In this document: piece by piece, positions 1-64,000 of the stretch
Position numbering within the stretch: the first letter of the stretch is position 1
Layout: each line of letters opens with the position of its first letter
Source of the DNA: Isoetes taiwanensis
Taxonomy: Eukaryota; Streptophyta; Lycopodiopsida; Isoetales; Isoetaceae
Length of the DNA stretch: 64,000 nt
NCBI GenBank assembly: GCA_021234155.1
Contig: JAJEKV010000274.1
Coordinates: forward strand, 124,001 to 188,000
Reading direction: 5' to 3'
Translations under genes and position numbers: made by a program
Notes under the pieces: generated by a model
What the model was told of the DNA's origin: nothing
Databases searched by the model: none
The model's input: the letters and a program-made list of their open reading frames with translations, nothing else

Positions 1-92
1 TTCAAATTCAAATTCCTATTCTTTGGCCCCTTCCTGTTCTTTGCCTACGTCCTGTTCTTTGGCTCCCTCCCTGCTGCGAGCTCCAATCCATT

Positions 93-840
93 GTGGATAT
101 GGATGTCAATGAGGTAATCGTACACAAACCGGCATTTCGATGTGAGAAAACGAAGAAGAACCAAGGAACAAGAAATGTTGAAGAAAAGACGCCAGAGGAA
201 AAGAAGAAGAGAAGAAAAATTGGAGCTTGCAGAATTGGCAGAAGGATCCGGTTCATCAAGAAGTGCAAGCGAACGTCGTATTGTCCTTAGTTTGCTAACG
301 TCTTTCCATAAAGCGGACCAAAAGAATGGAGGATAGCACGAAGAAAGAAATTTTACTTGATTTTTGAGGGATAAAACATTGGAAAAATTCATAGGTGAAG
401 AATTAAAGGATTTGGAAGCCAAGAGCATCGTTATAAGGAGCCTCACGGGACTCCATGCGGTCGCCAAACTCTCTACCGGCAATGATCGCCTTAGCGCCCA
501 AGAATAGTCCGCCTTGCAATGTACCACTACCGACACGTCGCGGATTCGAAACAAGTGACAAAATCAGCCCGGTGAGATCTTGGAAAGGTATTAGGTGTTC
601 ACCCAAGAAACACGCAAAAGGCAAAAAAAAAAGAGGGAAGAGATCGATTACAATGGTGGGAAATGGGTTTCTTACAAGAGGGCTAAAAGATTCGATGCAA
701 TTTCGGATGAACATATAGAAAAGATTCAAAAATTTTGGATTGAGAACACCGAGTGTCTCTTAACACAAAGGATGTTAGAACTAGAAGATTGGAGAGAAAT
801 GTAAGAGAAGAACATGCTGCCCACTATCCGGAGGAATCAC
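93..840 (+). pseudogene. Probable N-terminal exon(s) of the A1 transposase, frameshifted
   Basis: Overlapping short open frames give a very basic Lys/Arg-rich start (about 142-336). Further on (about 595-804) comes a stretch ending in a segment of the kind DEHIEKIQKF..NTE. In the A2 copy the same segment reads SPNTKDVRTRR, which resembles the 'S..PN.KDV' segment I know from the N-terminal half of uncharacterised eukaryotic DDE proteins of the type encoded at 2640-4575. The frames do not join without shifts, so this is a decayed exon or exons. The intron after it would span roughly 840-2640 and hold the antisense ORF and the minisatellite. The homology is recalled by eye, so the call is moderate to low. 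Confidence 0.4.
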
Positions 841-1256
841 AAAGTTAGTTTATTTACATTAATCATGTTTTCTTAGTTATGGTGCTTAGTGTGGTGGTGC
901 ATGTGGTGGTTATTGTGTTGTCTGATGATTGTGGTGTCTTGTATGCAAACATGTGAATTGTGTGTAGTTGACTCTAGTCCGAAATGCAATATTTAATGTT
1001 TGGAATATTATTAAAACATGGCGTAATTGAGTACTCCTTTCTTTGGGTGTGTGTGTACAGATCTAAAAATATTTGAGTTATAACTAAGCGATCACGAGAT
1101 ACAAATTTTTGTTGAATAAAGACAACCAGATTCAAGCACAGCTCTGTTGGAAAGTATGATATATTAAAAAAATGATCTTACAAAATTTGGCTTTACAAAA
1201 TTTGGCTTTCCATTGAAAGCTCTGTACCCGAGAACTAAATTTACATGCATGATTTC

Positions 1257-1742
1257 CTAAACAACGAAATCTTTGGTATGACTGGCTCGAGAACTGGTGC
1301 ATCCAAAATTATTGTTTTCTACACTAAAACATCTAAGCTTTCTGCAGTCATCCCAAAATTTAACAGGATGAGGTTTGCCAGTGCTTCCTGCATCCCCTGG
1401 TGGTGGCACGCAATTACGCGGTAAAACCCATTTGTTGCGAGTCGAGCGGACAAGTGTGAGAGAACAAATATGTCTGCCCTTTGCGCTGACAAAGATGTAA
1501 TAAGGCCGATGGACCTTGTCTAAGAGCTCTCTTCCTGTCAATATGACTCCAAGCATAGCCATTGAAGGCCCAGCATCCAGTCTGTTGTATGCCTTTAGGT
1601 TGGATTCGAAATCAGCAAAGAAGGTGGATTTAGGCATATCCACCTTCAGAGATTGATCACGAGCCCTGTTTAACATGTGCCGAATGCCCTCCTCGGTCAC
1701 CCTACAATAGCCGTAGTGATCTCTGAACATGGATCCTACCAT
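1257..1742 (-). pseudogene. Antisense ORF inside the A1 transposase intron, frameshifted copy
   Basis: This minus-strand frame starts MVGSMFRDHYGYCRVTEEG and is homologous to the longer open frame at 36533-37123 in element A2. The two agree for about 90 residues (to LLDKVH). After that this copy is shifted and part of the coding sequence is missing, and the last residues (ENNNFGCT) match again. The family is not recognised. It lies opposite to the transposase, in what should be its large intron. A captured host gene fragment or an accessory element gene are both possible. Confidence 0.5.
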
Positions 1743-1940
1743 GTTGCCGGAATGAACCTGTTTCTATTTGGCGCGAATTGGGAATGAAACGCCAAAAATC
1801 AGACGTAGGAACAGGATTTAGGACCCAGATCCTTTTCTAATGATTAGAAGAGGAATGTAATTATTATCAGGGTGTACGAATTTCAGAAGTGTTTATGAGA
1901 GCAGGCTAGGCAGATTTTTTATGTCAGACGAAATAGGATA

Positions 1941-2520
1941 AAAGTGATGTGATGTGATGTGTGGTGTCGTGATGGTGTGGTGTGGTGTGGTGTGGTATGG
2001 TGTGGGTTGCGTTATGTCCATGGTGTCATGTGGGTGTGTGCATGTTAATGTATGATCTGGAGAATCTCCCCCCTCACCCCACCACACCCCATCTATCCCA
2101 CCACCATAGACTACCACCACATCTTTGCGACCACCACATTACCACCACATGCACACACATCCCACCACATCCCACGCCACACCCCTCCACCACCACCACC
2201 ACACTCCACCACCACCACATCACATCACAATCCACAACACCACACCACACTACCACTACTCCCCCCCCCCCCACCACACTCCACCACCACCACACTCCAC
2301 CACACACCACCACGACCACCACACTCCACCACACCACATCATAGCACCACACACCACTACACACACCACACCACACACCCCTCCACCACACTCCACCACC
2401 ACCCCCCCACCACCACACACCACTCCACCACCCACCACCACCACTCCACACTCCACCATTTGGTGTATGGTGTGTGGTGAATGATATGGTGTGTGGTGGG
2501 GTGTGGTGTGGTGTGTGGTA
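1941..2520. repeat. CCACCACAC / GTGGTGTGG minisatellite in A1
   Basis: A low-complexity array built from CCACCA, CCACAC and CACTCCA words occupies about 2085-2460, with GTGGTGTGGT runs on both sides (1940-2000 and 2462-2520), so the block can fold on itself. All long open frames across it (Thr/His/Pro or Val/Trp/Gly only) are artefacts of the repeat. The same array is at 35640-36400 in inverse orientation, and a short piece is at 18780-18905. It therefore belongs to the element rather than to the site. Confidence 0.9.
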
Positions 2521-2639
2521 ATGTACTGACACTAAGGTGCTCGCGGGTGAATATGATGAGTGTGGGGCATGGTATGGTGCATGGTTTGGTGTGGTATACA
2601 CATCCTAACAGTTTAGTGTTCATTTCATGCAGATGCTAT

Positions 2640-4575
2640 TGTTCAAGAGGTTTACGGACCAACATCAGAAATTAAATTAAGATTCTTCGAGCTTTTGAGA
2701 AGCTAAAACCCACGGTTTGTTGTGAAATTGAAAGACTTCAATAGTTGTTGTTGTATGCAAAGACGTGAGGATGCAAATGCTAGTGGATGGACTCAATGGG
2801 ATGAGAACCAAACATCCAGAAGAATTGCACTTGCACTGCGATGTTTGTAGATCACATGAACTTGGTCAATGCAGGGCACATCAGCATAAAATTGCAAGTA
2901 CAGGAAGCTTGTGGAGATCTATATTGTGTCCAAAGAGTGAATTAGATGAGTTTCACAAGAAGGCATGCATCCTTGGAAATTGTGAGTTGTGTGGAATCAA
3001 GAAGTTTCAGACCTGTCCCATGGAAGCAAGTGGCAGTAGGAAAGTGAAATGGGAGTACATTGACTATGAAAAAGACAACGTCTCGAGTTCTGGTAGGAGA
3101 CTGACTCATCAGTACAATGAGATAGAACCCAAGGAGCTTCTGGATAAACTGAAAGAGCGTCTAAAAATTTTTCCACTGCATAATTTCAGGTACCAATGGC
3201 AGGCAAAACAGTTTAAGGAGCTTCTGGAGAATCTCCCAGCAGATGCATGTCTCTCGGTAGTGGATTTTGCAGAGAACTATACATTCAAGGAACAAGAGGA
3301 GGTGCAGTCGATGCGCTGGGTCAATAACCAGATTACCATTTTGGTTCAAATAACATATCAGTATGACTCAGTGGCAGATGAGATTATCAAGGAAACATAT
3401 TACTATGTATCAGATAATAGGGAACACGATACTTTGTTCGTGCAACACTGCTTCATGAAGCACCACAAATATCTGGAGCAGAAAGGAAGGGTTCCAAAGA
3501 GACATTATGTGTTTTCAGATGGTGCAGCATCTCAATTCAAGGCTTCTAGACCATTTTACTTTGTGACTAGGTACACAAACGACACTGATATCTATATGAT
3601 GTGGAATTTTTTTGGTTCTAACCACGGGAAAGGTGAACACGATGGCAAAGCTGCTGAGTTGAAGAGATGGTTAAGACAACTACAATTAAAATACAGCAGC
3701 ATAAAATTGGGTAATGCTCATGAAGTGGTAGAAGTTGCCGGAGAGATGTTTACTTGTGGAACATCCGAGTGGATGAACACATCTGAAACCAGTAAGAGGA
3801 AGAATATAAAAAGGTTCTTTTGGGAAGTCAAGGTGGAGGATATAGATAGAAAGAAAGCATGGGGTGCGAGAAAGGATTTTTGGACACTAGGCGGATCCAT
3901 TGTGTACATGCATTCAATCCACGAATCTCCATTGCAGATTGCACACGAGGGAACTTTCATGCTTTCGCGACTCTTGCTTGGATGGCATGTGGGGACAGTT
4001 GTGTGAACAAGCACTACGTTGATGATTGGAAACTTCAAGTCATTGTACCATCCTCCAATGTGCATGCCGACATTGAGGACCGTAAATCAGCCAGGTCCTT
4101 GTTCTCCTCCAATCCCACGATGTTAGCGAGAGGCACTTAGAGTTGGTGATAATTTTCTTTGTCGTTGCTCGAAAGGGAATGATAAGGGTTCTGAATTTTG
4201 GATTACGATGTGCACAAAACCAAAATGGATAGTGGAGAAAGACTTCCAACTCAATGGAACATGGTACCTGCCGCCGGTGATAGTGTCATAGAAGGTATGT
4301 ATTACAAGAAGGGTGCAAGATCAACCGTCGCCTATGATCTTTGCAAGTAAAGACGCCTTTAGGCATAGTATTCACAACACGGATCCGTGCAATCGGACTT
4401 CACATGCCACCAACTAAACGTCAAAACAGAAGATTTGTATATATTTTGGATCCTTTAGATGAGGAGAAAATTTTACGAATTTACCCGAAGTTCTTTACGA
4501 TGATGATGAAATGTAAAATCATTACAGTAGTTTTCAGAACTCATGTGAAGTTTTGTGCTTCAAATTTGTGAAAAT
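2640..4575 (+). pseudogene. Decayed DDE-type transposase of element A1
   Basis: The longest open part (2765-4006, 413 codons from a GTG) has a Cys/His-rich first third (CDVC, CRAHQHK, CELCG). It then shows three spaced acidic motifs: VVDFAENY (D about 167), FSDGAASQFK (D about 252) and NHGKGEHDG (E291/D293). These have the spacing and context of an RNase-H-fold DDE/D transposase core and match a widespread uncharacterised eukaryotic family I recognise by motif only. A C-terminal domain follows in other frames (GDNFLCRCS, GSEFWI, IEGMYYKKGA, IRAIGLHM), up to about 4560. At least three frameshifts (near 3930, 4120 and 4275-4350) and one near 2760 break it. The start in the family lies further upstream (EKLKPTVCCEIERLQ near 2700). 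Superfamily is not settled: the 4-bp target duplications of the relatives fit few plant superfamilies, with Sola-type as one candidate. Confidence 0.75.
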
Positions 4576-4869
4576 GAGTTTGTCTTGATTTCTTTTGAAG
4601 ATTTGAATTCTTACGAAACACTTGATTCCTTTGTTTGTGAGATAAATTGAATATGAATTTTCATTGAAATGAATCGAGGTTACAATAACAATTATGTACA
4701 TAAGAAAGATATCTGATGATTTAAGTGCGAGGTGACTCATGCACCTACATACTTTCCAATACATATGTTCCTCTCGGTTCCGGCTTTTGTTGCTTCTAAT
4801 CTTAAAACTTCAAGCATGAACACTCTAACATCAACTAGATCCACGGTCTGAAATGTCCACAACCTGGAG

Positions 4870-5430
4870 TTAACCACACTTTGTCAATAATGTGAGTTTA
4901 GTTTGTGCGCTACATTTAAGTTGACTTACTAGATCGGGCAACAATATATTCACTCCTTTTAAGTACCCCTCACAAATTTGTGCATAAACGAACATCTGGG
5001 GAATACATGAATGACCATCGGTTTGAAGAGGCGTTCTAGAAATTTTCACAACATCCGAGGTTGTAAAGCTGAAATTATTGTGTCCAAGCAATTCGGGAAC
5101 ACGCACTCAAAGTTTGTTGTCATTGTGCCACAACAGCAAAATGCAATGAGCAAGCACTAACCTCTCAATATGTCTGCTTCTGCCATGCAAGCCCGAGCTA
5201 TCAAAGTGATATATCCCTGGTTTATATCTCTGTGCGAGACACGCGTGGCTTACAATCAGAAAACAGGTCCAGTGATGTCCATCACAAGCAGGCAAAAACA
5301 TGTACTGGCACTTATCCAGATTCACATGTTTCCTTATTGTTTTGTAACTATTTGTGTCCTTGGACAATGTCGAGTGAAAAAGAGGGTAACCATCATCCAA
5401 TTAAATTGGGATTATGTCAACTCCAAAATC
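4870..5430 (-). pseudogene. Ulp1-like (C48) cysteine protease domain, one nonsense codon
   Basis: One minus-strand frame reads through 5400-4870 except for a single TGA at 5107-5109. It carries the catalytic layout of C48 SUMO/Ulp1-type peptidases: GHHWTCF (catalytic His), GIYHFDSSG (Asp), then PLQTDGHSCIPQMFVYAQ (oxyanion-hole Gln and nucleophile Cys). In hosts these enzymes cut SUMO-like tails, but Ulp1-like domains are also common passengers or accessory genes in plant DNA transposons such as Mutator-like elements. It lies tail-to-tail with the A1 transposase. The N-terminal part is missing or spliced away above 5430. The stop looks like a CGA to TGA change. About 300 bp between this and the next gene (5431-5726) shows nothing recognisable beyond T-rich sequence. 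Confidence 0.7.
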
Positions 5431-5726
5431 ACGCCAACCTGCTATTGTCTTCTAGGGGGTTTTTGTTTTTTTTTTAATCTTTTTTTTTGGGCTTAAAAAA
5501 TAACATAAGGTTGCGATTCACGTGTGATGTTTCATATGCGAATTGAAATATGCAAAAATGAAGAGCAAGTTGCTAACATAGATGAGACCAAAATTGCTTG
5601 CTCGATAGATGATAATATTAGGTTTGATAATAACAGATTGCATTATTTGCGAGGCAATTCCAGACTCGAAATTATCGATACATGGCACAAATATCATACA
5701 AAAATATCATATATTCCAATAAAACA

Positions 5727-6702
5727 TTAAGGGATCAATCCATGTTTTTCCACGTATTTAACAAGGTGTGGTTCCATGTCAGCCGTTCTATCCAGTTCTG
5801 GGTATGAATCTAACACTTCACCCACCGTCATCCCCATAGCCAAATTATGCATAATAGACACAAACTTCACCAGAAAATCATCTGTCGCAAAGTTTTTTGG
5901 ATCGTAAGATGGTGGATTCAGGGCCTGTGTTTGATTGTAGAAGCATTTGAGAGCATCATCATCCACTATGATTATATCATCCTTATTCTCGATACCAAGT
6001 TCGTCCATCATGTTACTCAAGTGTTTGATGAAGATAGGCTTGCCTGTTGGATCCTTGGGATTAATGAACTTCACACATTTGTTCTGATCCCAAAAGGTCA
6101 ACCAATGTCTATGCATTTCCCCCAGTGCCTCCAAAGTATCCTTGATGTTCCTTAGTTCCATGGATGACCAAATACCAACTCGAAATAACCTGAATGCCTC
6201 ATCTAGCATCTCCTTCAAGTGCGGCCGCGGATAGATCCACTTGGTGTTTGATTCTACTGGTGTCTGATGAAATTGTTCTCTAGCCACTTTATTTTTCGGA
6301 AAAGTCTTGCAAAGGACTCCGTTTAGGTCGAACACCACAACCTTCTTAGAAACGCAATGGAAACTGAAATATCAAACATGTATCCGGTCAGCAAGATACG
6401 ATAACACAAACAATACAAACGCGCCAAGCGTGATTTGAAATAGTCATAATCAAATCGCGCTCGGCGTGATTTAGTTTGACAACGAAAAATAATCAAAGCA
6501 CGCTTGGCGCGATTTAATTCAAAGGTAATACAAATTGAATCACGCGTGGCGCGATTTCGTGGGCAAGGCCATACCTATCATCTTCAGTTTCGCTGCCGTC
6601 ATCGGCGTCATTCTCCCCTTCGCCACCCTTAATCTTCGTCTTCTTCTGACTGTTAGAATTGTTATTTTCTATTAGTTCCGCTGCGTCCTTCACAACTGAC
6701 AT
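5727..6702 (-). CDS. FCP1/NIF-like HAD-superfamily protein, two exons
   Basis: Exon 1 (6702-6575, start ATG at 6700-6702) encodes an acidic, Lys-rich leader with ETEDD. Intron 6574-6364 has GT and AG borders, and the reading frame is kept across it (AG joined to T). Exon 2 (6363-5727) completes a 254-residue protein without stops. It has the HAD motif I position VVVFDLNGVL (D55, N57), then GIWSSM with a following NIKDTL (motif II region), FIKHLSNMM, and IIIVDDDALK with a downstream NPPSYD, the layout of FCP1/NLI-interacting-factor phosphatase domains. The second Asp of the usual DxDx(T/V) is Asn, so phosphatase activity is doubtful. Plant proteins with DLNG in this place exist. It could be a host gene, or cargo of element A1. 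Four palindromic repeats fill the intron. Confidence 0.75.
6419..6557. repeat. Four CGCGCYNGGCGTG-type palindromes in the HAD intron
   Basis: Copies at 6419-6436, 6452-6472, 6495-6515 and 6537-6557 share a core near (A)AATCACGCNNGGCGTGATT, with CG steps exchanged between copies (CGCGCTCGGCGTG, CACGCTTGGCGCG, CACGCGTGGCGCG). Each is an imperfect inverted repeat of about 18-20 bases, spaced 33-43 bases apart by AT-rich sequence. All lie inside the 211-bp intron and none in the flanking exons. Confidence 0.85.
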
Positions 6703-7254
6703 TATTTTACTATTGATTTGGCAAACACTGTGGAATCACTAGAGAGCTTCGTTGCCTTCATTTTCGGTTTCCCTGTCAATTAGTTCATTGTTAACCCGTG
6801 AATCTACTCTATTGTTGCTTGCATCACCCGCAATGTGGGCAAAAATATTCCCTAAGTTTCGCCGCCATCCACAAATTACTTTGAGCAGCGGTTTAGCAGC
6901 TATTTGTTCATTCTTGCTTTCCTTATCGGGCTCTGATTACTAGGTCCCTTACCGAAGCAACGTCCACTTTCGAATTGGACAAGTCTACTGAGACTTTTGA
7001 TTGCTCGATGATTTCAGGTTGCCATAAGGGCCTTTAGGAGACTTGGCAAGCACATGCATGAGGAATGGTTCAAGAAAGTCTTTGGCATGCTCATCACTCA
7101 CAAAGCGGTGACATCTTCTTGCACCCATAAGAGCCTCTCGGGCAATATAACCTCCAACATGAAGCTCCAAGCGGGTTGTATCAATTGGAGCAAATGCCTC
7201 GGCGAGGTAAGCAGACCTTAGGCGGGGAAATCCATTTTTATTTTAGGGGCCCTT
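6703..7254 (-). other. Gap with coding-like fragment, nothing recognised
   Basis: This is the stretch between the HAD start and the next coding block. A minus-strand open stretch at 7170-6985 (starts MELHVGGYIAREALMGARRC, contains HAKDFLEPFLMHVLAKSP) reads like protein but matches no family I know. It may be the last exon of the gene upstream (7255-10712). No promoter motif is clear. Confidence 0.3.
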
Positions 7255-10200
7255 CTCCTTAGTTTGTAGCTCGTGCTTGATTTCCCCACTTAGGAGGGGT
7301 CCCGATCCTCATCCTCTTCGACTCATCCCATCTCGACCGATCCCGATCCGTATGAAAGAATATAGTTCTTAAGTCTGGATCATCTAGAAGAAAACATTCC
7401 CATGCACTGCTATTGTCACCCTTGGCCTTAGCAATATCATATTCGTCGTCTGATAGCATGGCTATCATAATGAAGATCACATGTGCCATCTTCCGTGCTG
7501 TTCGCAGCTCATTATCCTTAACATCATATATTAGGCATCCCTCCCTAATAACTTTGAGGCACTCCAGATCATGAGCAGCGGATAGTGCATGCAGATGTGA
7601 CTCACCTGAAGGATAAACGATGACAATAGTGAAGGACCTCTCAGTTGTCAATCCTATCATTTGGTAAAGAAGGCTGCCAGTAGTCCTTCCGGTTCATGCC
7701 CATATCTCCTCTCCCACCCCTGTTTGTCCAACACAAAGAGTGATATATTTTTAAGGCCAGAAGTTGATTCTGGCAAGAGACCTTTGTACCCAATGGAGAC
7801 TGAATACTGGACAGCGTCGTCTTCTCCAGTAATCTTCTTCACAAGGGCCACTTTTCTTCTCAACTCGGCCAGTACCTTAGGGGGTAGAGTCTCCTTATGT
7901 TTTGTATTTTTAGCCTTCCAATTCTTTAGGAAGTCCTTTGACCAGAATACAAACTTCTTGATGTCATCATTACTGACCTTGTATTTGTCCAGCAATCCAA
8001 TTTGGATAATGCCACATCCCCGATAGCCTTTGTAACTCGGCTCCTACAACCGACTTCATTGTGCGTACATCCTTCACATGGGCTGCAAAGCACTCAACGA
8101 AGGATATCCTATCCTTAGTGAAAGCACTCTTCTTGTATAAGACTTCCTTCTTTAACCGGGTCTAAAACCCAAATGGTCTCGGTCGTCTAGCCCCCCGAGT
8201 CTTTCTCATCTCTGTCACATTCAAGTCAAAGATGCTTACATCAACAGGAGGCACCCTACCCATAGTATCTGGCAGCTTCCCTTGTGCATAAGCGTCCCAG
8301 AATTCATTCCACTTGAGCCATACTGCCTCCTTACAAAACACAATCTTATACGAAGTCTGTTGGTCCCGACACTGCTAGATGAGCTTTGAAGGATCCGCAA
8401 TGTCATCACCACCTTTTTTTCTTTGATTTTCTTTGCGGTCTTCTTCTTCTCGTATAAATTATGCGGCGAGTCCGCTCCAGCAGCTTGAATGCCTCGGACT
8501 TTGACCCGCCATGCGGTGGGCAATGGGCAGCCATATTCCACCCTTGTTGGCCGGGCGTGGCGCGGTTGTTCCATTATGGACTGCAATAGTACGGACATTG
8601 AATCAGTATCATAGAATAGAAACACGCCGAGCGCGATTTGAATAGAATTGATCAAGAGAAAAATCACGCCTGGCGTGAAATGAATAAAGTTACTAATGCA
8701 ATTCACGCCAGGCATGCTTTCAAATCAAACCAATTCACGCCAGGCGTGTTTTCAAATCAATCGAATTCACGCCCGGTGTTCACGCTGGAGTGAATTCGAT
8801 TGATTTGAAAACGCTGGCGTGAATTCGATTGATTTGAAAACATGCCTGGCGTGAATTGGTTTGATTTGAAAGCACGCCTGGCGTGAATACAATTTCTGAA
8901 ACCAGATTTGATTTGAAAACACGCCTAGCGTGAATTCAATTTATGAAACCAGGCCGCACGTGAATTCAATTGAATTGAAAGCACGACTGGCGTGAATATT
9001 AAAATGCTAACATCCTAATGCGGTTAGTTACCTTTTGTATAGAAATGTCTTCCCCATTTCATTCAAAGTTGCACTAATCTCGCCAAATCTGCGGGTGAAG
9101 TATTGGCATCCAAGATCGACACCTCCTATACGCATAGTGATTGTAGAGAGCGTTTTGGCACATTTGTTACTTTTGCCGATGAGGGCCTTACGTGCCTCAA
9201 CAGAATGTTGCCCGTCGATGACGCGGCAATTTAATATTTTCATTTAACAATATATCACGGAAGTTCGTCCACCTGGCCGGGCTTGTTTGAGATCATATCC
9301 CAAGGTAGCACATCCGCTGGCATAGGCATTTGACTTGGATTACTAATCATGCTTGGTGAACGGAGTTTGGTGAACGGATGAGGGACTTCACATGGATCTG
9401 AAAAGTTTCCTTAAGACCCAATGGATAATGGTCGAGTATTTATTCAGCTTGTTCATGGCCTCTAGCTGCGCCACTCTGTCCTGTTCATTCTCAAAAACAG
9501 AAGCCTCCATGCCTTCGACAACTGCGGGTTGAACATCCTTCCCTAGATCTAGGACCCTCTTAGAAGCTTTCAAGTCGGCTAATTCCTAGCTTGCTGCAAA
9601 TAGTGACTTGGTGTCGGTTTAGTGAACATGCCCTCATACGCAATTTTGTAACCCCTTGGCAAATAGATATTGGCGTAATAGCGCTACATTGGTTGGCCAA
9701 CCATACTTAAAACATGTCTCACCGTTCACATCCGTCTTCATGAACATATCCTTGTATGCGGTAGCTCTACGGTGAGTAAGTCCGGCGGATCTTTCTTACG
9801 CTACGTGTAATCTCCAAGAGCAATTTGCGGTTGGTGTCATCCTCTTCCTCACAAGAGATTAGGATCCCTTGTTTGGCCATCTTATGCGCTTTCTTTTTCC
9901 TCGAGAAGAGAGTTAAGTCGAGCTTGCCATTTGTCTTGGCAAGGTCAACGTACCACTCGGCACCCTCGCCCATTTCCTCTTCAGGCGAGGCGGGTGGTCG
10001 ATTGGTTGCTATAAGAATCGGCCCTTCATCATCTAAGGTGAGATCATATGGTGCGCATCGGGTCGCCCGCCCTTGCTTTCTTGGCGGGATTAGAACCCAA
10101 TTATTAGGGGTTTTCTTCCTCTTGGTCCTTTGCAAAAGAAGATGAGCACTTTTAGAGTACTTTTCGAACAAGAGATCACGCTTTGCGTGCATTTAAACCT

Positions 10201-10712
10201 AAATTAGTACAAATCACGCTTGGCGTGTTGGTAGCTCCTATTATTGACCATGCTATCGTGAATTTGAAACTAAATTATTTTGCATCCACATTTTAAGCTA
10301 CATACCCTTCATGAATCCATATTGCACACTATTTAACCTCATTGAACATTGCTATCTCCAACTGCCTAACACCGCTATATTCTATATATAAAGCGAGCAA
10401 AATTATGTTTCTGAGAATGGACAATCGAGCATTAGCGATGGTAATACTTAAAATTCATGCAAAGCATAATAACTCAAACTCATGCAAAGCATATTAACGA
10501 AGGCAAGGAAATATCTCAAATTCATGCAAGCATAATACTCTCTCCACGATTGTGTATTACGTGGGCGATTAAATACCTTGAATAGGGTTCTCGTATTATA
10601 CGTATTCTCGATCAACGTCCTCGAAACTTGAGAAGATTTTGGGTTTAGAGTTTCCTCTTCCACCGCTTCCCTGCCCCGCCCCGCCTCGACCTCGATTCGC
10701 TTTAGAAGACAT
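7255..10712 (-). CDS. Multi-exon gene of unknown function with a DGQHS (ParB-like?) motif, possibly decayed
   Basis: Coding-like blocks follow one another on the minus strand. (1) 10712-about 10595 starts MSSKANRGRGGAGQGSGG, an Arg/Gly-rich leader. (2) 10192-9767 is basic, then acidic, with PNNWVLIPPRK. (3) About 9767-9640 holds a CFKYGWPTN segment. (4) 9573-9388. (5) 9243-9031 has VIDGQHSVEARKAL and ends at a good donor (AAAAG/GTAACT). (6) About 8575-8170 starts after an acceptor TATTGCAG and includes VWLKWNEFWDAYAQGK, with shifts. (7) 7995-7259 is long and open in two overlapping frames. DGQH resembles the DGxHR box of ParB/Srx-like folds, but that alone is weak. Several frame breaks suggest decay or wrong joins. 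I do not recognise the gene. Its introns carry the CACGCCAGGCGTG palindromes. Confidence 0.4.
8621..8997. repeat. Dense cluster of CACGCCAGGCGTG palindromes with a larger foldback
   Basis: About twelve copies lie here, for example at 8621-8639, 8662-8681, 8701-8719, 8732-8750, 8764-8780, 8779-8796, 8811-8824, 8841-8856, 8872-8888, 8918-8936, 8952-8966 and 8978-8997. The typical copy is (A)TTCACGCCWGGCGTGAA(T). They are separated by a second conserved word, GATTGATTTGAAAA or its reverse complement TTTTCAAATCAATC. The orientation of that linker flips near 8783, so about 8700-8890 is itself a large imperfect hairpin. The cluster lies between an exon ending at about 9031 and one starting at about 8575, that is, in an inferred intron. 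Confidence 0.9.
10174..10230. repeat. Two more CACGC..GCGTG palindromes
   Basis: Copies at 10174-10194 (ATCACGCTTTGCGTGCAT) and 10212-10230 (ATCACGCTTGGCGTGTT) lie between the first and second coding blocks of the minus-strand gene. No further copies were noticed right of here. Confidence 0.8.
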
Positions 10713-11436
10713 CTCCGAGTCGCCTAGTAACGTAGTCGGAAGGTCGCTGGGATCTGCCTTTCGAAGCTGCTTTCGAAGAAATAGCTTTTTCTAATGCGAA
10801 ATAGAGAAATTTGAATTTCAAGAAAACACAAAATGCAATATTCTTGACACATACAAATAATAATGAAGGAAGACCCGTCCGCCCGACTTCTTTCATTAAG
10901 TTTTTAAAACCAATCTACCCAAAAAGTATCCCCAAATTTATCCCGCCTAAACGTAGTTAACCTAATCTTTCTTCTAATTGAATTTTCCGACCCTTGAGTT
11001 TCCATAGCGCACGGGATTTCGAGAACTCAAATCAACTTCTCAAGAATGGCTCTGAGAATTTTGGTACTCATCTCATTCCAATAGCTTGAACATTAATTTC
11101 CAATAGTAGGTTAATCGAATAGCAATTTTCTGCAGGTGTCAAAGATGAATGTTTCATGTTAACTACAAATCAGAAAAAGGAAAGTAGGATTATGCAAGAT
11201 CGACTCCATCGATCCGACCGTAAACTATCATGGAATTCGCTCGGGGATAAGTATGTCAGAAGTTCTGATGATTAATCTAGCTGCGCTATAGATGAAGCTT
11301 TACCTCGCAGACACCCCGGTGGGGATACGGTTGGAGAAAGTGTTGGAACATTTGTTGCATGGCCAAGAAACCACTTAAAAAAGGTATGTAACATGTATTA
11401 CATTGTAGAAATATAGAAGTAGACAAAATTTGTTGT

Positions 11437-11530
11437 ATTCCCTATGTCACCTCGTGTGAATATGCACCCAAACCAAAGGGGATTTCAGGGGGGATTTAAT
11501 TTAAAAGTGTTGGATGTAATGCTTTGTTTA
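11437..11530. repeat. Single arm of the foldback element found at 53985-54440
   Basis: The stretch from TCGTGTGAATATGCACCC through GTTGGATGTAATG is clearly homologous to 54315-54390 (same orientation) and to the reverse complement of about 54040-54113. Only one arm is present, so this is a truncated copy. Confidence 0.75.
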
Positions 11531-13269
11531 ATTAGAAAAACTTCTGACCCCTTCGGGGCCTTGGGGACAGCAGTTTGCACCTGCACATGCAATGTTATCT
11601 ATAGCATTAATTTACATATCAATAGCAATATTATCAATAACATATGAGAAATTGTCATGAATTATATACGGAACTAAACAAGAAAATTAGAATGAAAACA
11701 AAAATGAAAGTGAATGGTCTGTTATACTACTGCAAACCATATGCCACTAGATTGAGACATCTAAGTCACCTTCATGATGTTGGGCAGAAGCTGCAATCAT
11801 CACAACTCAGAATACATCTAAACTTTGCAATATTTTATATATCTGCTATGCATCCTTCAAGTAGCCAAGCTTCCCATAAAAGCGAATAACTTCTCATAAA
11901 CGTCAACAAGTATATTTCTAAGAACAGCATAACTCTGGGTAAATGCGTTCATGAAAATATGTGCTTCGGAAGGCTTAGGAATATAACCATGTTTGTGTCC
12001 TGATTGACTTTATAACAATATGTGCGTTTGCCAGATAGCAGTTAATTTCTAATCATTACCACAGATGAAAATTTACCATTACAACTTGAAGCCATCTCAA
12101 TTGGCGTGACGTCTTTCTTGGACATCAAAATACTAGAACAGAGTAACTCATGGGATAGCACATCTTTCTTCCACCAATAAGGAGCGCTGATGAATAAAGA
12201 TTATGCAAATTAAGCATGCATGTAATTAACTTACGCAGAATTTAAGGAACTTGGTTGCCAAAACTAAGAATTAATTGATAGGATGTAATAATTGCATACC
12301 ATGAGATGTATCAAAGATTAGCATGAGCTGATGATGGTCTGTGTCATTCATGTCTATCCTTGCAAAACATGGCAGTTACAGCCTGATTTTGCTTCATTTC
12401 ATTATGATTCACAATGTATAGTTTAACAGTTCTCCACATCCCTTTCAAATATAGTTGTAGCATATTCAAGAAAAAATCCTCATTACATCCAAACAATATC
12501 ATCTGCTAAACAATATGCCACTTACTCATTTGTTAAATGTCGGGAGTGAAGACAACACGAGGCAACACAACCAAACACTTGAGGGTGCTTTTGACCCTCA
12601 ATTAGAAGCAGCTTTGGTAATCCGAGAAAATTGTAGAAGAAAACAATTAGCAAATATCATACAAACTTTATGGAAAATGCAGTTCATATGTCTCAAGTTT
12701 CAGTATTGGAAATAAGCTCCATGAATAGAACTTTTCAAACCATGGAATTGCTAACTAAATAGACAAAACAGTGATTGTAGCATCAATATATGAATCCACG
12801 GCAGTAGGATCAGTAAATCTTAATAGAACTGGAAATGCCATTTGAACTTTGGATTGTTTTTAAAACCTTTCATTTTACTAGCACAACAATAACAAACTAC
12901 CAGGAATCAAAATAATGCAACAGTATAGAGTTTGTGATTTTAGGAGGATTTCCTGTCCAAGAGCCGGAGTTGCTTTTTGGGATGCTTTTGCTAGACGTCC
13001 AGGTGCACAATGTCTACCATAATCCATTTAGAAATAGCACCGGCCTCCATAATCTCTTAAAAGAAAAAGTAATGGAGCTTTGTGTTGGGAAAAAAATAAG
13101 AACAAGGGAATGTTATCTATAGTTAGTAGAAATGATCCTCGAGCGAAAAATTCCCAACAACAAGCATCCTCCTTCGAGCAAGAACCCAAAATGAGCAGAG
13201 GCCTCAAATTTGATGGAAGCACGCACATACATAGAAACACAACCCACAACTCGATCACGTCACATACAA

Positions 13270-13475
13270 AAAAACATCAACCACAACCGCACAATTTTTG
13301 TTCCACACATTTTGTTCCTATAGAAAATCAACGACAAAGAAAGGGTGCACTCTAGAAATACTATGTAGTATACCCACACGAATATATCAATCAAATTATA
13401 GGAAAACTATTTTAAAAAACGTACAAAAATATAAAGGGACCCCCTGTTATTATGTTAGATATTCACGCTAGTTTT
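13270..13475. repeat. Dispersed repeat shared with 59825-60005
   Basis: Both copies share ACTCTAGAAATACTAT, then a coastline of CACGTGAATA-like sequence, ATAGGAAAAC, GTACAAAAA and CCCTGTTATTATG in the same order and orientation, with many differences between. The CCCTGTTATT.TGCTA end also occurs at 53969, next to the foldback element. The class is unknown. Confidence 0.6.
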
Positions 13476-14363
13476 CACACTAAAGACCTCTAGTTCGAAC
13501 TTGTTAGTTACTGAGTGAAAATGAACCTCTCGTCAATTTTTGAGTTGGAGGGAACTGATCTTTGATATTTTCGAGTCCTTGAACCGATCGGAGATTGGTG
13601 AGCATGCTCAAATTAGCTTCCTAGGGGGTTTGTTCTCCATGCTATTAAGGTTGCCGAAGCAATAGAATTTGGGACAATGGATTGTAAAGCGACAAGGCAT
13701 ATTTTTTGGGAAAAAACAGGGGAGATGAGGCACAGGTTTCGAAACAGGCGCAAGCAATGATTAGGATGTAGGATGACATAAAAGGAGACAAATGGATTTA
13801 ATTTTGACACTAGAAAGGACCTTTCGACATCAATCTCTCCCTACAAACGAGCAATGATTAACCGTAACTTGTAGAAGAATACTTCTTTACCATCTTCTTC
13901 CGATGAATTCTAGAAACATACTAATTTCTTATATTACTTGGAATATCTTAACAATAAGTGGATTGCCATTCCAATTGTAAATCACATTGAAGATTTTAAC
14001 TTGCTATTGAATTTTTGTTGCCAAGTGAACTCTACAAGCCCTGATTCGAGTAACTGCACTTCAAAATCCTTACAATCCGGCACAAATGATTATCCGAGCA
14101 GAAACTATTAACCACTAGCTCTTCAAATTGCTCTTTTAAAAAACCACAAGTAATTCTTGAGCCCTACTTCAAAATAGTGAAGAAAATCCCATCCATATGA
14201 AGCTTAGACAATCTCAAATTCAATCCCTCAACTGTATTTTCATACACAGATTTCTAAAAACCCACATAATCTTCCTCGTCAATGACGTTTCCCTCTCTGA
14301 GACAAATTCTTTTGATTCAAGAGCATGTTGTTTTGATATAGAATACGAAGTGAGTTGCAAATC

Positions 14364-15000
14364 TGTTACGAATACTCAATTCTTCCTGCAAAACTCATCA
14401 ATTTATTAGAAAGTAAAGCACCACAGGGTACTCGATTTACCACCCAACCGGACCAACTAGAAGAGATGTCACCAAGTCAAGCTACTCTGCAAGACAAGCT
14501 CTCTCTAGCCACCAACCACTGGTGTTACATGAACTCCTTCTAATGATATAATAATGCAAGGAACAAGAGAAGATACTAGAAGATAAGGTTAAGCACATCA
14601 TCAACATAGGAAGAAGCAGATTTAGCTATGCAGTCAGCTTAGACCCCTATGCACCTTTCTGCGCATAACTTTTAAACGTAAGGATTCTATAGACAACCAA
14701 GCCCAATCTAGAAACTAGACTTCAAGGGCTTTTCAACACAGTACGGATCGCCAATTCCTGAGTTGTGCTCACCGAGATATCACGTCTCAAAGTTGCCCTT
14801 CTATTTATAGGTAACAACACTTTTTTTTTTGCCTTTTTGCTTCTAAATAAAGGTCAAGGTTTATTTTTAGCTCTCTCTTTGATAATATCAAGGCTTAGAT
14901 ATACTAGATGGCTTTCTTACTTGATCATATCAATAAATATTGTTCCATGCAAGGCCACTCCCCGAGCACCATTATTAGTTATTAACCTTCAACCATATCA
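14364..15000 (-). repeat. 3' LTR of the non-autonomous element
   Basis: 637 bp. This is the 3' copy, because the element reads on the minus strand and the purine tract is at 15003-15015. It lacks the GAATA expansion of the other LTR. Confidence 0.93.
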
Positions 15001-16183
15001 ATTCCTCCCCTTCTCGGGATTGATCGTCCTCGATCAAGAAAGTATATGGAAAATTAGCATAACCAAATCCATGGCTACAGCCTGCATAAAAAGTTGTCAA
15101 GTCCAGCCCTTTCAGCTAAAAATTTTCAAGTCCAGCCCTTTAGGCTAAAAATTTTTGTAACCAAGTCAAACTCTGACTGAGTCCACGACCAGAAATATTT
15201 AATTCCATAACCAAGTCCATGGTTACAACCCTGACTGAGTTTATAATAAGAAATATTTAATTCCATAACCAAGTCCATGGTTACAACCCTAGTTGAATCC
15301 ACAACTAGAAAATAATCACAACCCTAGTTGAATCCACAACTATAAAATTTTCAAGTCCAACTATGATGCTACAGATATATTAGTTGTCTCAAGATTTGCT
15401 ATACACTACACAAAGAAAAGAACACCTTATACTTCCTCCATAGAATTCCCCTAAGGCAAATGTAACTCAAATATACGTTTATCCAATGCTAATGTGCCAA
15501 ATAAGAAAGTAAGAATATCTTCCAAAATAATTCCTTGCATGACAATTTCTATGTCCTGCAAAAAACTCAATCTTAGCATTAGAACCTGTAAATCCAACCA
15601 AATGATATGGTTCTTCACTAACATAGTCTTAAATGATTTTTCTTTCAACATACCCAAATAAACATTATAGAAAGTTCTAAGGCTTGGAACGATTTATTCC
15701 AACGTAGGTAATGGCTCAAATGCAAACATCAGGAATAACAAACATTCTATTCACCTGGACATGAGTACTAACTCATTCCATTCACTTGGACATGGCATCA
15801 ACTCATTCCAATCATGGACCTGGCAACCGCTCATTCCAATCACTTGGACAAGAGCACCAACTCTTTCCAACCTTGAGGCACCAATCTCAGCTAGTAACAC
15901 AAACTACTGCTCAAAATTTTCAATTGAGGCACGAACCTCAACCCACTAGTACCAACTACTACTCATAATTTTAGACAACAATCTAAAATTATCTGTTGGC
16001 ACCAACCTCAACCATAAGGATGCAATAAGAAATATCTATAGATTTTAATCACAATCTTTAAACATCAATTTCATACCAGACAAGAGGTAACCTATTTCCT
16101 TAAGATATCTTGTGTGCTGCTAAGCCACTCAAATTTCCAACGCTTCCATCACCCACAGCTCCGCTGGTAAAGACCGAAACTGA
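15001..16183 (-). repeat. Interior of the non-autonomous LTR element with short tandem words
   Basis: The interior carries no long frame. About 15150-15360 repeats CAAGTCCATGGTTACAACCC-like words. About 15755-15870 repeats CAACTCATTCCAATCACTTGGACA-like units, and 15870-16010 repeats GGCACCAACCTCAA-like words. Reverse-complement relatives of these words occur at 22990-23600, so a related element lies there. Confidence 0.7.
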
Positions 16184-16195
16184 GCTCTGATACCA
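16184..16195 (-). promoter_or_regulatory. tRNA primer-binding site of the LTR element
   Basis: On the minus strand TGGTATCAGAGC follows the LTR end after a 2-base spacer. It is complementary to the 3' end of plant initiator-Met tRNA, the usual primer of copia-type and TRIM elements. Confidence 0.92.
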
Positions 16196-16197
16196 AT

Positions 16198-16867
16198 TGT
16201 TACGAATACTCAATTCTTCCTGCAAAACTCATCAACTTATTAGAATAGAATAGAATAGAATAAATTCTTATTAGAAAGTAAAGCACCACAGGGTACTCGA
16301 TTTACCACCCAACCGGACCAACTAGAAGAGATGTCACCAAGTCAAGCTACTCCGCAAGACAAGCTCTCTCTAGCTACCAACCACTGGTGTTACATGAACT
16401 CCTTCTAATGATATGATAATGCAAGGAACAAGAGAAGATACCAGAAGGTAAGGCTAAGCACATCATCAACATAGGAAGAAGCAGATTTAGCTGTGCAGTC
16501 AGCTTAGACCCCTATGCACCTTTCTGGGCATAACTTTCAAACCGTACGAAATTATAGACAACCAAGCCCAATCTGGAAACTAGACTTCAAGGGCTTTCTA
16601 ATAAGATATGGATTGCCAATTTTTGAGTTGTGGTCACCGAGATATCATGTCTCAAAATTGCCCTTCTATTTATAGGTAACAACACCTTTTTTTTGCCTTT
16701 TTGCTTCTAAATAAAGGTCAAAGTTTATTTTTAGCTCTCTCTTTGATAATATCAAGGCTTAGATATATTAGATGGCTTTCTTACTTGATCATATCAATAA
16801 ATATTGTTCCATGCAAGAGGCCACTCCCCCGAGCACTATTATTAGTTATTAACCTTCAACCATATCA
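16198..16867 (-). repeat. 5' LTR of the non-autonomous element, with microsatellite insertion
   Basis: 670 bp. It differs from the 3' LTR chiefly by an inserted (TAGAA)n block with a duplicated flank at about 16230-16268. As the LTRs of one insertion start identical, the repeat arose after insertion. Confidence 0.93.
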
Positions 16868-17334
16868 AAATCTCCTGCTCAATCTGTTAAAATAAAGATG
16901 ATCTGAATCTGTCGGAATGGTCGGAATGAGGGATACGGTGTTGGTATTGGGTAACGATTGAAACAGGGAATTGGACATGTGTTTAAATTAGAACAGAATT
17001 TGAATCCAAAATCTACTCGTGGGTATTGATTAGAACAAAATCGGAATGAAAAATCTGCTGAGGGCTTGAATTAGATCAATGGATTCATAGCAGAGAAAAG
17101 AAGAATCAATCTCCTTAAGCTTGCATGCAAGATAACTCATTTGCTTTTTTCTGTATATTCTAAGTTTTCCATCATATCGTCGGTATAATAACCTGGCAGA
17201 TGATTAAATAGCAGCAAATCAGTAGTGCCATACCAACTTGTAGACTTACAACTTCTTATTGTAAATCTAGCAATTCATCATTCCAGATGAAAGATCTTGC
17301 CAATGGCAATTCGTCATTCCAGATGAAAGATCTT

Positions 17335-17758
17335 GCCAATTCGATGACAAGTTTGGTACTCAAAAGCAAGAGACACCCTTCGTTCTAGAAGGCGAATGAG
17401 TCCAAACTTTTGATGAGGTTTATGAAACTCCAAAGAAGGTCTATGAGAATCTGAAGAATCACGATGGTCGCAAGAAAAAAAGAGGGGCATTTTGGAAAAT
17501 CGAAAAATATGGAAAATTTGGTAATACTTTATGCGTAATTTCGTGGACTATAAAAATACATTCTATTGTATTCTTTATGTTTCTGTATCATAGCAGCTCT
17601 CTTACGAGCAACATGGGGTGGAAAATTCTCATCCTAGTCCGCACCAAGGTAGCGGATAATCTAAGAAAGCAAGTTGATCAACCGTAGTTATCTTGGAACA
17701 TTCTTAGGACATGGTACCAGACGATCTAAGAGATCGAACACACGAGCAAAGTGAGAAA
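17335..17758 (+). repeat. LTR end and primer site of an older LTR retrotransposon, target of A2
   Basis: This stretch (ACACCCTTCGTTCTAGAAGGCGAATG onward in pieces) is homologous to about 40505-40911. Near its right end an LTR-like CA is followed by TGGTACCAGACGATCTAAG, which resembles a degenerate Met-tRNA primer site, so it reads as LTR end plus leader. The homology breaks exactly at 17758, where A2 starts, and resumes at 38492. About 16873-17334 shows no gene. It has a short tandem duplication near 17281-17340 (ATTCATCATTCCAGATGAAA-like). Confidence 0.75.
17755..17758. repeat. Target-site duplication GAAA, left side of A2
   Basis: GAAA immediately precedes GGGTAAAA. The matching GAAA is at 38492-38495 after TTTTACCC. 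The empty relative at 40909-40912 has it once. Confidence 0.88.
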
Positions 17759-17987
17759 GGGTAAAAACATGCTGTGGTGTATCAAAAACGCGCATTTTGA
17801 CGCCACATTTTGGCACCACCTTTGTGGTAGAATCGGGTGGTGCATACCGAAGCGGAGATTGCGGGAGTGCGAATTAATGAGCGTCGGTTATTTTGAATTT
17901 TATGCCACGTCATTGTCCCTCATTTTGAATTAAGAAATAATCACCTCTTCTTCTGTTTTTTTGCCGCTTCTTGCCAATTGAACCCTA

Positions 17988-18519
17988 ATGGAGTCAGAAT
18001 TGAACGCCACTGGTTACACGATGAAATCTCTCCTCAAACAAGAGATTGTGCCCCATGAAGATCTAAAGAAGCTTTGGGGTGACAGAGTTCCAAATAAATC
18101 TGGCTATAGGTATTTTCCCCCAAATGTTTTATTCAAACTGAAAAATTAAGGCATATATTTTCTTGTACAGGTTGAAGAATCTGAGCAATGAACAATACAA
18201 AGAGTTCATGCAAATTTACAAAAGAATTACAGGGAAGCCACGTACATGGGGTGGAATGGCACCTGGAACCTGGGCAGTGGCTTATTATCTGCATATAAAG
18301 GGGGAGGCTGTTAATTGGAAGAGCTTCTCGGATTATTATAAAACTCCCGATGAGAAAGCAGAGGCCAGTTCTTCTAGACCCAAGAGAAAGCATAGGCAAA
18401 TCCAACCTGACGAGGAGGAAAATAGTAAAGTGACAGGGATGATGAAGATGATAGGGAAAAAACCAAATCAGGTTCCTCTAGACCACACATTCAATCTGAA
18501 CTCACAATCAAAACATTGA
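17988..18519 (+). CDS. Two-exon protein of unknown function near the left end of A2
   Basis: Exon 1 (17988-18109) runs from ATG to a donor TATAG/GTATTT. A 61-bp intron ends in TTGTACAG, and exon 2 (18171-18519) continues in frame (AG joined to G gives Arg) to a TGA, giving 156 residues. It starts MESELNATGYTMKSLLKQEI. It has a Trp/Gly-rich patch (KPRTWGGMAPGTWAVAYYL) and a basic, Glu-rich tail (RPKRKHRQ, DEEEN). No known domain is recognised. Its place just inside the A2 end, facing the transposase from the other end, is the usual layout of a second element gene such as a DNA-binding partner. That role is inference. A further donor-like CAG/GTATGT near 18540 suggests longer transcripts. Confidence 0.6.
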
Positions 18520-18779
18520 GACCAAAACATGCCATTGCAGGTATGTTCAATTATTAGTTGTGTTACAACAGAAAAAAATCTCAAGCTTGACCTAGATTGT
18601 TTCTATCAACACAGAAAAGGTAACATGAAATCCACTTCAAGAATCAGGTATGTCTACTACCATTTTGCATCATGTTGGCTGTATTGTCATGTTGTGTCTC
18701 TATGATACCATCTGTGGGGCATTTCGTGCAATGGATGCTAGAATGATAGATGAGGTATGTGTGGTCTAGTGAGTTGTAG

Positions 18780-18905
18780 GCATCCACCATGTCCCACACC
18801 ACACCCCACCATCTCCCACCACTACACTCTACCATCTCCCACCGCCACACTCCACCACCACCACCACACTCCACCACCACCAGACTCCACCATGTCCCAC
18901 ACCAC
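18780..18905. repeat. Short piece of the CCACCACAC minisatellite
   Basis: CATGTCCCACACC, ACACTCCACCACC and similar words make a 125-bp relative of the arrays at 2085-2460 and 35640-36370. It ends abruptly where the SINE-like tandem array starts. Confidence 0.85.
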
Positions 18906-18908
18906 CAG

Positions 18909-21598
18909 ACTGCCACCTACCATAGTCCCATTGTTTTTTTATTACTTTGTTTAAGGTCCATACTAGACTAATCTTGTACAGACTAGCTAGTTTATCCCGC
19001 AGCCAAGTGGAGGACACGTATAGGCTTTTAAGTTCTACCACGTCGGGGATTATCATCGTATACCCCTAGTAACCAACTTTTATCCCGCAGCCAAGTGGAG
19101 GACACGTATAGGCTTTTAAGTTCTACCACGTCGGGGATTATCATCGTATACCCCTAGTAACCAACTTCCAAATATAAATAACATTGGCAAGGTTTGAACC
19201 CGTGACCAAATGCACATCTATTTTGGCATTACTAGGCCTATACCAACTCACCACACATCCGTTGGGCAAAACTTTTGCCTTAGATGCACACTTTGTAAGT
19301 AGGATTTAATCCCGCCTTAGGAAGTCTAGGTCCTAGGGGCAACTCTAGGGGCATGTCCTAGTGCCACCTACCATAGTCCCATTGTTTTTTTATTACTTTG
19401 TTTAAGGTCTATACTAGACTAATCTTGTACAGACTAGCTAGTTTATCCCACTGCCTTGCGGCAGCCAAATTGGAGGACACGTATAGGCTTTTAAGTTCTA
19501 TCACGTCGGGGATCATCATCGTATACCCCTAGTAACCAACTTCCAAATATAAATAACATTGGCAAGGTTTGAACCCGTGACCAAATGCACATTTATTTTG
19601 GCATTACTAGGCCTATACCAACTCACCACACATCCGTTGGGCAAAATTTTTGCCTTACATGCACACTTTGTAAGCAGGATTTAATCCCGCCTTAGAAAGT
19701 CTAGGTCCTAGGGGCAACTCTAGGGGCATGGCTTTTTAGCCTCACCATCCTAGTGCCACCTACCATTTGTTTAAGGTCCATACTAGACTAATCTTGTACA
19801 GACTAGCTAGTTTATCCCACTGCCTTGCGGCAGCCAAAGTGGAGGACACATATAGGCTTTTAAGTTCTACCACGTCGGGATCATCATCGTATACCCCTAG
19901 TAACCAACTTCCAAATATAAATAACATTGACAAGGTTTGAACCCGTGACCAAATGCACATTTATTTTGACATTACTAGGCCTATACCAACTCAACACACA
20001 TCCGTTGGACAAAACTTTTGCCTTACATGCACACTTTGTAAGCAGGATTTAATCCCGCCTTAGGAAGTCTAGGTCCTAGGGGCAACTCTAGGGGCATGGC
20101 TTTTTAGCCTCACCACATAGTCCCATTGTTTTTTTATTACTTTGTTTAAGGTCCATACTAGACTAATCTTGTACAGACTAGCTAGTTTATCCCACTGCCT
20201 TGCGGCAGCCAAGTGGAGGACACGTATAGGCTTTTAAGTTCTACCACGTCGGGGATTATCATCGTATACCCCTAGTAACCAACTTCCAAATATAAATAAC
20301 ATTGGCAAGGTTTGAACCCGTGACCAAATGCACATTTATTTTGGCATTACTAGGCCTATACCAACTCACCACACATCCGTTGGGCAAAACTTTTGCCTTA
20401 CATGCACACTTTGTAAGCAGGATTTAATCCCGCCTTAGGAAGTCTAGGTCCTAGGGGCAACTCTAGGGGCATGGCTTTTTAGCCTCACGATCCTAGTGCC
20501 ACCTACCATAGTCCATTGTTTTTTTATTACTTTGTTTAAGGTCCATACTAGACTATCCCACTGCTTTGCGGCAGCCAAAGTGGAGGACACATATAGGCTT
20601 TTAAGTTCTACCACGTCGGGGATCATCATCGTATACCCCTAGTAACCAACTTCCAAATATAAATAACATTGGCAAGGTTTGAACCCGTGACCAAATGCAC
20701 ATTTATTTTGGCATTACTAGGCCTATACCAACTCACCACACATCCGTTGAACAAAATTTTTGCCTTACATGCACACTTTGTAAGCAGGATTTAATCCCGC
20801 CTTAGGAAGTCTAGGTCCTAGGGGCAACTCTAGGGGCATGGCTTTTTAGCCTCACGATCCTAGTGCCACCTACCATAGTCCCATTGTTTTTTTATTACTT
20901 TGTTTAAGGTCCATACTAGACTAATCTTGTACAGACTAGCTAGTTTATCCCACTGCCTTGGCGGCCCAAAAGTGGAGGACACATATAGGCTTTTAAGTTC
21001 TACCACGCGTGGGGATCATCATCGTGATACCCCTAGTAACCAACTTCCAAATATAAATAACATTGGCAAGGTTTGAACCCGTGACCAAATGCACATTTAT
21101 TTTGGCATTACTAGGCCTATACCAACTCACCACACCTCCGTTGGGCAAAATTTTTGCCTTACATGCACACTTTGTAAGCAGGATTTAATCCCGCCTTAGA
21201 AAGTCTAGGTCCTAGGGGCAACTCTAGGGGCATGGCTTTTTAGCCTCACCATCCTAGTGCCACCTACCATAGTCCCATTGTTTTTTTATTACTTTGTTTA
21301 AGGCCCATACTAGGTTAATCTTGTACAGACTAGCTAGTTTATCCCACTGCCTTGCGGCAGCCAAAGTGGAGGACACGTATAGGCTTTTAAGTTCTACCAC
21401 GTCGGGGATCATCATCGTATACCCCTAGTAACCAACTTCCAAATATAAATAACATTGGCAAGGTTTGAACCCGTGACCAAATGCACATTTATTTTGGCAT
21501 TACTAGGCCTATACCAACTCACCACACCTCCGTTGGGCAAAACTTTTGCCTTACATGCACACTTTGTAAGCAGGATTTAATCCCGCCTTAGGAAGTCT
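18909..21598 (-). repeat. Tandem array of a tRNA-like (SINE-like) unit, about seven copies
   Basis: Units of roughly 360-450 bp restart at about 18921, 19372, 19764, 20116, 20506, 20873 and 21270, each marked by CATAGTCCCATTG or its remains. The first unit has an internal 87-bp duplication (18994/19081). On the minus strand each holds TGGTGAGTTGG and, about 45 bases on, GGGTTCAAACC, which resemble Pol III A and B boxes of tRNA-derived SINEs. The array was cut by element B, and its last piece is at 35281-35381. Short open frames in it are repeats of the same noncoding frame. Confidence 0.85.
21596..21598. repeat. Target-site duplication TCT, left side of element B
   Basis: The array unit reads GGAAGTCT before CACAAGG. 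TCT recurs at 35281-35283 after CCTTGTG, where the unit continues as AGGTCCTAGGGG. Uninterrupted units (for example near 20440) read GGAAGTCTAGGTCCTAGG with a single TCT. Confidence 0.88.
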
Positions 21599-21610
21599 CA
21601 CAAGGCATCC

Positions 21611-22260
21611 TAAAATTTAACTGCCATAATTAACCACTAAGGAACCACTATACATGTGGTTACTTATGCAAAAAATAATAATCTTATAAGAAACCACATA
21701 TTATAGTGGTTTTTATAAGTAGGATGTGGTTTTTCATGCTAGTTTTTGTTGCAACATGGTTTATTTATTTAAATTGATAATGGTTTCTAGCATGGTTTTC
21801 TTGTTAGTTTATTGATACAACATCGGTTATTAAGTTGGTAATGGTTTATGGTATGGGTTTTCAATGCTAGACGATGATTCTCCACATTGGTTTTCTTTTG
21901 TAGCATGGTTTACTAGAATTAGTGTAGTTTGGAAGGTGGTTTTCACTGCCAATTTAAATACCTAGTGGTTATTCATGTTGGTTTTCTATTGCCGAAATTG
22001 TCTATTAAAAATATTTTCTTTTGTAGTATGGTTTATTAAAATTAATTTAGTTTACAAGGTGGTTTTTACTGCCAATATATATAAATATCTAGTGGTTATT
22101 CATGTTGTTTTTCTACTGCAGAGTTGTCTACTAACAATCAAATATGATTTGTAACATGGATTTCCGTACCATTTTAATTTGCATGGTGGTTATTTATAAT
22201 TCCCAACCAAAAGGGTGGTTATTCATAGTGCTTATTCATAAACTTCAATAGATATTATAC
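21611..22260. repeat. Subterminal ATGGTTTT repeat region, left end of B
   Basis: At least fifteen copies of TGGTT-centred words (GTGGTTTTTATAAG, ACATGGTTTATT, AGCATGGTTTTC and so on) occur here. The mirror-image AACCAT words fill about 34740-35260 at the other end. Confidence 0.75.
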
Positions 22261-22424
22261 TTTCATGATGTAGATTAAATTATTACTTAAATATATGCTA
22301 CGAAATGCATGCTTATATTTAAGACTACCGGAAATACTGAATATTGTAGTGTAGTTACCTAGAAGACCCTAGAAATTTTGATGGAAATGGCTCAAAAAAA
22401 TGCCGAAAATCTTTTTGGTTATTG

Positions 22425-22930
22425 ATATTTTTTTTTTTAAAGATTGCCGCATATTTCAAGAACGACTTCCCCCCCAACCCCCGGGCGCCAAGATTTGAAC
22501 CGAGCCCCCTAACCCTTTACTCCAACGGTTGCAATTGTATGATTTTGTTCATGGAAAGCGTAAGTGGCAACGATTCCACTTTTGCAAGGGCGGATTCAGA
22601 ACCCGTCCAGGCTATGTTGACAAGGTCAAGACCTAGAAGCAATAGAAAGCATGAAAATATTAGAAACAAGTTTGTAGATCGATTTTCCCCAGTGGTTGAT
22701 TTTCCAGGGTCGGATTTGTTGTTGCCGATTTGTTACCAAGGTCGGCATTGCTTTGAATACAAGCACAAAACAATAAGGTATTTTCACAACAAATGAGATA
22801 TAAGAATGGCTTCAACGTGAGGAGCATAATGTCAGCTTAATTTAGCTCTTAAAAATAGGGGAATGTGATTTAGGAAAAAAAAAACATCAGATAAAACAAG
22901 AATTAGAAAGGGACAAAATAAAAAGCTTTA
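22425..22930 (-). repeat. SINE-like fragment and unassigned sequence
   Basis: On the minus strand 22470-22530 holds CCGTTGGAGTAAAGGG and GGTTCAAATC, a B-box-like tRNA relic. A frame at 22422-22796 across it looks fortuitous. The rest to 22930 shows nothing. Confidence 0.4.
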
Positions 22931-23600
22931 GAATCTAGCTGCTTACTGGTTGTTGGATCGGCTTCTGTACCAGCTTAAGGACATAAGTGGACTAAAGGAA
23001 GAAAGCGAAGGTTGGTGCCCCAATGGAGAGCAGTAGTTGGTGCTACTGGGTTGAGGTTGGTGCCTCAGGAAAAATCTTTATTAGAGGAAATTGGTGCTTC
23101 TAGTGGAGGTTAATGCCTCGATAAACTCTTTGTTTTTTTACTTACCCATCCTTTAAAAACTTTGTATTGAAATTTAATCCTTAGCCTCAACCATGGTGAT
23201 CGTCATAAATGGTTCGTGCTATTTATGAGATCGTGTCTTGGAAAGAGTTGTTGCTCTTGTCCAAGTGAATGAAAAGAGTTGGTGCTCTTGTTCAATGGAA
23301 AGAGTTGGTGCTCTTGTCCAAGTAAATGAAAAGAATTGATGCTTTTGTCAAATAGAAAGGGTTGGTGCTCTTATCCAAGGGAATAGAAAGAGTTGTTGCT
23401 CTTGTCGAATGGAATGGGTTGTTGCTCATGTCCAAGTGAATGGAATGGGTTGTTGCTCATGTCCAAGTGAATGGAATGGGTTGTTGCTCATGTCCAAGTG
23501 AATTGGATGGATTGTTGCTCATACCTAAATAGGAAGAGGAGTGTTGGTACTCACCTATACAATTGAGTTGGTGCTCATCTCGTAGTTGACGGGTACAACT
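22931..23600 (+). repeat. Relative of the LTR-element interior with a degenerate minisatellite
   Basis: GAGGTTGGTGCCTC-like words (22990-23120) and then about nine degenerate units of 30-36 bp, GAGTTGGTGCTCTTGTCCAAGTG-like in pieces (23260-23525), are reverse-complement relatives of the interior at 15755-16010. It is likely the decayed interior of a sister element. No LTRs were seen beside it. Confidence 0.55.
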
Positions 23601-24489
23601 GAGGTCAGTTGCTTTCTAGAAATGGAGGAATTGATTCGAATATGGTAGCTCGGGGGAGTGGTCTTGGATGTTAGTCTTGGTGGACTAGCATGGGTGTCTA
23701 AGCTTGGCAAATTACTGGCAAGGTAAGGCAATAAAGGCAACCTATGGTCTATATTTATGATACTAAAAAGGTTTGCTAAAAACAAAAGGGCTAAAGTCAT
23801 AATGTAGACTTATAAATATATATCTTTGAACTTAAGTTACATATATCTCCACAATCGAAGCTCCGATTGAGGCGATTTTTCAATCTGCTAGAACCGGCCC
23901 GGAGTCCAGTTTTCGAATTAGGGTGGAACTTTCCGTGGTTCGTCTCAATGAGAGAGATATGGCCGAATAAAAAAATAATAGGGGATCAAAAGAGACTGCT
24001 CTACTAGTGCAATCATCTCAAACGAAGGAAGAAGCACTAAAAAAGGTTAGTTATCTGTTATGTGACAGTGCCAGGCAAAAAAGGGTATCAGCAAGAAAAA
24101 TAATTTGAGGGATTCCATCTAAGAGGTGCTATTTCTGGCTTAATCATACGTTCCAATAGTCATAATTCCATTGACACCAAAATCAATACGCAATTGTTGA
24201 TTAAGTTATTGCAAGCCATCGCCATGGGCAATCTAAAATAGAGATTGTCTTTTGAGTATTTCAAGTAAACACAGGTGCACTCACTGGGACTATAAGGCCT
24301 AGATGTAAAATTGTTGAAAACCTAGACAGATGCCCATTAACAAGATTGCAAATTAAACGGGAGTGTTGCAGAACTTTCGTTTCAAAGATTCCCCTTAAAA
24401 AAACACCATGCTCTTAAAATTGGCCTTTTTGGATAAACTTGAGAATTTGAAAAGGTTCAATTTCTTTTCCCCTTCATTTTGGCTCTTCA
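23601..24489. other. No gene recognised
   Basis: AT-rich sequence with only short frames. Nothing matched other parts of the window by eye. Confidence 0.5.
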
Positions 24490-25350
24490 TAAGTGACAAG
24501 TTTGTTTTTTGCAAAGAAACAGTTTGCTGACGCAAGGCATTGAGTTTTCTACTACCACACACTGGGATGCATCCATCAGGTTACGGGTCACATGGGCCGG
24601 AAAGCCCCAGATGCAATGCAAAACAACAAATCCACAAGGCGTAGTTGTATGCATGGGGTCACCAGCACACTTGTTCGTGGCCTTGGTTGAACCGGGTCCT
24701 CCTCTATGGGGCAGAAGTGGGGGCAAGTGATATCCCTCACCACTTGGAACGATCTAGAGCAGTACTGTAAGGCCTTCTTTGGCCCGGCACCGGAGTGAAA
24801 TCCACGGTCCCATATCGATCTTGCTCCAGGAGACAGGCTTCCTTCCATTACGAGGGTCGCTTTGGAACGCCACATTATTTACTTCCGGAAGGTGGTGGCT
24901 ATGGATGAAGCCCGACCGCCCAACCTTGCTTTTGGGTGGCGATGGGCCCGTGAGCGACTCAAAGCTTCTTTGGAAAGACAAGCAAGCCCGCTGGTTCTCG
25001 CTATGGAATGTGCAGCACACGATGTGGACCCAGCATACACGAAGGAACGCGACCGCCCTTGAAGCAAGATTTGATGCTTGCTTCATGGCCAAGCTTTGGG
25101 ATGCAAAGGCCCCGCTCACATGTCAAGGTGGCAAATTATCGACGCCGTGTTAATCCCATGCTCACGAGGGCCCACACCACTACCACCGCGCACCCATCTA
25201 CCCATGAAAAGCGCAGGGTGATTGCTTCCATTCAAGACAGTGCACACCACCTCCGCATTGAGACGGGGAGATGGATTCGGGCCGCCGCGTGAGGACAGAG
25301 TCCGCCGGTCACGCATCAGCGGGCCATTGAGGATGAAAGTCACCCTCCGT
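24490..25350 (+). other. GC-richer coding-like relic, unidentified
   Basis: This block is clearly richer in GC than its surroundings and has overlapping open stretches on both strands. The best plus-strand reading is a broken frame (including LPSITRVALERHIIYFRK and RWARERLKASLERQASPL, both about 24830-25000). It sits directly upstream of a LINE-like 3' end, so it may be the decayed end of a LINE polyprotein. No reverse transcriptase motif is visible, so I leave it unnamed. Confidence 0.3.
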
Positions 25351-25760
25351 GCTCTGTCCGTGCATACCCGGCATATCCGGGCTCTCGGTATGCTCGGTTA
25401 GTTGTGCCCCATCAGGCCTTGCATGAGCTAATGAGCAGCACGGCCTGAGGGCTTTGTTGGGATCATTACCTCCGGGAGGTAATGGATACGCGGACTCGCG
25501 CTTATGCCCCTCCCGTCCGACATTAACCTCAAATTTGTATTTCTTGTGATTATGTATATATACATGTGAAAGATGTCAGCATCCTTATTGCTACTAAGGT
25601 TTTTCCCCCGAAAACCCTTCGGGGCGGGGGTTTTTTAATCCTGGTAGTAGTACGCCTGCTGCTCTCTCTTTGTACTTGGGTCCCATAGGCCAGTTGGTCT
25701 CCGTGGACGATAAAATCATATTCTATTCTATTCTATTCTATTCTATTCTATTCTATTCTT
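25350..25760 (+). mobile_element. LINE-like 3' end with (ATTCT)n tail
   Basis: A 3'-UTR-like stretch has a strong hairpin (CCCCCGAAAACCCTTCGGGG with GGGGGTTTTTT after it, 25604-25636). It ends in GATAAAATCATATTCT followed by ATTCT repeats to about 25758. Short tandem tails of this kind are typical of plant non-LTR retrotransposons. A palindrome (CATTACCTCCGGGAGGTAATG, 25466-25486) precedes it. Confidence 0.5.
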
Positions 25761-26929
25761 TCACATTCACATGTTAACTATAATACATGACGTTTAAGTT
25801 ACTAATTAATGAGGGGTTTAGTCGATAGATTTTTGGTTCTGAACCTTGTTCTGAACTGGCACCAAGTCGACTGTACTATTTTATGGTGGAGGGCATTTTA
25901 GCAAATATATAAACATGGGTATTTTAACAAGGGAAAATTTTAAAAATGCCCTTGTAATTTGGGGTAATTGCCAAAATGCCCTTGTATATTCAAATATTCA
26001 AATGCCCCTAGCTATGGGAACAAGGCTCTTGGGTGTTTCAGCATCAATTTTGCTGCATCGCCAATTCGGATCACTATTCTAGCATCGTCTACACTCCATC
26101 AATGATTTGAAATCATTTTGACACATTTTCTTGGGCGCTCAGAGACTGTAAAAAGACGGATCTATTTTACATTGAACAATTATGCATTGGGTCCATACGA
26201 AACTCAACTTGGCATAAAGGCAGGGTTCAACACAAGTTTGTTCCAACGGCATAAGAGTCTGCGCACAACAAAGGTAGCCTACGTATGATTCTAAAATACG
26301 CCAGGTTGAATTACCAAGTTCTATCACCACGACACGAACAAAAAAAAGGTACTTGTGTATAAGAGTTTATGTTATCTGCAAAATCTTCACCATGGGTTCA
26401 TGGCAAACATTAAGAAATACAATATTCTGGCCTTAAATACTAAGGTTCACATTATTATTATTTTCTACATTGCTATAGGGGAGGGTGGCCGTTGGCTGCG
26501 CAGGTCCCATTTATGACGTGGCAAATGTCCATTTGCGGAGGCGACAAAATGCCAAGAAGAGTTTGCAACGACAATAGAACATCTTTCCTAAGGTTTCAGA
26601 AGGCCCCGCTTTAGACCATCACTTGCTAACGTATGATCTTGCTCACCAGAGCCTCGCCGAATGATGGAGACCACCTTACCACGAGGAGATTTGGTCGATG
26701 CAGAGGTGTCAAGGTAAGTTCAAATTTAATTTTTCTGTTGTAGATTTTTTTGCTTTTTTCTTCTTGTTGTGGGCCATAAAACTGTTTTTAATCACATCTG
26801 TTCCTTGATACATCAAGGTGTCTGTTCGAAATGGAAAATTACTACTGTTGAAACTGCGCAGATACAATTCTTTACCGGAAAATATGAGCTGACACTTCAC
26901 ACCTTAGTATGATAATACAAAAGTTGAGC
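25761..26929. other. No gene recognised
   Basis: Short frames only. 25900-25985 repeats the phrase of 'AAATGCCCTTGTA' type words, and TTTGCAAATA-like sequence follows. Nothing assignable. Confidence 0.45.
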
Positions 26930-27880
26930 TTATTTAGTAGTTGGGAATGAGATTAACAACATGTATGCAAAATATGGGAGCTTATGAGAGACATATCTTG
27001 TCTTTGCAAGAATGCAAAACCAAGATGCAGTCTCATGGAGTGCAACGATTGCAGCTTGCTCTAGAACTTCATAAGAAACTGTAGTTAGATGGGATGCAAC
27101 CAGACAGGGTTACGTTTTTAACTATGCTGAATGCTTGTGGCAGCACAGATAGGGCATGGTAGGGTGATACGTAGCCACATAATTAGCAAAGGACTTCAGT
27201 TGGCCATTTTCCATGGAGTTACAGTTATTGGATTGTATGCTAGATGTAGTAGCCTGGCACGAACAATATTTGGTATTTTATAGAAGCATGATGTAGTGTC
27301 ATGGGCTGCAATGGTTGCAGGTTATGTGCAACATGGGCATACCCAAATCGCTTTGATTCTCTATGAAAATATGCAGCTTGAAGGTTTAAAGCTAGACAAC
27401 AATATGTATTCAAGCATTCTCAAGGCATGGCCATCATGGGAGCAAATGAATATGGAATGTTAGTTCACAGCCAGATCTTTAATAGTGGCCTTGAGTTAGA
27501 TCCCTTTGTTGGTAGCTCCCTTGTTGATATATACTTGGCAAGATGGTTATTTGAGGAGTCTCCAAATAAGAATGTGGTTTCATGGGCTGCAATGCTTGCA
27601 GTAATGCGAGGTCAGGCAATGTCAGTTTGGTTGAAGAATGCTTCAATGGCATGCAGAAAATGCGCATTAAGCCAAATGATACAGTCTTACTAGCAATATT
27701 TCTGCATGTAGCCATGCTGGCTTTGTTGATGAAGGTTGTTGTTACTTTAGGTCAATGATAGAACATGAACTTACTCCTAGCATTAACCAAATTAACTACA
27801 TAGTTGATCTTCTTGCACATGCAGGATATCTAGAAGATGTAGGATATTTTCTTCAGGCACGGGAACTTGATAACTCTGCT
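26930..27880 (+). pseudogene. PLS-type PPR gene relic
   Basis: Pieces in shifting frames read like pentatricopeptide repeats of plant organelle RNA-editing factors: NMYAKYGSL then VSWSATIAACS (26958-27070), MVAGYVQHGHTQIAL (27310-27360), FVGSSLVDIY with KNVVSWAAML (27505-27600), then SACSHAGFVDEG, FRSMIEHELTPS and VDLLAHAGYLED (27695-27840). Stops and shifts interrupt nearly every repeat. In an intact gene these proteins bind single organellar RNA sites. The relic is inside element B and may have been captured by it. Confidence 0.85.
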
Positions 27881-27927
27881 CTGCATACAGTCTTACTATA
27901 CTAAAACAGTTACAGGAACATTTTGGT

Positions 27928-28256
27928 AATTGGGTAAAAGCATGTTAGGGTGTACCACTTTTGGAACCTGCAAAAGTACATACACTAGGTACTTCAGAAC
28001 TGGGTACTTTCTCATTTTTCTTTTCATTAAAACTAGTACAAAAGTCCAAAATAAAAGTCAAGGACGTGTTAATATTTAAAGGTAAGATAAATATAATGCT
28101 ATCTAAGCCCAAAATATATATAAAAGTTCTAAAATGTACCTTTTATTGACATATTACACAGGTACCCAGTACCCAGTCCTGGGTACCTTTTTAGGTACTT
28201 TTTTAGTCACTAAATAATACTTTTTAAGGGACACCCTAACATGCTTTCACCCAATT
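27928..28256. mobile_element. Miniature element with A-type ends, TSD AATT
   Basis: The 321-bp element (27932-28252) starts GGGTAAAAGCATGTTAGGG and ends with the inverse of GGGTGAAAGCATGTTAGGG, flanked by AATT on both sides (27928-27931 and 28253-28256). Its first eleven to thirteen end bases agree with those of element A2 (GGGTAAAARCAYG), and the duplication is also 4 bp, so it is probably a MITE of the same transposase group. The interior holds GGTACCCAGTACCCAG-like direct words and no gene. Confidence 0.88.
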
Positions 28257-28763
28257 GTTTTTAAACACTGTTATCAAATTCAAGGTTGTTGCTAAAAGAT
28301 ATTTGTCAAGTTAACAACATTGTCTGTCCTTCAAGTTTCTTTATGGCCGATCATGGCAGCCTTCAACGGGCACCCTGGTATCCTAGGGGGCTGCCACCTC
28401 AGCCCTGGTGGTACCAGTACCCTCACCACTTTGAAACCATATAACTTGAGGTGGCATTGCTGGATTGGCAAGCGATTTAGTTTTCCATATAGGCAATCTT
28501 ATATAGGCAATCTTGTTGGGCATGTTGCCATTTCGTATGCATAGACATTGAAATGCTTATATGATTGCAATCTTAGTTTCGCGCTTAAGTGCGCAGCCAA
28601 TGGACATCCCCCATACACAGTGCATGTTTGCCCTAAATGTTTCGTTCTCATTTCGGAACCCTAAGTCTCCAAAGCCATCTGCGAACCCTAGATCTGAAAT
28701 TAGGGTCGGCCCAGCTCACAGTGCGGCGCCCAACTTAGCTACTATGCAACAGCTTTGCCATAG
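28257..28763. other. Unassigned sequence between the mini-element and element C
   Basis: A frame at 28561-28773 and a duplicated word TATAGGCAATCTT (28487, 28503) are the only features. Some coding-like character, no family recognised. Confidence 0.4.
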
Positions 28764-28972
28764 AACAAGGTGACGGTGCAAACGCACTAATGACCTATGG
28801 TGCAATTGCAGATTCCTTTTTCAAAAACACCAAAATTTGGTACTTTTGGCATATTTTTTAAAACATAAGAACAAAAAAAAAGGTTGCACATTGAAAAGAA
28901 CCATATTGTGGTCAAAGTAGAACAAAAAATGGGCCTTTATCATACAAGATTGCAAAATACATTACACATAGC

Positions 28973-30076
28973 CTATGCGTGCATAGAGAGAGAGACACAT
29001 TAGTTCAAATACGTAGGAGAGATATAAGCTCATGAAAATGTAATCATCACATTTGCATTAAACAAGGCCAATTTCGTTTTTAAGCGTCAAGCCGTTTTAA
29101 CCTTTTGAATAGCGATTTGTCTATGCGCGCATAGACAGAGATAGTCAATTTTAAGTACTCTAGAAAGAATGCAAGTCAAATAATAAATAATAATGGCACT
29201 TGAACTCGATTAGGTCGAAGAGTTTTAAATATCAAGTGGAACTTGCTTAGCATGAAGGTTTTCTTTGTTGTTGTCATCTTCGTCAATCGTTTTAACAGTG
29301 GTATCAAGTGGATTCCCTTTTCAAATCTAAAATGTTTGCCTGTTTTAGGGTCTCAAATGTAAACTTTGTTTAAAAGGACTAATAACAATGTAAAACAAGC
29401 ATAATTCAAATCTAAAATTCATGCCTGTTTTAGAGTCTCAAATGTAAACTTTGTTTAAAAGGATTAATAGCAATGTAAAACAACCACATTTGTGAAGACA
29501 ACCATAAACACAAGTTGTAGAAAAAAAAAATTATACATTTGAATTGCATTGAAGCAAATGAGAAATTCGAAAGGCAACATTTATTATTTTTTTAACTTAC
29601 AGGAAGATCACAAAGCAAGCAACTACAGGAAGATCACAAAGCAAGCAACATATCAACTGACATTAAAATCTTTAAAGATCAATTGTTCATCTTTACATAA
29701 TATATATAAAACCAGGTGTTAGATTCTGTAAGCGGAAATGTAGATTCCTTCCTTTGATTGTACTTCTTAACTGGTGTACAAGCATTAGAATTTGATGCAT
29801 CTTTGCTTAACATTTCCCAATAAGAACTAAAGACCAAATAATAAAAGCTCATGGCATGGACATATAAATGCCTTTGAGCGCATAGGATCAACGAAAACAA
29901 AAAGTACCACTTGTCTATGTGGGCATAGAAAGGAACTCCTAAATAATATGTCATTTCTATAACACCTAGTTCAACATCTAGCCTATACTTGCATAGGGAG
30001 CTTTAAAATATATCGCTTGTCCATGCGCGCATAGACAAGCAACAATAATTAAAAGCTCTCGGCTATGCGCACATAG
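28973..30076. repeat. Left subterminal palindromes of element C
   Basis: Copies lie at 28973-28986 (CTATGCGTGCATAG), 29121-29134 (CTATGCGCGCATAG), 29872-29885 (degenerate), 29915-29928, 29983-29996, 30021-30034 (core of a 26-base palindrome at 30015-30040) and 30063-30076. Confidence 0.9.
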
Positions 30077-31024
30077 ATAACATTTAAAATCACAGTTCCA
30101 TTGAATGTAATTAAAATGTGAAGATTACGTACAGCTGCAGAGGGAAAACCTTTGAGAAACAATCAGGAAATTTTCAAAGCCCTCTTGGTCCTTGAATCCA
30201 AATAATTAAATCCTTGAGATCTTTCAGAAATAATTGATTTTGCTAGAATTATAACAATATTCTAACAACCTTACTTGAGCATGGGTAGAAAGTTTAGATA
30301 AAAGAAAAGGCCATGAATGCTGATCATATCCCTGCAACTAAGTGTTCTAGCTGCAAATTTTTAAACAAAACTATGTTAAAACTCGTAAGTGAATTACTAC
30401 GTTGTCACAAGAAAGAATTTAAATCATAAAGTTAACGGAACATGCTTCTTTAAATCATAAACTTAACTGAACACGCTTTTAAAGGCAAGTTGCTGTTCCA
30501 GAAACAAAGCAAATACAGGCATCTGGCTCTAGAAATTACTTGCAAAGAGAAGAAATAACTCAGAATATCTCAAATTTTTACCTGAAAGTCCTTGCAAAAT
30601 CATCAAAATCCACCTGCGAAATCACCTTCTAAATCACCTCAAACCTCATTTTACAAAAGAGAAAGGACCAAATTTATCTGCAAGATTGCCCCATAATGCT
30701 TTTCCATAAGTTTTCAGAGTAAAAACGACAGAACTATGAGATCAATAGATAGAATCTTCTTACCTCAGAAATCATGCTAGGGTTAGAGAAATACAGAAGT
30801 AATCCTGCTGCAAAAGTGTTAGTATAATAAGATCTCAAGTTCTAGTCTCTTATATATTGAATTAATATCTTGCACTCAAATAGATACAATAGATTTATCA
30901 CAACTGCAATATGATATTTACTTGTTTAAAATAAACACAAGAATCATAGATAAACCATCGAAAAATACTGTAGCACATTACTGCATATTACTGTTCAAAA
31001 GAGATCGCCCATTACACTGTAGCA

Positions 31025-31260
31025 GAAGATAATTTTTACCTGTTCCAGAAGATAATTTTTACCTGTTCCAGAAGATAATTTTTACCTTATACAACTGTTC
31101 CGGATCTTCCTCCGATTCCTTTGTCTTCCCGCAAGATTTGCCATCAAGACGTCCCGGATCTGCCTTCAAGATCTGCCTTCCGCAAGATCTTCCCGCAAGA
31201 TCTGCCTTCAAGATCTGCCTTCCGGATCTTCCTCCGATTCCTGTGTCTTCAAGACGTCCC
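31025..31260. repeat. Short tandem repeats in element C
   Basis: A 23-bp unit (GAAGATAATTTTTACCTGTT plus CCA) is repeated nearly three times at 31025-31087. About 31125-31260 is made of GATCTGCCTTC and CCGCAAGATCT words, which overlap as direct and inverted copies. Confidence 0.85.
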
Positions 31261-31311
31261 GATGTGCCGATTAAGCCCAAAGCTAGGTCTGGTTGAAAAA
31301 AAAACTTTGCC

Positions 31312-32245
31312 CTATGCGCGCATAGCATCGAAAAATTGCCCATGCGCGCATAGCCCCTACCTACCATGTTACCTCCTACCTACCCATTTTTTCTACCATG
31401 TTCTTGTTTCTACCTACCTAGTTTCCTCCCAACTTACCATTATTTGTTTATTTTTTTTTTTTACACAAAAGGTTGCAATCTAGGTATCCTAACAATATCT
31501 TCTTGACAAAGCCTACTATGAGAACTTAGCTTGACAACATTTTGGTGTGCAAAGTGACAACTCGTGTCTTCAAGTTGGTTCTACTTAGATAGCTCAGTAA
31601 CATTGTCTTCCTTAGCCGTGGGTATACACATGCATAACGTTGTGCTAAGTCATGATATTTTGCATTATTGTTAATTCTATAACACTCTTTCCAATGGTTC
31701 ACACTCTTGTGTAGTCACATCGCCTCACAATGCTTTAACAAACATCCACTACATCACATATTGTTGTGTGGTCATAGTGCTATGCACGCATAGCCTCACA
31801 ATAATTTTAATATTATAATAACTTATTTAAGAGCCTTGCTGCCACTTTCAACGTTGTAAAACGTAAAATTCATGTGACCATGAAATGCTTAGGACATTCA
31901 TCTGAACCAATATGCATATTGAAATCAAGAAATTCATGTTATGGCATCACACCCAAAAATGGAAGTTTGCATTTAAAATGGAGGGCAATTTTAAATTTGA
32001 ACTACAAAAAATGGTAGATGTTTAAGGTGATGACCAGTCTGAAGGAGTTGATGAGTACGACGACATTCCAATACATGCTCTTATTAAAAGCCGTAAGCTA
32101 CTCGTGTAATTTGAGTATTTGTACAGCTGTACATGACTAGTTTGTACAATGTTTGTCTTTCAAACTTAGGATCCCTGCTATGCGCGCATAGCATTTTGCA
32201 ATTTTTGTTTCTTTTTATTTTTGTGCCTTTCCCATGCACGGATAG
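31312..32245. repeat. Right subterminal palindromes of element C
   Basis: Copies lie at 31312-31325 (CTATGCGCGCATAG), 31340-31353, 31780-31793 (CTATGCACGCATAG), 32178-32191 (exact) and 32232-32245 (degenerate). Confidence 0.9.
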
Positions 32246-32608
32246 CATGTGTCTTTGCTCCTTGAGCAATAAAAATGCATCGGCTCCATTTTAATGTTTT
32301 TGTCTTGCAAAATTTGTCAAGAATTTTCTGGTCGTTTCATTTTGCCACTTTTTGTATGTGTCCCGAAAACAACTAAATTAGATTATTATTTTTCTACCTA
32401 AAATGGGGATGTCAAATTAACAAGACGCCAACTTTTTGGTAATTTTGACCCCTAAAATAGCTACCAAATTCGTAAATTTAGGGTCATTTTTTTAATTGAC
32501 CCCCCAAAAGTGGCAGAATTTAAGTGTATTTTAGGGAATCTTTGAAAGATTCCTTTTTGTGGTGCAAATGCAGGTCATTAGTGCGTTTGCTAGGTCACCT
32601 TGTTATAG

Positions 32609-34540
32609 CCTATTTGCAAGAAGATCTGAGCATTTTCTGGCAATTCTATCCTACTGTATTTTGTGAAGATTCTGTTTTCATTTCAAGAATAGTTGCCAGT
32701 CAGTCGATTCAATGTGCCTGTGTAATCCCCATGGATATCTTCCATCCGAGACTTGATCTAACTGCTGAATCTATTTGTGCAAGCCCGTTTGCCAAGATCG
32801 ATCTATCAAGGCGATGTAGGAGTATCCTAGCTTGTTCTGGTATGCCAAGGCGCCTTGCATTATGAATCTTTCTTATGAATCTTGCTTTTGAGAAGTTTTG
32901 GGGCTTGTTGTTCCTGTGGATCTTCAAACCCTGGAGATTCTAGAATGCCGATTTGCAGAGCATTTATGGTTTACTTAACCTTTTGCCAACACACGATTTT
33001 TTTCGAGGACCGAGCTTTTTCCTCCTTTTTTTTTACATGCGTTGCTCAGTAAATGGAGTTATCCGTTAATAGCCAGCTAAGTGGATCCTGAGATGCAAAT
33101 GATATGCTATCCTTCCTGCTATTTCTTTGTATGTCTCGCGTTTTTTTTTCTTTTGCTATGCTTATAAGGTCAAGCTTTTTGGCGATGTAATGGACTGTAC
33201 AGAAGGACATAGAAATCCCATGTTGCTACTTTTCCAAGGCATGGCAAATAGTCCCGGCATCAAGCCGAGGAACGACGGCCATTCTTTCCAGGTATTCCAT
33301 TCCCATTATTTCCATGCTCTATCGAAATCATCTACACTGACACATTTATTTGACGAAGATTTTCAGAGGGACGAAATGCTTTACTGCACCAATGAAGCCA
33401 TAGTTTCTTTGATGAAGCCCTCTGTAGAGGTATTCCAGCCGTTTTCAAACTTCGATCCTTCTGGAATACCATGCTGGCAGGCTCCAGCTCCATTTCACCT
33501 CTAAGTTTATGCTGCAGAATATTGGAGATTAAAGCTGGATTCAATTGTAAAGTTGATCTTTATTTCTTAGAGCCAGACTTTATGCATTGTCACAGCTGCT
33601 CAAATGATGTAAGTTTAGTTTTCTGTGAGAAATAATATTTATTGAGTTATCTTTGTGATCGTGATACTTCCTTGTGTACTTCCTCCGGATCCCCATAACA
33701 TATGGGCTATCTGATGAGTCCCGGATGATGTCTTTGGCATTGTCATTACCATCTAAAATTGAGGGTTTGATTCCTCTATTTAATGCCATCCTTGCTCGAG
33801 GGTTAGCATTTTTTAAATCTTTGAGAAGACACATTATTATTCTTGCCATACTCCATGTAGCCCCTTAGAGTTGAGGAACAAGAACTTGCTTTTTAACCAT
33901 TCTCGATGACTTTTTGCTGATATGTTATGCTATTCTCATTGCCAATATGCATGGCAAGAAGCGGATGTCTTCCCTAAAATTTTGCCACATTGTGCTCTCA
34001 TTGCCAATGAGCCAAAGATGATTTTACCTGGAGGGTGCTCTTCCAAGCTTTGACAGGTATTTGCCTCTAGATCTCTTATTTTCTATATCATGCTTTTCTA
34101 GCTTCCTTGAGTAGTTTAGAGTTTCTCACTTTAGATAGCTAGTGGACCACCCTATTGTTGGGCATGCATATCAGGATTCAGAAGGTAGATGTAATTTTCA
34201 GGCCCTTGTTGCATCACCAGGCGCACTTCTATTATTGATATCCATATCAGGATGAAAGTAGGTTTATTTCTCAAGGCCTTGTTGCATCACCAGAGGGAAC
34301 TAGAAGTGGTTCAATTTAAACTGTATTAATATGTGCCTGATATTAGAATACAAGTGCAAGGTCAATACTTTATTTAAGTACTTGCAAGGTTAGTACTTTG
34401 TGTCTGTACTTGTACTCCATGTTTGCTATTTTATCTGTTTTGTATGTACTTCTCAAAATAAACTTATCATTGGTTATGAGTTTTGGAAATGGTTGGGGTT
34501 CAAATCCCCTTGCTCGCTATTTTTTGTTGCTATTGGCAGT
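32609..34540. other. Unassigned sequence in element B, two open stretches
   Basis: A plus-strand frame 32605-32865 and another at 33127-33504 (contains FGDVMDCTEGHRNPMLLLF and DEMLYCTNEAIVSLMKPS) look protein-like but match no family I know. They could be exon pieces of a captured host gene. A B-box-like GGGGTTCAAATCCCC at about 34496-34510 suggests a SINE relic. Confidence 0.35.
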
Positions 34541-34754
34541 GACATAGCCGTCATCTACAATCCTTAATGGTTTTATCTACTAACTTGAAATGCTTCAAAA
34601 AACAAATAAATATTGATAAATATAAGAAACCATCCACAATCCTTAATGACATAGCCGTCATCTACAATCCTTAATGGTTTTATCTACTAACTTGAAATGC
34701 TTCAAAAAACAAATAAATATTGATAAATATAAGAAACCATCCACAATCCTTAAT
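34541..34754. repeat. 107-bp tandem duplication
   Basis: GACATAGCCGTCATCTACAA begins at 34541 and again at 34648, and the copies are identical or nearly so to about 34754. A third, diverged partial copy follows. Confidence 0.9.
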
Positions 34755-35280
34755 GATTTTAGTCTACGAACATGAAATGCTTCAAACAACGAGCAGTATT
34801 GGTTTTCATTGGTTACCATTATTGGTTTATAACTAATAACAATGAAGCTAATGCATAATAAAACCATGCACATTTAATACAAACATATTGCAAACCATGT
34901 GCGTTTACCATGATTTAACCATACTAGTTTACCACAATAATCAACCACATTATAAAACCACATGAATAGAGCACTATATTAAACCATATCCAGAACCATT
35001 ATGTTATACCACATGGACAAACCATACTTTTAAAATACTATATTATACTACATCTTTTTACCAACATGCAATACCACTTTGATAAACTCCACAAAGAAGC
35101 CATTTGAAATTACCATGCCATAATACCACCTTAACAAACCTTACAAGAGAACCTATTAGTTTAGCCACATATGGTTTTTAATGAAATTAACCCACAAATA
35201 CGCATTGGTTTTTTAGAATGGTTTTCTAGTCATAACCATGGAAAAAACCATGTAGTGTTTTAATTTTGGGTGCCTTGTGT

Positions 35281-35381
35281 CTAGGTCCTAGGGGCAACTC
35301 TAGGGGCATGTCTTTTTAGCCTCACCATCCTAGTGCCACCTATCATAGTCCCATTGTTTTTTTATTACTTTGTTTAAGGTC
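35281..35381 (-). repeat. Last piece of the SINE-like tandem array
   Basis: TCTAGGTCCTAGGGGCAAC through TTTGTTTAAGGTCCA continues the unit cut at 21598. It ends where transposase sequence of A2 begins (35382), which marks the breakpoint that removed the rest of the A2 transposase. Confidence 0.88.
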
Positions 35382-35639
35382 CACTAGCATTTGCATCCTC
35401 ATGTGCTGAATGCAACAGCAACTATTGAAGTCCTTCAATTTCACAACAAACCAGGGTTTTAGCTTCTCAAAAGCTCAAAGACGAATCTTAATTTCTGGAT
35501 GTTGGTCCAGAAACCTCTTGAACAATAGCATCTGCATGAAATGAACACTAAACTATTAGGATGTGTATACCACACCAAACCATACACCATATCACGCCCC
35601 ACACTCATCATATTCACCAGAACGAGCACCTTAGTGCTG

Positions 35640-36400
35640 TGTACATTACCACACACCACACCACACCCCACCACACACCACACCATTCACCACACACCAT
35701 ACACCATACACCAAATGGTGGAGTGTGGAGTGGTGGTGGAGTGTGGTGGTGGGGGTGGTGGTGGTGGAGTGTGGTGGTGGGAGGTGGTGGAGTGGTATGT
35801 GGTGGTGGTGTGTGTAGTGGTGTATGGTAGTATGATGTGGTGTGGTGGAGTGGTGGTGGTGGGGTGTGGTGGTGGTGTGTGGTGTGGTGTGGTGGAGTGT
35901 GGTGGTGGTGGAGTATGGTGGGGGGTGTAGTGGTGGTGTTGTGGTGTGGTGTTGTGGATTGTGGTGTGGTGTGGTGGAGTGTGGTGGTGGTGGTGGTGGT
36001 GGAGGTGTGGTGTGGTACATGGTTGAGTGTGGTGGTGGTGGAGTGTGGTGGAGGGGTGTGGTGTGGGATATGGTGGAGTGTGGTGGAAGGGTGTGGTGTG
36101 GGATACGGTAGAGTGTGGTGGAGTGTGGTGGTAATGGACAATGTGATGCATGTGGTGGTAATGTGGTGGTCCCAAAGATGTGGTGGTAGTCTATGGTGGT
36201 GGGATAGATGATGGGGTGTGGTGGGGTGGGGGAAGAATAAATAAAATTGAATCCACACATATCATACATTAACATGCACACACCCACATGACACCATGGA
36301 CATAACGCACCCCACACCACACCACACCATCACGACACCACACCACACCACACCATCACGACACCACACATCACATCACATCACTTTTATCCTATTTCGT
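35640..36400. repeat. GTGGTGTGG minisatellite of A2
   Basis: Inverse counterpart of the array at 1941-2520, here longer and rich in GTGGTGGTG and GGTGTGGTG words, with CACCACACC at 36300-36375. All long frames across it are artefacts. Confidence 0.9.
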
Positions 36401-36532
36401 TTGACATAAGAAATCTGCCTAACCTGCTCTCATAAAGATTTCTGAAATTCGTACACCCTGATAATAATTACATTCCTCTTCTAATCATTAGAAAAGGATC
36501 TGGGTCCTAAATCCCGTTCCTGCGTCTGATTT

Positions 36533-37123
36533 TTGGCGTTTCATTCTCAATTCGAACAAGTTCATTCCGGCAACATGGTAGGAAGGATGTCCAGAGATCA
36601 CTACGGCTATTGTAGGGTGAGAGAGGAGGGCATTCGGCACATGTTAAACAGGGCTCGTGACCAATTTCTGAAAGTGGAAATGCGTAAATCCACCTTCTTT
36701 GCTGATTTCGAATCCAACCTAAAGGCATACAATAGACTGGATGCTGGGCCTTCAATGGCTATGCTTGGGGTCAGATTGACAGGAAGTGAGCTCTTAGACA
36801 AGGTCCATGAGCTTATGTTACATGCTACTGCAAGGGCAGCTGGTTTATTTGTTCTCTGTCACTTGTCCGCTCTGACTCTGCAACAGCGGGAATTACTAGC
36901 ATGGTTGCGTTCGTACCACCAGGGGATGCAGGAAGCACTGGCAAACCTCATCCTGTTAAATTCTGGGATGACTACAGAAAGCTTAGATGCTTTAGTGCGA
37001 GAAAACAATAATTTTGGATGCACCGGTTCTCGAGCCGATCATACCAAAGCATTTCTGTTGCTTAGAAATGCATGTAAATTTAGTTTCAGCACAGAGCTTT
37101 CAATGGAAAGCCAAATTTTGTAA
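36533..37123 (+). CDS. Open antisense ORF in the A2 transposase intron, unknown function
   Basis: A 196-residue open frame (a start at the internal MVGRMSRDHYGYCRV, about 36575, is equally possible). It contains YGYCRVREEGIRHMLNRARD, a DAGPSMAMLG segment and a predicted helical Leu/Ala-rich stretch (ARAAGLFVLCHLSAL, ELLAWLRSYHQGMQEALANL). A frameshifted homologue is at 1257-1742. It runs opposite to the transposase, inside its intron. No domain is recognised. It is either an accessory gene or a captured exon. Confidence 0.5.
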   Translation: MAFHSQFEQVHSGNMVGRMSRDHYGYCRVREEGIRHMLNRARDQFLKVEMRKSTFFADFESNLKAYNRLDAGPSMAMLGVRLTGSELLDKVHELMLHATARAAGLFVLCHLSALTLQQRELLAWLRSYHQGMQEALANLILLNSGMTTESLDALVRENNNFGCTGSRADHTKAFLLLRNACKFSFSTELSMESQIL

Positions 37124-38491
37124 AGCCAAATTTTTGAAGATCCTTTTTAATATATTATACTTTCCAAAGTGTGCTTGAACCCGACAAAAATTATCTTTAT
37201 TCAACAAAAATTTGTATCTTAGGATCGGGTTAGTTACCATTCTCAAATATTTTTAGAATTTGTACACACACCCAAGTAAAGGAGTACTCAATTCTGTCAT
37301 GTTCTAATATTCCAAACATTAAATATTGTATTTCAGACTAGAGTCAACTACACACAATTCACATGCTGCATACAGTACACCACAATCACTGTACAACACA
37401 ATAACCACCACATGCACCACCACACTAAGCACCATAACTAAGAAAACATGAATAATGAGAAATAAACTAACACCGTGATTCCTTCGGATAGTGGGCGACA
37501 TGTTCTTCTCTTACATTTCTCTCCAATCTTCTAGTTCTAACATCCTTTGTGTTAGGAGACACTCTGGTGTTCTCAATCAAAAAATTTTGAATCTTTTCTA
37601 TATGTTCATCTGAAATTGCATCGAATCTTTTAGCCCTCTTGTAAGAAACCCATTTCCAACCATTGTAATCGATCTCTTCCCTCTTTTCTTTTTGCCTTTT
37701 GCGGGTTTCTTGGGTGAACACCTAATACCTTTCCAAGATCTCATTTGGCTGATTTTGTCACTTGTTTGAGAATGCACGGTGGTACATCTGACATTGCAAA
37801 GGCAGCTATTCTTGGTCGCTAGGCGGTCATTCTTTGGTAGAGAGTTCGACGATCGCATGGAGTCCCGAGAGGCTCCTTATAACGATGCTCTTGGCTTCCA
37901 AATCCTTTAATTCTTCACCTATGAATTTTTCCAATGTTTTATCCCTCAAAAACTCAAGTAAAATTTCTTTCTTCATGCTATCCTCCATTCGTTTGGTCTG
38001 TTTATGGAAAGACGTTGGCAAATTAAGGACAATACGGCATTTACTGCTTGCACTTCTTGATGAACCGGATCCTTCTGCCAATTCTGCAAGCTCCAATTTT
38101 TCTCTTCTTCTTCTTTTCCTCTGACGTCTTTTCTTCAACATTTCTTGTTCCTTGGTTCTTCTTCGTTTTTCTCACATGCGAAATGCCGGTTTGTGGACAG
38201 ATTACCTCATTGACATCCATATCCACAATGGATTGGAGCTTGCAGCAAGGAGGGAGCCAAAGAACAGGACGTAGGCAAAGAACAGGAAGGGGCCAAAGAA
38301 TAGGAATTTGAATTTGAATTTTTGTTTTTGAAATTAGAATTTCCCCCACAAATTGGGACTCTATTCTTAAATAACGGCAGCTGAGCGGTGCCATAATTAT
38401 ACTTTCATACCACAAAAGTGGTGGATGCAACGCCACATTTTGGGGGGATAGGGGGACAGCCGAATTGGAACACCACAGCGTGCTTTTACCC

Positions 38492-39060
38492 GAAAGCACC
38501 ATTATGTAAGAAAGATTAGCCTATAAATACTTTCTTGAGAAAAATGCTTTAACTAAGTTGTTGATAAGATGTTAAATGGATTGTGGCATTTCCAATGTTC
38601 GTGTTGTGCTATAGACATCTTCATTTAGAAAAAATGTTCAGCCTTAAACATAGCGACTTACGTAGATTGAACCTCATGCTACAAAGCAATTCCCCTAAAC
38701 AATTGAGTTCTGGCATACTTAATCATATTCTATTGCTCAAAGACCGAAATGATTACACTGTTGACCACAATCTTTGACAACCTAGAGGTTAGCAGGTAGA
38801 CTTGGAGAGATTCAAGGCTATGGAGTTCTTTCAGTCTCTAAGGCAAGAATTCCCTTATGATAGACAAGAGCTTTGTGCCACTTATCAGGGTATTGCTGGT
38901 GCCTAGATAGTTAGCAGGTAGACTTATTTTTATGTAATGCCTTTAATTGGAGAGATTTAAGGCTCTGGAGTTCTTTCAGAAGAGCTTTGTGCCACTTATC
39001 AGTGTATTGCTGGTGCCTAGATAGTTAGCAGGAAGACTTATTTTTATATTGCTTTCTCCC
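38492..39060 (+). repeat. Downstream half of the retrotransposon fragment that A2 split
   Basis: From GAAAGCACCATTATG it matches 40909-41470 closely, including a possible coding stretch (QSNSPKQLSSGILNHILLLK) and two units of a roughly 120-bp repeat (GGAGTTCTTTCAG..CTTTGTGCCACTTATCAG). It continues the LTR and leader sequence that stops at 17758. Confidence 0.8.
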
Positions 39061-40500
39061 ACTTTATTTTCCCGCGAAAACACTTCAAACAGAAAATATG
39101 GAATAAAGACAAAGTTTTCAAGAAAATAGGCACTCCCATCTACACCTTCTATAATCGTCAGAATTTTTTTATCTACACTGTTATCACCCTTACTTCTAGC
39201 AAATTTAGCAAGACCATTGCAGTCAACAGAAGAGGCAGAGCTGGCAATTTTGGAGGGAGTTTCTGGCTAAGAATTGTTCCCAAAGTTATCTTTTTCTTTC
39301 TAGCTTTCTTTTTCCATTTATCTAATTCAGAAATGGAATTGGTTTTAATACTTTAACTGTCCATGTCAAATGGGTGAATCTTTTCCTGGTCTAGATTACT
39401 TTTTTGGATATGATGAGGAAACTCAGTTTTTTTTCACCCAGACATAAATTTGAAGCGTAGACATTTGAGAAGCAAAATGACAATTACTCAAATTGAGATT
39501 AGACAGAGTACCAACCAAGTTCGAAGACGCTTCCATCTCCTTGTGGACAGTATTATATAAATCAGTGTAATCCAACTCAACCTGCTCAGAGCCTGCAAAA
39601 CCACTTATCTTGCTTTTCCTACCTATGTTTTTTTTCTTTTTTCTCCTGAAAATAATCTAACATAGCTTCCTCTACAATGTTTTCCATAAATTTGTAATGC
39701 TTATCATTGACATCTCAGATTCTTCTGGTTTCGGAAGGGACAAGTGCATTTAACTTCAATAAATAGTTGGAACTTATGATGTGGTTGTCAGATGAAGCAG
39801 AGTCAGAAAAATCTAAGGATAATGATGATTTGTTGGCAATGAGGAGGAATAGAACGCTTTATAGGAGATAGCATCGCTGGTATGGCAACAGACAATTCTT
39901 TGCATTCTATCATCGATGACCATTTCTTCTTCCCTTATCAAGCTGCTCCCAATATTTTTTGAATAGAAGCCTTAGCACCATTGGATTTGTGCTCTCATTT
40001 TGAGTTGTTGTACTACTGATTATTGAGCAATTAAAAATTTTATCCCTTTTCATCAAAACCACTTCACAGTCTTCATCTCAACATTCTTGTAATACTTGGA
40101 ATGAATTATTGTTATTATATTCATTCAAACTATCAAAATTTGAGTCTGATTCACTAATATCTGATAACTCATCTTGGGTAGTGCCATTTTGATCGATTAC
40201 AGTACCTCTTTGCACGTTGCCTCCATCCTTGCTTGAAAACTTCATAACATTACCAGACTGTCTCCCCTGAAGTATATTATCCTTAATATACAATTTTGTT
40301 GTCGGACTCAATTTATTAAATTTAGCAATATGATCCCTTTCATTAAACGAGATACCTTTCCTTCTCATATAACTGGAATGTTCCACATTAGTTTCCTTTG
40401 TATTTAGATTGATATTCTCTTTGCCTGCATAAGGGATCTACAATCCCTTATCTAGCACTTTGATATTTCCATGTTTAACTGCTTCCCATTTTCCTTATAT
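39061..40500 (-). other. Unassigned sequence with a possible decayed minus-strand frame
   Basis: A frame at 40386-40078 (Ser/Asn/Asp-rich, contains SDISESDSNFDSLNEYNNNN) and scattered minus-strand pieces near 39850-39600 (DKHYKFMENIVEEAMLDYF) may belong to one decayed gene. No family is recognised. Confidence 0.3.
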
Positions 40501-41720
40501 AGATGTTTACTTTGTTTGGTACTCGAAAGCGGAAGACGCCCTTCGTTCTAGAAGGCGAATGAAGGCGAATGAGTCCAAACTTTTGATGAAGTTTATGAAA
40601 ATCCAAAGAAGGCCTATGAGAATCTGAAGAATCACGATAAGAAAAAAAGAGGGGCATCTACTCTACTCTACTCTACTCTACTCTACTCTACTCTACTCTA
40701 CTCTACTCTACTCTATTCTATTCTATTCTTTATGTTTCTCTATCATTGCAGCTCTCCTACGAGCAACATGGGTGGAAAGTTCTCATCCTAGTCCGCACCA
40801 AGGTAGCGGATAATCTAAGAAAGCAAGTTGATCAACTGTAGTTATCTTGGAACGTTCTAAGGACATGGTACCAGACGATCTAAGAGATCGAACACACAAG
40901 CAAAGAGAGAAAGCACCATTATGTAGGAAAGATTAGCCTATAAATACTTTCTTGCGAAAAATGCTTTAACTAAGTTGTTGATAAGATGTTAAATGGATTG
41001 GCAATGGCATTTCCAATGTTCTCGTTGTGCTATAGACATCTTCATTCCAAAAAAATGTTCAATCTTAAACATAGCGACTTACATATATTGAACCTCATGC
41101 TACAAAGCAATTCCCCTAAACAATTGAGTTCTGGCATACTTAATCATATTCTATTGCTCAAAGACCGAAATGATACACTGTTGACCACAATCTTTGACAA
41201 CCTAGAGGTTAGCAGGTAGACTTGAGAGATTCAAGGCTATGGAGTTCTTTCAGTCTCTAAGGCAGGAATTCCCTTATGATAGACAAGAGCTTTGTGCCAC
41301 TTATCAGGGTATTGCTGGTGCCTAGATAGTTGGCAGGTAGACTTATTTTTATGTAATGCCTTTAATTGGAGAGATTTAAGGCTCTAGAGTTCTTTCAGAA
41401 GAGCTTTGTGCCACTTATCAGTGTATTGCTGGTGCCTAGATAGTTAGCAGGAAGACTTATTTTATTATAATGCCTTTGAGATTCAAGGCTCTGGAGTTCT
41501 TTCAGTCACTAAGGCAGGAACTCCCTTATGATAGACAAAAGAGCTTTGTGCCACTTATCAGGGTATCGCTGGTACCTAGATATTTAGCAGGTAAATTTAT
41601 TTTTTTATAGTGCATTTAATTGGAGATAATTCAAGGGTCTGGAGGTCTTTCAATCACTAAAACAGGAATTCCCTTATGATAAACAAAAGAGCTTTGTGCC
41701 TCTTGGTCTGGTATCGCTGA
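40501..41720 (+). mobile_element. LTR retrotransposon fragment lacking A2 (empty site)
   Basis: 40505-40911 matches 17355-17758 and 40909-41470 matches 38492-39060, meeting at a single GAAA. The LTR-like end, a primer-site-like TGGTACCAGACG (about 40867) and leader are continuous here. From 41226 the roughly 110-145-bp repeat occurs about four times (41226, 41370, 41478, 41622), against two in the copy at 38.8 kb. No intact gag or pol frame is seen. Confidence 0.75.
40655..40730. repeat. (CTACT)n(CTATT)n microsatellite
   Basis: About a dozen CTACT units followed by CTATT units. In the sister copy at 17489-17575 the same place has unrepeated AT-rich sequence with a single ATTCTATTGTATTCT, the likely seed of the expansion. 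Confidence 0.9.
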
Positions 41721-43440
41721 TTGAAGGTCTGCAGGCTACGTACCTACAAGCAACTTTTACTGCATTCTTGATCCCTTTTGATCTTTAAAAGACGAATAAT
41801 GACTTTCAAATAATAGGTAGCAGAACATGCACAAATTAAAGAAGCTAATGAAACAATGGCTGCACCAGCATAGCAGGACCTCTTTGTATTTTACAGCAGT
41901 CTTGGATATGGATTATAATCTTGCATGTAGATGCAATGTGGACACTTAATATGAAAATCAAGAAATTCCTATTATGAATATAAGAAATGTACCGATGTCA
42001 TGCAGAGACTTGCCGGCGACCGAACAATCCACTGGACATGTTTAGAGCTTGAATTGGCAAAACCAGAGAGTATTCACCAAAGTACATATAATGTATTAAA
42101 GAATCAAATTGTCTGCAAATATACTGCACAAACAAAAACAGAGTTTGATTCTAAGTGTCACTGCAAATAGTCCAACTAATATTTGACAAACAAAGCACGA
42201 ACCCATTTTCTCCATTTGTTAAAATGATCCAAGATGAGTCAAGGAACCAGAGCATGCATCACAGTAAAAGTACTGATAATTGAATAGACCTATGAAACAG
42301 ACAAGAGATCCCAAGTGGAATATATTGCAGTGCAGCTCAAACTAGCTCCACGAGATTATTGCGGTTATGGGTGTCTGAGTGCCTCCTTGATAGGTAAGCT
42401 TTTGGAGCAACAGCATAATGTAAAAGAATTTTGTCAACATGTTAACAGGCATGAGCAAATTGTGGGTTCTTTTTTCCACCTAGGCTTCTGTAAGGTTGGT
42501 GGTTGCAGTGGCAAAAGATGGCTGGTTCAATTTCCCCAGTGGGCTGCATCCATGTGCTCCTGTATGGTACATGACATTGATAATTGCATTCACCAAGCAT
42601 AAAATAAAAGGTAAGAGACTTTTGGAAATGTTGCTCACTAAATCTCAGCTGGATGCCTACGCGTCTTCTACTGACTGAACAAGTGATAATGCCAACCTGT
42701 GTGTCTACTGTCTAACCAAATGTAGGGCACCAAGGTAAATGAGCAGAAGAGGTACTACAGTATATCGTGAGAGCAAAGATACTATCCAGGTCCCTTTTCC
42801 AGACTAGCCATGTGGATGTTCTGCATGCCCGATGAAAAGAGATGTCCAAGCACCTTGTAAACATTCTGCACAAACAAGAAGACGATCGATGCAGTCATAA
42901 TAAGATGCTTTCAAATCATTCTCTATATAACCTTTTCTCGTGAATGTGAAATACATATTAATTAAGCTAGACAATCACCTGCGTTGCGGACACAAATCAA
43001 TACAATAGCATCTAACGTTTTTACCTTTGTTGCATGTTGTCGTTGCATTCTAGTCCAAGAAGGCCTTCAGCGTTCTCAGCATAGAGCTCATGTATATCAG
43101 ACATAAATGATGCTGTGGCATGAATATCCAATTCAGAAAGGATGCAACATAAACCAATTAAGCAAAATATTGAGAAGTGATCAGTTTCAATCTATCTGGA
43201 ATGCGTCCCACTCGTGGAAGCATCCTGAGGCCAGGAATAGAATAAAGGAAAAGTGCTGCAAAAAGGTCATGAAATGCTTACGTTGCATCTACGGTTTGTA
43301 TGGCTGGCTTTGGGATCGCGCCAACATCCGACGAACAGCGAGATACTTTCTATTGTTAGTAAATAACAGGTATAAAATTGCCCACTTGCATTCTGTTGGT
43401 ACTACTTACATAATCCAGAGCCGGAGAACAGAAAGACGCA
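41721..43440. other. Upstream region of the kinase gene, no other gene recognised
   Basis: Short frames at 42315-42602 and 42496-42678 (GGCSGKRWLVQFPQW) look weakly coding but are not recognised. The kinase promoter should lie in the last few hundred bases. No clear TATA box. Confidence 0.35.
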
Positions 43441-44511
43441 ATGAACACAGAGATGGAGGAGACGGAAGAACAACTTCTCAATTACGCTTATTGGGCTTCA
43501 TATCCCAATCTGTTAGAGCGCTATGATCTGGTAAAGGAGATCGGCAAGGGTGGCCAAGCCACGGTTTTTCTTTGCAGGAGTAAAAGGGGAAGCAAGAAGC
43601 GGTTTGCTTGCAAGACCATCTCAACAACGGAGGTAGAATACACAGACCCAGAGAAGGAGATTTCGATCATGAAAAAACTAGACAGATGCCCTGGAATAGT
43701 CCATCTACACGAAGTAATCAAAGACGACGGATTCTGGCACTTGATCATGGAACTGTGCGAATGTAGCTTGCTTGACCTAATCGCCGAGAAAGGCAGGCTG
43801 TGCGAAGAGGAAGCAGCTCTTCTTATTCGAAACCTTGCATTAGCTATACAGAGTCTGCATCAAAACGGTATTATCCACAGAGATTTGAAGCCAGACAACA
43901 TCCTTGTGGCCTCAGCAGAAGAACCCTACGATGTTAGGGTTTCGGATTTTGGCAGCTCGGCTTGTTTTGAATATTTTGCTCCCAATTTTACGTCCATAGT
44001 TGGGACTCCAGACTACATGGCTCCTGAGGTTTGGCATGGGTTTTATTCGACAGAGATAGACATCTGGGGTCTGGGTTTGATACTGTATCAGTCCCTTACT
44101 GGCATGTATCACTTATCAGATTCAGAGACTGATTCAGAGCCTGATTCAGAGGCTGATTCCGAGATTATGTGCCAACAGCTCCTTCATGGCGACGATTTGG
44201 CTCCATCACAATTGGATTGGCCCCCTGGGATGGTGTCAGAACAAGCACGGAGTCTTGTTTTGAGTATGTTAAGGCCTGATCCAGACCAAAGAATATCTTT
44301 GCAGCAGATTTTATCTCACCCCTGGGTGGTGGAATACTCAGTTCCATTTGAAAGGAAGAAGATTTTACCTGATCAAAATGAAAAGGCAGCAGATCAAAGT
44401 TTAAATCAGAAAAGGCCTTGCTACGAAAATACTACATGCATGCTTCCTTCTAAACTCGTTAGAATTCAAGGTACAAATAATGGAGCAGTGAAGCCATCTG
44501 CAATTGCTTGA
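43441..44511 (+). CDS. Single-exon Ser/Thr protein kinase, CDPK/PPCK-like
   Basis: 356 residues with all kinase landmarks: GKGGQATV loop (35-42), FACK with K58, EKE in helix C (71-73), HRDLKPDN (146-153), DFG (169-171), APE (194-196), DIWGLG (207-212) and PDQRISLQQILSHPW (281-295). The catalytic domain is nearest the CaMK-type plant kinases (calcium-dependent kinase and PEP-carboxylase-kinase relatives). It has no EF hands, only a 60-residue Lys/Asn-rich tail. Between the DIWGLG helix and the C-lobe it has an unusual acidic run (SDSETDSEPDSEADSE, 226-241) from a 12-bp tandem repeat. The start was chosen as the first ATG before the domain, with a second at codon 5. No stops or shifts, so it is likely functional. 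The lack of introns could mean a retrocopy. Confidence 0.85.
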   Translation: MNTEMEETEEQLLNYAYWASYPNLLERYDLVKEIGKGGQATVFLCRSKRGSKKRFACKTISTTEVEYTDPEKEISIMKKLDRCPGIVHLHEVIKDDGFWHLIMELCECSLLDLIAEKGRLCEEEAALLIRNLALAIQSLHQNGIIHRDLKPDNILVASAEEPYDVRVSDFGSSACFEYFAPNFTSIVGTPDYMAPEVWHGFYSTEIDIWGLGLILYQSLTGMYHLSDSETDSEPDSEADSEIMCQQLLHGDDLAPSQLDWPPGMVSEQARSLVLSMLRPDPDQRISLQQILSHPWVVEYSVPFERKKILPDQNEKAADQSLNQKRPCYENTTCMLPSKLVRIQGTNNGAVKPSAIA

Positions 44512-46339
44512 TGATGAAAAGAAGTAGCCCTGACAAGGAAGCTTCTAGGAAGCCCTAGAAAACAATTTGTCCAATATGGCTTGGCAAACCAAGCATTCTT
44601 TTTTTTTTTTTTTTAAAGATCAAGAAATATATTAATTGGTGCTCATCAATTACATACATCAAATACGTATGCCAAGTAAACCAAGCATTATTTTGTACAT
44701 AATTTGTATACGGATTTTGGAACTATGGCTATTTGTGATGATCAAGGTTGGTTTGATATGCCACCTCCATACTTGATGTATAGACATATTCTTTCAATAC
44801 AATTATTTATCTCAGATCAATCCATGAATTTATGTACGATGACCATCGCATGCATTTTCAGCATCCAATTGTGACTCTCTTGTTGAGATTGTTTTATTGT
44901 ATACAAGAAATTTACCCGCCACGAACATTTCCCTTTCTGATTTCTTTGTTCTTAAAAAAGTGACTCGGTAAAGAAGAATGTCCTTTTCAAGCTTTAGCAA
45001 ATTTTAGATACATTAGACGAGGCGTCGATGTTTAATTCATGAGCATTGTCTGTACTATTTTCAATACTCTAAAATTGTAGAATGCTCTGCCTTGATGTCT
45101 TTTGCTCTCTTCACAAATACATAACATAAAACAGTATTTTGGCAAATAAGTAAAAATTATAGGGGCATTTTATAAATTTTCCCAATAATATTCCCCTTTG
45201 GATATAACACTTTGTTTAGTTGTCTCTCTTGTAAAGGTCTACTGCTATGCCAAATAACTGCAATGAAGAAGAATCAGAAAAGGACAACAATGCTTTCACT
45301 AATTATTCACTATAAATAAATCCAAATTAGTAAAGAAAAATACAATGTTCTAAGCTATTGCTTGCTTCTCCAAATTTGAGGTTTTACAACTCTTTGAACA
45401 ATAGGAGGGGAGTTCAGATTGCCCAGAAGGAAGCTTGCTCCAGTTATCTTTTAGGTGTTGTAAGGTTCGTATTTGTCTTGATTGCTCTGACAAAAGCTTG
45501 TCCCAACAGATGCCTTCTTAGTATCACAATTTTCTATTCGTGTCCATTCAGTGATCAGTTTGCTACTCTTTCGTGCGAACCACTGCTAGTGTGGGGGAGA
45601 TACAGGATGATAGATAACCGCCTGTGGTGATGGTTCCTGTCATAGGTATAATAGGTTTTTTTGTAGTGATTCCTTCTACTTCAATCAGTTCAAGCAAGTG
45701 TGCTCCGAGTCCCTGGGGTGAAGAAGGGACGAATGAAACCACCACATCTGAATGGATGGTACAAAGCCCTCCAGCATTTCATACCTTCTCATCCGAAGTA
45801 CCAGCTAATGCCTTTGTTAATTCGTTGAAGCGAATTGCCATATGGAGTATTTGGAATGCAATGAGTATTTCAAGTTTGAAACTTCTGTTTATGCTCGAAT
45901 TGGCTACTTGTGCTATGTCTTATATGCCTAGAAAGGGAGATGACTTTGATAGGAAATAACGTGCTTTTTGTCATTTTGTAGGTCATTCAAATTGTTTCAA
46001 GTGCAAATATATCTGACTCTCATCTAATGATTTTGTGGATTTCAAATTTATTGAATATTTTGACAGGGCTGCATTTTGAAGTCTGGGCTATATTCACATT
46101 CCACAAGAAAGAATGAAAAAAATTAGATGATAAGGCCGAAATTGGGTAACTGGGCTATAGGATGTACCATCCAGGGATTAACAGTATAATCATGTAGGTC
46201 TAGTAACGGCGCCCAGCATTGTTGGGCATAAGTTGGGAGCCTGTAAATGTTTTGGTCGAAACAAGCACAATTTCATTATTTTTGGACAATACCTGAATTT
46301 ATGGACTATTTTTGGCTTTCTGTCATCAATGACTATTTT
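44512..46339. other. No gene recognised
   Basis: A poly-T run (44598-44615) and unassigned short frames (45358-45630, 45624-45959). 46211-46227 is a perfect-stem hairpin GCCCAGCATTGTTGGGC whose context recurs at 54918-54934. Confidence 0.45.
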
Positions 46340-48604
46340 CCATACACTAATTGGCATCCCCTGTGAGTACTGCATATGCTTCAGCAGCACTCATGGGTAT
46401 CTTGATAGTATCGGGTATCTTCTTCTTGTTTGATAGTTCCCAAGCATAGTTGATAGTCTCTAGTTCTATGATGTCACTAGCAGTTGTTGGCCTCCATCTT
46501 TTCTTCCAGCAATTGGCATAATTAGCTGGGTAGACTTGGTTCCTCACTGGGACTGGCTCCCACCAAGTGACCAGAGTAGTCTCAAAATTCTCCTTCTTAT
46601 CATCCATTTGTGGCTTCTCAGTAGCTAGGCCTACCAAGTTGGGCACAACACATCATCAGGGCGTGCCATAATAAACATACCTTTCTTCAAATCTTTGTAT
46701 AGATTGAGTTCTGATACAGGTTTGTCCTTCCACGGACCGACATAAGGATGAGTGATGCTAGCAATGGGTTCCACCACTACCACTATATCAGGTAGAGCAC
46801 GTTCCTACCTAGTGTGTGGCCAGAAGTCATCGTAACTGCCTTCGCCATGAGTATCCTCCCCAGCTCTTCCAAGAGTCTCATCCAAACTTGGCTATTTTTG
46901 GAGCACCCTTGTTACTGGTTGAGATTGCAACCCATGGATATTGTTTCGCAGCTGGCCGAGGTCCTTCACTGACTTCTTGAGAGGTAGTAGCTTAGGATTT
47001 CCAACTGGAATCAAGGGCCTTCCGTTGGCTCCTTCTTTCCACATCTTTATTCCGCCAGCAGGCAACCACTCCAAGTAAGTGGGCCGAGCTTCGTAGTACA
47101 TGACGGGCAATCACCATTCATAGCGAATCTGAAAGTCGGAGGGGTGGTGTGACTAGTCAATCTATCATCCCCATCTGGTATGTACCTTCTATGAAATCCT
47201 TCCAGTCCAGCACTTTGTCAACAACATAGGGCACATGTGTATTCAAGTTGCATGTGTGGAATTCATACAGCAGTTCAGGCATGGTCAGCACCTCGGCCTT
47301 CCGTAAAGATGAGGAGAATTTACCAAACAAGGCATCGATATCCTCATGTGTATGGCCAGACATCATGAACTCTAACTCAATCTCTTCAAACACACCAAGG
47401 TATACTAGGTACGAAAGATAGGAGAACACATACCTATTCTTGTTCTGTCCAGATGCATTGTCTAGCTGCAAATATAGTATCCAGGGAAGAGGCTTCATTG
47501 ATGGTCCCTTTGCCTATAGCAAATTAGCGGGGATGCTGCTATTGGATAGTGACAACTTTGATTCCAAGGCTGTGGTGTCTCGCAAGGATGACACCCATTT
47601 TGAAGCTGATGTTTCAGGCACTGACAGATGGCCTCCTGCATACTCGTGGACCATCTCTAACCTCTTCAAGATGCTATTTAAAGAACTTACATGGAAGTTC
47701 GAGTCATCTGACTATAAATCCAGGGCAAAGGTCCCATAGCTTCCCTTTCCATGTCCATGAGTGAGTGCACAAGTCAATGATGTTTTCAACTTGTCAAGCC
47801 TCCAAAGAGCTTCATGGACAGTTGCAATTTTGGAATCATTATTTTCGCTTGATCCATTTTGTCGTGAATAATACAAAGATATTGGGCAGGATACCTGTGG
47901 GAGTATAATCTCCACGACCAGTACTGAGTGCGACATGAGGCTTGCTCTAGCCTATGTGCCCTTCTTTGATCATGCAGTATCCTCCTCTCTCCCTCATCAT
48001 TGGTCTTCAATAATATTGTACGGATAACCTCACACGTATCACATTTGGAGAATGCAATTTTCTTTGCAATACTGACATCCTTGAAGCTCCGCCTCCATAT
48101 TCTATGAAACCTAGTCGGGGATACCTTCTTGCCGATCAGTGCCATAACTTCTGCATTAACCTCCTCCAGAATACTGGACTTAGTAAACATTGCAGGCAAC
48201 TTCCTGATGTTCTCTTGTATTCCATCTTCATTCCTCCTGCTGCGGTGGGGCAAAGATTCATAGTTCTCCCTGACAAACATAGAAAACATAGCTTCGCAAG
48301 CCAATGTCGAGGAACGAGGCTTCATGGTGTTGCAGTTGCCGTGCTCGGCCTTGCGTGCACCCTCAAGGAATTGGGCCTTCCACTTGAGATATGCCAACTT
48401 TGAATGAAAGGTGTAATTTCGTTTCTCATAGTTTGGATGCTTCTGGTGATCCGAGCTATCCTGGTTGGACACAGTATCTGCTTCCTCTTGTGGCGTTGCG
48501 ATCAATATCTCTGAGACCTTCACTACGCCAACACGAACAAAGTCATTGTTCCACCTTACAAGCATCCGACCGAAGTCGCAAACATCCTTGGCGCAAATAT
48601 TCAC
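46340..48604 (-). pseudogene. Decayed DDE-like gene of the DUF7869 type
   Basis: Reading on the minus strand from 48604: KCDTCEVIRTIL, then CIIHDKMDQAKIMIPKL (first acidic motif). A one-base shift near 47800 leads to LTHGHGKGSYG. Then come two TAG codons and LYLQLDNASGQNKNRYVFSY (second Asp) and FMMSGHTHEDIDALFGKFSS (third motif). Further blocks follow at 47110-46892 (VMYYEARPTYLEWLP) and 46646-46347 (VTWWEPVPVRN, YANCWKKRW, INYAW), as in full-length members. The family is common in plants, oomycetes and animals and looks like a transposase-derived RNase-H fold. I know it by its DNCxxxNKN..GHTHEDID signature. It differs from the A1 transposase. The ends of the mobile unit, if any, were not found. 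Confidence 0.82.
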
Positions 48605-49140
48605 TTAAGGGGGGGGGGGAGGAGGGCTCGATAACGTAAACTCCGACGAACTTAAAACCTAAAAATTGGTCACACAGCATCATCAGGGCCAGTGAATGAT
48701 ATGAAATCTTTTTTGGCGATAATGGTGTCACAAGAATGCTATATTTCACAATCCATTTCAAGAAGCGTATATCTTGTCAGCGGTTGTGCCCCCTTTTCCA
48801 CCTCTGTCCGCTGTCTTTTTTGCGGGATGTCGTGAGCAAGCGACTCACGAACATCTTCTCTTCTCGAGAATGAAGGACCCCTTGTCTTCTGCTATCGTGA
48901 TTGCATCTGGAGTCAACCAAGGAAGTGTATGGAGCCCTTCGATCACTTCCTCAACATCAACGCTCACTACTCTATTTGGTATGTCCTTGAAGTGGCATTG
49001 TGTATTTGCTCCACAATTCCTTTCGCTACCAGACGATCATTAATGAAGAGATACATAACCTGCACAAGGATTTCAGTTTTGTTAAACCCGAATAGCAAGA
49101 ACGAGCAAGCAATGCAAATGAAATAGGGACACGGTCCTTC
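48605..49140. other. Junction region, no gene recognised
   Basis: A G-run (48609-48623) and short frames only. It separates the DUF7869-type relic from the LINE relic. Confidence 0.4.
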
Positions 49141-50391
49141 GAGGGTTCCACTGACAATCAAATTGGGCGGGTGCCGAATTTGAGCTCTATAGACCATGGA
49201 TGCCCCCCATGGCAAATTGGACGGGCACCCAATTTGGCCAGATGAGGGGGGACCGCTCTGCCCCTGCGACGCAGCTGTTCGTGGGAGTGCTGCCTCCGCA
49301 ACTATCTGACGAGGAGGCACATATACCTTCATCTTGCCATTAACCAAACCAGCAGCCCCTCCAGTATGTCGAATCTCTCTTATCTTGACCAACTCTTGGC
49401 TTCTTTCCCGTTGTTGCAGTGGCATGAGATCCAGATCCAGGTATATGGATGTACCTTTCAAGCGACTGGTGCGGTGCAACAACAAAGATTTTGCCTCCCA
49501 ATCCAAGACTGCAAACTTAACTAGCCGAGGTCTCATGCTCGGTCCTCCGACCCTAATTGGACTCTTGATAACCAAATACTGTAATTGGAGCTTTGCAAGT
49601 ACCAGGGTGGTAAGCTTACCTGGCAAATCCTCGCCTTGCTCCTCTGGCAATCCCCGCACAATAAGGTTGAGGCAGTGTGCCTGGATGTCTTGCTCCTCAC
49701 GAAGTACCCGCCTGATTCTCTGAGCCACCTCGGCCTCTGGTATGGGGGGTGCTGGTGCAGACGACTATGGTGCACTCCGGACTCGTTGCACCTCCATTCG
49801 GAGGTCCTGCATCTCTTGTTGTAAGTGGGCCATATGGTTCTCTATATGTGAGCATCTTCGATATCTCTGCGCATGTCGCGCCTTTGCTTCATCAAGGAAT
49901 TGGAGCACGCCTGCGACGCGCTTCCACATCCTTTTCCTTAGCATCTATCCGACCAGCCATGCTTGTGACTTGTACAATCTGGCTGCGGCAACCCCTTCAT
50001 GTCGCCCCCATGCTTGCACCATGTCTTCCATCCACTGGCTGGTGGACCTTATCCAAGCGATTGCCCCATCTCCCGTGACTAGCTGCGTTGTTGCTTGTAT
50101 CTCCCCTCTTATCTGGTCATTAGCCTTTTGGGCTCCCCTGCAATCATAATCCCCGAGCCGAACTTCCACAAGGGAAATTCGCTCCTTCTGTTGGAGAAGC
50201 TGCTTCTTGAGCGCAGCCCCTGGCAGATGGTCCCGTGATGCCTCCAAGCTTGCCAGCTTAGCCTGGAGGGAACCGGCCTGTTCCTGTACAACCCTGATTG
50301 CCTCAGCCTGTGATACCTGCTTTGATGGGGACGAGGTATCCAAATTGCGGGCTCTTTTCTTCAACGCATGCATGCTGTCAGGGGTTGCCAT
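49141..50391 (-). pseudogene. LINE (L1-like) ORF1 protein relic
   Basis: One minus-strand frame runs from MATPDSMHALKKRARNL (50391) to about 49150 with only two TAG stops (near 49945 and 49765). It has a Gln/Leu-rich coiled-coil-like half (HMAHLQQEMQDLRMEVQRV) and then the RRM-like domain of L1 ORF1: LNLIVRGLPEEQGEDL, SPIRVGGPSMRPRLVKF, LKGTSIYLDLDLMPLQQRER. ORF1 proteins bind LINE RNA in the retrotransposition particle. ORF2 is not found downstream (below 49100), and the upstream side is cut by the copia fragment at about 50440. Both stops are consistent with CAG to TAG change. Confidence 0.85.
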
Positions 50392-50464
50392 AGAGGGCCG
50401 GGACTGTCAGGTGGATTTCGTCGACTAAAACAGAGGAAACACCATACAAATCATACACCAACGG

Positions 50465-53151
50465 AAAGCTCGTTCGATAAGCTTTCCAACAAGGATGTAT
50501 GCTTGGGAAAATACACAGGCTGCCATTCAAAAAATCAAGAAGCCGAGCAAAACAAGCACTTGAACTTGTGCACTCAGACCTTTGTGGTCCTCTAAATATC
50601 AAAAGTAGAACAAACAAGAGGTACTTTGTCACATTTATAGATGATTACTCTCGAAAGTGCAAAATCTATTGTCTTGAGAAAAAATCACAAGCATTACAAG
50701 CATTTAAACAATATGTGGCTGAAGTGGAAAGAGAAACAGGGAACAAACTAAAATGCATAAGGTCTGATCGAGGAGGAGAATACTTGTCGACAAAATTCAA
50801 GCTTTTTTGTATTACTAATGGTATAAGAAGACAGTTAACTTGCAGGTTTAGCCCCCAACAAAATGGAGTAGCTGAGAGGAAGAACAGAACGCTCATGGAT
50901 GCAGTTAGGTCCATGATCAAAGAAAGTGGACTGCCTAATCATCTTTGGGAAGAAGCTTTGAAGACGGCCACACTTGTGCGAAACAAACTTCCAACAGCAG
51001 CATTACAAGGTAATTTCCCTGAGAATCTCTGGTCTAAAACTGAAAAAATGATTAATTATGACATGTTCAAAGTGTATGGTTGTTTGGCTTATGTTCACAT
51101 ACCTCATGAGTTAAGAAAAAAGCTAGACAATAAAGCAGAGACTGGATACCTAGTTGGCTATGACGAGGAGGCAAAGGGATATAGGTTGTATAACCCTCAA
51201 ACCGAGCAAATAATCATTAGCAGAGATGTGGTATTTATTGAGGATGTACTCTACAAGAACAGAATAAAAAAACAGGAATTTATCAAGGCAGAAATAAAGG
51301 CCAAAGGTTCAGCTGAAACCAAACAGATGCAAAAGCAAATTGATGATATGATCAGCTTGGATTCTGATGATGACAGTTCAGACCATGACAGTTCAGATCA
51401 AATTGAAGTAGATAAGCAAACAGAAATGACTGAGCACAACCATCATTCCCAAAGGAAGACTCAAGCAAAAAAACTTCTAGAAGATACTCAAATAGATCTA
51501 AACCAATATGGCAGAACAGAGACAGGAAGGAGTAGAAGAATACAAGCAACACAGATGGATTATGATTACATACTTAGAATCACAGAAGACCCTTGTATTC
51601 CCAGAAAATTTGAGGATGTCTTGACTTCACCAGAAAAGGATAAATAGTTGGAGGCTATGAATGATGAAATGGAATCCTTCAAAGATACTCAAACATATGA
51701 ATTGGTGGAACATACAGCAGATAAGCACATAATAGGAAGCAAATGGTTGTACAAATTAAAATCAAATGCAGATGGAAGTCAGAAGTACAAAGCCAGATTG
51801 GTGGCTCAGGAGGGCAGGAGTATGATGAAACTTACTCGCCAATTGTCAAGTTGGCAAGCCTCAGAATTTTGCTAAGTATAGCTAATGCTTTAAACCTTGA
51901 ATCGCATCACATGGATGTTAAGACAACGTTTTTAAATGCAAAATTAGAGGAGACTATTTATCTAAGACAGCCTGCTGGTTTTGAACAGGGAGTAAACAAG
52001 GTATGGAAATTGAATAGGGCTGTTTATGGCCTCAAGCAGTCCCCAAGAGAATGGTACAACTGTATTGATCAGTTTCTCAGAGAATAAAGCTTTGAAAAGT
52101 TACAAAATGATGGGAATTTATTTGTATCATTGCACTTTATGTCGATGATTGCATAATGGCAGCAAATAGCATTTCATGCTTAGATAAATGCAAAAATATT
52201 CTCAAGAACAGATTTAGAATGACAGATCTTGGTGAACTAAAGCATTTCCTAGGAATAGAAGTAACTCGAGACAGAGAAAAAGGTTTTTTAAAGCTTACAC
52301 AGCACAGGCACATTGAAAACATGCTGAAAAGGTTCAACCTTGAATATGCTAACCATGTTAAAACTCCTATAGTACCAGGGCATACACTTACAGCAGACTC
52401 AGAGATTTCTGAAAATGAAAGAAAGGAGATGGAAGAATTGCCATATAGATCTCTGATAGGTTGTTTGCTTTACTTAGCAAACAATACAAGACCTGAAATT
52501 GCTTATGCAGTTAATATCCTCAGTAGGAGAAATCATAACCCTGGGAAAGTGCATTGGATAGCTGGCAAAAGGATTCTAAGGTATTTAAAGGGAACCTTAG
52601 ATCATGGTTTAACTTATAAGTCAAAGAATTTAAACTTGGAAGCATTCAGTGATGCTGACTGGAAAGGAGACCTCAGTGGCAGGAAATCAACATCAGGTTA
52701 TGTTATCATGCTAGGAGGAGGAGCAATAACTTGGAGAACAAAGAAACAAAGTGCCATAGCAATGTCCACAGCTGAAGCAGAATATGCTGCTGCATCTCTA
52801 GTTGCAAAAGAAATTGCTTGGTTGAGAAGGCTGCTGAATGAGTTAGATTGTTTGCAAGGAAATCCCACTCAGATTTTTACTGACAGTCAAAGTTGTATGG
52901 CTATTGTCAAAAATCCAGTTGATCATGAGAGAACTAAACACATCGAGCTGAACATTCATTTTATAAGAGACTTAGCAGCCAAAGGATACATAACAATGAG
53001 ATATGTTAACACTTCAAGTCAAGTTGCTGATATATTTACCAAGGCTCTTGTTGAAAGTAAATTCATGAAGTTCAGAGATTTAATGAATGTTACAGGAGTT
53101 GCAGACACTACAGTTAAGGAGACTGTTCAAGACACCCAAACTCAGCTTTGA
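50465..53151 (+). pseudogene. Ty1/copia pol relic: integrase, reverse transcriptase, RNase H
   Basis: It begins in the GAG-pre-integrase/Zn region, so LTR, gag and protease are missing. The integrase core shows HSDLCGP, RSDRGGEY and a PQQNGVAERKNRT motif (D, D, E). After a TAG at 51645 the reverse transcriptase follows (KYKARLVAQ), a shift near 51810, AVYGLKQSPREWY, a TAA at 52085, a shift near 52110, then ALYVDDCIMA (YVDD catalytic box). RNase H is open (EAFSDADWKGD, AIAMSTAEAEYAA, ADIFTKAL). The domain order IN-RT-RH is that of copia elements. The four breaks make it inactive. Confidence 0.93.
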
Positions 53152-53179
53152 GCAATAATCAGAGAAGTAAAGAAATATA

Positions 53180-53720
53180 TGATGAAGGAGGAGTGTTGGG
53201 ATTTACAGTTAAATCATCATATATTTTTCTGTGAGTAGTGTAAATAAATCATCTGTGCACTTAACAGCTACCATGACCTAGGTTATTATGTTTGCTTAAC
53301 CTAAGGTCATATGTAAATAAGTTCAAGTTCAATGGTTCATTAACCATTGATTGTATAATATCATTATGTTGAGGAGGTCGTAGGAGCCAAATACTATTTA
53401 AATATGGCCACCTCAAGGTCGGCCTATTCTACTGGCTTAACCGTCATTCTTAAGCCCGGGAAAGTCCTGTATATATGGACCATCCTCTAATCATAAACAT
53501 AAGGTGAAATTCGGCACATATCCGGCTTGCTCCGGTCAAGTTATTTCGTTTGATTTATGAGTCAATATAGCTACAGTGTTTGGTCAATGCATATATATGA
53601 ACAGTGACCTTAGAACCATTGAAATTAAGATTTGAATGCTACTTAAAACTATGCATTGTATTAAGGTCTTTGGCTTGGGTGAAGAATTGTATCAAGTATT
53701 AACTTGATTGCTAGGCTTGC
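53180..53720 (+). repeat. Purine tract and 3' LTR of the copia element
   Basis: GATGAAGGAGGAG at 53181-53193 is a polypurine tract. The LTR starts at TGTTGGGATTTACAG (53194) and has a TATATA box at about 53471-53477. Its right end is not certain, as no partner LTR exists in the window. Confidence 0.7.
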
Positions 53721-53735
53721 TAAGCTATTTTCTTA

Positions 53736-53984
53736 GATATCATCATGCCTAAGATTTTAGAATATGAAATACGGGGTTTTGAACCTCTATCAAAATAATT
53801 CAATGTCCTAATAAAACTACTTTAACCAATGTACCCAGTGAGCTAATGTGATTATTTTTTATGTTAAAGATAGGTATTTTTTTTATAACAACCTATTCAA
53901 TTGTTTTAGGGATATGTAGTCTATGGTTTCAGGAATTGTTATTTTTACATCCATATCAAATCCCCCTGGAACCCCCTGTTATTT
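53736..53984 (-). mobile_element. tRNA-derived SINE copy 1
   Basis: On the minus strand TAGCTCACTGGGTACATTG (A-box-like) lies about 45 bases before GAGGTTCAAAACCCCG (a B box, diverged here). The same unit with its downstream AATTCCTGAAACCATAG-like part recurs at 60130-60410 and 60420-60690. Confidence 0.75.
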
Positions 53985-54440
53985 TGCTATATAACAACCA
54001 ACACATAACTATTATTAACATTAATTAACACGAACCATTGCATCCAACATATTTAAATTAAAATCCCCCTGAAACCCCCTTTAGTTTGGGTGCATATTCA
54101 CACGGGGGGTTACTCCGGGCACCGTATTTGCCCTTTATTCCTTGATCTGGACCGTACATAGCGATCCTCGTTTTTGGGGTATGGCTGTATAAGTTTTTCT
54201 ATACTGTATATTGAGGTTTGCGAAATACTATAAGGTTTGAGAGAATGTACTTAATGGTGTTAATTTTGTACATGTATTGTAAGTTTTTAGGGGCTCTCGC
54301 TGCCCTACGTAATCCCTCGTGTGAATATGCACCCAAACTAAAGGGGATTTCAGGGGGATTTTAATTTAAATGTGTTGGATACAATGGTTCGTGTTAATTA
54401 ATGTTAATAATAGTAATGTGTTGGTTGTTATATTAAAAAA
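53985..54440. mobile_element. Foldback / MITE-like element with 125-bp arms
   Basis: The left arm (about 53990-54113) and right arm (about 54310-54432) are near-perfect inverted copies, from ATATAACAACCAACACAT to GTGCATATTCACACG. They enclose a 200-bp centre without a gene. A single arm is at 11437-11530, which shows it is a dispersed family. A pure A run (54437-54451) follows. Confidence 0.88.
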
Positions 54441-54664
54441 AAAAAAAAAATTGGGCCCTTCAGGCCCTAATAGAGGCCTTCGGGCACTAAGGATGACATA
54501 TATGCATGTAGACTTAATTACTAAGAAGCTTGGTAAAAGAACAACCATAACACATATTTAACTATGATGACCATAATATTAATATGACAAAACAAATCAT
54601 ATAACAATTATTAGGATATAGAATGGTTATATAATGGATGAAGGCCTCCAGGAATCGAATCTAA

Positions 54665-54785
54665 GTTACTCCAAGACCCATTAAAGAAATATGCATGCCT
54701 ATGGTGTATGTTGCCTCGAATATGGGTTACTCTAAAGGCCCATTAAAGAAATATGCATGCCTATGGTGCATGTTGCCTCTAACGT
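54665..54785. repeat. Two tandem units of about 62 bp
   Basis: CATTAAAGAAATATGCATGC..TGTTGCCTC occurs twice in a row with few differences. 54441-55229 otherwise shows no gene. The hairpin GCCCAGCGTTGCTGGGC lies at 54918-54934. Confidence 0.75.
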
Positions 54786-55229
54786 GCCTGTTACAATATT
54801 ACCCAGCAATATACAGACATGTAATGATATATAAAGAAAGAGTTTGTTGTTTTGTAGGCAAGCGATGAGTAAGGCAACCGAGTAAGGCAACCACATTATC
54901 TGTAAACTAGTAAGGGTGCCCAGCGTTGCTGGGCATAATTTTGGAAGCTATAAATGTTGGGAACTTGTGCATTTGCATATTCAGTAACTTCTAGACCATT
55001 AGAACTGTGCACGTGCATACAATAACTTTTAAGCCATTGGATCATTTAGGGAACCTGTAAATTGCAAGTAGCCATGTCTATGAGATGTTGATGTCTATGG
55101 GTTGTTGATGTCTATGCGTTGCTCGGCATATGTTGGGATCAAGGACTCCATTAGGCAGGTACTCTAGAACATGCAATCTGAAAGCCTACATGTTGCATAG
55201 ACCTAAATATCTGGAATGAGTTCTTTAAA

Positions 55230-55870
55230 TAAAAGACGAATGGCATCATGACCATGCCTATTCGTGCTTGCAAGCAATAGTGTCAATGATGTGTGATCAT
55301 GTTTAGGCATTCTGCTATATCTATGGGCTCCACATTTCCATACATGCTAATAACTTTATTGCAATTAACACGTAGGTCACAACTATTTTGTACAATGCTT
55401 TCATATATATGCTTACCCTTTGGCAAAATTGCAGTGCATGCATCAAACATGACCATGTAAGTTGGTTGTGTATATGCTTACTGTTTGGCAAAATTGTAGG
55501 GCATGCATCAAGCATGACCATGTAAGTAGGTTCGATGTAAGTTGGTTTTGTTGGAACTATACTTTCTAGGCATTCCTTGAAGAAGTTGTTTGTGCATTAT
55601 GAGTTTGCCTTGTCATACTTTAAATTTCCACATCTGTACATATTTGTGAGTGCGGCACCAACAAAAAGATCTACCCCTAAGCCGTCAAATATGATGGATG
55701 GCTTCATGTACTCTCTTGCCCTCAGCAAGGGGCTTCATGTATTTTCTCGCCCTTAGCAAGGTTTTCAAGCCCTGGTCAAGGTTTTCAAGCCCTGAACATG
55801 TACCAAGGAAAGTCATGCCCAGCCTTACCATACAACTTTATGAGATTGTGCCCAATTTAACATCCATATT
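55230..55870 (-). pseudogene. Second PPR gene relic
   Basis: Minus-strand pieces read KPLAEGKRVHEAIHH (about 55735-55690), DLFVGAALTNMYRCGNL (about 55670-55620) and twice a MLDACP.ILP.SKHI segment (about 55540-55400), then ISMYGNVEP (about 55330). These are PLS-type PPR repeat signatures. The duplicated 70-bp stretch and many stops show decay. Confidence 0.72.
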
Positions 55871-57815
55871 TAAGTTGTGCTTTTTGTATTGTGCTTTTTG
55901 TGTTGTTTCCATAAGCCAATGTTTATAATCCAGAGGTTAGAAAGTAATATAGGGCAGCTCAATTTCTGTACATAGTTATTTGGGGTCATGCTCACTTTTT
56001 GCGACTCCAATTTTGCAATCCTAGAATCCTGCAGTGATATTTTTCTCTTTCTCATTTGTAATTTTCTAAACTTTGGGTTATGAGATTGAGATAGCCAAAG
56101 AGGGTACTTGGAGTTATTTTGGGCGCAATTTTAGATTATCTTAAGGTAGATTTGCTTCTTAGATGCGTATGCTCACGTTTAATGATGTGTGATAGCCAAC
56201 CACGGATGTTTGCGATGATTAAATCTAGTTAAATCTATCTTGCTTCGGGGAAATGCATTATCGTTTTGGACATCATAGTTTAGTTGCTCAAGTATAATCA
56301 ATTAATATAACCAAACTGATGTAGATCATAGCTTGAACTTCTTGTACACTTCTATTATTGATGCTAATAATAGTGGAAATCAGAAGAAGAGAATGGAAGA
56401 AAGACCCTATAAAGCCATGCACCTCTTCTTAGAAGTAAAATTAGTCTACGATAGAATTTCTGCAGTACATCCTCACAATAATGCTCGAGAATTTGCGAGC
56501 CAAATCAAAATAGTTTAAACAAAATTCAGCAATACATCCTCAAAATAATGCTCAGAGTCTTGGTGTGGGCAAGCGAGAATAATTTAGAGCCTTACATTTG
56601 TGATACATGCCCAACATGTTTTTTTTTTTTAATTTCAACGAATCACTTGCTTTGTAGCGACCACCTTTGGGGCCGAGGTTTGAAACCGGATATGGATGCA
56701 CATGTTTGGGAACCGGATTCTCATGTCAACATGCCTTTAAACTTTAAACCCTTCGTCCTTGTAGTCATAAAATAACCAATGAAAAAAGCAGAGAAAATAA
56801 AATGCTCAAACTTTCTACGGATAACACAAATGATTAGATTCTCACTTAATTAGAAAGGTCCTTTAGCATGAAAAATGGCATTTAAGCTGGAGTGCGAGAA
56901 CATGGTCGACAAGAATATTCTATATTCATCGCTTCTTCAAGCGCCCATGAGTCGGACCGCATTAAAAGCGAGGAAAAAATGACATGTGCAGCAAAGAAAG
57001 AACATCTTGGAACGATTCGACCCAAGAAGGGGACTCTCATTCTGTTTTGTTCAATCAAGGAAATAGGTAAGGATCGTATCGGGTTGTTTGTCTTCGTGAT
57101 AAAAAGCGAGAGATGTTGCACACGTTTAACCGATTGCCGGATGCCTTGTACAATCACATGATGACATGCATGTCCTATCCATATAAAATTTGAAAGAGAT
57201 ACAAAGGACTTTTTATAAGGCGAGCAACTAACTGTATGCGTAACAACAAGTAGCAATTTTAATGTCATGTTATGTCTGGCATGACGTAAAAATGACATAG
57301 TGTAGCCAAAAACATTTACAACCCTTGTTGATGTCCTTGCATGTAAGTCAATATAAAAGAAAGATTAATTTTCACCAATCCATGTCTTAGAATCCATTTT
57401 TGACTCTTGCCTAACATTTATAGAATGCAATTTTTCCATCAATAGCACATTGTTTTCTCCAATCTACACCACATGAGAAGGCCCTCACAAAGCCACTAAA
57501 ACTATGCTTTTTGGCGTTAGGACTAAGATTGCCAAGCTTTGCAACTAAGAGTAACCAGTGTCATGCTCCCTCTTTTTGTAAGAAGAATCACGAGTAAGGC
57601 CAGAAAACGGCCTTGGCTTACCTCAGCCTCAGCCTCAGCCTGTTAATATTAGTAGGCATGGAAATTAAAGAGAGATGAAGGTAAAATATCATGCAGGGCA
57701 TTCACCTTAAGATTCTCAGGATTGAGCCGTTTACTTAAATGGCCCTGCACCTTTTATCCTGAAATTGATTTACGATTCTTGCAAATGGTTAACCTGCATA
57801 AAACAACAGATGCAA
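55871..57815. other. No gene recognised
   Basis: Only short frames, among them 56882-57298 (minus) and 56892-57161 (plus), which overlap and match nothing. A short (AGCCTC)n run lies at about 57622-57640. Confidence 0.4.
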
Positions 57816-57844
57816 CTAAGGCACTTTAAATGCATCATGCAAGA

Positions 57845-58400
57845 AGATATTACCTGACGATTTCAAATGCACAAAAACATCACGACTCCAACTAATGGAA
57901 TCGCGTGCTATCACTTTCGGATTCGAACTGGAACCATCGAAAGCGATCCTTCCATTATGCAGATCCTCTAACCTTGCCAAATCCAAAAATTTTCTGTTTT
58001 CGCTTGATGATCTCTCGCCTAACCGCGCAGTTGCTTGCATGAGCAACTAAAATAGGTCTCACCATAAAATACTACTAAACCCTAACTGCGCCCGGTTGTT
58101 CTTATGATTATCAGCATTGCTCTTCTTATGATTCCTTGCTAAACCTGCCACGATCCTCCGAGCTACCATAATGGGCCTGGCCAAAACCAAACCAAATAAA
58201 AATGGCAGGGATAAATCCCAAAACGCCCATAGTGGAGCAAGATCCGTTGCTTGCGGGTTGAGGGCCCAAAGAGGCCGGTCCTGGCGAGCCATGAGAGCCG
58301 GCTTAGGGATTAGATGCGGGAGGTGCGGGGTAGCCTCGCTCCCTTCGCCGCCATGGATCTTTGCTGCAATCGTCGCCGCCTCAGGCCGCCGCCCTCGCTA
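57845..58400 (-). CDS. Candidate first exon(s) of a host gene, unknown product
   Basis: The GC-rich block at 58250-58400 reads on the minus strand GCTAGGGTTAGCGAGGG and then ATGGCGGCGAAGGG, a plant-like 5' region with an ACCCTA (telo-box-like) motif. An exon-like stretch (about 58046-57856) encodes RLEDLHNGRIAFDGSSSNP and ends HLKSSG at a good donor (TCAG/GTAATA). How the pieces join is unclear and no family is recognised. Confidence 0.35.
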
Positions 58401-58904
58401 ACCCTAGCAAAAAAAAAACCCAAGTTATCTTAAGAATATGACGTGGCATCATCTCCTCCATTGGCTTGATCAAATCTGGAGCGTCCAAATTAGGGCTGGG
58501 TCCAACACTTACACTATAACATTATAATATAAGATAATAAATGGCCGGCATGTTTGCATGTTATGAACCAGAGGGACGTAGTGGTATAAGACCAATGGAG
58601 CACACACCGAAGCTCAACTAGTAATGGAAATGCTCTATATGGTAATGTGCCCTTTAAATGAAGAGAAGTACCAGCTTCTGTATGATTATGATGGTTACAA
58701 TTCTCAAACTCAAATTCATTTTATAAAATCCATAATATGCGTACAAGAGAATCGTCAAACTTCAGCATTTACAATTCTCAAATTCAAGTTCGTCTTATCA
58801 AATCTATAATATGTGTACAAGCCTGTTTTCTGGACAAAGCACAGAATATATGAGTGAGTACATGAGTACAAGCTTGTTATTTACAAAAAGCACAGAATAC
58901 AAGC

Positions 58905-59610
58905 CATAGAATCAGCAAACTTCAGCATCTGCTACTAGTAGTTCTATAATTTGAACAGTTTGCATATCAAAAACGGAAACATTTGTGTGATAAGAGCAAG
59001 GATTGTATCTGCCGCAGACGTTTCTCCTCCCACTATATACCTCTGCCATATTCTTTGTTTTCAATGCAGATGGAGGCAATGCCTTTGCCTGCAAAAATAA
59101 CATTCTAAACAAGAAAAACCAATTATTTACTTGTGCCGGTGTTACCTCAGTCTGCCCTTTTCCGTCAATTTTACCGATCACTACAATTGCTGCCATGAAC
59201 CCTAAAATACAAGCATGTGTTCATGCCAGTTTTGTCCATTGACAGATTTGTGCTGTTAAGTTTGCCCTAACCAATTCGAAATGGGCTGCCTTCACAAGTG
59301 TAGAGATACTTTCGGAGATGTGGCTCCATCATAAATCATAAAAAAGACACCAACAACATCATCCTGCATAAAAGTATCGTCAGATGCATTCAAACAAAGA
59401 AACGGCACATTCCAAAACAATACATGTGCCTGATTTGTACCTGCTTTTCTCTGGAGATAAAGAAAGCCAGCCTGCCGATCAAGCTGTCCGGATTTGTCCG
59501 GATTTGCACATCCAGCACAACCATGAGAAGAAGGCTTAGGGCATCCACCTACAGCCCACAAAATCCCATGTTGAGAATCCACAAAATCTTCACGCTGCTT
59601 CAATTTTTTT
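58905..59610 (-). CDS. Candidate host exons, unknown product
   Basis: Minus-strand open stretches at 59603-59292 (contains GILWAVGGCPKPSSHGCAGC, then AGFLYLQRKAG and a FWNVPFLCLNASDD segment) and about 59090-58912 (after an acceptor TTTTTGCAG, KALPPSALKTKNMAEVYSGR) look like exons. They lie upstream of the candidate at 57.8-58.4 kb, but a gene running through both is not shown. No family recognised. Confidence 0.3.
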
Positions 59611-59824
59611 ATGTAAATAGAAGGGCAGGCAGAAGGCAGAAGGTTGGGCAGTGGTAGAATATGGCTACATATTGGATGCGCCTATTTCTGCCCTGCTAGC
59701 AAATCCGGAACCCTAATTGTGGAATCCTTTGTACATCGTTTCCTTCTAGAATCACTATTGCCATGGTTCTATTGCCAATATTGAAACCTAATATGCCGTC
59801 ACTAAAAAAAACATGCAAACACTA

Positions 59825-60005
59825 AAACACCCACAACCACACAATTTTCCCTCTTCTTTAAAATCAATGGCTAAAAATGGGTTGCACTCTAGAAATACTA
59901 TTTAGTACATGCACGTGAATACATCATCCAAATCATAGGAAAACCTTAATGAAAAGTGTACAAAAAACCCCCAAAAAAACCCTGTTATTATGCTACATAT
60001 TCTAA
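59825..60005. repeat. Dispersed repeat shared with 13270-13475
   Basis: Same orientation and order of shared words as in the copy at 13.3 kb, ending CCCTGTTATTATGCTACATATTCT. Confidence 0.6.
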
Positions 60006-60129
60006 ACGAGGTGCACATTGATTACCACAGTCGTCGAATTCATCGATCCTACGACCCAGATCGTATGTTGGGGCCTCTGGGCACCTCTCGTTTTGCTTAT
60101 AGTCATTTATGATTGGAGGCACCTACGAT

Positions 60130-60700
60130 TTTGAAATATGAAATACGATTTCGCCCAAGGTTTTGAGGGAATATCGAATCTCTATATGGCTTTGCCTAAG
60201 ATTTTAGAATATGAAATACGAGGGTTCGAACCTCTACCCAAATAACTCAATGTCCTAATATGACTACTTTAACCAATGTACCCAGTGAGGTAATGTGATT
60301 ATTTTTTATCTTGAATCTATGCTTTTTTTTATAACAACCTATTCAATTGTTTTTGGGATGGTTTCAGGAATTGTTATTTCTACATCCATATCAAATCCCC
60401 CTGGAACCCCTACGATTTCGCCTAAGGTTTTGAGGGAATATCGAACCTCTATACGGCTTTGCCTAAGATTTTAGTATATGAAATACGGGGATTCGAACCT
60501 CTACCAAAGTAACTCAATGTCCTAATAAGACTACTTTAGTCAATGTACCCAGTGAGCTAATGTGATTATTTTTTATCTTGAATCTATGTTTTTTTTTATA
60601 ACAACCTATTCAATTGTTTTAGGGATATATAGTCTATGGTTTCAGGAATTTTTATTTTTACATCCATATCAAATCCCCTTGTTGCTATATATTCTAAAAT
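60130..60700 (-). mobile_element. tRNA-derived SINE copies 2 and 3 in tandem
   Basis: Two units (about 60130-60410 and 60420-60690) carry on the minus strand TAGCTCACTGGGTACATTG, about 45 bases later GGTTCGAATCCCCGTAT (copy 3) or GGTTCGAACCCTCGTAT (copy 2), and the same tail as copy 1. GTTCGAATC fits the Pol III B box. Confidence 0.8.
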
Positions 60701-60740
60701 AATAATGAGTGAAGGGCTTGATGTGCTTTGAGAAGGACGC

Positions 60741-61074
60741 TGTTGGGGTGGTCACCACACTCACCACTCACCACACTCACCACTATTGAGGTGGTATAGG
60801 AGATCGTATACTGTATATGGAGTGATATATGCATATGCACGCGTGCAGGATATTTGCACGTATGCATTGTGATGTGCAGGGGGGATTATCATCACTGTGT
60901 TATATGAGCAGAGAGAGGAGAACAGGGAGACGGTGTATTGAGAGAGAGTATTTTACTTGATCTAGCTATGGAGAGGATGATTCTTTGTGTTGTGCATTGT
61001 GAAGATCTGATAGATTGAGCTTGGATTGTTGGGTTTTTCATCCTTCTTGCAAGGTTAGAGTTCAGGCTCTAACA
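60741..61074 (+). repeat. 5' LTR of the gypsy element
   Basis: 334 bp from TGTTGGGGTGG to GGCTCTAACA (TG..CA with short inverted ends). It is followed by ATTTGGCGACC, a primer-site context usual in plant gypsy elements. (CACCACTCACCACACT)-like words lie near its start. The partner LTR is outside, so the 5-bp duplication (GACGC on the left?) is untested. Confidence 0.82.
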
Positions 61075-61077
61075 ATT

Positions 61078-61095
61078 TGGCGACCATGGTGCTCG
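61078..61095 (+). promoter_or_regulatory. Primer-binding site of the gypsy element
   Basis: TGGCGACCATGGTGCTCG follows the LTR end by three bases and would pair with the 3' end (..CGCCA) of a tRNA. Which tRNA cannot be told here. Confidence 0.7.
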
Positions 61096-61264
61096 ACAAA
61101 CCATTGATTGGCAAGAATTTCCATTGGAAAAGGAGCTGTTACCATTGGTATTGGTGATCGTCGGTAAAGAATGACACCATTGAGGAAGGAGCAATTTTTT
61201 GGGTGAAGGGGATTTTGCCATAATTGATTTGTAGGGTACAATTTGACAAAGGGAGCATAGTTTT

Positions 61265-63500
61265 ATGCCCAAGAGAAGTAAGAAGGATATACCACCAAGC
61301 TCCATCGTAACAAGAAGGGGACCAGTGACTCAATCTTTGGACTAAAAATTGCATCAAGATTCAATTTTGTTTTTAGATTTGGGAGCAGATCTGGGGTCTA
61401 ATTCTCAGATCCATGAGGTTTTGATTCCATTTACTGATCTAGAAGGCAATCCAATTTCGGTTTTCAAATTGAAGGGAGATTCAATTTCATTTTTCCAATT
61501 TCAAAAAACCCAAGAAGAGGCAAGATGGCTGTATTACCACCTATGGTATGGGATTTTCAAACAATGGGGATTCTAAAGTTTGATGATCTGGTAGATCGGG
61601 ATCCTTTGAATCGTATTGTGAAGTTTGAGAGGTATCGGCAATGTAAATTACCGGCTGGTGATTATTTGCTTTGGTTTCATAGTTCTTTGCAAGATTCAGT
61701 GGAGGAATGGGCACAAACTCAGCCAGATACCATGACATATCAGGAATTAAAGGAAACTTTCATTGCTAATTATCAAGAAGTTCATGGTAAGGATAAGACT
61801 ATGGAAAGGTGGACCAATTTCACACAAAAGGAAGATGAACATCAATTAGAGAGTATAATTAGATGTATATTGCGGTTCTCAAAGCCGTGGTTCATTGGAA
61901 GATTGCAAGGAGTGATAACATGGATATTCAATAGTATGTGAAGAGGCTGAAACGAGCTATTGCTCATAAGGTGAAGGCCAAACAACCTACAACATTACTA
62001 GAGGCACAAAAGTATGCTCTCAAGGCTGAAGATAAGCTGGGATACATTCATGAAGTTGCTGCTCCAGAGCATAAAACAGAGGATATTGCAGCCAAGATTT
62101 CTAATCTTACAATTGGTGAGAAGCCAAGGGAGGTGCAGTTTATTACTTGTGACTATTGTGGGTCTATTGGACATTCTGATACTACATGTAGATTGCTGAA
62201 ATTATGCTCAAGATGACAAATAAAGGGCCATAATGATCAAGAATATAGGGAGAAGAGATTCTTTGAGAGGGCCAATCCGGTATTTGCTGTTATGCAACAC
62301 CACCTATTCGTATTCAACCAATGCAAGCAGCACCTATCATACCACAAGTTCCAATGATGCCACAAGCTCCAATTGCCCAACAAGCTCCAATGAGTTCCAC
62401 ACAAATGGTGCAGCCAAAACAGGGATGGTATCCAAGTAAGGCTCATTTATATTGCAAGTTATGTGATAAATTCAAGCATGATGAGAGTACTTGTTGGAAA
62501 ATTCATGGGAAAAAGGAATGGGCAACCAACAAGTATCCACCAAGGCAGCAAGTGTTTGAATCAGTACCTCTTCCTAATAATGATGTTCGCATTCAAGATG
62601 CAAAGTACATTGATAATCCTCAAGTTAAGGCTCTTATTGAGGAGCTTAAGAAACAAGAGAAGGCAAAATCAGTAGTAAATTATGGATTTGTTGAGGTAGA
62701 CAGTGACCCATTTCAACAAGAAAAAGAGATTGGAGAAGTAAATGCGGTTACAAGATCACACAAGGTGGTGCAAGGACCAAGAGCAGTGCCAATTGCAGAG
62801 AAGACTAAGACCTCTTTTCCAAAGGCTTTGAAGGGACAAGCTTTGAAGGTATCAGCACCTAAGAAGGTGCAATTCAATGTGCTGCCCACAGAACAGTTTC
62901 AGTCTATGGAAGAAAATCAGCCCATAGTGATGCCTTCTATGGTGGATGAGGAAATTCAAAATGAAGATGATGTGATCAGCCAAGTTTTGGCCACTGAAGT
63001 TACACTTACTCTTGAGCAATTGATGCATTATTCTCCAAATTTGTTGCAAGAGTTAGGGGGAAGAACAAAATTAGAAATTTCAGTCCAACAAATCATCTCA
63101 AGTGATACCAATAAGAGTAGAATGGAGCCACCAGCCCGGCAATCCAAGGATCCAGGGCCATTTCTTTGTGATGTGAGTATTAATGGATATTTAATCAAAG
63201 ACGCCAACATAGATACCGGCAGCGAAGTGAATGTAATGCCTTACCAGTGAAGTTACCACATAATGCTTCAAGTTGGATTGAAAATGATGGAACCGACAAC
63301 TATGATGCTCAAAGCATTCAATCAAATGAAGGTGCAGCCTATGGGAGTCATAAGAAATGTCTTATGCAAGGTCTATGAGGTGGAAACAATCTTGGATTTC
63401 ATGGTTTTGAAATTTCCAGAGAGTGTGCATGCTGAAACTTATACTTTGTTGCTGAGCCGTACGTGGTTAGATGCCGTACAAGCTGAGACTTCATAGAGGA
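61265..63500 (+). pseudogene. Gypsy gag and protease, broken
   Basis: A start MPKRSKKDIPPSS (61265) meets a TAA at 61340. Shifts follow near 61540 and 61940 and between 62216 and 62321. The gag core (KFERYRQCKLPAGDYLLWF, EWAQTQPDTMTYQELKETF) is followed by two CX2CX4HX4C knuckles (CDYCGSIGHSDTTC at about 62150 and CKLCDKFKHDESTC at about 62457), a Gln/Pro-rich stretch and the protease (DVSINGYLIKDANIDTGSE, catalytic DTGS near 63215). A TGA at 63248 and a TAG at 63494 interrupt one continuing frame. Confidence 0.88.
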
Positions 63501-63508
63501 AGCGTGAA

Positions 63509-64000
63509 ATGAACATCTTTCAAGGGGAACACAAGGTTACTATAGATCATCCTCTGAAATCAGCAAAAGGTACCTTTCTTTGCAATCCTTCTTTGAGCAG
63601 CCCGCAGTTAGAAATCAACAAAGAAAATGCTATGGTGTCAGGGCAGCAAGGTCTTAGTTGCTTTCATGTCTTGGAAGTGGGTGACAAGGAAGATAAGACT
63701 TTGTACAAGTGGTTAAAAGGTACCCAAATTTCAGAAATATGTCATTTACAGCAGCAAGTTACAGATAAGTATAACCAAAGACTTGAAAGTATTGGTGAAG
63801 GTGAGTTACAAGAGACTCTTGTAAACATGCAGGAGGAGTCCATTCAAAGACCCATTGGTGAGACTTTATTTCAGCAAGGTATTGATCAAGATCAAGTAGA
63901 GATGTTGATTTTGACATCAAGCATGGATGGAATAAACAGAAATCAGCCCACTATGGAAGGACAAATTTATTTTGATGGTGCATTCTCGAAACTCAAGAAT
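63509..64000 (+). CDS. Gypsy polyprotein continuing to the window edge, RNase-H-like start?
   Basis: The same frame reopens at MNIFQGEHKVTIDHPLKSA and stays open for 164 codons to the last base. Most is an acidic, Gln-rich linker (LQQQVTDKYNQRLESIGEG). It ends in GQIYFDGAFSKLKN, which resembles the first strand of archaeal-type RNase H domains of plant gypsy elements (YFDGA). That is an odd place for it, before any reverse transcriptase. It may equally be chance or an internal deletion. Confidence 0.5.
   Translation, partial: MNIFQGEHKVTIDHPLKSAKGTFLCNPSLSSPQLEINKENAMVSGQQGLSCFHVLEVGDKEDKTLYKWLKGTQISEICHLQQQVTDKYNQRLESIGEGELQETLVNMQEESIQRPIGETLFQQGIDQDQVEMLILTSSMDGINRNQPTMEGQIYFDGAFSKLKN

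What the first reader, a model, noticed from the sequence alone, without database searches (positions are those of the whole stretch)
6419..10230. A second palindrome family, CACGCCAGGCGTG, placed next to exons of one gene block
About eighteen copies occur in three groups. One group fills the intron of the HAD gene, one lies between two inferred exons at about 9031 and 8575, and one precedes another exon. None was seen elsewhere in 64 kb. The copies vary in compensating ways (CACGCTTGGCGCG, CGCGCTCGGCGTG), as if the hairpin or the half-sites were kept. This could be a set of protein-binding sites of an element, an intronic RNA hairpin family, or a self-propagating palindrome.
Basis: partly seen in the sequence, partly recalled or inferred. 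Interest (0 to 1): 0.85.

Follow-up and report, generated by a model that had tools for sequence, protein, structure and literature searches.

The report
Palindromic control sites inside plant transposons
The repeated palindromes in this quillwort DNA belong to a jumping gene, which appears to keep them in its own introns and promoter as binding sites for a protein that controls it; a related jumping-gene lineage has a similar layout with a different palindrome.

Summary
The palindromes are real (33 matches with at most 3 mismatches, both strands, against 5 expected) and lie in introns of one gene. They are not unique to this block: CACGCCWGGCGTG occurs 1771 times in the 1.66-Gb genome, against 1 for the reversed control. 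All 20 clusters sampled, of 24 listed, fall in copies or relatives of one DNA transposon. It is about 12.4 kb long, with inverted terminal repeats and 2-bp target duplications, and carries a DUF7869 gene head-to-head with a second gene holding a weakly supported ParB/DndB-like exon and a NIF/HAD exon.

The extended site is a 21-bp dyad, AAWTCRCGCCWGGCGYGAWTT, whose arms vary independently, so compensating hairpin arms are not supported. The same word sits in the same introns of families near saturation at synonymous sites, and between a TATA-like box and the start codon of the second gene. One locus of a sister DUF7869 lineage keeps a different palindrome (CTATGCGCGCATAG, 1551 copies genome-wide) in introns and promoter.

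Best reading: element-owned DNA-binding sites, working like the VANC target arrays of Arabidopsis VANDAL transposons, possibly bound by the second-gene protein. Binding is untested. The middle intron also forms a long hairpin, unexplained.

The parts
5387..5418 (-). Right terminal inverted repeat of the window copy (TAACCATCATCCAATTAAATTGGG...)
   Evidence: similarity to other copies ends here; 3378 termini genome-wide with at most 2 mismatches in 24 bp, control 0; 2-bp target duplications in 10 of 11 end pairs of other copies
5387..11440 (-). Retained part of the transposon copy (family F1); the left half, with the DUF7869 gene, is absent here
   Evidence: alignments to other copies end at 5387 and 11440
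5727..6363 (-). Last exon of gene 2, NIF/HAD-like domain
   Evidence: Pfam PF03031 E=1e-14; 152 matches in the genome with only 150 candidates scored
6364..6574 (-). HAD-gene intron (i4) with four palindromes at 6420, 6456, 6499 and 6541
   Evidence: GTATGG in 23 of 25 copies, TTTCAG in 20 of 25 (i4 recovered in 25 of 27 loci); shared sites in the majority row
6575..8580 (-). Gene 2 exon sequence (reading frame broken by small indels), no palindromes found
   Evidence: tblastn to relatives, 39-68% aa identity over matched stretches
8581..9031 (-). Middle intron (i3), largely filled by palindromes with spacers in two opposite orientations; sites e.g. 8623, 8665, 8704, 8736, 8768, 8841, 8873, 8920, 8982
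   Evidence: GTAA 17 of 17, GCAG 15 of 17 (i3 recovered in 17 of 27 loci); RNA fold z=-18 in this copy
9031..9585 (-). Exon with a ParB/DndB-like stretch (frame broken in this copy)
   Evidence: tblastn 49% with stops to the intact copy L006:5465-6070; weak hits of L006: DndB E=0.004, PHROG ParB-like E=0.017
9767..10125 (-). Upstream exon of gene 2
   Evidence: tblastn to relatives at 50-51% aa identity
10125..10575 (-). Upstream intron (i2; ends tentative, read by eye) with palindromes at 10177 and 10215
   Evidence: no strong RNA fold (median z -1.5, 15 copies)
28778..32590 (.). Sister element carrying the other palindrome word, CTATGCGCGCATAG (12 sites with at most 3 mismatches); no gene-2 or DUF7869 match found in it
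   Evidence: 19-bp end repeats at 28778 and 32572; last part 80-88% similar to two short stretches of L100, a DUF7869 element with the same word

Best explanation
The palindromes are DNA-binding sites owned by a two-gene DNA transposon of a quillwort. Shown: they lie in introns and the 5' region of the element's second gene, form a 21-bp dyad, and persist in the same introns of families near saturation at neutral sites. Inferred: a dimeric protein binds the dyads and acts in cis on the element, controlling its transcription or lifting its silencing. Most likely binder, not shown: the product of the second gene, which has a weak ParB/DndB-like exon. On this view it works like VANC proteins, which bind motif arrays in introns and upstream regions of VANDAL transposons. 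Different lineages would then carry different words read by their own second-gene proteins.
For: Genome count 1771 against control 1. 20 of 20 sampled clusters (of 24 listed) in the element or relatives: 14 by alignment of 590 bp or more, L040, L047 and L054 through gene-2 exons in or beside them, and L038, L039, L041 through DNA similarity to L047; L001 also lies in the element. Deep conservation: F1 and F4 HAD exons differ at 32 of 47 fourfold sites and i4 spacers do not align convincingly, yet of 20 further F4 stretches covering i4, 20 have at least one site and 14 at least two at 3 mismatches or fewer (16 and 10 at 2 or fewer); in shuffles a mean of 0.8 of 20 have one. F2, F3 and F4 carry 6, 10 and 8 sites against shuffle means of 0.75, 0.50 and 0.55, three of the F2 sites being probable chance matches. 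The dyad extends beyond the 13 bp used to find sites: flanking columns carry 0.3-0.8 bit each. Promoter placement in five copies: a TATA-like box starts 19-21 bp before the palindrome in 4 of 5, and the ATG follows 33 bp after it in 5 of 5. Sister lineage L100: DUF7869 E=1.6e-37, a second gene with weak ParB-like hits, and a different palindrome between the genes, before the ATG and in introns. 37 of 150 listed second-gene hits have a listed DUF7869 hit within 12 kb, all 37 head-to-head. VANC21 arrays occur in introns of VANC21 and VANB21 and upstream of VANA21 (passages of PMC5735166).
Against: No binding, expression or methylation data. The ParB/DndB hits are weak (E 0.004 to 0.14; the two with curated cut-offs are far below them), the F4 exon L058 gave none, and no DNA-binding domain was recognised in the gene-2 exons scanned. 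The word did not change between F1 and F4 although the HAD exon diverged to about 61% identity, which also fits a host factor. Within recent F1 copies the sites are not better conserved than spacers (i4 substitutions 0.081 against 0.038; i2 0.047 against 0.028); CpG decay or assembly error may explain that, untested. F5 copies without detected gene 2 keep palindromes, which also fits a transposition role. Spacings show no helical phasing once each is counted once (R=0.04, n=35). The third DUF7869 element of the window (47-48.6 kb) shows no palindrome family.
Confidence: 0.5

Rival explanations
1. The sites bind a host transcription factor that the transposon exploits as enhancer and promoter sites; the element encodes no binder.
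For: The word stays the same in F1 to F4 while gene-2 exons diverge to 39-68% aa identity, and it sits beside TATA-like boxes.
Against: One locus of a sister DUF7869 lineage in the same genome uses an unrelated palindrome in a similar layout, and the exact word was found only in the element group in the sample (20 of 20).
Confidence: 0.2
2. The sites act in transposition, as internal docking sites for the transposase complex.
For: Two elements of 4.3 and 4.6 kb with no gene 2 (bar a HAD relic) or DUF7869 gene detected still carry palindromes, as does the gene-poor sister element of the window.
Against: The nearest site is about 1 kb from the right end and none lies in the left 3 kb of copy A; placement follows introns and promoters rather than ends.
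Confidence: 0.15
3. The feature works as RNA: palindromic arrays make a long intronic hairpin that feeds small-RNA silencing or helps splicing.
For: Middle intron z -6.5 to -19.8 in 17 of 17 F1 copies; F4 -19.3; L038 -21.6; L041 -8.3; L039 -5.9 (30 shuffles each).
Against: Weak or absent elsewhere: i2 median -1.5, i4 median -3.5, F2 i3 -1.1, F3 i3 -3.6 (approximate intron ends). Arms of single palindromes do not covary. Some sites lie upstream of the start codon.
Confidence: 0.1
4. Neutral repeats: palindromes or arrays that spread by slippage or as tiny mobile units, without function.
For: Array length varies between copies (middle intron 303-499 bp in 17 copies) and site number too (1 to 10); motif not more conserved than spacer in young copies.
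Against: Word kept near saturated divergence in the same introns; shared site places in the HAD intron; no copy seen outside the element group in 20 sampled clusters.
Confidence: 0.05

Closest known systems
VANC anti-silencing proteins and their target arrays in Arabidopsis VANDAL (MULE) transposons (passages of PMC5735166 and PMC10398659)
   Same: Short motifs concentrated in one transposon family, arrayed in introns and upstream of the element's own genes; arrays expand and shrink; related elements use different motifs; an element-encoded non-transposase gene.
   Different: The motif is palindromic, VANC21's YAGTATTAY is not; [quoted passage not shown] the element has DUF7869, TAACC ends and 2-bp duplications; no DUF1985 in the gene-2 exons scanned; the word is conserved over deep divergence within F1-F4; no methylation or binding evidence here.
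DndB regulator of Salmonella, which binds two TACGN10CGTA palindromes and regulates its own gene (abstract and passages of PMC4507180)
   Same: A DGQHR-type motif protein and promoter palindromes; autoregulation is the proposed parallel.
   Different: Bacterial; similarity of gene 2 to DndB is weak (E=0.004, below cut-off); site spacing differs.
Galileo/Foldback transposons with multiple THAP-domain sites in long terminal repeats (abstract of PMC3688188)
   Same: Many short binding sites inside one transposon.
   Different: Those sites lie in the terminal repeats; here they are internal, in introns and promoter.
ParB-parS partition systems (recalled)
   Same: Palindromic sites and a ParB-like stretch in the linked gene (weak hits).
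   Different: No helix-turn-helix recognised in the exons scanned, no ParA looked for, eukaryotic transposon.

Membership tests
TIR DNA transposon | Terminal inverted repeats | tested here: met
   Ends of A, B and further copies; 3378 termini against 0 in the control
TIR DNA transposon | Target site duplication | tested here: met
   2 bp in 10 of 11 end pairs; the exception is a 19-kb pair on C352
TIR DNA transposon | Transposase gene | tested here: inconclusive
   DUF7869 exons in the left half (E=2.4e-13 and 3.9e-6); that DUF7869 is a DDE transposase is inferred, not tested
CACTA/EnSpm | CACTA-type ends and 3-bp duplication (recalled) | tested here: not met
   Ends TAACC, 2-bp duplication
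CACTA/EnSpm | Binding motifs subterminal (recalled) | tested here: not met
   Sites internal, nearest about 1 kb from the right end
VANC/VANDAL system | Motif arrays in introns and upstream regions of the element | tested here: met
VANC/VANDAL system | VANC protein with DUF1985 | tested here: not met
   No such hit in Pfam scans of the gene-2 exons given; frames are fragmentary and not every exon was scanned, so a missed one is possible
VANC/VANDAL system | Motif binding and loss of methylation | not testable with these tools
   Needs bench work
ParB/DndB-like protein | ParB/DndB-type domain | tested here: inconclusive
   DndB best E=0.004 (3 of 6 members at E up to 1); TIGR03764 E=0.04; PHROG ParB-like E=0.017 to 0.14; none for L058; no Protein Data Bank support
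Structured RNA hairpin family | Compensating changes in the arms | tested here: not met
   sites were chosen at 3 mismatches or fewer, which disfavours double changes
Self-propagating palindrome | Copies at independent places | tested here: not met
   20 of 20 sampled clusters in the element group; shared site places in the HAD intron

The most novel reading that the evidence does not exclude
A lycophyte transposon group has evolved, apart from VANDAL elements, its own matched set of palindromic sites and a ParB-like protein that reads them; each lineage carries its own word in its introns and promoters, so the pair can mark its own copies, regulate them and possibly free them from silencing, a parS-like addressing system in a eukaryotic genome.
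Probability: 0.3. Interest if true: 0.85.

Novelty: new variant of a known kind. Interest (0 to 1): 0.62.

Why it matters
If the sites are bound by the element's own protein, this would be a second, apparently unrelated case of transposons that carry lineage-specific address sites for a self-encoded regulator, in a plant lineage far from Arabidopsis. It would make the question of how mobile elements evolve self-recognition testable, since two lineages with different words sit in one genome. It also shows how a repeat that looks like an odd intron feature can be traced to a transposon control system.

Tried and rejected
Compensating hairpin arms: rejected, with the caveat that sites were selected at 3 mismatches or fewer. 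Self-propagating unit: rejected on the sample of 20 clusters. Helical phasing: raw spacings R=0.30 (n=139), but each spacing counted once gives R=0.04 (n=35), so rejected. Purifying selection visible among young F1 copies: looked for and not found (there the i4 motif mask covered three of the four sites). ParB identity by solved structures: nothing; PADLOC gave no hits. Structure prediction was not used, because its stated rule does not list loci cut from genomes. A palindrome scan of the window not tied to a given word found the two families discussed, words of the 375-bp satellite, and weaker clusters of 4 to 6 members that I take for chance. Paper searches: DUF7869 gave none; Isoetes with palindromic and transposon gave none; transposon, palindrome, introns and lycophyte gave none; subterminal, TnpA, Spm and others gave none; ParB-like with eukaryotic transposons and DDE transposase gave 4 papers, none holding the term ParB-like. 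These cover only the held library.

Full report
What was checked. The window holds the palindromes as described: 33 matches to CACGCCAGGCGTG with at most 3 mismatches on both strands, against 4.99 expected, in three groups. The genome is very probably Isoetes taiwanensis: G000 has 1,658,258,908 bases, and the published nanopore-based assembly is 1658.30 Mb (passages of PMC8566536). Many exon frames are broken by small indels; part of this is probably assembly error, an inference.

What carries them. CACGCCWGGCGTG occurs 1771 times in the genome, the reversed control once. The HAD exon beside the palindromes is itself high-copy (152 matches, with 150 of 7020 first-look candidates scored). Two copies compared in full, A on C1040 and B on C1052, share an element of about 12.4 kb (B holds a further stretch of about 4.8 kb) that starts TAACCATCATTCAATTAAATTGGG and ends in a near-complement. 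Those ends occur 3378 times, control 0. Flanking 2-bp duplications are present in A, in B and in 8 of 9 further end pairs; the exception is a 19-kb pair. The window copy keeps its right end (5387) and breaks at 11440.

Genes. The left half carries DUF7869 exons (E=2.4e-13) on the opposite strand to gene 2. Gene 2 runs through several exons to the NIF/HAD exon (PF03031 E=1e-14). One of its exons gives weak ParB/DndB-type hits: DndB E=0.004, PHROG ParB-like E=0.017. Neither would stand alone, and the F4 relative's exon gave neither.

Where the palindromes sit. In F1 they are in introns i2, i3 and i4 and in the 5' region of gene 2. Of the F1 copies in which each intron was recovered, sites with at most 3 mismatches occur in 14 of 15 (i2), 17 of 17 (i3) and 23 of 25 (i4). 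In five copies the 5' site precedes the ATG by 33 bp, and in four of the five a TATA-like box starts 19-21 bp before it. None was found in the DUF7869 half of copy A.

Sampling. The listing shows 24 clusters; 20 were taken in contig order (L036-L055), besides L001. Of the 20, 14 align over 590 bp or more to A or B. L040 and L054 are tied in through gene-2 exons of relatives, L047 through the gene 2 that follows it on the contig (L057), and L038, L039 and L041 through DNA similarity to L047.

Deep conservation. Relatives F2 (C90), F3 (C49) and F4 (C19) have gene-2 exons 39-68% identical to F1 over the matched stretches. F1 and F4 HAD exons differ at 32 of 47 fourfold sites, close to saturation, while codon position 2 differs at 0.16 and position 3 at 0.64. 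F4 belongs to a separate high-copy group: its matches reach down to about 75% identity, then F1 follows at 60-62% (best 150 scored). In 20 further F4 stretches covering i4, 20 have at least one site and 14 have two or more at 3 mismatches or fewer (16 and 10 at 2 or fewer), against a mean of 0.8 of 20 in shuffles.

The site. From 53 sites (57 found, 4 dropped as probable chance matches; some weak ones kept) the extended dyad is AAWTCRCGCCWGGCGYGAWTT. Arms vary independently: 246 of 318 positions pair, against 250.2 +/- 3.7 permuted. Selecting sites at 3 mismatches or fewer biases against double changes. In young F1 copies, motif columns are not better conserved than spacers.

RNA folding. The middle intron forms a long hairpin in 17 of 17 F1 copies (z -6.5 to -19.8), in F4 (-19.3) and in L038 (-21.6); i2 (median -1.5), F2 i3 (-1.1) and F3 i3 (-3.6) do not or hardly do; i4 is modest (median -3.5); six exon controls lie between -1.9 and 1.5. 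The spacers run in both orientations. Whether the hairpin has a role is unknown.

A sister lineage. CTATGCGCGCATAG occurs 1551 times, control 0. One locus with it, L100, carries DUF7869 (E=1.6e-37), a second gene with weak ParB-like hits (TIGR03764 E=0.04; PHROG E=0.08; none in Pfam) and a faint match to the F1 exon (tblastn E=0.004; hhalign E=0.01 but probability 4%). Its palindromes lie between the two genes, just before the DUF7869 gene's start codon, in an intron of that gene and near gene-2 splice sites (read by eye). 37 of the 150 listed second-gene hits have a listed DUF7869 hit within 12 kb, all 37 head-to-head (from the lists). Only one L100-type locus was read in full, so the link between word and lineage rests on that locus and on the window's 28.8-32.6 kb element.

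Derivatives. Two elements of 4.3 and 4.6 kb share the ends, show no gene 2 apart from a relic of the HAD exon, and still hold palindromes (3 and 5 sites). This argues for a role in cis that does not depend on a gene in the same copy.

Interpretation. The layout resembles VANC target arrays, which lie in introns of VANC21 and VANB21 and upstream of VANA21 (passages of PMC5735166), in an apparently unrelated element. Membership in that system is not claimed: no DUF1985 was found in the exons scanned. The binder is inferred; a host factor remains possible.

Noticed in passing
window 1-2787 and 35380-38318: Inverted repeat of nearly 3 kb at 85% identity, about 33 kb apart, with CCA/TGG-rich minisatellite inside.
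   Followed up: no
window 19087-21598: Array of a 375-bp satellite, about 6.6 copies.
   Followed up: no
window 47157-48604: A third DUF7869 element (PF25273 E=1.3e-33 at 47157-47513) with no recurrent palindrome family in its bin.
   Followed up: partly
window 5107-5397: Short ORF with a weak Peptidase_C57 (Ulp1-like) match (E=0.011), whose start overlaps the transposon end at 5387, as if interrupted by the insertion.
   Followed up: no
L013/L012 and L015/L014 (copies A and B with flanks): Both copies sit between inverted repeats about 27-28 kb apart, parts of which resemble each other between the two loci, perhaps a larger host element.
   Followed up: no
window 6364-6574 across 25 copies: Gaps are about eight times commoner in palindrome columns than in spacers (0.033 against 0.004), as methylation-linked nanopore error might give; not seen in i2 (0.005 against 0.007).
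   Followed up: partly
window 5727-6363: The HAD exon reads VFDLNGVLC in F1 and F3 and VFDLNVVLC in F4, so the second aspartate of the DxD motif expected in this phosphatase family (recalled) is asparagine.
   Followed up: no
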